From a bacterium (lineage in GTDB: Bacteria; CAYTYR01; UBA6262), in contig JAQTPL010000016.1 of assembly GCA_028712895.1 (NCBI GenBank), forward strand, positions 1 to 37,772: a stretch of DNA of 37,772 nucleotides. Direction: 5' to 3'. The notes beneath the pieces were generated by a model. The model did no database searches, had not been told where the DNA came from, and saw only the letters and a list, made by a program, of their open reading frames with translations. This document shows positions 1 through 37,772 of this stretch, one piece after another. The translations under genes were made by a program, and so were the position numbers. Each line of letters opens with the position of its first letter. Positions within the stretch are counted from its first letter, which is position 1.

Positions 1-579
1 TATGCCCTGCTGGGCATGACTTTCTGGCAATTATTTGCTACCGGTGTGACTTCAGGCGGAAACTCCCTGACCGCGTCTGGGGATATGATCACCAGGATCA
101 ATTTTTCCCGTAAATCATTGGTTTTATCCAGCATCGGCAAGCCGCTCATTTCCTTTTTCATCCAATTGATCCTGATCACTGTGTTATTCGTGTTTTACCG
201 CATTGTTCCCGCTAAAACCGTCCTACTCGCTCCACTAGTATTGATCCCTATTATTTTGCTTACCCTCGGTATTGGTTTTGTGATGGCTCTATTGAGCGCC
301 ATAGTCAAAGATACGGGTAATTTTTTAGCCTTGGCCATGTCCTTGATGATGTATGCCACACCGGTATTATATTCAAAACCCATGAAGGGTCTGCTACTGG
401 AAATCACCCGTTACAATCCCATGTATTACCTGATCTCGGCTGGTCGTGATCTGGCTTTAAAAGGAACCATCATCGAAGTGAACGGATTTATCTTATCGGT
501 AATTGTGTCCATAATATTATTTACCGCCTCCATTATAGGTTTCCACCTGACTGAAACCAGAATTGCCGAGAGGATTTGA
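1..579 (+). CDS. wzm: ABC-2 type polysaccharide export permease (Wzm-like), 5' truncated
   Basis: The reading frame is open from base 1, so the N-terminus lies outside the window; 192 residues are visible. At least four hydrophobic segments can be seen at about residues 48-67, 73-101, 106-125 and 160-182. The pattern NP-x(8)-GRD near residues 139-150 and the short polar C-terminus fit ABC-2 permeases that export O-antigen, capsule or teichoic-type glycans across the inner membrane. The ATPase partner starts one base after the stop codon, so the two are surely co-translated and form one transporter. The family assignment rests on topology and on this neighbour, since sequence conservation among Wzm proteins is low. 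The ATG at 16 is internal, not the start. Confidence 0.85.
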   Translation, partial: YALLGMTFWQLFATGVTSGGNSLTASGDMITRINFSRKSLVLSSIGKPLISFFIQLILITVLFVFYRIVPAKTVLLAPLVLIPIILLTLGIGFVMALLSAIVKDTGNFLALAMSLMMYATPVLYSKPMKGLLLEITRYNPMYYLISAGRDLALKGTIIEVNGFILSVIVSIILFTASIIGFHLTETRIAERI

Positions 580-580
580 C

Positions 581-1813
581 ATGAATAATGATATTATCAT
601 GAGCGTTGACAAAGTGTCGAAGAAATTCTGCCGGTCCCTGAAAAAGTCTATGGTATACGGCGTAACTGATATCGCGAAAAATATGCTAGGGTTAAGCTCA
701 CACTCAGAAAGGTTAAGAAGTGGTGAGTTTTGGGCGATGGATGATGTGTCTTTTGAGCTCAAGCAGGGTGAATCACTGGCTTTGATCGGTCCAAACGGTT
801 CTGGCAAGACCACCATGCTAAAAATGCTTAACGGCATATTTTGGCCGGACAAAGGCAAGATCAGCATGAGAGGCAGGATGGGGGCATTGATCTCGGTAGG
901 CGCGGGATTCCATCCATTATTGACCGGTAGGGAAAATATATATATTAACGGCGCGATTCTGGGTATGAATAAAAGCGAAGTGGACAGGAAATTCGATTCC
1001 ATAATTGCTTTCGCTGATATCGGCGATTTCCTTGATTCGCCGGTTAAGCATTATTCCAGCGGCATGTTCGTGAGGTTAGGGTTCGCCGTTGCTGTGCATT
1101 GTGAGCCGGATATATTGCTGGTAGATGAAATATTAGCTGTGGGAGATATGAATTTCCAGGCTAAATGCATTGACAGAATGGAAGAGCTTGGACGGCAAGG
1201 CACTACCAAGATATATGTGTCCCATGATCTGAATTCCGTAGCCCGCATCTGCAAGAAAGCACTGTATTTATCCGGTGGCAAGACCAGGGGATATGGTGAA
1301 GTGGCTGATATTATTGAGCAATACAAGAAAGACGTGGTTGAAGATATGCGGGTAAATTCCAATAAAACCCATGAAGTACGGTACGGGACCCGGGAAATAG
1401 AGATACTGAAAGTGGAGTTCCGGGATAAGAATAATGAATCAAAACAAATATTTAAACGTGGAGAACCTTTCAAAGTAAATATCGCTTACCATGCACATAA
1501 AGACGTTCGCGCTCCGGAATTCGTTATCAAATTCTTTACGGATAACGGCACCCTGGTATCCCAGCCGAACACCAAGGACCACAAAGTGACCCGGGAAACA
1601 GTTACTGGTAAGGGCGAGCTGGAATATTCAATTGACTCCTTGCCTTTGGCATTGGGGCATTATTCAGTAACCGTTGCGATTTGGGACTTTGCCGGTCATT
1701 TGCCGCATGATGTCCATGAAAAATTATATGATTTCATCGTTGAACCATCTTCGGGAAACATCAATGAAAGACGGGGTTTGGTATATATGCCCGCTGAATG
1801 GAAATGGAAATAA
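581..1813 (+). CDS. wzt: ABC transporter ATP-binding protein with C-terminal glycan-recognition domain (Wzt-like)
   Basis: This protein powers glycan export with the upstream permease. I chose the ATG at 581 because AGAGGA lies at 569-574; an in-frame TTG at 563 would only add six residues and overlap the permease gene. From 581 the protein has 410 residues. The nucleotide-binding domain shows Walker A GPNGSGKTT (70-78), a signature YSSGM (158-162), Walker B ILLVDE (178-183) and the H-loop His215. The signature is the degenerate type usual in the Wzt/TagH branch rather than LSGGQ. Residues from about 265 to 410 form an extra beta-rich domain like the Wzt C-terminal domain, which in E. coli O8/O9a recognises the capped, finished polymer. 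The glycan may therefore carry a terminal modification read by this domain; that is inference. Confidence 0.92.
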   Translation: MNNDIIMSVDKVSKKFCRSLKKSMVYGVTDIAKNMLGLSSHSERLRSGEFWAMDDVSFELKQGESLALIGPNGSGKTTMLKMLNGIFWPDKGKISMRGRMGALISVGAGFHPLLTGRENIYINGAILGMNKSEVDRKFDSIIAFADIGDFLDSPVKHYSSGMFVRLGFAVAVHCEPDILLVDEILAVGDMNFQAKCIDRMEELGRQGTTKIYVSHDLNSVARICKKALYLSGGKTRGYGEVADIIEQYKKDVVEDMRVNSNKTHEVRYGTREIEILKVEFRDKNNESKQIFKRGEPFKVNIAYHAHKDVRAPEFVIKFFTDNGTLVSQPNTKDHKVTRETVTGKGELEYSIDSLPLALGHYSVTVAIWDFAGHLPHDVHEKLYDFIVEPSSGNINERRGLVYMPAEWKWK

Positions 1814-1840
1814 TTTTAATCTAAACCAAGGGGGGAGCAA

Positions 1841-2089
1841 ATGGCTATTAATGTTGAACAAGAAGTGAAGAACATGCTAGCGAAGATCACGGATACCAGT
1901 GTTGATAAGATTACCCTGGAGACAGACCTGGTTAATGACCTGGAAATAGATTCTCTTAAGATAATCGAGATCGCCACGGAAATTGAAAAAACATTCAAAG
2001 TGAGTATTAGTGATGCGGAGATGGTAACTATCAGGAAAGTCAGCGATGCTGTCACCATACTGCAAAAATTATTAACTGAGAAAGCTTAA
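1841..2089 (+). CDS. Acyl carrier protein
   Basis: An 82-residue acidic four-helix protein with the phosphopantetheine attachment motif DSL at residues 37-39 (Ser38). It carries the growing acyl chain as a thioester for the four enzymes encoded immediately downstream. The strong ribosome binding site GGGGGGAG ends five bases before the ATG, among the best in the window, as expected for a protein needed in excess. It is the first gene of a five-gene block (ACP, KR, CLF-like, DH, KS). It is probably a dedicated ACP rather than the housekeeping AcpP, because housekeeping acpP normally sits beside fabF/fabG/fabD in a fatty-acid operon and not among glycan genes. Which holo-ACP synthase modifies it cannot be told. 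Confidence 0.95.
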   Translation: MAINVEQEVKNMLAKITDTSVDKITLETDLVNDLEIDSLKIIEIATEIEKTFKVSISDAEMVTIRKVSDAVTILQKLLTEKA

Positions 2090-2093
2090 GTTT

Positions 2094-2840
2094 ATGGCGC
2101 AACAGGGCAGAACGGCGATGATTAGCGGGGCTACCAGGGGCATAGGCCGAGCCATAGCTATTGAGCTGGGGCGGTCGGGGGTTAACATAAGTTTTAATTA
2201 TTTTAAAAGCAGTGCCGAGGCGGAGACGCTGGAGAAGGAATTAGTAGGTTTAGGCGTACGGGCTAAAGCGTATCAAATTGATATTAAGGATTTTCCAGCG
2301 GTCCAGCTTTGGGTTGAGGAGACAAAAAAGATCTTTGGCGGGTTGGATATCGTTGTTAATAATGCCGGGATAATAAAAGACAAGGCCTTGGCTCTCATGG
2401 CTCCCGAGGACTGGCGAGAAGTGATCGATACGAATTTATACGGCACTATTCATTTATCCCGGGCTGCTATCATTACTATGGTCAAGAAAAAAGCCGGGAA
2501 TATCGTTAATATAAGCTCCGTAAGCGGCATTACGGGAATTGCCCGGCAGACCAATTATGCCGCGTCGAAAGCCGGCATGATCGGGTTCACCAAATCTTTA
2601 GCCATGGAAGTGGCGCCCTACAATGTCAGGGTTAACGCGGTGGCGCCGGGATTTATAGAGACAGAAATGCTTAAAGACCTAAAAGAAGAATATAAGGTCC
2701 GACTGGCCAAGCAAGTTCCTTTGGCGAGGTTTGGTCGGCCAGAAGAAGTAGCCAAAGTAGTTGGATTCCTCATTAGCGACGCCGCTCAATATATCACCGG
2801 GCAAACAATTGTAATTGATGGTGGCTTGGCAATGATCTAA
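2094..2840 (+). CDS. fabG: 3-oxoacyl-ACP reductase, FabG-type short-chain dehydrogenase
   Basis: A 248-residue classical SDR. It has the nucleotide-binding motif GATRGIG at 12-18, the NNAG motif at 89-92, Asn114, and the catalytic Ser142, Tyr155 and Lys159 (YAASK). It should reduce beta-ketoacyl-ACP to 3-hydroxyacyl-ACP, probably with NADPH. The start lies five bases after the ACP stop, and the intervening spacer is too short to hold a separate promoter. Context makes it the ketoreductase of the dedicated chain-building module. The residue pattern alone cannot tell a true FabG from a related SDR acting on other substrates, but the neighbours favour ACP-bound substrates. Confidence 0.92.
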   Translation: MAQQGRTAMISGATRGIGRAIAIELGRSGVNISFNYFKSSAEAETLEKELVGLGVRAKAYQIDIKDFPAVQLWVEETKKIFGGLDIVVNNAGIIKDKALALMAPEDWREVIDTNLYGTIHLSRAAIITMVKKKAGNIVNISSVSGITGIARQTNYAASKAGMIGFTKSLAMEVAPYNVRVNAVAPGFIETEMLKDLKEEYKVRLAKQVPLARFGRPEEVAKVVGFLISDAAQYITGQTIVIDGGLAMI

Positions 2841-2854
2841 GAAGGGAAGCGGGC

Positions 2855-4057
2855 ATGAACAAAAAAAGAGTCGTGATTACCGGAATTGGAGTAATCTCAC
2901 CGATCGGTATCGGGAAAGACGCCTATTGGGAGAGTCTTAACAGAGGAAAGCAGGGATTTAAAAACATCACCCTCTTTGATACTGGTAATTTTACCACTAA
3001 GATAGGCGGAGAAATAACCGAGTTCGCGGCGGAAAATTTTATCGGCAGTAAAGGACTGGTAGATCTGGACAGGGCCACCCGGTTGCTCTTATCAGCCACC
3101 AAACTGGCCCTGGATGACAGCCAACTCGATATCACTGGCATCAATGACCCCGTTACCGGTATTTCCGTTGGAACGACATTCGGCAGTCTACACAGTCTTT
3201 CCGTATTCGACCGACAATCGATTGAAGAAGGCCCCAATTTTGTTAATCCCTCCCGTTTCCCCAATTTAGTAATTAATTCTCCTGCTAGCAGGAATGCCAT
3301 CCGCTACGCCGTTAAGGGCCCCAATGCGACTGTATCCACGGGATTTTGCTCCGGACTGGACGCGATCGATTACGCGGTTAATACCATAAACTCCGGCCGG
3401 GCCCGGAGAATGATCGTAGGTGCCGTAGAGGAGATGTGTATCGAGACTTTCCTGGGATTTCACAAGCTGCGCTATCTCTCCGGTCTTGATGGTAAAGAAC
3501 CCATATCCTGTCCTTTTGACCAAAGAAGAAACGGCATTATATATTCCGAAGGCGCGTCAGTAATTATCATAGAAGAACTGGATACTGCCCGGGAACGCCG
3601 GGCTCCTATCTATGCCGAAATATTGGGGATGGGATCAAATTTTGGTAAGGGCGGCGGCGAAGCTATGACATTAGCTTTAAAGGATGCTACCCTGGGCATG
3701 CAAAACATCGACTGTATATTTGCCAGCGCTAATTCTACGAAATTTCTTGATAGCACCGAAACGAAAGCCATTAAAGAAGTGTTCAATTCCCGCGCTAAAA
3801 ACATTCCTGTTTCAGCGATAAAATCTATGCTGGGCGAGACCTTGAGCGCGGCCGGGGGATTGGCGACAGTAGCCGCCTTGGGGAGCCTGCAGAAAGATTT
3901 TATCCCGCCTACCATTAATTTCCTGGAAGGTGACCCCGAAGACGATCTGGATTATGTGCCGAATAAGGCGCGAGGAAGCAAAGTTAATAGCGCGATGATA
4001 AACGCCTTCAGTCCGAGCGGGGCAAGCACGGTCCTGATCGTGGGCAGATACCAATAG
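2855..4057 (+). CDS. Degenerate beta-ketoacyl synthase homologue, chain-length-factor-like (KS-beta)
   Basis: A 400-residue thiolase-fold protein of FabF length, colinear with the intact ketosynthase encoded at 4501. A gapless comparison of the two active-site regions puts Phe164 where the partner has catalytic Cys163; a Cys follows one position later (GFCSGLDA). The first catalytic His of the partner (H294 in AHGTGT) is Ser291 here, and the second (H329 in MLGHT) is Glu328. The conserved Lys323 is kept. Loss of all three catalytic residues beside an intact paralogue is the hallmark of chain-length factors in type II polyketide and aryl-polyene systems, where the KS-beta subunit pairs with KS-alpha and shapes the product pocket. 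I infer a heterodimer with the downstream KS. An alternative is a decarboxylase-like or simply inactive KS. Confidence 0.85.
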   Translation: MNKKRVVITGIGVISPIGIGKDAYWESLNRGKQGFKNITLFDTGNFTTKIGGEITEFAAENFIGSKGLVDLDRATRLLLSATKLALDDSQLDITGINDPVTGISVGTTFGSLHSLSVFDRQSIEEGPNFVNPSRFPNLVINSPASRNAIRYAVKGPNATVSTGFCSGLDAIDYAVNTINSGRARRMIVGAVEEMCIETFLGFHKLRYLSGLDGKEPISCPFDQRRNGIIYSEGASVIIIEELDTARERRAPIYAEILGMGSNFGKGGGEAMTLALKDATLGMQNIDCIFASANSTKFLDSTETKAIKEVFNSRAKNIPVSAIKSMLGETLSAAGGLATVAALGSLQKDFIPPTINFLEGDPEDDLDYVPNKARGSKVNSAMINAFSPSGASTVLIVGRYQ

Positions 4058-4066
4058 GAGATAAAA

Positions 4067-4501
4067 ATGATCAATTTAGATATCAATCAAATAATGAGCT
4101 GCATACCCCAAAGATACCCTTTTCTTATGGTCGACAGGGTGATTGATCTGGACCCCGGGAAGCGGGTGGTAGCGGAGAAGAATGTTTCTATAAATGAGCA
4201 TTTCTTCCAGGGCCATTTTCCTGCTGATCCTATTATGCCCGGTGTGCTGATCGTTGAGGCGATGGCGCAAGCATCAATGTTCCTTTTTTATGTTCCGGAT
4301 CAAACAGAGCAAAAATTAGATTTTTACCTGGCTATTGTTAAGGATATCAGATTTTTAAGATCGGTTCTTCCCGGCGACCAACTACAGATACTGGTAGAAG
4401 CAGTCAGGGTCACTAAAGATAACGCGGTGGTAAAGGTCCTCGCCACGGTCAAAGACGGTAAAGTCTCTGAAGGCGAACTGGTTTTTGTCAGGAGGAAGTA
4501 A
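4067..4501 (+). CDS. fabZ: 3-hydroxyacyl-ACP dehydratase, FabZ-type hot-dog fold
   Basis: A 144-residue single hot-dog protein with the FabZ signature. Catalytic His50 lies in GHFP (49-52) and catalytic Glu64 in LIVEAMAQ, with the central helix intact. It should remove water from 3-hydroxyacyl-ACP to give trans-2-enoyl-ACP. The stop codon overlaps the next ATG by one base (TAATG), so translation is coupled to the ketosynthase. AGGAG at 4056-4060 supports the start. No enoyl reductase follows. If the chain is not reduced by a housekeeping FabI/FabK, double bonds would accumulate. Confidence 0.93.
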
Positions 4502-5709
4502 TGAGTCAACGAATAGTCGTTACCGGTTTAGGAGTGGTGAGCTCCATCGGGGTCGGCCGCGAAATATTTTGGGATAATTTAATAAAAGGGAAATCAGGGA
4601 TATCCCCAATCACAGCTTTTGACACCACCGGGCACAAAACACACGTGGGAGGGGAAGTAAAGGACTTCAATCCCGCTGATTTCATCTCTAAAAAAGGGAT
4701 GAAAGGCACCGGCAGGGCGTCACAGTTGGCAATAGCCGCGACCCGTTTAGCTTTGGAAGACGCGAAATTAGACTTGTCGGCCGTTAGCCAGCTAAGGACC
4801 TGTGTTTCCCTGGGAACGACTATGGGAGAAATACAATCATTTGAAAAGGCCAATCACGCTTGGATAAAAGAAGGTTATGATCAAATCGATATATCGGCGT
4901 TATTTGAATCGCCCGTATACCGGATACCCACCAATGTAGCACTGGAGTTTAATCTGAAAGGCAGGAACAGGATATTCACTACAGCCTGCGCTGCGGGCAA
5001 TTATGGCATAGGGTATGGTTTTGACTTGCTTAGATCCGGTGAGGTAGATCTGGTAATTGCGGGAGGTTCAGAGCCGTTCTCCTGGATCATATTCACAGGT
5101 TTTAATAAGTTAGGCGCAACTGCCCCTGAAAAATGCCAGCCGTTCGATCAGAATCGCCAAGGGATGATCCCAGGAGAAGGCGCGGGTATATTGATACTTG
5201 AGACACTGGAAAGCGCTCTCCGTAGGAATGCGCAGGTGTACGCGGAGATATTAGGTTATGGCCTAAGCTGCGATGCGCATCATATGACTAACCCCCAGGT
5301 AGAAGGGGTCGCTGAATGTATGTCGAATGCGTTGCGTGAAGCAGCCATTAATCCCGAAGACGTGGATTATATCAGCGCGCATGGCACCGGGACGAAACAT
5401 AATGATCGTACCGAATGTGCGGCTATCAAAAAAGTCATTGGCGACCCCAAGATCGCTATAAGCTCAATTAAATCAATGCTCGGCCATACTATGGGGGCAG
5501 CCTCTGCCCTGGAAGCAATTACCTGTTGCCTCGCGGTGCAAAACGATATAATACCGCCAACAATTAATTATGAAACTCCTGACCTCGAATGTGATATAGA
5601 TTGTGTCCCTAATGTTGCAAGAAAACAACGTGTGGGGATAGCCTTAAATAATGGCTTTGCCTTCGGCGGTAATAATTCATGCTTAGTTGTAAAAAAGTAT
5701 AGTGCATAA
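4501..5709 (+). CDS. fabF: Beta-ketoacyl-ACP synthase, FabF-type, catalytically intact (KS-alpha)
   Basis: A 402-residue condensing enzyme with a complete Cys-His-His triad: Cys163 in TTACAAG, His294 in AHGTGT, and His329 in MLGHT with the conserved Lys324. It should perform decarboxylative Claisen condensation of malonyl-ACP with an acyl chain. The PGEGAG segment at 224-229 is also typical of the family. It is translationally coupled to the dehydratase. Together with the residue-deficient paralogue two genes upstream it makes a KS-alpha/KS-beta pair. No malonyl-CoA:ACP transacylase lies in the window, so malonyl-ACP probably comes from primary metabolism. Confidence 0.94.
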
Positions 5710-5720
5710 AAGAGGTTGGT

Positions 5721-6869
5721 ATGCGTAATAAATTCCTTGTTTTTGGCAGTCCTTTAATCGAACAACCTGAAATTAACGAAGTTGTTGCCTCAATGAAGAC
5801 CGGGTGGCTGGGAACAGGCCCCAAGGTTAAGCGGTTTGAGGAGATGTTCGCCGGCTATAAAGGCGCCAAATATGCTATGGCGCTGAATTCTTGCACTGCC
5901 GGACTGCATTTGGCGATGCTGGCCATAGGGATTAAACCAGGAGATGAAATAATTGTCCCTACGATGACCTTTGCCGCCACGGCTAACGCGGTTATCCATG
6001 CCGGAGGCAAGCCGGTTTTCGCCGATTGCGAACGGGCAACCATGAACATCGATCCCGCCGATATTGAAAAAAAAATCACCAAGTACACTAAAGCCATCAT
6101 TCCTGTCCATTTTGCCGGCCGCCCATGCAATATGGATGAAATCATGCGTCTGGCCAGGAAATATAGACTAAAAGTGATCGAAGACTGCGCGCATGCTATT
6201 GAAAGTGAATATCATAGAAAAAAGGTGGGAACATTCGGGGAATTGGGTTGCTTTAGTTTCTATGTCACCAAGAACATCGTGACCGGTGAAGGCGGGATGG
6301 TCATAACCAATAAGAAGGAATATACCGATAAGATCAAAGTATTGGGTTTGCATGGTTTAAGTAAAGATGCCTGGAGACGTTTTGGAGACCAGGGATATAA
6401 ACATTACCAGGTAGTATATGCAGGATTTAAATACAACATGATGGATATACAGGCAGCTATCGGTATTCATCAACTGCCCAGGATAGATAAATATTGGCAA
6501 CGGAGAAAAGAAATCTGGGATCAGTATAACACCTCATTTGCCAACCTGCCGGTATTTACTCCTGCCCTGCCGGAAACAAATACCCGACATGCCTTACATT
6601 TATATACCCTATTGTTGGATATTGATAATCTGAATATCACTCGTGACCAATTTATGGATAGGATGACTAAAAAGAATATTGGGATCGGGGTTCATTATAT
6701 TGCCTTGCACCTGCATCCGTATTACCGGAAAACCTTCGGCTACAAAAAGGGCGATTTTCCCAACGCGGAATGGATCTCGGAGAGGACAGTTTCGCTTCCA
6801 TTGTCCGCAAAGCTCAGTGATAAGGATATAAAAGATGTTATCGCAAGTGTAAAGAGTATTTTAAGATAA
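5721..6869 (+). CDS. DegT/DnrJ/EryC1/StrS family sugar aminotransferase
   Basis: A 382-residue PLP-dependent fold-type I enzyme of the sugar aminotransferase family. The PLP-binding Lys184 sits in FYVTKNIVTGEGG, Asp155 (EDCAHA) should bind the pyridine nitrogen, and the N-terminal GWLGTGPKV segment is typical. It converts a nucleotide-linked keto-sugar to an amino sugar, usually with glutamate as donor. The likely class is UDP-4-keto-6-deoxy sugar aminotransferases (ArnB/PglE/PseC relatives), but regiochemistry cannot be read by eye. RBS AGAGGT precedes the ATG. No matching 4,6-dehydratase is in the window, so the keto-sugar must come from elsewhere. Its position between the acyl-chain module and two acyltransferase-like genes suggests that it makes the amino group that gets acylated. 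Confidence 0.93.
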   Translation: MRNKFLVFGSPLIEQPEINEVVASMKTGWLGTGPKVKRFEEMFAGYKGAKYAMALNSCTAGLHLAMLAIGIKPGDEIIVPTMTFAATANAVIHAGGKPVFADCERATMNIDPADIEKKITKYTKAIIPVHFAGRPCNMDEIMRLARKYRLKVIEDCAHAIESEYHRKKVGTFGELGCFSFYVTKNIVTGEGGMVITNKKEYTDKIKVLGLHGLSKDAWRRFGDQGYKHYQVVYAGFKYNMMDIQAAIGIHQLPRIDKYWQRRKEIWDQYNTSFANLPVFTPALPETNTRHALHLYTLLLDIDNLNITRDQFMDRMTKKNIGIGVHYIALHLHPYYRKTFGYKKGDFPNAEWISERTVSLPLSAKLSDKDIKDVIASVKSILR

Positions 6870-6896
6870 TTGGAAAAAATGGGGCAGACGTGATTT

Positions 6897-7601
6897 ATGG
6901 TAGCTAATAATTTATTAAAATACATAAAAGATATAGAGGTATTGACAAAAAAAATAGGCTTAAGAAGAGTAATGCAGAGATTACTATATGTCTCGCATGA
7001 AGAAATATTACTGGTTAAGGACTTTACGGAAGTGGAAAATATATCCTCAGCCCGTGGATTAAAGGTTTCTTTGATTAATAGAGCAAGTCTTCAGAGGATA
7101 GCATTATTCCGCAAGAAAGAAGGACTTGGAGGAGAAGACCCATTACTTGCTTTAACAGCTTATTTGGATAATGGATTCTATGGCTATTCAGCGGAAATAA
7201 ACGGAGAGTTTATTGGCTATATATGGTGGGGGGATAGTAAAACCAATTTTGATTTTGATCGTCAAGGATATGGTTTTTACACCCACCAAGTTAAAATGAC
7301 CCCTACGGATACATTTGGGTTTGATTTATTTGTCTCCTCAAAACATAGAAATGCGAGAATCGCGCTGGAATTCCTGTCTCAGGCGTTTTTTTTAGCTAAG
7401 AAACTTGGGTATCAAAGAAATTATGGCTATGTTCATAATGAAAACAAGCCGGCCCGGTGGATATATTCTATTGTGGGCTTCAAGGAGATCAGGAGGATAC
7501 GGGTACGCAGATTGTTTGTCTACTTCCTGTTTAAGGATAAGAGCTATTTCAAAGATATTTACGGTAAAGAATGGCTACTTAAAACGGGTAAATCTGAATG
7601 A
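6897..7601 (+). CDS. GNAT-fold acyltransferase-like protein
   Basis: A 234-residue protein whose C-terminal two thirds has the look of a GNAT fold: a beta-rich core with GEFIGYIWWG (about 103-112), a helix with RIALEFLSQAFFLAKKLG, and the terminal motif N-KPARWIYSIVGFKEI. The N-terminal 60 residues are basic and helical. GNAT enzymes usually use acetyl-CoA, but the fold also includes acyl-ACP-dependent members (LuxI-type synthases, FeeM, and the exosortase-associated acyltransferases). Because an ACP and chain-building enzymes lie just upstream and an aminotransferase immediately before it, N-acylation of an amino sugar is a reasonable guess. The specific donor is unknown. It overlaps the next gene by ATGA. 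Base composition is visibly more AT-rich than the preceding genes. Confidence 0.7.
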   Translation: MVANNLLKYIKDIEVLTKKIGLRRVMQRLLYVSHEEILLVKDFTEVENISSARGLKVSLINRASLQRIALFRKKEGLGGEDPLLALTAYLDNGFYGYSAEINGEFIGYIWWGDSKTNFDFDRQGYGFYTHQVKMTPTDTFGFDLFVSSKHRNARIALEFLSQAFFLAKKLGYQRNYGYVHNENKPARWIYSIVGFKEIRRIRVRRLFVYFLFKDKSYFKDIYGKEWLLKTGKSE

Positions 7602-8623
7602 AAATCAAAATTAATAAAGTTAAAAGGGCGTCTTCCAAGGAGTGGGATCAAATTTGGGCGAATTGTCTATATGCTACCTATTTTCATTCCAGGGAATGGG
7701 CCGAAATATGGAATGTCTATAAAAAGGGGAGCTATTATCCCGTCCCTAAATTAATTTCATTCTCCGATGGTAGGAAGGCCATAATCCCTCTTTCCTATCA
7801 TGGGAAGCACTGTAAGGGATTGATCAAGGATTATATTTCTTCCCCGGTTTGGACTTATGGCGGCTGGATAAGCGAAGACAATCTTGGTAATGAGCATGCT
7901 TTATTATTGTCCAATTATATGCTTAATAAATGCGGGAACCTTTACTGGAGGGTAAATCCGTATGACCCAAACCTAGTCAAGACCGAAGTAGAACCTTTAA
8001 TGGATTTTACCCATGTGCTCGATTTATCATTAGGCTCCGGGAGAATAATCAAAGGCTTTTCTAGAGGTAATATTAGCTCGCTGCATAAGGCGCAAAGACA
8101 TGGAGTAACTGTTAGAATAGCTTCAACAATTGGCGATTGGCAGGAATATTTTACGATCTATGAAGATTCCCTTTCACGCTGGGGAGAAAAAGCTTCTTCC
8201 AGGTATGGCTGGGAATTATTTAATGAAATATTTAAAAGAAATTCCCCTGATGTTAAACTTTGGCTCGCTGTTTATCAGGATAAAATAATTTCAGGGGCAT
8301 TATGTTTTTATTCAAAGAGGCATGTAGTGTATTGGCATGGGGCTACATTAGCTAGCTATTTTGATTATCGGCCGGCAAATCTGTTAATGCATGAGATAAT
8401 AATGGATTCATGCTCCCAAGGATATTCATGGTTTGATTTCAATCCTAGTGGCGGACATAAGGGGGTAATCGCTTTTAAAGAAAGTTTTGGTACAAGATGC
8501 TTGAATTGCCCCGTATATGAAATAGAGTCTGGAGCTTTCAGGAAATACATCAGGGTGGATGAATTAATTGGCCGGATACAGTATAAGATGAAAAAACGAA
8601 TGGTCCCGAGGAAAGATATTTAA
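7598..8623 (+). CDS. FemAB-like (BioF2-type acyltransferase fold) protein
   Basis: A 341-residue protein resembling the FemAB/Acetyltransf_6 group associated with PEP-CTERM/exosortase loci. Recognisable parts are the N-terminal AEIWNVYKKGSYYPV region, a helix of the type SSLHKAQRHGVTVRIA (about 157-172), LWLAVYQDKIISGALCF (about 225-241), and the closing FNPSGGHKGVIAFKESFG (about 280-297). FemAB proteins transfer aminoacyl groups from tRNA to peptidoglycan precursors. The exosortase-linked subgroup has no established substrate, and presumably transfers an acyl or aminoacyl group to a glycan. It is coupled to the GNAT gene by a four-base overlap, so the two may act in sequence. Confidence 0.8.
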   Translation: MKIKINKVKRASSKEWDQIWANCLYATYFHSREWAEIWNVYKKGSYYPVPKLISFSDGRKAIIPLSYHGKHCKGLIKDYISSPVWTYGGWISEDNLGNEHALLLSNYMLNKCGNLYWRVNPYDPNLVKTEVEPLMDFTHVLDLSLGSGRIIKGFSRGNISSLHKAQRHGVTVRIASTIGDWQEYFTIYEDSLSRWGEKASSRYGWELFNEIFKRNSPDVKLWLAVYQDKIISGALCFYSKRHVVYWHGATLASYFDYRPANLLMHEIIMDSCSQGYSWFDFNPSGGHKGVIAFKESFGTRCLNCPVYEIESGAFRKYIRVDELIGRIQYKMKKRMVPRKDI

Positions 8624-8624
8624 A

Positions 8625-9797
8625 ATGGCTTTTATTCATAAAGTAGTTGGTCATTACAATGATGTTTTTTATTTTAAGGAAGAAACATTTATCTATAACT
8701 ATGTTTCCAATTTGAAAAATTACCACCCGATCTACTTAGCCAGGGAATTTGACAATCTTGACCTGTTCCCTATATCGGAAAAAGATAGATACAACGTACC
8801 GTGTTCTTACCCAAGGCGCTATACCTGGCGATGGTTGAAGTATGGGATATCAAGGAAGTATTTAGGTAATAACATCTCCAATGAGGAAATAGTCTTGAAG
8901 GAACGGGGAGTAAAGCTCATCCACGCTCATTTTGGCCCGCAAGGATATTTCGCGCTAAAGTTAAGAGGAAAAACAGGCATTCCGATAATAACTAATTTTT
9001 ATGGGTACGATATATCGGAATTGGCAAGACAACCGGAATGGGTAGAGAAGTATAAACAATTATTTGATGCCGGTGATCTTTTCTTGGTTGAAGGTGAATT
9101 CATGCGTTCTAAGCTGGTCGAGCTTGGATGTCCCGAAAACAAAGCTAAGATCCAACGCATTGCGATCCCGTTGGATAAGATAACCTACATCCCCAGGAAA
9201 CCAAAAAATAAAGGTGAAAAGGTAGTTTTTATCTTTGCTGGCCGGTTTGTTGAGAAGAAGGGATTAATATATGCTCTGCAGGCAGTTAATAAAGTAAGAG
9301 AAGCTCATAATAATTTTGAATTCAGGATAATCGGGGACGGCCCCTTAAGGCCGCAAATCGAGGAATACATAAAAGCTAATAAATTAGAAGGCTATGTAAC
9401 TTTGCTGGGTTTTCGTAATTATCCGGAGTATATCCGGGAGATGAAGCAAGCTGATATTTTTGTCCATCCCAGCGTAACTGCCGAGAATGGAGATAGTGAA
9501 GGCGGGGCGCCGACCTCAATTCTGGAAGCGCAAGCGGGAGGTATGCCGGTTATTTCAACCGAACATGCAGATATACCCAATATCGTAGTGCCCGGCAAGA
9601 GCGCTTTGCTATCAAAAGAAAAAGATATTTATGCCCTGGCTAAAAATATGATCTATATGCTGGAAAATCAAAAACTTTGGGAGCAGATGGGGCGCATAGG
9701 CAGGGAATTTGTTGAGAAATATCATAATATAAAGATCGAGATCAATGAACTGGAAAGAAAATACGCGAAAGTTATAGAAAATAAGGGATTTAGATAA
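8625..9797 (+). CDS. Glycosyltransferase family 4 protein
   Basis: A 390-residue GT-B fold retaining glycosyltransferase. The N-terminal acceptor domain includes LIHAHFGPQGY (about 104-114). The C-terminal donor domain shows VVFIFAGRFVEKKGL (about 203-217), FRIIGDGPLR, and the acidic GT4 segment SEGGAPTSILEAQAGGMPVI with Glu pairs that contact the donor sugar nucleotide. It probably acts on a lipid-linked oligosaccharide at the cytoplasmic membrane. Only one base separates it from the FemAB gene. The donor and acceptor cannot be inferred. The longer, glycine-rich EX7E region and the segment HADIPNIV resemble colanic-acid-type enzymes common in exosortase loci. Confidence 0.9.
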   Translation: MAFIHKVVGHYNDVFYFKEETFIYNYVSNLKNYHPIYLAREFDNLDLFPISEKDRYNVPCSYPRRYTWRWLKYGISRKYLGNNISNEEIVLKERGVKLIHAHFGPQGYFALKLRGKTGIPIITNFYGYDISELARQPEWVEKYKQLFDAGDLFLVEGEFMRSKLVELGCPENKAKIQRIAIPLDKITYIPRKPKNKGEKVVFIFAGRFVEKKGLIYALQAVNKVREAHNNFEFRIIGDGPLRPQIEEYIKANKLEGYVTLLGFRNYPEYIREMKQADIFVHPSVTAENGDSEGGAPTSILEAQAGGMPVISTEHADIPNIVVPGKSALLSKEKDIYALAKNMIYMLENQKLWEQMGRIGREFVEKYHNIKIEINELERKYAKVIENKGFR

Positions 9798-9798
9798 T

Positions 9799-10986
9799 AT
9801 GACTAATATATCAAAAATAATCAGTAAATTGGCCTTATTGCCTCTATACATATTAATTAACCTATATCATATGTTTAAAACATTGCCAAAAAGCAGTAAA
9901 AATATTCTGTTTGTTCTGGACGATAAAAAGCTGTATGACGATGGCCGTTATGCGTATCTTACCATAAGGAATTTTAGCGAAGCTGGATATTCTATCTTTG
10001 TTTATAAGAAAGTTAACTTTCTTGCGTTCACCCGTTTAGGCAGGTACGGCCGCTATATATATACTATTAAGAATGTAAAGGTCATATCGAAGATCCCGGC
10101 GAAAACTAAAGAGATCATATTTGCCTTTGATAGCGTTAATAAAGAATTATTGTCGCAACAATGGAAAAAACTAACGTATGTAAATATAATGAAGCCATCG
10201 TTCTGCCAGGTTGGTGAACTTATGGCGATTCCTTTTATTATGCATCCGGTAATGTATTATTTAAGTAAACACCGGCGCCTTCCGGCTCTCCGCGGCAATG
10301 AAAGAAAACTCAGGATATTCTTCGGGGGGAATACATCCCCGGCAGTCTACAGCAACCCTATAATGAAACTGCAAGGGCATTTGACCAGGACAGAAGCCCT
10401 GGGAGCATTAATGAGCTCTTGTCAGAGTATTAAATATATAGAGTCCATTAAGGATCTGAGGAAAATAATGACCAGTAACAAATATCTTGGCGAAGGGCGT
10501 ATCTGGAGAGCTGATTGGAATAATAAAACATCCTCGAAAGTATTAGTCCATAAATGGCTGGAAACAATTTCACATAGCGATTTTTTCCTCTGCTTCTCTG
10601 GGACGGATTTTCCTATGTGCCATAACGCGATTGAGTCTATGGCTGTTGGGACCATACCTATTATTGCTTATCACGATTGGTTCACTCCGTCATTGGAACA
10701 TGGTAAAAACGCGATCGTATTTTCAGGGACTGATGACCTGGTGCGTAAGGTCAATGAGGTCCTCAGTATGAGCGCTGCTGAGATTAGCGAGATGAGGCAG
10801 AACGTGATCAAGTATTACGAAGAGCACCTGAATCCGCTTAGCTTTGTGCGGAAATTTGAAGCTTCTGCCAAAGAGCTTAGCACATTGATATTATATCCTA
10901 AAATGGTTTTTTCAGAATATGACATTAAGCAGGGAAAAATACTGCTTGATGAATTGAACAATAATTTAAAGAAGTACCTCCCATGA
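9799..10986 (+). CDS. Divergent GT-B-like (exostosin-like) putative glycosyltransferase
   Basis: A 395-residue protein not belonging clearly to GT2 or GT4. Residues 1-30 are hydrophobic and basic (a membrane-association helix). The C-terminal half has the segment SDFFLCFSGTDFPMCHNAIESMAVGTIPII (about 256-285, quoted by its key parts: FSGTDFP and AIESMAVGTIPII), like the donor-binding region of exostosin/GT47-like and other GT-B enzymes. It lies between a GT4 gene and a deacetylase with a four-base overlap to the latter. I assign it as a probable glycosyltransferase from this segment and context; the exact family is unknown. The RBS is weak (AGGGAT about ten bases upstream), so expression may rely on coupling. 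Confidence 0.6.
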   Translation: MTNISKIISKLALLPLYILINLYHMFKTLPKSSKNILFVLDDKKLYDDGRYAYLTIRNFSEAGYSIFVYKKVNFLAFTRLGRYGRYIYTIKNVKVISKIPAKTKEIIFAFDSVNKELLSQQWKKLTYVNIMKPSFCQVGELMAIPFIMHPVMYYLSKHRRLPALRGNERKLRIFFGGNTSPAVYSNPIMKLQGHLTRTEALGALMSSCQSIKYIESIKDLRKIMTSNKYLGEGRIWRADWNNKTSSKVLVHKWLETISHSDFFLCFSGTDFPMCHNAIESMAVGTIPIIAYHDWFTPSLEHGKNAIVFSGTDDLVRKVNEVLSMSAAEISEMRQNVIKYYEEHLNPLSFVRKFEASAKELSTLILYPKMVFSEYDIKQGKILLDELNNNLKKYLP

Positions 10987-12011
10987 AGATCCGTGGCGCT
11001 TGGCGCCTCCAGAAAGCATTAGCACAATTAAATCAGCGTGGTATTATCCTGATGTATCACCGGGTCCTTGACCTTGATTTTGACCCCAGGCAATTGTGCG
11101 TATCGCCTAAGAATTTTGAAGCACACATGAAGGTGATCAAGAAATACGGCCGGCCTGTCAGGGTGAAGGATATGGGTGAAAATCTTAAGCAGCGTTCTTT
11201 AGGTTGCAAAGAGGTCGCCATAACCTTTGATGATGGCTACGAGGATAATTTTCTTAATGCCTGGCCAATTCTGGAACGGTATAATATCCCGGCAACGTTT
11301 TTTATATCAACTGGTACGATCCAGAGCAGGAAAGAATTCTGGTGGAATGACCTGGAGCGGGCGATCCTGGCCCCTCAGGCTCTTTCTGAGATATTTAAAG
11401 CAGAAATACGGGGAACGAAATATAGCTGGAATATCCTTAAAGAAGGCCCTTGCCGGAAAATAAACTACAGCCAAACGCCCCAGGGAGTACCGGAAAATAG
11501 CGCAACCTTGACGCGGGGGCAGTTTTATAGTGTCATTTTGCGTATATTAAGCGGTTTAAATAAGTTAGCGAGAGAAGAGGCACTGCAAAAGATAGTTGCC
11601 TGGAGCGGACAATCATTGGCGCTGCGGCTGGATTCCATAGCCATGACCGCGGAGCAAGTAGTTACTCTGTCCAAATCTCGGCTTTTTGAAATTGGCGCTC
11701 ATACAATAGATCACCCGATGTTATCTTGCCTGCCGCCTGAAGAGCAGGAAGAAGAAATATTGAATAATAAGCGTGACCTTGAGAGTATGACCGGTAGCCA
11801 GATAACCAGTTTTTCCTATCCTCACGGTGATTATAATGATGATATTATAAAACTGGTTAGCAGGTTGGGATTTAAAAATGCCTGTACGGTTGATGAGGTG
11901 TCGGTTACCCGCGGAATGAATCCGCTTCTTTTGCCAAGGTTCATGGTGATGAATTGGACCGGGGAACAATTTGAAAGCAAGCTAAAGCAATGGCTGAGGG
12001 GAGACATTTAA
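10983..12011 (+). CDS. Polysaccharide deacetylase (NodB/CE4) with a large insertion
   Basis: A 342-residue CE4-type enzyme. The metal and base motif TFDDGY is at 81-86 and the metal-binding HTIDH at 240-244, followed by SFSYPHGDYND. The spacing between the two motifs is about 155 residues, roughly 100 more than in minimal NodB domains; the extra segment (about 115-225) includes the REFWWNDLE-like stretch common in exopolysaccharide-locus deacetylases. No signal peptide is evident, so it may act on cytoplasmic or lipid-linked sugar, removing an N- or O-acetyl group. It overlaps the preceding gene by ATGA and its stop abuts the TTG start of the next gene. Confidence 0.9.
   Translation: MKIRGAWRLQKALAQLNQRGIILMYHRVLDLDFDPRQLCVSPKNFEAHMKVIKKYGRPVRVKDMGENLKQRSLGCKEVAITFDDGYEDNFLNAWPILERYNIPATFFISTGTIQSRKEFWWNDLERAILAPQALSEIFKAEIRGTKYSWNILKEGPCRKINYSQTPQGVPENSATLTRGQFYSVILRILSGLNKLAREEALQKIVAWSGQSLALRLDSIAMTAEQVVTLSKSRLFEIGAHTIDHPMLSCLPPEEQEEEILNNKRDLESMTGSQITSFSYPHGDYNDDIIKLVSRLGFKNACTVDEVSVTRGMNPLLLPRFMVMNWTGEQFESKLKQWLRGDI
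11996..12004 (+). promoter_or_regulatory. Ribosome binding site deciding a TTG start
   Basis: GAGGGGAGA lies seven bases before TTG at 12012. The TTG directly follows the stop codon of the deacetylase gene, and the GT2 motif VSVVIPAYN begins only five codons later, so no other start would preserve the fold. Confidence 0.6.
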
Positions 12012-13913
12012 TTGGACGCATTAGTTAGTGTCGTAATACCTGCCTATAATCGGGCAAATAGGATCATCAATGCCTTGAAAAGCGTCCAGGGCCAAACCTA
12101 TGCGAACTGGGAGATAGTTGTTGTAGATGACGGGTCCACGGATGAAACCGTTAAGATCGTGACTGATTACGCAGGCCGGGAAAAAAGGATACGCCTGATC
12201 CGGCACGAAAGAAACCGTGGCGCGCAGGCAGCCAGGAACACTGGCATAAAGGCCGCTCAGGGAGAATGGGTCGCTTTCCTGGACTCTGACGATGAGTGGC
12301 TGCCGGCGAGCTTGGCCTTGCGCATGGCAGTTGCCCGGCGCGATAACGTAAAAGTTGTTCATTCCAATGCCTATATCCAGCATGAGGGCAAACCACGGGA
12401 GATATATTACAGTCCCGCCTGGAGCGGGAAAATCTACCGGAAATTACTGGTTAAAGACGGACCGACCTTCCCGTCTCTTTTATTAAAAAAGGAGACTTTA
12501 GAGAAGATCGGCTATCTGGACGAAAAAATCAAAGCCTTCCAGGAATGGGATACAAGCATTAGGCTGGCAAAATATTTTAATTTCGGATTTGAATCTGAAC
12601 CGACGTTTATATATGATTATCGGACAGAAAATGCCATCTCTAGAGATAATTTACGCGGAGCTATTGGATATGAGCAAAATGTGACCAAGCACTTTATGGA
12701 AATTGTTGCCTTCGCGGGATTTGAGGCCGTGTCCTACCATTATGGGGTTGCGGCGCGCTGGTATAGGAATGGGAACGATTTTGAGAACGCGAGACGTTGC
12801 TCAATTTTAGCAAGAGTGTTTAAGCTTTTCAGTTTCACTATGGTTTTAGAGAAGATAAGATACGTTGCTAGTAGAATAAAGGCAATGGTAATAAGGAATG
12901 TCATAAATAGATTACATACTAACACTATTACAGTGCATGAGTTGCCTGGCGCTATAAAGTCGAGCTTTATAACCAGAGAAGGTGTTATTTACGCGGGCAT
13001 GGGAGAATCAGTAGTAAGATCATTAGATAATGGACTAACGTGGAGCAGCCCACTTAAGTCATGGACTGGCGCGTATTCGATATATGCGGTACATGTTGCC
13101 AAGACAGGCTATATTTTTGCTTCACCTAAGGGGCCAGGGGTTTCTAATAGCGAAAAAGGGCTTTGGCGTAGTGTTGATGGTGGCAACACATGGGACAGGG
13201 TCATAGATCTGTCATATGGTGATAATACTATCTGTATCTGGCCTTTAGCTGAAGATAATGAGGGAAGGATATTTGCTGGTACCTACCTGGACGGGTCAGA
13301 AAATTACCTTGGTACTGGCAATATATATAGAAGTGTTGATTCCGGGATAACATGGCAAAAGGTATATGAAGATAATCGGAAACGAATACATATCCATAAT
13401 ATCCAAATTGACGAGAGAAGTGGGATAATATACGCCTGTTACGGAGATAGCGAGCATGGCATAATTAGATCAATAAATCATGGAGAAAGTTGGGAGAAGA
13501 TATTACCGGATTTGCCGCAAATGGTTGGAATATGTGTAACATCGCTCTATAGGTTCCTTGGCACTGATGGTAATGGGGTAAAGGGAAAATTATTTCGAAC
13601 AAAAGATGATATAAATGCCGAATTGGTATTTGATACTCATTTGCCAATAGATAATTACTGGCTGATATCTGATAAAGTGACCGGACGTATTTACGCGGGC
13701 TTTGTTGATGACGGGTCCTCCCGCAGTTCCAAAGCGGCAGTTTATGAATCAAGGGACGAAGGATTACACTGGAAGAGAGTTTATGCTCTCGATATAAAAA
13801 AAGAATGGGATGGATTCCATTGCGCTAGCAATATCATGGATGGCCGGTTTCTTTGTTCGGTTAATTATGATGGAGATACTAGAAATGGACAGATATTTAC
13901 TTTAGGAGAATAA
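12012..13913 (+). CDS. GT2 glycosyltransferase fused to a five-Asp-box beta-propeller-like domain
   Basis: A 633-residue fusion. Residues 5-230 are a GT-A/GT2 glycosyltransferase: VSVVIPAYNRA, VVVDDGSTD (37-45) and the metal site FLDSDDEW (89-96). After a basic, partly hydrophobic helical bridge (about 265-300), residues 305-633 carry five Asp-box (BNR) repeats: SLDNGLTW 337-344, SVDGGNTW 387-394, SVDSGITW 441-448, SINHGESW 487-494 (Asp to Asn) and SRDEGLHW 580-587. Such boxes decorate the blades of sialidase- or photosystem-assembly-type beta-propellers, usually extracytoplasmic. A single reading frame spans both parts without a stop. The propeller may bind glycan or position the enzyme. The bridge is not a clear transmembrane helix. 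From about 12780 the base composition becomes more AT-rich, hinting that the two parts have separate origins. Confidence 0.88.
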   Translation: MDALVSVVIPAYNRANRIINALKSVQGQTYANWEIVVVDDGSTDETVKIVTDYAGREKRIRLIRHERNRGAQAARNTGIKAAQGEWVAFLDSDDEWLPASLALRMAVARRDNVKVVHSNAYIQHEGKPREIYYSPAWSGKIYRKLLVKDGPTFPSLLLKKETLEKIGYLDEKIKAFQEWDTSIRLAKYFNFGFESEPTFIYDYRTENAISRDNLRGAIGYEQNVTKHFMEIVAFAGFEAVSYHYGVAARWYRNGNDFENARRCSILARVFKLFSFTMVLEKIRYVASRIKAMVIRNVINRLHTNTITVHELPGAIKSSFITREGVIYAGMGESVVRSLDNGLTWSSPLKSWTGAYSIYAVHVAKTGYIFASPKGPGVSNSEKGLWRSVDGGNTWDRVIDLSYGDNTICIWPLAEDNEGRIFAGTYLDGSENYLGTGNIYRSVDSGITWQKVYEDNRKRIHIHNIQIDERSGIIYACYGDSEHGIIRSINHGESWEKILPDLPQMVGICVTSLYRFLGTDGNGVKGKLFRTKDDINAELVFDTHLPIDNYWLISDKVTGRIYAGFVDDGSSRSSKAAVYESRDEGLHWKRVYALDIKKEWDGFHCASNIMDGRFLCSVNYDGDTRNGQIFTLGE

Positions 13914-13917
13914 ACCC

Positions 13918-16206
13918 ATGGTAAAACGTTTGCTTATTGAATTAAAACAAAAATTAAAAGTTCCGATGACGGAAAAAATGTACAAATTTCTGATGCGCGA
14001 AGCCAGCGAAGTGCCTGGCCGGCAACTTTTCGGCGTTGAGGAATTAAAGTTAGTTACTGAGGCCTTAGTGTCACAGAACCTGTTTGGCGTGGACGGCAAG
14101 ATGGTGACGAATTTCGAGAAGGAGTTCGCCATCGCTTATGACGTTCCTTATGCCGTTGCTTCAACCTCCGGCACCGCTGCTATCCATACTGCTTTAGGCG
14201 CTTTGGACCTGAATCCGGGTGATGAAGTGATTACGGCGCCTATTACCGATATGGGAACGATCATACCGATCTTGTACCAGAATGCCGTCCCAGTCTTTGC
14301 CGATATAGATGAAACCTATAATATGGACCCGACTGATGTGGAGAAGAAGATAACCTCCCGGACTAAAGCTATCCTCATAGTCCACCTATTCGCCAATCCC
14401 TGTGATATGGATAAGATGATGGAGATCGCCAAGAGGCATAATATCCCGCTAATCGAAGATTGTTCCCAGGCGCATATGACTGAATATAAAGGCAAATATG
14501 TGGGGACAATAGGCGATATTGGCTGTTTCAGCTTTCAGCAGTCCAAGCATATGACCACTGGTGATGGCGGCATGACCATTACCTCCAACAGGGCGTATGC
14601 TGAGAGGATGAAGCTTTTTGTGGATAAGAATTATGCGCGCAAAGGGTGGGGCGCCAGGGCTTATATATCATTAGCGCCGAATTACCGCATGAATGAATTG
14701 ACCGCTGCAGTCGGCCGGGCCCAGTTGAAAAAAGTGAAGAAAGTAATTAATAGAAGACACGAATTAGGGGAACACCTGACCAAACTGATTTCCGGTATCC
14801 CGGAAATAAAGACTGCGCCTATCACCGAGGGTGCTAGTCATGGTTACTGGCTGTATCCTTTAACCCTAAAAGGACTGGATACCAATGCTTTTGCTGAGGA
14901 GATGAAAAAAGCGGGAGTGTGGGTGTCGGCCGGATACACGGTCAAGCCTATATATCTCTGTACCGAAACCCTGACCAACAGGAAAACTTACGGCACGTCA
15001 GGGTGCCCTTTTACTTGTAAATACACTGATAAGAATTATGAATATAAAGAGGGTCTTTGCCCCAAAGCAGAAGAAGCTTTGAAACATTTGATCGGCCTCC
15101 CGTTTGACGAGAGCTGGAGCATGGCCAGGATAGAACGGGCAGCCCAGGCCGTCACTGCTACTGTGCAAAAATTAAAAGGAGAAAGTAAAGCAGCTACTGC
15201 TGAAACAAAACCTGCCAATGTCCCCGTGAAAGCAAAAGCAGTTGACTCTAAGACCATTAAGATAGGCGTTATTGGATGCGGCCAGATGGGCGAATGGCAC
15301 TTCAGCGCGTATCGCAATAATCCTAATGTACAAATGACCGCGTTCGTGGATACGGACATCAGCAAAACCGAGCCTTTTGCCAAAAAAATGGGCGGCAAGT
15401 CCTATTCATCGGTGAAAGAAATGCTGAAGAATGAGAAATTGGATGGTGTTAGCATATGCACCATTCCTGCAACGCATAAAGATATAGTCCTGGACCTATT
15501 GAATGCTGGAGTAAATGTTCTATGCGAAAAACCTCTGGCCATATCCGCTGCCCAGGCAGAGGATATGACCAGGAAAGCTGATGAAAAGAAACTACTCTTA
15601 TATACTGCGTATAAATTCAGGTTCTTTGAAGAAGTTTTAAAAGCTAAAGAACTTATAGACAAAGAACAGCTTGGCAATATCCTGAGTTTTCGCTTGATGC
15701 TGGGCGGCGCCCAGAATATGTCCGGCACCTGGTATACTGACAAAGCCCTCTCCGGCGGCGGCGTAATCATTGATACTGCTTCTCATGCCCTGGATCTGGT
15801 AAATTACCTGTTCGGGGAAGTAGAGAGCGTCAAAACCAGACTGAATAAACAGCAGGAGATAGCTGTTGAAGATACGGCGAACATGGAATTGGTTCTGAAA
15901 AAGGGCGGACACGGGACCATTGATATCAGCTGGTCCTTACCGGTGCCGACACAGAATTACCTGGAGATATTCGGCACGGACGGCACGGCATTACTTGATT
16001 TCAAGGGCATCACCTATAAATTTAAAACCTGGGATGAGTGGAAGCGGCTGGATAACCAGAGAGACTCTAAGCAGGCTTTTGCCAGACAGATAGATAATTT
16101 TGTAAATGCCATAGCGGGAAACCAAAGCAAGACGATCGGCAATGAAGATGGATTAAAAGCACAACGTTTGATAGAAGAAGCTTATGAATCAATAGGAGGG
16201 AAATAA
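13918..16206 (+). CDS. Fused sugar aminotransferase (DegT/DnrJ) and Gfo/Idh/MocA oxidoreductase
   Basis: A 762-residue bifunctional protein. Residues about 35-415 are a DegT-family aminotransferase with PLP Lys210 (FSFQQSKHMTTGDGG), Asp181 (IEDCSQAH) and a Cys-bearing loop (Cys363, Cys367, Cys381 in CPKAEEAL) seen in the AHBA synthase/kanosamine-type subgroup. An Ala/Lys/Thr/Pro linker covers about 421-445. Residues 447-762 are an NAD-dependent oxidoreductase with Rossmann GVIGCGQMG (450-458) and CEKPLA (536-541). Separate oxidoreductase and aminotransferase pairs (WbpB/WbpE, RifL/RifK) oxidise C3 of a sugar and then aminate it. Fusion could channel an unstable 3-keto intermediate. The product is likely a 3-amino sugar, but this is inference. 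RBS AGGAGAA precedes the ATG, and it is followed closely by the toroid gene. Confidence 0.92.
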   Translation: MVKRLLIELKQKLKVPMTEKMYKFLMREASEVPGRQLFGVEELKLVTEALVSQNLFGVDGKMVTNFEKEFAIAYDVPYAVASTSGTAAIHTALGALDLNPGDEVITAPITDMGTIIPILYQNAVPVFADIDETYNMDPTDVEKKITSRTKAILIVHLFANPCDMDKMMEIAKRHNIPLIEDCSQAHMTEYKGKYVGTIGDIGCFSFQQSKHMTTGDGGMTITSNRAYAERMKLFVDKNYARKGWGARAYISLAPNYRMNELTAAVGRAQLKKVKKVINRRHELGEHLTKLISGIPEIKTAPITEGASHGYWLYPLTLKGLDTNAFAEEMKKAGVWVSAGYTVKPIYLCTETLTNRKTYGTSGCPFTCKYTDKNYEYKEGLCPKAEEALKHLIGLPFDESWSMARIERAAQAVTATVQKLKGESKAATAETKPANVPVKAKAVDSKTIKIGVIGCGQMGEWHFSAYRNNPNVQMTAFVDTDISKTEPFAKKMGGKSYSSVKEMLKNEKLDGVSICTIPATHKDIVLDLLNAGVNVLCEKPLAISAAQAEDMTRKADEKKLLLYTAYKFRFFEEVLKAKELIDKEQLGNILSFRLMLGGAQNMSGTWYTDKALSGGGVIIDTASHALDLVNYLFGEVESVKTRLNKQQEIAVEDTANMELVLKKGGHGTIDISWSLPVPTQNYLEIFGTDGTALLDFKGITYKFKTWDEWKRLDNQRDSKQAFARQIDNFVNAIAGNQSKTIGNEDGLKAQRLIEEAYESIGGK

Positions 16207-16208
16207 GG

Positions 16209-17189
16209 ATGAAATTCCTAGAGAAGTTAGGTTTTGCAAAAGAAGAATTACTACCTGATTTTGCGGAGAACGGTACGGTAAAGAATTGCATAAAATGGGT
16301 AAAAGGCTATAAGATCAAACCCGGATTGGTAATTCAGCACCGCAGTTCTAAAGCTTTGCCGCTGACCCAGGAAACTACTGGGTATATGATCAAGACCATG
16401 CGGTTATATGAACAAACAGGATTAGCCAAGAAGATGATGATGTGGGAAGTATCCAACCAGCGACCGGATGGTGCGTTCATCGCGGTGGATATGATACCTT
16501 ATACTTTTGATACAGCGCAGGTCATCCGCGGCTACTTGTCTTTGATCGATGAGATGCCTGAGTTGATGGGTAATCTCAAGCGGGCCTGTGATTATGTAGC
16601 CAGCAAGATCGCGCCCAACGGAGAAGTATTGCATGATTCCTATGAGACCTGGAAATTCCCCGATGGCAGTATGCTCTCCGAATACGGCAACCTGTATTGC
16701 CTACCGCCGTTATTACAGGCTGGCAAGAAATTGAAAGAGCCAAAATACGTGGAAGCAGCCAGGCGCAGCATGGATTACTATCGTAAATTCCCGGATCTGG
16801 TGGAATTTAAACCGAATATGTCCATGATCTCGCATTATTTGGGTTATATGATGGAAGCGCTTATGGAAATGGGTGAAGTGGAACTGGCAAAGAAGGGCCT
16901 GGCCCAGGCAGAAGCGATACAGAAAGCGGACGGATCTATCCCCGCGTATCCGGGCGCGAATTGGGTTTGTTCGACCGGCTTGGCGCAATTGTCGATCGCC
17001 TGGTACATGTTGGGGCATAACGCTCCGGCGGATAAAGCCATGGCGTACCTGGAAACCATTCAGAACAAGAGCGGCGGTTTTTACGGGAGTTACGGCCAAG
17101 GGGCGCAGTATTTTCCTGATAAGGAAATAAGCTGGGCGGTTAAATTCTTCCTAGACGCGCATTATCTCCGGACCCAAAAAGGCAAATAG
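16209..17189 (+). CDS. Alpha/alpha-toroid protein (terpenoid-cyclase/prenyltransferase-like fold), function unknown
   Basis: A 326-residue soluble protein made of paired helices joined by turns rich in DG/GG: RPDGAF (85-90), APNGEV, ADGSIPAYP and SGGFYGS. This periodic pattern, along with YTFDTAQVIRGYLSL (99-113), is typical of alpha/alpha6 toroids found in squalene-cyclase-like proteins, lyases, C5-epimerases and unsaturated glucuronyl hydrolases. No DxDD cyclase motif is present, so a terpene cyclase is unlikely. It starts two bases after the aminotransferase-oxidoreductase stop with a strong AGGAGGG site, so it probably acts in the same step or on the same sugar. I do not assign an activity. 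Confidence 0.7.
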   Translation: MKFLEKLGFAKEELLPDFAENGTVKNCIKWVKGYKIKPGLVIQHRSSKALPLTQETTGYMIKTMRLYEQTGLAKKMMMWEVSNQRPDGAFIAVDMIPYTFDTAQVIRGYLSLIDEMPELMGNLKRACDYVASKIAPNGEVLHDSYETWKFPDGSMLSEYGNLYCLPPLLQAGKKLKEPKYVEAARRSMDYYRKFPDLVEFKPNMSMISHYLGYMMEALMEMGEVELAKKGLAQAEAIQKADGSIPAYPGANWVCSTGLAQLSIAWYMLGHNAPADKAMAYLETIQNKSGGFYGSYGQGAQYFPDKEISWAVKFFLDAHYLRTQKGK

Positions 17190-17194
17190 TAATT

Positions 17195-18079
17195 ATGAAT
17201 GACCTCCAGCGTCCTAAAGTCAGCATTATATTGCCAACTTACAATGGATCAAGGTATTTGAGACAGTCCATTGATAGCTGCCTGAAACAGACGTATCGGG
17301 ATTTTGAGCTTATTATAGTTGATGATGCTTCGACTGATAATACCGCGAGCATAATTAATTCTTATAAAGATGAGCGGATACGATATATCCGGCACAAAAA
17401 GAATAAAAGGCTGCCACGGGCGCTCAATACTGGACTCGCTAATGCCCGGGGTGAATATATAACCTGGACTTCTGATGATAACCAGTTCCTACCCGAGGGC
17501 ATAGCCGAAATGCTGGAATTACTGGTTTACCATAAAGAAGCAGATCTCGTTTACGCTGATTACCAGGCTCTCTACCTGGAAACCGGGGAGCAGGAACTCA
17601 GGAAAATGCCGGATACTTTAGACTTGAAAAAAGAAAACCAGGTCGGTGCATGTTTCCTGTTCACACGTAAAGCATTCCGAGGCGCCGGGTATTATGACCC
17701 TAAGTACGAATTGGTGGAGGATTACGAATACTGGATAAGGATATGCAGTAGATTTAAAGCCGTGCATTATCCCAAATCTCTTTATATTTACGGGGAACAC
17801 AAAAAGTCTTTAAAAGGCACCAGCCTGGATGCCATTGTTCTTTATGACCGGGTTCTCAGGTATGAATATGGTTTTATCCAGTTAAACGAATTGATCAAAG
17901 AAATGTCCTTGTACTTGCGGGAGGCCAGGGCTAATCGGACCTTAAAAGAATCACTGGCCATATACCACAAGACCATGTTCCGGGTCAGCCGGATATCTGT
18001 GTTTTTAGGTTTAATTTGTCTTTATTTGCTTATCTTTCACGCCCTGCGCAAAGGAATAAAACATGCCGCCGTCCGATAA
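17195..18079 (+). CDS. Glycosyltransferase family 2 protein
   Basis: A 294-residue GT-A enzyme. It shows VSIILPTYNGSRYL near residue 9, IIVDDASTDNT (about 39-49), and the metal site in TWTSDDNQFLP, where the usual DxD appears as SDD. The C-terminus holds a hydrophobic helix (about 267-285) followed by basic residues, which would tie the enzyme to the inner membrane. It overlaps the next gene by 17 bases. The ribosome binding site is not obvious, consistent with coupling to the toroid gene five bases upstream. The sugar transferred cannot be inferred. Confidence 0.9.
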   Translation: MNDLQRPKVSIILPTYNGSRYLRQSIDSCLKQTYRDFELIIVDDASTDNTASIINSYKDERIRYIRHKKNKRLPRALNTGLANARGEYITWTSDDNQFLPEGIAEMLELLVYHKEADLVYADYQALYLETGEQELRKMPDTLDLKKENQVGACFLFTRKAFRGAGYYDPKYELVEDYEYWIRICSRFKAVHYPKSLYIYGEHKKSLKGTSLDAIVLYDRVLRYEYGFIQLNELIKEMSLYLREARANRTLKESLAIYHKTMFRVSRISVFLGLICLYLLIFHALRKGIKHAAVR

Positions 18080-19256
18080 GAGTAAGACAATATGTTTTGT
18101 GACTCAGACTCTGGGTTTCGGCGGCACGGAAGTACATACCCTGGGGCTGATGAATTCCTTAACCGCAAGGGGATATACTATTGAACTTATCAGCTGCCGC
18201 CATCATCAATATGATGAGAAGTTAAAGCTTATAGGCAACGCCTGGATAAAACTTATACCTACTGATCTCAGTGTCAGTGATCCCAGGAATAATGCAACTG
18301 CTAAATGGAAAACTTTCCTGCGAACCATAGAAAGCGATATTTTAATATTTCCGCGCGGCTATAATGATATGGGGACGCTCAGGTTCCTGATGCTTTGCCG
18401 CCGCAAATTCAGGAAGATATATTATATTGAGCATCTGGAAGCTGTGCCTATGCCGGTGAAATCGTCCAAAGTCTGGTTCGGCGGCATAAAAGGACTGGGA
18501 TTGTGGTGGCACAAAGAGAAATTCATTAAAAAATCCCGTAGTTATTTTGCTGACAAGATCATAGCGGTAAGTAATAAGGTGGCCGAGCGCCTGGTGAATG
18601 ATTGTTTTTATCCGGAGCAAAAGATCGTAGTGATACAGAATGGAGTGAAATGGCAGGAACTCACCCGTAATGAGGCTCTGGGGAAGAAATTCAGGGCTGA
18701 CCATAATATCTCCAGTGATGCCTTCGTCTATGGGATGATCACTAGGTTGAGCGGAGAAAAAGGAATTGATATAGCCATCGAAGCCTTCGCGGTACTACTT
18801 AAGAAAGAACCTAAAAGGCCGATTTCCCTAGTGATCGCGGGAGAAGGCAAAGAAGAAAAGAAGTTTAAAGATATTGCGGTTAGTCTGGGAATACAAGACC
18901 AGATCAAGTTCCTGGGATTCGTCCAAAAACCGCAGGAAGCGCTTTTTTCATATGATGTGATTTTTTTCCCCAGCCGGTTGGAAGGATTGCCGCTGGGACT
19001 GCTGGAGGGAATGGCTGCTGGATGCATACCCATAGTCTCCAGGATCAGCGGTATGCCTGAAGTGGTTAATCGTCCGGAAATAGGCTGGGTAGTGGAAAAC
19101 GAGGATATTAACGGATTTAGCGAAGCTATGTACCAGGCGCTCAAGTTAAATCCTCAAGAAATAGAGAAGATAAGGAATATCGCTGTTAATCGGGTGAAGG
19201 ATAATTTTGACCTGGATAAGAGCCATGAGAAATTATTCGCAGTATTAGGTTTATAA
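18063..19256 (+). CDS. Glycosyltransferase family 4 protein
   Basis: A 397-residue GT-B enzyme. The glycine-rich N-terminal loop reads TLGFGGTEVHTLGL (about 14-27). The donor domain contains VYGMITRLSGEKGIDIAIEAF, LVIAGEGKEEKKF and the EX7E motif EGLPLGLLEGMAAG. The ATG is preceded by AAGGA and lies within the end of the GT2 gene, with 17 bases of overlap. It probably adds a sugar to the lipid-linked glycan on the cytoplasmic face. Donor and acceptor are unknown. Confidence 0.92.
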   Translation: MPPSDKSKTICFVTQTLGFGGTEVHTLGLMNSLTARGYTIELISCRHHQYDEKLKLIGNAWIKLIPTDLSVSDPRNNATAKWKTFLRTIESDILIFPRGYNDMGTLRFLMLCRRKFRKIYYIEHLEAVPMPVKSSKVWFGGIKGLGLWWHKEKFIKKSRSYFADKIIAVSNKVAERLVNDCFYPEQKIVVIQNGVKWQELTRNEALGKKFRADHNISSDAFVYGMITRLSGEKGIDIAIEAFAVLLKKEPKRPISLVIAGEGKEEKKFKDIAVSLGIQDQIKFLGFVQKPQEALFSYDVIFFPSRLEGLPLGLLEGMAAGCIPIVSRISGMPEVVNRPEIGWVVENEDINGFSEAMYQALKLNPQEIEKIRNIAVNRVKDNFDLDKSHEKLFAVLGL

Positions 19257-19270
19257 AGGACTAGTAAATA

Positions 19271-20716
19271 ATGGGAGAACTAAAAGAACAGACAGTAAGC
19301 GGTGTCAAATGGCTGATGGGCGCCAGCGTCCTGCAGAAGATAGTCTCCTTTGGCACTACTATAATCATTGCCCGCCGGTTGGGGCCATCTATTTACGGCT
19401 TATTTGCCTTTGCCATGGTGGTAGTGACTTCTTTTGAATTGTTCAAGAGCCTGGGAGTGGACGCGGCCCTGATCCGCCGGAAAGAAGACTATCCGCAGGC
19501 AGCTGATACGGCTTTTCTCATCATTCCTTCACTGGGCATATTCCTGTTTCTGGTACTTAATTTATCAGCTTCTTTTATTGGCCGGTTCCTGAATAATATG
19601 GATTTGGTGCCGATCATAAGGATACTGGGTATTATTTTCGTGATCAGTTGTTTTTCCAAGGTGCCGAATATCACCCTGGAAAGGGCGATGACCTTCAAGT
19701 TCCTTTCAATCGCGGATTTTACCTGCACTATAATATTTTCCATCACCGCGATCGTTTGTACGTTCCTGGGATTGGAAGTCTGGTCCCTGGTATTTGCGTA
19801 TATACTGAAAATGCTGGTCTTTATGGTGATGGTCTGGGTGAAATCAGGTTGGCGGCCAAAATTTGTTTTTGATAAGGGACTGGCCAAAGAAATGCTCCAT
19901 TTCGGAAAATTTGTATTCCTTTCGTCCATCCTCTGGTTCCTGAAAATGAACCTTGATAATTTATTAGTGGGAAAGATACTGGGCACAGCGATGCTGGGTT
20001 TTTACGCGGTGGCTTTTAACATTGCTAATTTTGGATCAGATTATTTTGGCGGCCAGATCCATAGGGTGACTTATCCCGCGTATTCAAAACTGGAAGGCAA
20101 CCTGGAAGGATTGCAGAATGCTTTTCTTAAGGTTTTTAAATATATGAGCCTCTTCGCCATACCCCTTGGAGTAGGGACATTTCTTATCGGTGGGGATTTC
20201 CTGTCACTGGCTTATGGCCATAAATGGGAAGGTGCGGTCGGCGTGTTAAAGATATTGGCTTGGGCGGGTATATTCAATACCTTACCAGTCAGCGCTATGG
20301 GTGTCTTTCTGGCAAAAAATAATCCCAAGCAAGGATTAATTATAACTACTATCCAAGTAACCATATTTTTTATATTTATTACTCCTGCGGCCAGGATATT
20401 TGGTGTAACGGGTGTAGGTTATGTGGTTATGCTTGCCAGTTTGCTTTCCTGTATCTATGCTTTCTACCAGGTCCAGAAGCTTTTAAACCTAAGAATCAAC
20501 CAGATGTTCGCCAGCCTAAAGCCGGCACTGATATCATCCTCGCTAATGGCTATGGTTATAATAATCTTTAAAAAAATGTTGAGTTTTGGTCTATTTTCCA
20601 GTCTGGAGCATTTCCGGTTCTTCCTTTTGTTCATAATAGCGGCCTCTATTTACATGTATTCATTATCCAGATTTGAAAAAACAGTTTTTCGGGAAATGCG
20701 CGAAATGATATTTTAA
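19271..20716 (+). CDS. wzx: MOP-superfamily polysaccharide flippase (Wzx-like)
   Basis: A 481-residue, very hydrophobic protein with about 12-14 predicted membrane helices and the family opening TVSGVKWLMGASVLQKIVSFGTTIIIARRLGP (positions 8-39; key parts GVKWLMGAS and ARRLGP). This matches the polysaccharide_synt/MatE-type flippases of the WzxC group. It would move a lipid-linked oligosaccharide from the cytoplasmic to the periplasmic face of the inner membrane. Charged residues in the N-terminal helices are kept. AAGGA precedes the ATG. Its presence beside a Wzy/ligase-like gene indicates a Wzx/Wzy-type route in addition to the ABC transporter at the window start. Confidence 0.93.
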   Translation: MGELKEQTVSGVKWLMGASVLQKIVSFGTTIIIARRLGPSIYGLFAFAMVVVTSFELFKSLGVDAALIRRKEDYPQAADTAFLIIPSLGIFLFLVLNLSASFIGRFLNNMDLVPIIRILGIIFVISCFSKVPNITLERAMTFKFLSIADFTCTIIFSITAIVCTFLGLEVWSLVFAYILKMLVFMVMVWVKSGWRPKFVFDKGLAKEMLHFGKFVFLSSILWFLKMNLDNLLVGKILGTAMLGFYAVAFNIANFGSDYFGGQIHRVTYPAYSKLEGNLEGLQNAFLKVFKYMSLFAIPLGVGTFLIGGDFLSLAYGHKWEGAVGVLKILAWAGIFNTLPVSAMGVFLAKNNPKQGLIITTIQVTIFFIFITPAARIFGVTGVGYVVMLASLLSCIYAFYQVQKLLNLRINQMFASLKPALISSSLMAMVIIIFKKMLSFGLFSSLEHFRFFLLFIIAASIYMYSLSRFEKTVFREMREMIF

Positions 20717-20733
20717 CCAAGAGGATACCGGTA

Positions 20734-21603
20734 ATGGATATTAGTATTATTGTGGCCACTTATAACCGCTGTAAGAGTCTTGAAGATACTTTAAGAGCTC
20801 TGCAGGGACAAAAAACAGCTTCAGGTATAATATCTGAAATGATAATAGTGGATAATAATTCGTCTGACGAGACCAGGAAGTTGGTGGAACAATATCGGCA
20901 GCAATTCCCCGGGAAATTTAAATACCTTTTTGAACCGCGCCAGGGACTCTCTTATGCCCGCAATATGGGTATCAATGAAGCTCAGGGTGAAATAATCGCG
21001 TTTACTGATGATGATTGCCAGCCGGAAGCTGATTGGCTGGAGAGAATTGTCAAGAAATTTCAGGAAGAACCGGAGCTGGATGGAGTATTAGGCGCACCGA
21101 TCATGACTGATGGCTCGCATATGTATAATAAAAACAACGATTTGTTAAGAGGTAATGGCCTTAATATGGCTTTTCGCCGGGAGATGTTCAAAAAATACGG
21201 CAATTTTGACAGTTATCTTGGAGCAGGTTCAATAGGCTGTGCGGCTGAAGACACGGAATTTGTGTATCGCTTGCTGCGGGCTAAACGAAAAGTGGCTATC
21301 GATGAAGGAATCAGGATCATACATAAGCATAAGCCAAATGCCGGTGAAAAACTGAAATTTGCCAACCGGGACGCAAACGGCTATGTTGTTTTTTGGTTAA
21401 AATATGTACTTAAAGCCAGGGATATGTTTGCGTGCAAAAGAATAGCCTGGTTTTTTTATTATGATATCAAGGGATTTATTGTCGCTCTGTTAAAAGGCCA
21501 GCCGGATAGGATAAAATTAAAATTTACCCAGTTCAAGGGAGGGGTAGCCGGTTTGCTTAAAGGTTTGTACATATGGTTGCTGCTAAACCGGGGAAGTAAT
21601 TAA
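20734..21603 (+). CDS. Glycosyltransferase family 2 protein
   Basis: A 289-residue GT-A enzyme. It has ISIIVATYNRCKSL at the N-terminus, IIVDNNSSDET (about 46-56), the acceptor loop QGLSYARNMGI and a metal site AFTDDDCQP with three Asp. A later ED-x-EFVYRLL segment (about 170-178) is the usual catalytic-base region. This type resembles the short GT2 enzymes (rhamnosyl- or glucosyltransferases) of exopolysaccharide loci. RBS AGAGGA precedes the ATG, and the next gene begins one base after the stop. Confidence 0.92.
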   Translation: MDISIIVATYNRCKSLEDTLRALQGQKTASGIISEMIIVDNNSSDETRKLVEQYRQQFPGKFKYLFEPRQGLSYARNMGINEAQGEIIAFTDDDCQPEADWLERIVKKFQEEPELDGVLGAPIMTDGSHMYNKNNDLLRGNGLNMAFRREMFKKYGNFDSYLGAGSIGCAAEDTEFVYRLLRAKRKVAIDEGIRIIHKHKPNAGEKLKFANRDANGYVVFWLKYVLKARDMFACKRIAWFFYYDIKGFIVALLKGQPDRIKLKFTQFKGGVAGLLKGLYIWLLLNRGSN

Positions 21604-21604
21604 T

Positions 21605-22537
21605 ATGACTAAAGTATCCGTAATTATACCTACCTATAATCGCGCTGAATTGGTTTGCGAAGCGATTGAAAGCGTGCTAAGACAAGCATACCGCGATTAT
21701 GAGATAATTGTCATTGATGACGGATCTAATGATGACACAGTAGGGAAATTAAGAGAATACGGCAATAAAATTAAATATATCCACCAAAAAAATAAGGGCG
21801 TTTCAGCAGCCAGGAACAAAGGTATCCTGGAGGCAGCCGGAGAATATATCGCTTTTCTTGATTCAGATGATATCTGGGTCCCGTATAAATTAGAACGACA
21901 GGTAAAATACTTTGAAGATAATCCGGCAATAGGGCTGGTTTACTCCTACGGTAATTACCTTTCGGCAAATACCAAAAAGGAGCAGGTAAAGCCAAGAGTT
22001 ATTACCAGGAGTTTGCAGGAACTGGTTGAAGAAGACGCGATTTTCCCCACTTCCACTGTGATGGCGAAGAAAAAGTGCTTGGAGGAAGCAGGGTTATTTG
22101 ATGAAACGCTAACGGGAATCGAAGATTTTGACCTATGGTTCAGGGTTGCGGAGAAATTTCCCATTGGCTTTATGCCTGAGATCCTGGCGCATCACCGTTG
22201 GCATGGAACTCACCTTGCTGAACAGAGTGACAAGATGTCCAATGGTTACATAAAAATATACAATAGAATAATCGCCAAGTATAAAGATCAATATAATGTC
22301 AAGTATATGAAAAAGAGATTGGCCCAACAGTATTATTCACTGGGGATCCATAATTTTAAAGAGAAGAACATCGGCGTGTCTTTTGCGGAGGTAAATAAAG
22401 CTATATCTGTGTATCCTTTGGTGGGGATAAGATTTGCCCAGAAAGATGACCGGTTTTTACGCCGAGCTACGTTAAGTGTTAAGCCGTATCTGGTTTGGTT
22501 ATACCTGTTAATGATAAGAACGCTAGGGAAAAAATAA
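21605..22537 (+). CDS. Glycosyltransferase family 2 protein
   Basis: A 310-residue GT-A enzyme. It has VSVIIPTYNRAELV, IIVIDDGSNDDTV, GVSAARNKGILEAAGEYIAF and the metal site LDSDDIW. The putative catalytic base lies in GIEDFDLWFRVAEKFP. The C-terminal 80 residues are helical and basic. Its stop overlaps the next ATG by one base (TAATG). It is closely similar in architecture to the N-terminal part of the GT2 fusion at 12012, which suggests duplication within the locus, though I could not align them fully. Confidence 0.92.
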   Translation: MTKVSVIIPTYNRAELVCEAIESVLRQAYRDYEIIVIDDGSNDDTVGKLREYGNKIKYIHQKNKGVSAARNKGILEAAGEYIAFLDSDDIWVPYKLERQVKYFEDNPAIGLVYSYGNYLSANTKKEQVKPRVITRSLQELVEEDAIFPTSTVMAKKKCLEEAGLFDETLTGIEDFDLWFRVAEKFPIGFMPEILAHHRWHGTHLAEQSDKMSNGYIKIYNRIIAKYKDQYNVKYMKKRLAQQYYSLGIHNFKEKNIGVSFAEVNKAISVYPLVGIRFAQKDDRFLRRATLSVKPYLVWLYLLMIRTLGKK

Positions 22538-24648
22538 TGGAAAAAGAGAAAATAAATATTATCTACGTGCATGGCAATAGCAATATCATTTCCGGCCAGG
22601 AGAAGGTGCTGGTGAATATTGCTCATGGTATGCAAAAGGATGGACACTATCCCACGGTGATATTGCCCGAGCCTGGACAGTTTGCCGATCTATTGAAGAA
22701 GGAGGGGATCCCGGTACATTTCCTAAAGCTGGCCAGGTTTACTAGAAAAAATCCCCTGCCTTATTTTGTCACGGTTATTAGTCTGTTTTTTTATATCAAA
22801 AAGAACAATATCCAGATAGTGCATACCAGCGGCTTGTTCCCAAATCAGTATTGCAGTGTGGCGGCAAAGATGGCTGGTATCCCTTGTATCATCCATGTCC
22901 ATTCAACCATTTATACCAGACGGGAAATAAAAAATTCCTTCTTGCAGTTGGCCTCTCTCACTATTGCTATTTCTCAAAGTATCAGAGACAGATTTATACA
23001 GGAAGGGGCTGATCCTGGCAAGATCATAGTCATATATAACGGACTGGGATTGAATGATTACCAGTTGGACCATAAAAAAGCCATAGATTTGAAAAAAGAA
23101 CTGGGATTGAACGATAGCCGTAAAGTCATTACCCAGATATCGCAAATTATTGAACGCAAAGGCATCCAGTATTTCATTAAAATGGCTAAGCAGCTCCTGG
23201 CTCTGCGGAAAGATGTGGTCTTCCTGCTTGTAGGCGACGATAAGCTTGAGCCCGGATATATGCAGGAAATGAAAATATTGGCTGCTGAACACGGTATCCA
23301 GGAATCTATTAAATTCACCGGCTATAGGAAAGAGATACCGGAACTGACCTTCATATCAGATGTAGTCGTCTTGAATTCTTTTATAGAGGGATTGCCACTG
23401 GTGCTGATGCAAGCTATGATCATGGATCGGCCGATAGTGGCTACCCAGATCCCGGGAGTAGATGAATTAATTGAGAATGGGGTTTCCGGAATCCTGGTAA
23501 CGCCGGGAGATTACCGCGCTATGGCAGAACAAGTTAATTCTTTGCTTGATTCTCCGGACAAGGTCAAAGCCTTGACTACTGCAGGCCGGATTAAGGTAGC
23601 AGATTTAATGGATCTGGAGAAACAGATCAGCCAGATCGAAAACGTTTACCGGGTTTATCTGCGGCAGGAGAAAACAATCGCTAGTCATAGCGAAAATGGG
23701 CTGATCAGCGTAATTATCCCTACTTATAATTGCGGGAAATTCATTGCTGAAGGGTTAACTACGATATTTAACCAGACCTATAAAAATCTTGAAGTGATCA
23801 TTGTCGATGACGGGTCAACGGATGATACCAAGCAGGTCCTTAGTCCTTTTCTGGAAAAATACTCTGGTCAGATAAAATATGTGTATCAGGCCAACAGTAA
23901 ATGCGCGGCGGCGCGGAATACCGGAATAGCGTTAGCTAGGGGCGAGTATATAGCTTTTCATGATGCCGATGACCTATGCCAGGTTGAACGGTTGGAAAAA
24001 TCACTGGAATTCCTGCGAAAAAATAATTTTGACTGGATCTGCACAGGGTTAAAAAAGATAAATATGAACGGAGAACTGCTTGATGAACGGCTTATGACTA
24101 AAAAAGTTTATGGCTATAATGGAGAAACAGGGGAATTGTATGACCTGAAAAAGGGCCTTTTTTATTTTTCCCAGGGGCTGCCAGTGCACGCTAATACTTT
24201 ACTTATTAAAAGGGATTGCCTGAACAAAGTCGGGTTACTTGATGAATCTTTTTTTATCTGCGAAGAAACCGATCTTTGCATCAGGTTCCAGGATAACGGC
24301 CTGAGGGGCGGGTACTTGAATGAAATGCTGGTGACATATCGGTCGCATCCTGCCAGTATAACTAAAAGCAATCTTTTGGATAATTTAGAATTTGTACGTA
24401 AATTGGGAGAAAAAGTCGCTAGAAAATCGGGATTAAAAAAACCAGAGGTTCGGCATGACTATGCAAATTTACTGTGGGAGCTCTCGGCCATTTACTACCA
24501 ATCAGGGAAATGGGGAAAAACCCTAGACTTGGCGTTAAAAAGCCTGTATTTATATCCCCAAACGGAAAAGTTCCGGAAGATCTGTAAATATCTGATAAAG
24601 TGCCTGAAAAGAGTTATGCATGGAAAAAATAAAGATTCTCTATTATGA
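22537..24648 (+). CDS. Bifunctional GT4-GT2 glycosyltransferase fusion
   Basis: A 703-residue fusion read from the ATG at 22537, which overlaps the previous stop and follows AGGGA; an upstream in-frame TTG at 22495 lies inside the preceding gene and is less likely. Residues 1-380 are GT4: NSNIISGQEKVLVNIAHGM, VITQISQIIERKGIQYF, LLVGDDKLEPG and EGLPLVLMQAM, where the second Glu of EX7E is Gln. Residues about 388-620 are GT2: LISVIIPTYNCGKF, VIIVDDGSTDDT and the metal site FHDADDL, with CEETDLCIRF as base region. The tail to 703 is helical. It may add two successive sugars. The fusion is in one open frame with no internal start evident at the junction. Confidence 0.92.
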   Translation: MEKEKINIIYVHGNSNIISGQEKVLVNIAHGMQKDGHYPTVILPEPGQFADLLKKEGIPVHFLKLARFTRKNPLPYFVTVISLFFYIKKNNIQIVHTSGLFPNQYCSVAAKMAGIPCIIHVHSTIYTRREIKNSFLQLASLTIAISQSIRDRFIQEGADPGKIIVIYNGLGLNDYQLDHKKAIDLKKELGLNDSRKVITQISQIIERKGIQYFIKMAKQLLALRKDVVFLLVGDDKLEPGYMQEMKILAAEHGIQESIKFTGYRKEIPELTFISDVVVLNSFIEGLPLVLMQAMIMDRPIVATQIPGVDELIENGVSGILVTPGDYRAMAEQVNSLLDSPDKVKALTTAGRIKVADLMDLEKQISQIENVYRVYLRQEKTIASHSENGLISVIIPTYNCGKFIAEGLTTIFNQTYKNLEVIIVDDGSTDDTKQVLSPFLEKYSGQIKYVYQANSKCAAARNTGIALARGEYIAFHDADDLCQVERLEKSLEFLRKNNFDWICTGLKKINMNGELLDERLMTKKVYGYNGETGELYDLKKGLFYFSQGLPVHANTLLIKRDCLNKVGLLDESFFICEETDLCIRFQDNGLRGGYLNEMLVTYRSHPASITKSNLLDNLEFVRKLGEKVARKSGLKKPEVRHDYANLLWELSAIYYQSGKWGKTLDLALKSLYLYPQTEKFRKICKYLIKCLKRVMHGKNKDSLL

Positions 24649-25816
24649 GCCGACTTCAGGTTTCGGTGGTTCTTCACGCTGCTTATTGAACTGGCTGAAG
24701 AAATTGGATCGAAATGTTTATGATCCAGTGGTGGCTGTCCATTATGACGGTCCGGCTATCCAAGATATGAAGAGAATAAACGCGAAGGTTATCAGAGTTC
24801 CTTTTCGTTCCTCTTATCTTTATAATCCATGGGCGGATAAAAAACTGGCATCGCACCTGTTATCTGTTTTAGATTTGTTTTCATTTATCTTGCCGGCTAC
24901 TATTTATTTATATAGATTGATCAAGGGTAAACGGATAAAACTGGCTCATTTAAATTCTAAGCCATTCGGCGTGATCCCGGGGATATTAGCGGCCAGGCTG
25001 GCCGGGATACCTGCTATTTGTCATTTGCATGATATTAAGATCCCGGTTAGAAGAGAGATATATTTAGCGCGCTGGGTGGATCGTTTTGTAGCGCTTACCG
25101 GCAAGGCCAAAGAGCTTTATAGCGAGGTATATCCTAAAGGTAAGATCAAGCTGATAGCTAACGGTATAGATTTAGAGGAATATTCACTAGCCCCGAATTC
25201 GGACCATCTAAAAGAGGAACTTGGACTAAGAGTTGAAGATAAAGTAGTTGGTGTTGTCGGACGGCTGGTGCCGGGGAAGGGATTTACCGATTTCCTGGCA
25301 GCAGCTAAAATATTAAATGACAAAGGGCTGGCCCTGAGGTATATTATTGTTGGGGCCGCAGCCAAAGAAGATCGCCAATATGAAGATAATCTTCGCCAAA
25401 TTGCTATTGACCAGGGACTGGGTCAAAAAGTGATCTTTACCGGCTGGCGGGAAGATGTTAAAGAGCTAATAAGTATTTTCGATGTGCTGATCCAGCCCTC
25501 ATCTACTTTCCCGGAGGGGTTTGGGATGACAGTATTGGAAGCCATGGCTTTGGGTAAACCGGTGATCGTAACTGATGTGCCTGGACCAGGGGAGTTGGTT
25601 GTTAACGGCAAAACCGGGTTAATCGTACTGCCGGCCGATCCTGCAAAACTCGCCGGCGCGATAGAAACAATTATTAATGATCAAACTCTATCTGAGACTA
25701 TGGGAAAAGCAGCTCGCCATCTTGCTGCAACAGATTTTAATATAGAAAACACGGTCAAAAAATTAGAGCATTTATATGCAGAATTATTAGGGAAAGAAGG
25801 ACAGCATGTTTACTAA
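24620..25816 (+). CDS. Glycosyltransferase family 4 protein
   Basis: A 398-residue GT-B enzyme overlapping the previous gene by 29 bases. It shows TSGFGGSSRCLLNWL at the N-terminus, VVGVVGRLVPGKGFTDFL (about 210-227), YIIVGAAAKEDRQYEDNL, and the EX7E motif in PEGFGMTVLEAMALGKPVI. A hydrophobic stretch near 83-100 may associate with the membrane. It ends 11 bases inside the acetyltransferase gene. The family is certain, the substrate unknown. Confidence 0.92.
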   Translation: MEKIKILYYEPTSGFGGSSRCLLNWLKKLDRNVYDPVVAVHYDGPAIQDMKRINAKVIRVPFRSSYLYNPWADKKLASHLLSVLDLFSFILPATIYLYRLIKGKRIKLAHLNSKPFGVIPGILAARLAGIPAICHLHDIKIPVRREIYLARWVDRFVALTGKAKELYSEVYPKGKIKLIANGIDLEEYSLAPNSDHLKEELGLRVEDKVVGVVGRLVPGKGFTDFLAAAKILNDKGLALRYIIVGAAAKEDRQYEDNLRQIAIDQGLGQKVIFTGWREDVKELISIFDVLIQPSSTFPEGFGMTVLEAMALGKPVIVTDVPGPGELVVNGKTGLIVLPADPAKLAGAIETIINDQTLSETMGKAARHLAATDFNIENTVKKLEHLYAELLGKEGQHVY

Positions 25817-26351
25817 TTGGCGCTGCGACCTGAAAAGATACACGGCAACGCAAGGGCGGGGTCTGAAAAAATATTTTTATCTTTTGTTTACGCAGGGGAT
25901 TTGGGCGATAACAGTATACCGCTTCGGCTCCTGGAGTGGCAAAGTCAGAATACCCTTGATCGGACAACTGCTGCGATTGGTGTATTTTTTCTTATTTAAA
26001 TTAATTGAAATTACTGCAGGAATATCAATTGACTCTAACGCGAAGATCGGCAGAGGTTTTTATATCGGCCATTTTGGCCAAATATTTATTTATGCAGCAG
26101 CGGAGATTGGCGAGAATGCCAGCATCGGACAGGGAGTTACTATTGGCACCCTGGGCTTAGGCAAAAAAGGCGCTCCCAGAATCGGCGATAATATTTATAT
26201 AGGCGCCGGAGCAAAAATACTTGGCCCGATCCAGCTTGGCCATAATGTCCATGTAGGCGCTAATGCAGTAGTGCTCCAGGATGTACCGGACGGATGCACT
26301 GTAGTGGGGATACCCGGGAAGATCTTACAGCGAAAGGATGTGGTTAAGTAA
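25806..26351 (+). CDS. Left-handed beta-helix (hexapeptide repeat) O-acetyltransferase, serine-acetyltransferase-like
   Basis: A 181-residue protein. The N-terminal 70 residues are helical and contain a hydrophobic segment (about 57-73). Residues 75-170 are hexapeptide repeats (IDSNAKIGRGFYIGH, IGENASIGQGVTIGT, IGDNIYIGAGAKILG, LGHNVHVGANAVVLQDVP) ending in VVGIPGKIL. The putative catalytic His is in IGHFGQIFI. Relatives annotated as serine acetyltransferase are common in exosortase/EPS clusters, where they probably acetylate a sugar hydroxyl with acetyl-CoA. It lacks the N-terminal CysE helical domain in full length, so cysteine synthesis is unlikely. GAAGGA precedes the ATG. Confidence 0.87.
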   Translation: MFTNWRCDLKRYTATQGRGLKKYFYLLFTQGIWAITVYRFGSWSGKVRIPLIGQLLRLVYFFLFKLIEITAGISIDSNAKIGRGFYIGHFGQIFIYAAAEIGENASIGQGVTIGTLGLGKKGAPRIGDNIYIGAGAKILGPIQLGHNVHVGANAVVLQDVPDGCTVVGIPGKILQRKDVVK

Positions 26352-27662
26352 ATGGGCTTAGGCATACTTGGATTTATAAAGGGATTTGCTCCTGAGATTA
26401 TATATGCAGGCGGCTTATTTTTTATGATATCACTGGCACTTCGCCGCCGGGTTGACCTGGCTTTGCTTTTTCTCGTACCGCTGCTGCCTTTGCGGAACGT
26501 GATCGAGAAAATACAGATGTTCCCCGTGGGTAAGGATTTTGTTGATATAATTCTTATAGCTCTTATCGTGGGATGGATAATTTCCAAGAATCGCGAGGGC
26601 AAGCCGCTGTTCGCGCCAACGCCTTTTAACAAAGTACTTTTTTTTATGATCTTTTATACTTATATCCTGTTGTGGTTAGGCTCTTTCTATTTGCATTTCC
26701 CTACGCCACTTAATTTTGCCGATGAGCGTCTGCAAACCTGGAAAAATTACATGGTACTGCCTTTATTGTATTTTCTAGTGGTAAATAACATTAGTACCCA
26801 GAAACAGATAAAAAGACTGGTTCTGGCCATGGTCTGCGGCTGGATTATCATGGATTATTATACGGGTAACCAAATCAGCTGGATGCCTGGACTAGTCTCC
26901 CGGGAAAAGATTGAAGGCACTTTTACCTGGGCCGGTGTAAACGCGGTAGCCGCCTTCTATGCCCAGTATGTTTTTATTTTCCTAGGGTTGTGGTTTACAG
27001 TAAAGGACAAGTTTTGGCGGGTAATATGCATGTTAATAATTCTTTTAGGTGTTTATATTGTCCTGTTCCTCTATTCCCGCGGCGCGTATGTCGCTTTGCT
27101 TACCGGGACTATGGCTATTGTGCTTATACGCAAGAAAATATTGATTATACCTTTATTCCTGTTGCTTCTTTCCTGGCAAAGCATTTTACCCCCTTTGGTC
27201 GTAGAACGTATCAATCAAACCTCAACGAGCAGCGGTTCACTGGATGACTCCTCAGAGAAACGGTTGGCTGTATGGAAGGAAAGCATAAAGCTTTTTGGAA
27301 AAAATCCAGTGACAGGGGTTGGTTTTAATGTTTTTCCGTATCTTGGGTATGAATTGGGAGATACCCATAATATGTTCCTCAAGATCCTGGTAGAACAGGG
27401 AATCTTCGGAATGTTTATATTTTTGTTTATGTTCCTGCTTGCTTTAAAAAGCGGTTGGCGTCTTTACAAGAATACCGAAGATTCCTTCCTTAAAGGATTA
27501 GGATTAGGGTTTATTGCGTGTGTAATTGCTACTATGACCACGAATGTTTTTGGCGATCGTTGGACCTATGTGCAATTAGGAGCTTATTACTGGGTTTTCC
27601 TGGCACTGGTAGTGCGGGGCAATATCATTATAGAAGAAGAACCGTCAGTGGTAGATAAATGA
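26352..27662 (+). CDS. O-antigen ligase / polymerase-like membrane protein (Wzy/WaaL superfamily)
   Basis: A 436-residue polytopic membrane protein with about ten or more hydrophobic segments. A periplasmic loop near residues 285-345 carries the family features R-x2-VWKESIKLFGKNPVTGVGFNVFP and THNMFLKILVEQG (about 338-350), the latter the conserved His-Asn region of the Wzy_C domain. It would polymerise repeat units or transfer the finished glycan to an acceptor on the periplasmic side. In exosortase loci, related proteins are called O-glycosylation ligases. Whether it acts as Wzy or ligase cannot be settled from sequence. It starts immediately after the acetyltransferase stop and overlaps the next gene by ATGA. 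Confidence 0.9.
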   Translation: MGLGILGFIKGFAPEIIYAGGLFFMISLALRRRVDLALLFLVPLLPLRNVIEKIQMFPVGKDFVDIILIALIVGWIISKNREGKPLFAPTPFNKVLFFMIFYTYILLWLGSFYLHFPTPLNFADERLQTWKNYMVLPLLYFLVVNNISTQKQIKRLVLAMVCGWIIMDYYTGNQISWMPGLVSREKIEGTFTWAGVNAVAAFYAQYVFIFLGLWFTVKDKFWRVICMLIILLGVYIVLFLYSRGAYVALLTGTMAIVLIRKKILIIPLFLLLLSWQSILPPLVVERINQTSTSSGSLDDSSEKRLAVWKESIKLFGKNPVTGVGFNVFPYLGYELGDTHNMFLKILVEQGIFGMFIFLFMFLLALKSGWRLYKNTEDSFLKGLGLGFIACVIATMTTNVFGDRWTYVQLGAYYWVFLALVVRGNIIIEEEPSVVDK

Positions 27663-28774
27663 AAATACTGCAACTGATCAGCACCACTGGATTTTATGGC
27701 GCGGAAAAAGTGGTAATTAATTTGGCTAAAGGCTTGCAAGCAAGCGGCCATAATATCGTTATTGGTACTTTATTGGATGAAAAGCGCTCTGATCGTATAT
27801 TAACAAAGGAAGCTCAAGAATCAGGAATTAAAATCATTGAAATCCCTTGTGAAGGGAAATATGATAAACGAACCATCCCTTTCATAAACAAGTATATACA
27901 GCAGGAACAGTTTGATATAGTACATAGTCATGGATACAAAGCGAACTTTTATGCCGGGGTTTCGCGCTTACCGGCAGCATGCAAACGAGTAGCCACCTGC
28001 CATAATTGGCTGGGTCAAAGCCCTAAAATGTTATTTTATCGCTGGCTAGATAAGAAAGTATTAAAGAAATTTGATGCAATTATTGCTGTTTCTGAAATAA
28101 TCAGGAGAGAAATAGAAAAAGCGGGAATAAGCTTGGGAAAAGTCAATAAAATATATAATGGAATTATTATTGAAGACTATTCTCAAAAACAGGGAGCCGC
28201 TGATCATATAAGAAAAGAATTTAATTTATCTGCTACAGACAAAGTGATAGGCTGTATTGGCCGATTATCTCCAGAGAAAGGGCAACGATCTCTCATTAAA
28301 GCTCTTGTTGGTTCAAAGAATGAGCCGTCAAAAATAAAAGCTTTGATCATTGGGGATGGCCCATTGCTTGGGCAATTATCAAATTTGGCTCATAAATTAA
28401 ATGTGTATGGCCAAGTTGTTTTTACCGGAGTGCGGCAAGATATACCTGATATTTTAGCAGCCATAGATATATTTGTATTGCCATCATTGACCGAAGGGTT
28501 GCCGATGGCTTTATTGGAGGCAATGGCGGCAAAAAAACCAGTCATTGCCACAGCAGTAGGTGAAGTTCCGCAAGTCATAGATCATGAAGTGTCCGGATTC
28601 TTAATTCAGCCGAATGACCATGAGGGATTAAAGAAAATGATAAGATACATATTAAATAATAAAGAAAAAGCACAACAGGTTGCTGAAAAGGGATTCGGTG
28701 AATTACAAGCTCGTTTCTCTATGCAACAAATGGTTGAATCCTATAGCAATCTTTACCTGAAACTGAAGGCATGA
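27659..28774 (+). CDS. Glycosyltransferase family 4 protein
   Basis: A 371-residue GT-B enzyme with the loop TTGFYGAEKVVINLAKGL, VIGCIGRLSPEKGQRSLI (about 197-214), ALIIGDGPLLGQL and EX7E in TEGLPMALLEAMAAKKPVI. It overlaps both neighbours by four bases. The gene is noticeably AT-richer in third positions than the GT4 genes upstream, and this persists over the following genes up to about 33700, suggesting a block with its own history. Substrate unknown. Confidence 0.92.
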   Translation: MKILQLISTTGFYGAEKVVINLAKGLQASGHNIVIGTLLDEKRSDRILTKEAQESGIKIIEIPCEGKYDKRTIPFINKYIQQEQFDIVHSHGYKANFYAGVSRLPAACKRVATCHNWLGQSPKMLFYRWLDKKVLKKFDAIIAVSEIIRREIEKAGISLGKVNKIYNGIIIEDYSQKQGAADHIRKEFNLSATDKVIGCIGRLSPEKGQRSLIKALVGSKNEPSKIKALIIGDGPLLGQLSNLAHKLNVYGQVVFTGVRQDIPDILAAIDIFVLPSLTEGLPMALLEAMAAKKPVIATAVGEVPQVIDHEVSGFLIQPNDHEGLKKMIRYILNNKEKAQQVAEKGFGELQARFSMQQMVESYSNLYLKLKA

Positions 28775-29556
28775 ATATGTCATTCCCAGTATTTATGTAT
28801 CATGAGGTCAACAGCGAAGCCGTATTTGTTCAGCTAAAGAATTATTTGCAGGATAAGTACTTTGTCAGGGAAGCTACTTTTGCCGGGCAGATGGAATTCC
28901 TTAAAAAGCAAGGGTGCCAAACAGTCCTGCCAGGAGATATTTCAAGCATTTCAGAGAATAAGGTTATACTATCGTTCGATGACGGTTACGAGGGTAATTA
29001 TATATGTGTCTTGCCTATATTAAAGAAATATGGTTTTAAAGCTATATTTTTTGTTACAGCAGGCTGGGTTGGCCAGCCATATATGCTCACTTGGCAACAA
29101 ATAAAAGAAATGAGTGACGCGGGTATGGAAATAGGATCACACACATTCGGGCATGCAATTTTAGGGAACTTGAAACCGGCACAGATCACAGAGGAGCTGA
29201 AGAGATCCAAAGAAGTGATTGAAAACCATATACTCAAGGAAGTGCAATCACTTTCTTTCCCTAATGGCAATTATAGTAAGCAGGTACAGAAGATAGCGAT
29301 GTCACTAGACTATAAGTACCTTTTCTGTTCTTCTTTTGGCTATTGGGCTCCAGCCGGGAATACTGCCGTGATACCCAGAATAGTAGCGACAGAAGATCTG
29401 GCGGATTTCACTGAGGCAGTTAAAAAGAATAAAGCGTATATTTTAAAGTGTCAGTTCATGCAGGCCATAAAGGCTATCCCCACAATGATATTAGGCAAGA
29501 GTCTTTATAATAGACTATATTTGAAATTATTTAAATTGAAAGAAATGGGTAAATAG
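28771..29556 (+). CDS. Polysaccharide deacetylase (NodB/CE4), compact form
   Basis: A 261-residue CE4 enzyme with FPVFMYHEV at the N-terminus, SFDDGY at 68-73, and the metal-binding HTFGH at 124-128. The motif spacing is short, unlike the deacetylase at 10983. It likely removes acetyl groups from amino sugars of the glycan. No signal peptide is apparent. XrtA-type loci often contain a deacetylase of this kind beside the sugar transferase that follows. Its stop overlaps the next GTG start by one base. Confidence 0.92.
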   Translation: MNMSFPVFMYHEVNSEAVFVQLKNYLQDKYFVREATFAGQMEFLKKQGCQTVLPGDISSISENKVILSFDDGYEGNYICVLPILKKYGFKAIFFVTAGWVGQPYMLTWQQIKEMSDAGMEIGSHTFGHAILGNLKPAQITEELKRSKEVIENHILKEVQSLSFPNGNYSKQVQKIAMSLDYKYLFCSSFGYWAPAGNTAVIPRIVATEDLADFTEAVKKNKAYILKCQFMQAIKAIPTMILGKSLYNRLYLKLFKLKEMGK

Positions 29557-30740
29557 TGAATATACTTTTCTTATCCACAAAAAGTCCTTTGCCTACGAAC
29601 GATGGGCATTCACAACGCACGTACAATCTGCTTTTACAGGCCGGCAGAAAACATAAGGTTTTTTTTCTCACTTATTTTCTCGAAAAGGAAGAAGAAGAGC
29701 GATTTTCAGAAATACAGAAGATATGCAGTTATGCAAAAGGATTCCCGCTTCCTGTACAGCATTCAAAAATACGCCTGGTTTTGGGTTTATTAAAAAATTT
29801 GTTCTCTTTACAGCCGTTTGTGAGTCAAAAATACTGTACCGTGGAAATGGCTAAAGCAATAAAAAAGATACTCAATGAAAACAAAATAGACGTGGTACAT
29901 ATAGATATGTTACCGTTAATGAGTTATTACCCTGAAGTAAAAAATTATCCGGTTATCCTTGTGGATCATAATGTCGAATCGTTACTATTGAAAAGGCAAA
30001 TAGCTTATACCAGAAATCCATTTACTAAAGTATTTCTCTGGTCTCAGTACTTAAAACTATTAAGATTCGAAAGGAAACAAATCGCCAGAGTCAGTTGTTG
30101 CGTGGCAGTGTCAGGTCAGGATCGGGATGAACTACGCAAAATGTCTGCTTCAGCGAAAGTAGAAGTTGTCTCCAATGGGGTAGATGTGGATTATTTTGCC
30201 CCCGGCGATATTAAAGAAGAAAAAAACACCCTGATATTTGTCGGAGGATTAAACTGGTTTCCCAATATGGATGGGATAACTTATTTTTGCGAAAAGATCT
30301 ATCCGCGTATTGCCAAGCAATGCGGGGAATTTGAAACTATTATAATAGGTAAACAACAAAACGTATTCAAATATTCCTCTCTCGTGCGACAGGTTGGCTA
30401 TGTTGATGATATCCGTCCTTATGTCAGAAAGTCTAAGGTTTACATTGTGCCTCTGAGGGTAGGCGGTGGTACGCGTTTAAAAATATTAGACGCTATGGCT
30501 ATGGGCAAATCTATTGTGTCGACCTCTATCGGCTGTGAAGGCCTGGCTGTAGAAAATAATAAAAATATAATGATCCAAGATGACCCTGAATTGTTTGCTT
30601 CTGCGGTAGTAGAGCTGATGAAAAATGAACAAAAAAGGATAGAATTAGGAAATAACGCCAGGCAATTAGTTAAAGACCAGTATGACTGGAAGCTATTAGG
30701 AGAAATAATGGACAAAATATATAAGAATTGTGAAAAGTAG
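29556..30740 (+). CDS. EpsH1/PEP-CTERM-associated sugar transferase (GT-B)
   Basis: A 394-residue GT-B protein starting with GTG, with the stop and start overlapping as TAGTG. It resembles the PEP-CTERM/EpsH1-associated sugar transferases: N-terminal KSPLPTNDGHSQRTYNLL, VDHNVESLLLKRQ (about 130-142), VVSNGVDVDYFAPG, LIFVGGLNWFPNMDGI (about 228-243) and the donor segment GGGTRLKILDAMAMGKSIV in place of the usual EX7E. This protein family is a marker of exosortase loci, supporting the link with the exosortase gene at 33753. Sugar specificity unknown. Confidence 0.9.
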   Translation: MNILFLSTKSPLPTNDGHSQRTYNLLLQAGRKHKVFFLTYFLEKEEEERFSEIQKICSYAKGFPLPVQHSKIRLVLGLLKNLFSLQPFVSQKYCTVEMAKAIKKILNENKIDVVHIDMLPLMSYYPEVKNYPVILVDHNVESLLLKRQIAYTRNPFTKVFLWSQYLKLLRFERKQIARVSCCVAVSGQDRDELRKMSASAKVEVVSNGVDVDYFAPGDIKEEKNTLIFVGGLNWFPNMDGITYFCEKIYPRIAKQCGEFETIIIGKQQNVFKYSSLVRQVGYVDDIRPYVRKSKVYIVPLRVGGGTRLKILDAMAMGKSIVSTSIGCEGLAVENNKNIMIQDDPELFASAVVELMKNEQKRIELGNNARQLVKDQYDWKLLGEIMDKIYKNCEK

Positions 30741-30742
30741 AT

Positions 30743-32620
30743 ATGTGCGGAATTTGCGGTTATTACAATTTTAATGGGCAACCGGTTAATGAAGAAATCA
30801 TCAGGAAAATGTGCCGGGTGATTACATATCGCGGCCCGGATGATGAGGGCAGATATGTTGATAATGCCTTTGGCATGGGTATGCGTCGGCTGAGCATTAT
30901 CGATTTGGATTCAGGTCATCAACCTATTAGTAACGAGAAAGATACGATTTGGACGGTTTTTAACGGTGAGATCTATAATTATGTAGAGCTTGCCGAAAGC
31001 CTTAAACAAAAAGGGCATATTTTCAAGACTAAGTCTGATACTGAAGTGATCGTTCATTTATATGAAGAATACGGGGACTTGTTTGTAAAGCACTTAAGAG
31101 GAATGTTTGCTATAGCATTATGGGATAAGAATAAGCAAGAGCTTCTGCTAGCCAGGGATCATCTGGGAATAAAACAGATTTATTTTCAGAAAACAGCGGA
31201 TAGTTTTATTTTCGGTTCAGAAATAAAATGTATCCTGGAAACAAGTAAGTCCCCAAGGCAAGTTAATAATACTGCTTTGAGCCATTACCTGACTTTTATG
31301 TATTTGCCGGAAGACCTGACCATGTTCGAGGGCATTGTAAAGCTTAAGCCGGGACATCTGCTTAAAATAAAGGGAACACAGGTCACTGTTTCTGAATATT
31401 GGAATCTGAATAAATTTGCTCCTGTAGAAATAAGTTTTGAAAATGCTAAAGAGGAGTTCCAAAGACTCTTAACAGAGTCTATAAAATTGCATCTACGCAG
31501 TGACGTACCATTAGGCGTTTTCCTTAGCGGCGGCATAGATTCCAGTATTATTACCGCTTTGGCGGCAAAGGCCACTGACAAGCCAGTGAATACCTTTACT
31601 ATTGGATACGGCCAAGAAGGCACTTTTTATGATGAACGGGAATACGCTAAAATCGTATCAAAAGCTTTTAAAACCAATCATCATGAATTAATAATAAATC
31701 CTAATGTTGAAGAGGCGATTGAAAAGTTAATAGGGTATTTTGATGAGCCTTTTGCTAATTCATCGGCCATCCCTAATTATTATATTTCCCAAATGATGCG
31801 CCGGGAAGTGAAAGTCGCGTTGTCCGGATTGGGCGGGGACGAAATAGCCGGAGGTTATGAAAGAATTCTGGGTATGAAAGTACTTTTAAATTACCAGAAA
31901 CTGCCGGCGGCTGCTAAGAGCCTGTCCCTGTTTGCGGCAAATTTATTGCCGGATTCAAAAAAAGGCAGTTATTTTGTTAATAGAATTAAGCGATTTACGG
32001 TGGCCGCAAAGCTGTCTCCGGAAGAGGCTTATTATTCTATCATCGGCGCGGTCTCAGACGAACGTAAGAGTAAGATCTTGGCAAAATTACCGTGGGGACA
32101 GAATTCTTTGAGCTTATTCCATCAAATCATCGGGCGTGATCCACAAAGAGACACATTAAGAAAGGCGATGTATTTTGACTTGGTTTCTTATATGCCCAAC
32201 GACTTATTGGTCTTGACCGACAGAACTAGTATGGCCAATTCCCTGGAAGTGAGGGTGCCTTTACTGGACCAGAGATTAGTAGAGTTTATGTTCCAATTAC
32301 CAATGGAATATAAAGTTAAGGGCTGGGACAAAAAATATATTCTCAAAGAAGCTTTCAAAAATATTTTGCCGAATGAAATATTACATAGGAAGAAAATGGG
32401 ATTTTGTACTCCGTTATCAGTCTGGCTGAGGAATGATCTACAAAATTATGTGGCAAGTATTTTTACAAAAACCAGGATTAATAACACTGGCATGCTTGAT
32501 TTTGCTAATATTAATGAATTATTGATTGAGCACAACACCAGAAAAGCCAATCACCAGGGGATTATTTTTTCTTTGATGACTTTTATCATCTGGCATGAAA
32601 AATATATACAAAAGAGATAG
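30743..32620 (+). CDS. asnB: Asparagine-synthase-like glutamine amidotransferase (exosortase-associated type)
   Basis: A 625-residue class II amidotransferase. The catalytic Cys2 (MCGICGYYNF) would be exposed after Met removal, and residues 1-165 form the glutaminase domain. The ATP pyrophosphatase motif SGGIDSS is at 262-268, followed by DEREYA and LSGLGGDE. Full length matches AsnB. In exosortase loci, such proteins (amidotransferase 1) are thought to amidate a carboxyl group, for example a uronic acid of the glycan, rather than make free asparagine. That role is inference. A complete set of catalytic motifs indicates an active enzyme. Confidence 0.92.
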   Translation: MCGICGYYNFNGQPVNEEIIRKMCRVITYRGPDDEGRYVDNAFGMGMRRLSIIDLDSGHQPISNEKDTIWTVFNGEIYNYVELAESLKQKGHIFKTKSDTEVIVHLYEEYGDLFVKHLRGMFAIALWDKNKQELLLARDHLGIKQIYFQKTADSFIFGSEIKCILETSKSPRQVNNTALSHYLTFMYLPEDLTMFEGIVKLKPGHLLKIKGTQVTVSEYWNLNKFAPVEISFENAKEEFQRLLTESIKLHLRSDVPLGVFLSGGIDSSIITALAAKATDKPVNTFTIGYGQEGTFYDEREYAKIVSKAFKTNHHELIINPNVEEAIEKLIGYFDEPFANSSAIPNYYISQMMRREVKVALSGLGGDEIAGGYERILGMKVLLNYQKLPAAAKSLSLFAANLLPDSKKGSYFVNRIKRFTVAAKLSPEEAYYSIIGAVSDERKSKILAKLPWGQNSLSLFHQIIGRDPQRDTLRKAMYFDLVSYMPNDLLVLTDRTSMANSLEVRVPLLDQRLVEFMFQLPMEYKVKGWDKKYILKEAFKNILPNEILHRKKMGFCTPLSVWLRNDLQNYVASIFTKTRINNTGMLDFANINELLIEHNTRKANHQGIIFSLMTFIIWHEKYIQKR

Positions 32621-32644
32621 TATTTTAGGGAGCACATTAATAGA

Positions 32645-33745
32645 ATGATGGTAATATTTTATTGGACAGCAGTAATATTAATATTTTATACATATTTTGG
32701 CTATCCGCTGTTAATTGCTTTAATGTCTGTTCTTTACGGGAAAATAGTAGCTAAACAGTGGATTTATCCGCGTATTTCCTTGATCATTGCCGCACATAAT
32801 GAAGAAAAAGACATAGCTAAGAAGCTTAGAGATTCATTAAATTTGGACTATCCCCAGGATAAATATGAAATTGTCGTGGTATCTGACGGATCTACAGATA
32901 ATACAAATGACATAGTAAGAAACTTTCAAGATTCTGGTATAAGATTGTTAGCTTTACCTGAACGGAAAGGCAAAACATCAGCGCAGAACGAAGCGGTAAA
33001 AAGCGCTAAAGGGGATATCCTGATATTCTCAGACGCTACTACGGTCTTTCAAAAAGACACCATTAAGCAAATGGTAAGTAATTTTGCAGACAACAATGTA
33101 GGTGGAGTGGGGGCCGAGTTGATATATGTTAACAAAAATAAGACTGCGACTGGCGAAGGAACTGGCCTTTACTGGAAATATGAAAAGTTTTTAAGAAAAA
33201 AAGAGAGTGAAGTTTCATCTCTTATTGGTGTAAGCGGCTGTGCTTATGCGATACGCAAGAGCCTGTATGAAGAGATAGATACTTCATTGATCAGCGATTT
33301 TGTCGCTGCCCAGATGATATACAGTAAAGGAAAAAGAGTGGTATTTGAGTCTGAGGCTATTGTATATGAAGAGACTAACAGTAAGATCAAGGATGAATTT
33401 AAAATGCGGGTGCGGGTAGCGACCAGGTCGCTCTATGGATTATGGTACATGAGAAAACTGCTCAATCCTTTTAAATACGGCATGTATGCAGTGCAGCTAA
33501 TATCACATAAATTATTAAGATATTTAATGCCTCTGTTTTTAGTTTTTTTATTTTTAACTAATATAGTGCTTTTAGTTAAAGGGTTTGGTTATCGGGTATT
33601 TTTATTGGTGCAGATAGTATTCTATTTAAGCGCGTTAATTCAGGGGGTTACTAAATATTTCTGTACAATGCAAATAGCTCTGTTAATGGCCTTGGTTAAT
33701 TTCCTGCACGGGGAAAAGAATGTACTATGGAAGCCTCAAAGATAG
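32645..33745 (+). CDS. Membrane-anchored glycosyltransferase family 2 protein
   Basis: A 366-residue protein with an N-terminal membrane helix (about 3-30), a GT2 catalytic domain (about 45-275) and two or three C-terminal helices (about 290-345). Motifs are ISLIIAAHNEEKDI, IVVVSDGSTDNT, the metal site IFSDATTVF, and the base region ISDFVAAQMIYSKG. The QxxRW-type position reads RVRVATRSLYGLWYM. This topology is that of processive or lipid-linked GT2 enzymes such as the ICA or NAG-polymer synthases and exosortase-locus sugar transferases. The start may be either of two adjacent ATG codons (32645 or 32648), both preceded by AGGGAG. Confidence 0.9.
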   Translation: MMVIFYWTAVILIFYTYFGYPLLIALMSVLYGKIVAKQWIYPRISLIIAAHNEEKDIAKKLRDSLNLDYPQDKYEIVVVSDGSTDNTNDIVRNFQDSGIRLLALPERKGKTSAQNEAVKSAKGDILIFSDATTVFQKDTIKQMVSNFADNNVGGVGAELIYVNKNKTATGEGTGLYWKYEKFLRKKESEVSSLIGVSGCAYAIRKSLYEEIDTSLISDFVAAQMIYSKGKRVVFESEAIVYEETNSKIKDEFKMRVRVATRSLYGLWYMRKLLNPFKYGMYAVQLISHKLLRYLMPLFLVFLFLTNIVLLVKGFGYRVFLLVQIVFYLSALIQGVTKYFCTMQIALLMALVNFLHGEKNVLWKPQR

Positions 33746-33752
33746 AGGGATT

Positions 33753-34586
33753 ATGAAAAAGGAACTTGGAAAACTTGGGTTAGCGGCTTTGCTGGTTGGC
33801 GTTATTTATTACCCAACCGGGATATGGCTGGTGGAGAGATATGTCGCCGCCGATACCTATTATTCACATGGTTTTCTGGTACCGCTGGTCAGTGGATATT
33901 TTATTTGGCTGGCTGTTAGAAAGAACGACAGTGCTTCTTTGATTACCCATAGCCAAGGGAATTTATGGGGGTTAGGTATAATCCTGGTAGCTTTAGGCAT
34001 ACATATGTTAAGCATGCTGATGGAAGTGTATTTTGTCAGCGGCTATTCCTTATTTATCCTAGTATTCGGAGTGACCATCTTCCTGTATGGCTGGGATTTT
34101 ACTAAAAAGATATTATTTCCTTTGAGTTTCCTGTTTTTTATGTTCCCGTTGCCTTTGGTAGCCATAAATGCCGTCAGCCTTCCGCTGAAAAATATTGCTA
34201 CCAAAGCCGCAGTCCTGGTCATGAAATACTTTATGCACTTGCCGGTCAGGAACGAGGGCTTTGAAATTATTTTCCCCAAGGTCAGCCTGGTAGTGGATAA
34301 TCCATGCAGTGGATTGCGTTCTTTGATATCCATGCTGGCGCTGGGCAGTATTTTCGCTTACCTGCTGAAAGATAAAGTTTATAAACGAATCAGTCTGATC
34401 TTATTGGCCATACCTGTAGCTTTAGGAGCCAACAGCCTGCGCAATATTATTCTTTCTACCGGCGTTTTTATTTACGGAAAACAAATTCTAGATACCTTTT
34501 TTCATGGGTTTGTCGGATATGTTATATTCCTGCTGGAATTCTGGTTGCTGTGGTATGTCTGGGGGAAGATGAAATGCCAAAAATAA
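33753..34586 (+). CDS. xrt: Exosortase (EpsH/Xrt family)
   Basis: A 277-residue polytopic membrane protease-transpeptidase. I chose the ATG at 33753 (AGAGGG just upstream) over an in-frame ATG at 33720 that lies inside the previous gene. The catalytic Cys185 is in NPCSGLRS, Arg230 in GANSLRN and His251 in FFHGF, the Cys-Arg-His triad of the exosortase/archaeosortase family. About eight hydrophobic segments surround them. Exosortases cleave C-terminal PEP-CTERM-like signals of exported proteins and connect sorting with surface glycan assembly. No protein with a PEP-CTERM tail is in the window. The exact exosortase subtype cannot be told by eye. Confidence 0.95.
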   Translation: MKKELGKLGLAALLVGVIYYPTGIWLVERYVAADTYYSHGFLVPLVSGYFIWLAVRKNDSASLITHSQGNLWGLGIILVALGIHMLSMLMEVYFVSGYSLFILVFGVTIFLYGWDFTKKILFPLSFLFFMFPLPLVAINAVSLPLKNIATKAAVLVMKYFMHLPVRNEGFEIIFPKVSLVVDNPCSGLRSLISMLALGSIFAYLLKDKVYKRISLILLAIPVALGANSLRNIILSTGVFIYGKQILDTFFHGFVGYVIFLLEFWLLWYVWGKMKCQK

Positions 34587-35194
34587 AAAAAGCTTATCCT
34601 GTCTTGATCGGCGTTTTGCTGGTTTTCGCTATTTTTAGTCTGGTCATTAGCACTTTTCACAAAAAAATGTCAGGCAATGTCAACCTGGGCCAGATACCTT
34701 ACAATATTGGCTCTTGGCGAGGGATGGCGATCCCGGCCGAGGAACAGGCAAGCGCCATATTGGACACAGATTCTGTGCTCATGAGAGAATATAGAAAAGG
34801 TACAGATAAAATTTGGCTGGCCATAGTGTTTTATAAGGATAGCCGTGTGGCCATGCATTTGCCGGAAAGCTGTTATGCAGGGGTTGGTTCACAAATAGTG
34901 GACGAAGGCGTAGAGACAATTGATGCGGATCTGGTGGTTAATAAAATTATTCTCAAAGGGAGTAAACGCAACCAGATAGTTTTATATTATTTTGATGCCT
35001 GCGGGTATAAAACTCCGCATTATCAGTTTTTTCGCTGGCATATGATACTTAACCAGTTAAAGCATAAGCCCAATAGCGGCGCTTTAATAAGGTTTTCTAC
35101 TAATTACAATGGTAAGGGGGTAAGAACAAACTTAGAGAAGCTTAAAGGATTTATAAAAGAGATTAATCCTATTTTAGAGAAAATATTTATTTAA
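34574..35194 (+). CDS. epsI: EpsI family exosortase-associated protein
   Basis: A 206-residue protein from the ATG at 34574, which follows GGGGG with an eight-base spacer; an in-frame ATG at 34550 is weaker. A single N-terminal membrane anchor (about 8-26) precedes a periplasmic domain with the EpsI signature HLPESC (95-100) and YAGVG. EpsI is found either next to an exosortase or fused to its C-terminus, and here it overlaps the exosortase gene by 13 bases. Its biochemical function is not established; a role in processing or glycan assembly with the exosortase is inferred. It ends the tight operon: the next gene starts 84 bases later. Confidence 0.9.
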   Translation: MPKIKKAYPVLIGVLLVFAIFSLVISTFHKKMSGNVNLGQIPYNIGSWRGMAIPAEEQASAILDTDSVLMREYRKGTDKIWLAIVFYKDSRVAMHLPESCYAGVGSQIVDEGVETIDADLVVNKIILKGSKRNQIVLYYFDACGYKTPHYQFFRWHMILNQLKHKPNSGALIRFSTNYNGKGVRTNLEKLKGFIKEINPILEKIFI

Positions 35195-35195
35195 C

Positions 35196-35224
35196 TTGAT
35201 TTTTTATGGAAATAGGAGTATGGT
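35196..35224 (+). promoter_or_regulatory. Possible sigma-70-type promoter upstream of the beta-helix gene
   Basis: TTGATT (35196-35201) and TATGGT (35219-35224) are separated by 17 bases in the 84-base gap after epsI. Both boxes match consensus only partly (4 of 6 each). It would give the secreted protein its own transcript. No hairpin-plus-T-tract terminator separates it from the operon. Confidence 0.25.
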
Positions 35225-35278
35225 TAAATGTGGTAGAAAGCGTAAATTAGTACTACTAGTTTTAGGAGGAGGTATGAT

Positions 35279-37351
35279 ATGCTGAAAAAGTTATCTTTAG
35301 CTTTTAGTATTGTGTTATTCTGTTGTAGCATCGCGTTAGCAGCTTCACCAGTGCTGTTTTATTCGGACCTAACTTCTGGCCCAAAAGTAGGAGGACAGGA
35401 CAATAAAGGTGCTTTCGTAACGATTTCGGGAAAAAACTTCGGCGCTACCCGTGGAAGCTCATATATTACCATCGGCGGAGGACAGGCGGATAATTATCCG
35501 GTATGGACAGATACTAAAATAGCATTCCAGCTTGGGGCTAACGCTGCAACCGGGAATATAACTGTAACTACAAGTGAAGGCACCTCTAATGGGGTGCCTT
35601 TTACTGTCAGGGCTGGCAATATTTACTTTGTGTCAGGCAGCTCCCCTAATGATCCTGGAACAGGTACATTCACAGACCCCTGGCGGAGTCCGAGAAGTTA
35701 CTATACAGCGATGAGAGCCGGCGATATTTGTTATATACGAATCGGCACATATAACGGCCAATATGGCGCGAATGGTCATTTTAATATCGGGATACCTGCA
35801 GAAGCTGCGGATGGAGCGGCATTGAATGAAATTGCCTGGGTAGCTTATCCTGGGGAAGCAGTTAAATTTGATGCTTTGGGCCAGGTATCTAATGGCAATA
35901 CAATGGAGGGGAATATAGATCTGGATGCCAGTGGTTATTATGTATTTTCCGGTTTCCGGTTATATTCTTCAGCCAGGAGTTCAGTAAGAATAGTGACCAA
36001 TGGGAACAGGATAATAAATAACGAATGCGTTGGCAATAATGTATTTTCTTATTCCATTATCAACCCGGCTGGCTGTAATGGCGTTAAGATATATGGAAAT
36101 GAATTACGCGGTGCCGCCAATGAGAATAAATTGGACCATCCGCTTTATGTCGGCTACGGGGCGGACAATGTGGATTTTGGGTGGAATTATATACATGACA
36201 ACAGGATCGGGGTAGGCGCGGCAATAGAAATTAACCAAGACTATGCCCTGAGAGATAACATAGTGTTTGAGAATATAAGAATACACGATAATGTTATTGA
36301 CTGTCGCAACTCCTCGGAAGCATTAAGAGCTATAGGTATTGTGGCTACAGGCAGGGGATCAACCGTATATGTCTATAACAATGTTATTATAGAGCCGGGG
36401 GCTGATTCCTGGGCGACCTGGAATTATGGGTTATACCAGCTTTCCGGTTCTGCGTATTTTTATAATAACACTGTTTACAATTCCAAAGGGACCTATGCTT
36501 TCCATTTATATACCTATACTGAAGGCTCTTATGTTTATGCACCGGAGACAGTGGAAATAAAGAATAATATTTTCTACAACCAAAACGGCTGTAATTATCT
36601 GTTTATCGAGAATGAAAGTAGTATGAGCAGGGTTACGGTTAGTAATAACTGCTACTATGGTAATGGCAATGGCCCAACCAGGGATACTGCGGCGGTCAAT
36701 GCCAATCCGCTATTTTACAATGCGGCCAGTAGGGATTTCCATTTGCAAAGTGGTAGCTCAGCTATTAATAAAGGCACGGATTTAACTACTATAGTAGCCA
36801 GGGATTTGGATGGGTTACTAAGACCTCAAGGGACTGCGTTTGATATTGGTGCTTATGAATATGCCAGCGGCTATACCGGAACGACACCAACGCCAGACCC
36901 GGAACCAGAACCGGAACCGACACCAACACCAACACCAACACCAACACCAACACCAACACCAACAACTCAAGATACTACTCCACCATCTGCTATTACTAAT
37001 TTAAGGGTGACAGGATATTCAAGAAATAGCATTACGTTGTATTGGTTCGCTCCAGGCGATGATGGGCATATCGGAACCGCGGCAAGCTACGATATAAGAT
37101 ATTCAACAGCATTTATCGATGAATTTAATTTTGCTGCTGCTACGAAGGTGGCTAATCCACCAGCACCAGCTTTATCAGGGACAAAGAAGAGTTTTGTGGT
37201 AAATGGATTATTAATTGGCACAAGGTATTATTTTGCTATCAAAACTAAAGACGAAGCTGGTAATATATCAGCAATATCTAATATCGTAAGCGGGCAAACA
37301 AAATCAAAGGATGACCTGGGAACGATTATCCGCAAAAAGCTGAGACATTAG
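35279..37351 (+). CDS. Secreted IPT/TIG, right-handed beta-helix and fibronectin-III protein
   Basis: A 690-residue exported protein. Residues 1-21 are a signal peptide with cleavage probably at ALA-A. Residues 24-111 form an IPT/TIG-like Ig fold (FVTISGKNFG). Residues 115-520 look like a right-handed parallel beta-helix with many NN-x-I/V turns (for example NRIINNECVGNN and VYNNVIIEPG), ending in DIGAYEY, typical of pectate-lyase-like or choice-of-anchor proteins. A Glu/Pro then Pro-Thr linker spans about 535-560. Residues 566-675 are an FN3 domain. The C-terminal 15 residues are basic with no PEP-CTERM, LPXTG or type IX signal. It may bind or cleave a glycan outside the cell. AGGAGGAGG precedes the ATG; the ATG at 35274 meets a stop after three codons. 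Confidence 0.88.
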   Translation: MLKKLSLAFSIVLFCCSIALAASPVLFYSDLTSGPKVGGQDNKGAFVTISGKNFGATRGSSYITIGGGQADNYPVWTDTKIAFQLGANAATGNITVTTSEGTSNGVPFTVRAGNIYFVSGSSPNDPGTGTFTDPWRSPRSYYTAMRAGDICYIRIGTYNGQYGANGHFNIGIPAEAADGAALNEIAWVAYPGEAVKFDALGQVSNGNTMEGNIDLDASGYYVFSGFRLYSSARSSVRIVTNGNRIINNECVGNNVFSYSIINPAGCNGVKIYGNELRGAANENKLDHPLYVGYGADNVDFGWNYIHDNRIGVGAAIEINQDYALRDNIVFENIRIHDNVIDCRNSSEALRAIGIVATGRGSTVYVYNNVIIEPGADSWATWNYGLYQLSGSAYFYNNTVYNSKGTYAFHLYTYTEGSYVYAPETVEIKNNIFYNQNGCNYLFIENESSMSRVTVSNNCYYGNGNGPTRDTAAVNANPLFYNAASRDFHLQSGSSAINKGTDLTTIVARDLDGLLRPQGTAFDIGAYEYASGYTGTTPTPDPEPEPEPTPTPTPTPTPTPTPTTQDTTPPSAITNLRVTGYSRNSITLYWFAPGDDGHIGTAASYDIRYSTAFIDEFNFAAATKVANPPAPALSGTKKSFVVNGLLIGTRYYFAIKTKDEAGNISAISNIVSGQTKSKDDLGTIIRKKLRH
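35471..35597 (+). repeat. Internal copy of a 127-base exact direct repeat
   Basis: This stretch, encoding the second half of the IPT domain, is identical base for base to 37646-37772. The base before it differs between copies (c versus t), so the identity begins sharply. The second copy runs to the window end, so the true length is at least 127. Confidence 0.95.
36920..36961 (+). repeat. Seven tandem ACACCA hexamers encoding a Pro-Thr linker
   Basis: Seven perfect copies of a six-base unit encode a Pro-Thr run between the beta-helix and FN3 domains. The unit length keeps the frame, so copy-number change would only alter linker length. Flanking GGAACC and CCGGAACC units give a Glu-Pro prefix. 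Confidence 0.95.
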
Positions 37352-37389
37352 GCGGGGATAGCGCATCATAAGTTACTTTAAAAAAAAGA

Positions 37390-37418
37390 TTGCATAAGTT
37401 TAATAGATATATTATACT
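37390..37418 (+). promoter_or_regulatory. Probable sigma-70-type promoter for the second IPT gene
   Basis: TTGCAT (37390-37395) and TATACT (37413-37418) have a 17-base spacer and lie in the 108-base gap between the two IPT genes. The -10 box matches 5 of 6 consensus bases. Transcription would start near 37425, leaving a leader of about 35 bases. No convincing terminator hairpin precedes it. Confidence 0.4.
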
Positions 37419-37459
37419 TGCCATGTGACTACTAGGGGGATAAGGGAATATAACTGGTG

Positions 37460-37772
37460 ATGAAAAAGATATTGCTTTCCATAATAATGTTATCAATTAC
37501 TGGGGTTGCTTTTGCTGCTACCCCAGTAATTTTTTATAGTGATTTAACCTCGGGACCGAAGACCGGCGGCCAGAATGATAAAGGGGTTTTTGTTACTATT
37601 AGCGGTAAGAATTTCGGTACCACCCGGGGAACTTCGTATGTATCTATCGGCGGAGGACAGGCGGATAATTATCCGGTATGGACAGATACTAAAATAGCAT
37701 TCCAGCTTGGGGCTAACGCTGCAACCGGGAATATAACTGTAACTACAAGTGAAGGCACCTCTAATGGGGTGC
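37460..37772 (+). CDS. Paralogous secreted IPT/TIG-domain protein, 3' truncated by window end
   Basis: An open frame running off the window end, 104 codons visible. Residues 1-20 are a signal peptide (MKKILLSIIMLS, then GVAFA-A). Residues from 22 repeat the IPT domain of the preceding gene with near-identical protein sequence: PVIFYSDLTSGPK and FVTISGKNFG. The first 62 codons differ at many synonymous positions, whereas the last 127 bases are identical. The start may be this ATG or the GTG three bases upstream, since AAGGG is nearer the ideal distance from GTG. What follows the IPT domain is unseen, but a beta-helix as in the first copy is likely. Confidence 0.88.
   Translation, partial: MKKILLSIIMLSITGVAFAATPVIFYSDLTSGPKTGGQNDKGVFVTISGKNFGTTRGTSYVSIGGGQADNYPVWTDTKIAFQLGANAATGNITVTTSEGTSNGV
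37646..37772 (+). repeat. Terminal copy of the 127-base exact direct repeat
   Basis: Identical to 35471-35597 and ending exactly at the last base of the window. See the finding on assembly breakpoints for why the length of 127 matters. Confidence 0.95.

What the first reader, a model, noticed from the sequence alone, without database searches (positions are those of the whole stretch)
1841..5709. Type II polyketide/fatty-acid-like module embedded in a glycan-exosortase locus
ACP, KR, CLF-like, DH and KS form a coherent five-gene set without an enoyl reductase, transacylase or thioesterase. Aryl-polyene and related systems use exactly KS-CLF-KR-DH-ACP logic to build conjugated polyenes. No ammonia lyase or adenylation enzyme for an aryl starter is present, so the starter would be different. 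Placed between a Wzm/Wzt transporter and an aminotransferase/GNAT/FemAB trio, it suggests a glycan carrying an unsaturated or hydroxylated acyl group, or a lipid anchor made specifically for it. I know of ACPs and acyl-CoA ligases in XrtA loci, but not a full KS-CLF module, so this is the strongest candidate for an undescribed system.
Basis: partly seen in the sequence, partly recalled or inferred. Interest (0 to 1): 0.82.

Follow-up and report, generated by a model that had tools for sequence, protein, structure and literature searches.

The report
Polyene-type acyl module inside glycan locus
A five-gene fatty-acid-like assembly line, related to the uncharacterised one that anammox bacteria carry in their suspected ladderane-lipid genes, sits inside a sugar-polymer export locus here and nowhere else we looked, and probably makes an unsaturated acyl group to decorate that sugar.

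Summary
ACP, KR, an inactive ketosynthase partner (CLF-like), FabZ-type DH and an active KS lie at 1841-5709 in one tight same-strand operon between wzm-wzt and an aminotransferase/GNAT/FemAB trio. It is not housekeeping: a complete FASII operon lies on another contig, a second FabZ is encoded elsewhere, and congeners lack the module.

It is not aryl-polyene machinery. The KS and CLF belong to a KS-CLF class found in nearly all anammox bacteria retrieved (Kuste3605/3606 of the suspected ladderane genes; 9s5h chains in the PDB), a quarter of sampled Omnitrophota and a tenth of Nitrospirota. Nearest relatives are two Omnitrophota modules, which match four of the five genes best.

In 156 homologous loci the usual neighbours are a CrtI-like oxidoreductase and a histidine kinase, never a glycan cluster. 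Here both are missing and the module stands in a Wzm/Wzt polysaccharide locus; a related locus in a same-class genome lacks it.

Best reading: KS-CLF/KR/DH build a short polyunsaturated (or hydroxylated) acyl-ACP that an adjacent acyltransferase puts on an amino sugar. Enzyme set and locus are shown; product and acceptor are inferred. A new variant of a known but functionally unresolved kind.

The parts
1..579 (+). Wzm-type ABC permease, 5' end cut by the contig edge
   Evidence: 39% identical to the 282-aa permease before Wzt in L277
563..1813 (+). Wzt ATPase with C-terminal Wzt_C carbohydrate-binding domain
   Evidence: Pfam Wzt_C 81.7 bits, ABC_tran; 47% to Wzt of L277
1841..2089 (+). dedicated acyl carrier protein (DSL motif)
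   Evidence: PP-binding 46.5 bits; best match 49% to the ACP of Omnitrophota module L189
2094..2840 (+). 3-oxoacyl-ACP ketoreductase (FabG-type SDR)
   Evidence: 68% to the KR of module L155
2855..4057 (+). CLF-like inactive ketosynthase partner (Cys to Phe, His to Ser, Lys kept, His to Glu)
   Evidence: 47% to PDB 9s5h_C; groups with L189 and L171 at 99 support; AF2 model pLDDT 87, KS fold
4067..4501 (+). 3-hydroxyacyl-ACP dehydratase, FabZ type
   Evidence: TIGR01750 160.4 bits, cut-off 155.15; 69% to the DH of L189
4501..5709 (+). active ketosynthase (Cys-His-Lys-His)
   Evidence: PDB 9s5h_B 535 bits, ishigamide KS 6kxd 359 bits; 70% to the KS of L189
5721..6869 (+). DegT/ArnB/PseC-like sugar 4-aminotransferase
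   Evidence: PF01041 437 bits; ArnB 1mdo 301 bits
6897..7601 (+). GNAT acyltransferase, candidate for acyl transfer to the amino sugar
   Evidence: PF00583 25.9 bits; no relative in 368 Omnitrophota, the 4 other genomes of its phylum, plasmids or PDB
7598..8623 (+). FemAB/GNAT-family transferase, second candidate
   Evidence: PF13480 52.8 bits, FemAB 35.6 bits; TIGR03019 64 bits, cut-off 260
16209..17189 (+). cyclase-like protein, downstream synteny anchor shared with L277
   Evidence: 44% to its counterpart in L277
17195..18079 (+). GT2 glycosyltransferase, downstream synteny anchor shared with L277
   Evidence: 47%
33720..34586 (+). exosortase
   Evidence: TIGR02602 156 bits, cut-off 105.6
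34550..35194 (+). EpsI / DUF3485
   Evidence: PF11984 95.8 bits

Best explanation
The five genes encode a dedicated type II iterative synthase. Malonyl-ACP, made with the host's FabD, is condensed by the KS-CLF heterodimer on the dedicated ACP. KR reduces and the FabZ-type DH dehydrates after each round, and with no dedicated enoyl reductase the double bonds mostly stay. The result is a short polyunsaturated, possibly partly hydroxylated, acyl-ACP whose length is set by the KS-CLF cavity. The neighbouring ArnB/PseC-like enzyme makes an amino sugar, and the GNAT (or the FemAB protein) moves the acyl group from ACP onto it. The acylated sugar enters the glycan exported by Wzm/Wzt. Shown: gene set, active-site pattern, class membership, operon, absence from relatives. 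Inferred: heterodimer, product, acceptor and transfer step.
For: KS keeps Cys-His-Lys-His while the CLF loses Cys and both His and keeps Lys, the same split as in nearly every KS/CLF pair compared. Closest solved structures are 9s5h KS (535 bits) and CLF (351 bits), which are 90-95% identical to Brocadia proteins of the anammox cluster; the next KS is ishigamide Iga11, 359 bits, from a polyene-making KS-CLF (PMC8358021, PMC7949117). CLF, DH, KS and ACP all match the same Omnitrophota module L189 best and L171 second. A separate housekeeping FASII exists. The module is packed in one operon with wzt and the amino-sugar genes, inside a Wzm-Wzt-...-cyclase-GT2 frame that in genome G004 holds a Wzt_C-like protein, methyltransferase and epimerase genes instead.
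Against: No homologous module is in a glycan cluster (0 of 156 loci), so use on a glycan rests on one genome. Relatives often carry a CrtI-like oxidoreductase, missing here; its loss could mean a different product. The KS has Met where ishigamide KS has Asp113, the residue reported to promote release for reduction (PMC8358021). The GNAT is an orphan whose structure could not be predicted. A host enoyl reductase might act on the intermediates; this was not tested.
Confidence: 0.5

Rival explanations
1. The module makes a free or membrane lipid, as its relatives presumably do in anammox bacteria and Omnitrophota, and its place in the glycan locus is incidental to its function.
For: Homologues occur with CrtI-like, radical SAM, acyl reductase and histidine kinase genes and never in glycan clusters.
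Against: The lipid-tailoring neighbours (CrtI, third KS, reductases, radical SAM) are all missing here. The genes are packed within one operon with wzt and sugar genes and lie where a related locus has other glycan genes.
Confidence: 0.2
2. The module makes a very short hydroxyacyl or enoyl group (one or two rounds, for example 3-hydroxybutyryl) for an amino sugar, as in anthrose or acylated viosamine (comparison from general knowledge), not a polyene.
For: ArnB/PseC-like aminotransferase plus GNAT directly downstream; short N-acyl groups are common on 4-amino sugars (general knowledge).
Against: Such systems as I know them do not need a KS-CLF heterodimer, whose role is iterative extension; DH would be superfluous for a hydroxyacyl group.
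Confidence: 0.2
3. The module makes a lipid anchor or primer for the glycan instead of a side group.
For: Wzm/Wzt and exosortase systems handle lipid-linked glycans (general knowledge).
Against: No gene linking an acyl chain to a sugar phosphate or glycerol was recognised near the module; the adjacent genes are amino-sugar and N-acyltransferase-like.
Confidence: 0.06
4. It is a spare housekeeping fatty-acid set or an assembly artefact.
For: Single draft genome, 75 contigs; module GC 47% against 42% for the rest of the window.
Against: The housekeeping FASII contig C42 has GC 46%, so the module's composition is not foreign to this genome. Inactive CLF partner; tight operon junctions on both sides; specific class membership.
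Confidence: 0.04

Closest known systems
Anammox FASII cluster kuste3603-3608 (ACP, FabZ, FabF, non-canonical FabF, phytoene desaturase-like, radical SAM; PMC2649909, PMC4790861) and PDB 9s5h/9s5i
   Same: Same KS and CLF family (KS about 60%, CLF 43-47% identity), same active-site loss in the CLF, adjacent FabZ and ACP
   Different: KR is inside the cluster here; no CrtI-like oxidoreductase or cobalamin radical SAM; set in a glycan locus; different gene order
Omnitrophota modules L189 (G030) and L171 (G005)
   Same: Closest relatives of CLF, DH, KS and ACP (64/69/70/49% and 57/59/67/49%); L189 has the same KR-CLF-DH-KS order
   Different: They have a third KS after the ACP, and L189 also CrtI and a histidine kinase; no glycan genes; ACP lies after the KS
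Ishigamide highly reducing type II PKS (Iga11-Iga12, PDB 6kxd/6kxf)
   Same: KS is the second-best solved match; KS with CLF, KR and DH logic giving a conjugated polyene (PMC8358021, PMC7949117)
   Different: Asp113 of Iga11 is Met108 here
Aryl polyene (APE) clusters
   Same: KS-CLF plus KR, DH, ACP and no enoyl reductase
   Different: ApeC is a half-size single thiolase domain (PMC8358021); APE has ApeR and aryl-starter enzymes; DH here is FabZ type
NodE-NodF-NodA of rhizobia (from general knowledge)
   Same: Dedicated KS and ACP supply a polyunsaturated acyl chain to an amino sugar
   Different: No NodA-type transferase recognised in the window; no CLF in Nod systems as far as I know

Membership tests
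Anammox/Omnitrophota KS-CLF class (Kuste3605/3606 type) | KS with intact Cys-His-Lys-His next to a full-length partner with Cys lost, both His lost, Lys kept, second His to Glu | tested here: met
   window CLF F-S-K-E, KS C-H-K-H; Kuste3606 V-N-K-E per PMC2649909
Anammox/Omnitrophota KS-CLF class (Kuste3605/3606 type) | CLF groups with the class in a tree | tested here: met
   window CLF inside Omnitrophota CLFs, 99 support with L189 and L171
Anammox/Omnitrophota KS-CLF class (Kuste3605/3606 type) | FabZ and ACP genes adjacent | tested here: met
Anammox ladderane cluster | Adjacent CrtI-like oxidoreductase and cobalamin radical SAM genes | tested here: not met
   No such gene recognised in the window; the only PF01593 protein found in the genome is 23% to the class CrtI proteins
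Anammox ladderane cluster | Makes ladderane lipids | not testable with these tools
   Needs lipid chemistry
Aryl polyene cluster | Half-size ApeC-type CLF | tested here: not met
   Window CLF 400 aa with both KS domains; ApeC size from PMC8358021
Aryl polyene cluster | ApeI-type dehydratase and second KS (ApeR) | tested here: not met
   ApeI-like 20.2 bits under cut-off 28.5, FabZ equivalog met; only three KS-type proteins in the genome
Ishigamide-type highly reducing type II PKS | Asp at position 113 of the KS | tested here: not met
   Met108 at that position
Ishigamide-type highly reducing type II PKS | Conjugated polyene product | not testable with these tools
   Needs in vitro assay
Housekeeping FASII | Only KS/FabZ/ACP set in the genome | tested here: not met
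Exosortase A (XrtA) system | XrtA-specific exosortase model above cut-off | tested here: not met
   TIGR03109 149 bits, cut-off 208; general exosortase TIGR02602 passes

The most novel reading that the evidence does not exclude
A ladderane-type KS-CLF module has been recruited to make a conjugated polyene acyl cap on an amino sugar of a Wzm/Wzt-exported polysaccharide, and the Wzt C-terminal domain recognises that acylated residue as the export signal. In the related locus L277 the same slot holds methyltransferases and a stand-alone Wzt_C-like protein, the usual kind of cap machinery.
Probability: 0.12. Interest if true: 0.8.

Novelty: new variant of a known kind. Interest (0 to 1): 0.55.

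Why it matters
The KS-CLF class is carried by the anammox bacteria retrieved here and by about a quarter of sampled Omnitrophota, yet its product is unknown and its genes failed to give ladderanes in E. coli (PMC4790861). This locus is a stripped-down natural version: five enzymes without the CrtI and radical SAM partners, beside a candidate acceptor pathway. Reconstituting it could show what the core KS-CLF/KR/DH set makes, which bears directly on the open question of ladderane precursors. It would also be the first case I know of a KS-CLF system decorating a bacterial surface glycan.

Tried and rejected
Aryl polyene, housekeeping FASII and ishigamide-type membership were tested and not met (membership table). 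A single-protein scan of viral contigs with the CLF found no relative. Plasmid search with the CLF gave mostly FabF-like hits at 36-38%. The GNAT has no relative in plasmids, PDB, 368 Omnitrophota or the other genomes of its phylum; its AF2 model had pLDDT 42, so no fold search was run. FemAB of the window and the FemAB-like protein beside modules L017/L019/L048 are not measurably related, so adjacency of the two kinds may be coincidence. The CLF fold search listed FabF, ishigamide and actinorhodin KS structures but not 9s5h, which seems to be absent from that structure library; no paper on 9s5h was found. Paper searches for exosortase with ketosynthase, acyl carrier protein or aryl polyene found nothing on this combination. 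Enoyl reductase elsewhere in the genome was not searched.
Full report
What is there. The window is a whole 37.8-kb contig (C23) of a 1.93-Mb draft genome, 94% complete, from a phylum with only five genomes held. Its first 5.7 kb read wzm (cut by the contig edge), wzt, ACP, KR, CLF-like, DH, KS, all on the + strand with gaps of at most 27 bp, followed without a break by an aminotransferase, a GNAT and a FemAB-family gene. Most start codons have a purine-rich stretch upstream. The rest of the contig is a polysaccharide locus: about a dozen glycosyltransferases, two polysaccharide deacetylases, a Wzx-type flippase, a Wzy_C ligase/polymerase, an XrtA-type amidotransferase, an exosortase and EpsI.

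The two ketosynthase-type proteins are a KS and a CLF-like partner. Aligned with the genome's own FabF, the downstream gene of the pair (KS) keeps Cys, His, Lys, His, whereas the upstream one has Phe, Ser, Lys, Glu. Loss of Cys and both His with Lys kept is the rule in all but a few CLFs of the 41 loci compared (two Nitrospirota CLFs have a Cys at the first position but lack both His, and two CLFs have Arg for Lys), and the partner KS is intact wherever it is complete. AlphaFold gives the CLF a confident KS fold (pLDDT 87), with the one weak stretch at residues 110-138; the top structural matches are ketosynthases.

It is dedicated, not housekeeping. A canonical rpmF-plsX-fabH-fabD-fabG-acpP-fabF-rnc operon is on contig C42. 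The genome holds just three KS-type proteins: FabF and the two here. A second FabZ domain sits in a 475-aa open frame on C19, most simply an LpxC-FabZ fusion (inference). Three other genomes of the order have a single FabF each and no module, and the fourth relative, of the same class, has no CLF match.

What family it belongs to. The closest solved proteins are chains B and C of PDB 9s5h (KS 535 bits, CLF 351 bits), which are 90-95% identical to Brocadia proteins. The residues of 9s5h_C fit those tabulated for Kuste3606 in the 2009 ladderane study: Val163, Asn298, Lys328, Glu333 (PMC2649909). A scan with a two-CLF alignment returned 49 loci; 41 of them are true CLF loci in Omnitrophota, Nitrospirota, one Rhodocyclaceae MAG and anammox or anammox-like Planctomycetota. 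Sampling whole genomes, 98 of 384 Omnitrophota and 30 of 295 Nitrospirota carry such a CLF. In the CLF tree the window protein sits inside an Omnitrophota group with L189 and L171 at 99% SH-aLRT support. ACP, CLF, DH and KS each match L189 best and L171 second, so these four were probably inherited together; the KR is nearest to KRs of other modules of the class (68% to L155). Clusters flagged by antiSMASH as 'ladderane' have been reported in Omnitrophota MAGs, with function stated as unknown (PMC9902471); whether those are this class was not checked.

What is unusual here is the setting. Among 156 CLF loci with up to 10 kb of flank, a CrtI-like oxidoreductase is present in 84, a 7TM histidine kinase in 70, a cobalamin radical SAM in 33, acyl reductases (male-sterility type 21, AAR-like 24), and a third KS in 21 (domain names). 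Many of these contigs are short, so the counts are lower bounds. No locus had more than one glycosyltransferase and none had GNAT, FemAB or Wzm matches. The detector was checked by leave-one-out on the window's own glycosyltransferases and found 11 of 12. The window lacks the CrtI, histidine kinase, radical SAM, reductase and third KS; the only amine-oxidase-family protein found in the genome is 23% identical to the class CrtI proteins.

A related locus without the module. Genome G004 (same class, another family) has Wzm (39%) and Wzt (47%) followed by a Wzt_C-like protein, two methyltransferase-bearing proteins, the second of them also carrying the cyclase-like domain (44%), a UDP-GlcNAc 2-epimerase and a GT2 (47%), with the shared genes in the same order as in the window. 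In the window the stretch between Wzt and the cyclase-like gene is occupied by the acyl module, aminotransferase, GNAT, FemAB and further sugar genes. That is how variable regions of polysaccharide loci behave, and is the best argument that the acyl module serves the glycan. It is one comparison at moderate identity.

How it most likely works. KS-CLF pairs extend chains iteratively; with KR and DH but no dedicated enoyl reductase the expected product is a polyunsaturated acyl-ACP, as shown for ishigamide and aryl polyenes (PMC7949117, PMC8358021). The starter is probably acetyl or malonyl derived, with the host's FabD supplying malonyl-ACP (inference). The product would be handed from ACP to an amino sugar made by the ArnB/PseC-like enzyme by the GNAT or FemAB protein (inference). 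Weak points: the KS lacks the Asp113 of the ishigamide enzyme (Met108), the GNAT is an orphan, and a host enoyl reductase could saturate the chain.

Verdict. The aryl-polyene comparison holds as chemistry but not as kinship. The biochemical class is known by sequence since 2009 and its KS-CLF now has PDB entries, but no product is established in the papers read. Its use in a glycan export locus appears new, rests on one genome, and is testable with five small proteins.

Noticed in passing
L189:2436-7299 and about 70 other loci: Downstream of the KS-CLF module many Omnitrophota and Nitrospirota have a CrtI-like oxidoreductase followed by a 7TM sensor histidine kinase (best NCBIfam match the XrtA-system kinase PrsK, below cut-off). 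Kinase and lipid genes together suggest the product or its membrane effect is sensed.
   Followed up: partly
L171:12457-13767, L189:5998-7299, L012:5304, L015:3088: A third ketosynthase-type protein with unusual motifs (NNACASGLYAL, PHGVGSGPID, KPYVGHNLG) follows the ACP in many of 21 related modules; it is absent from the window.
   Followed up: no
G005 (L011, L171, L172): One Omnitrophota genome carries three separate KS-CLF modules of this class in different settings.
   Followed up: partly
window 13918-16206: Single 762-aa protein joining a DegT-type sugar aminotransferase to a Gfo/Idh-type sugar dehydrogenase.
   Followed up: no
window 12012-13913: GT2 glycosyltransferase joined to a region with BNR/Vps10-like repeats, an odd pairing.
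   Followed up: no
window 16209-17189 and L277:7013-8485 (- strand): Squalene-cyclase-like protein within two glycan loci; in G004 it is fused to a methyltransferase. Function unclear.
   Followed up: partly
window 35279-37351: Fibronectin/TIG-domain protein directly after exosortase and EpsI, but its C-terminus (KSKDDLGTIIRKKLRH) shows no PEP-CTERM-like sorting signal.
   Followed up: partly
G000:C19:34715-35086: FabZ domain within a 475-aa open frame, probably an LpxC-FabZ fusion, hinting at lipid A synthesis in this organism.
   Followed up: no
L017, L019, L048, L180, L201: A sub-group of Omnitrophota modules has a FemAB-like protein on the opposite strand, an alpha/beta hydrolase and CrtI next to KS; L017 and L019 also have a DegT-type aminotransferase a few kb away.
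   Followed up: partly
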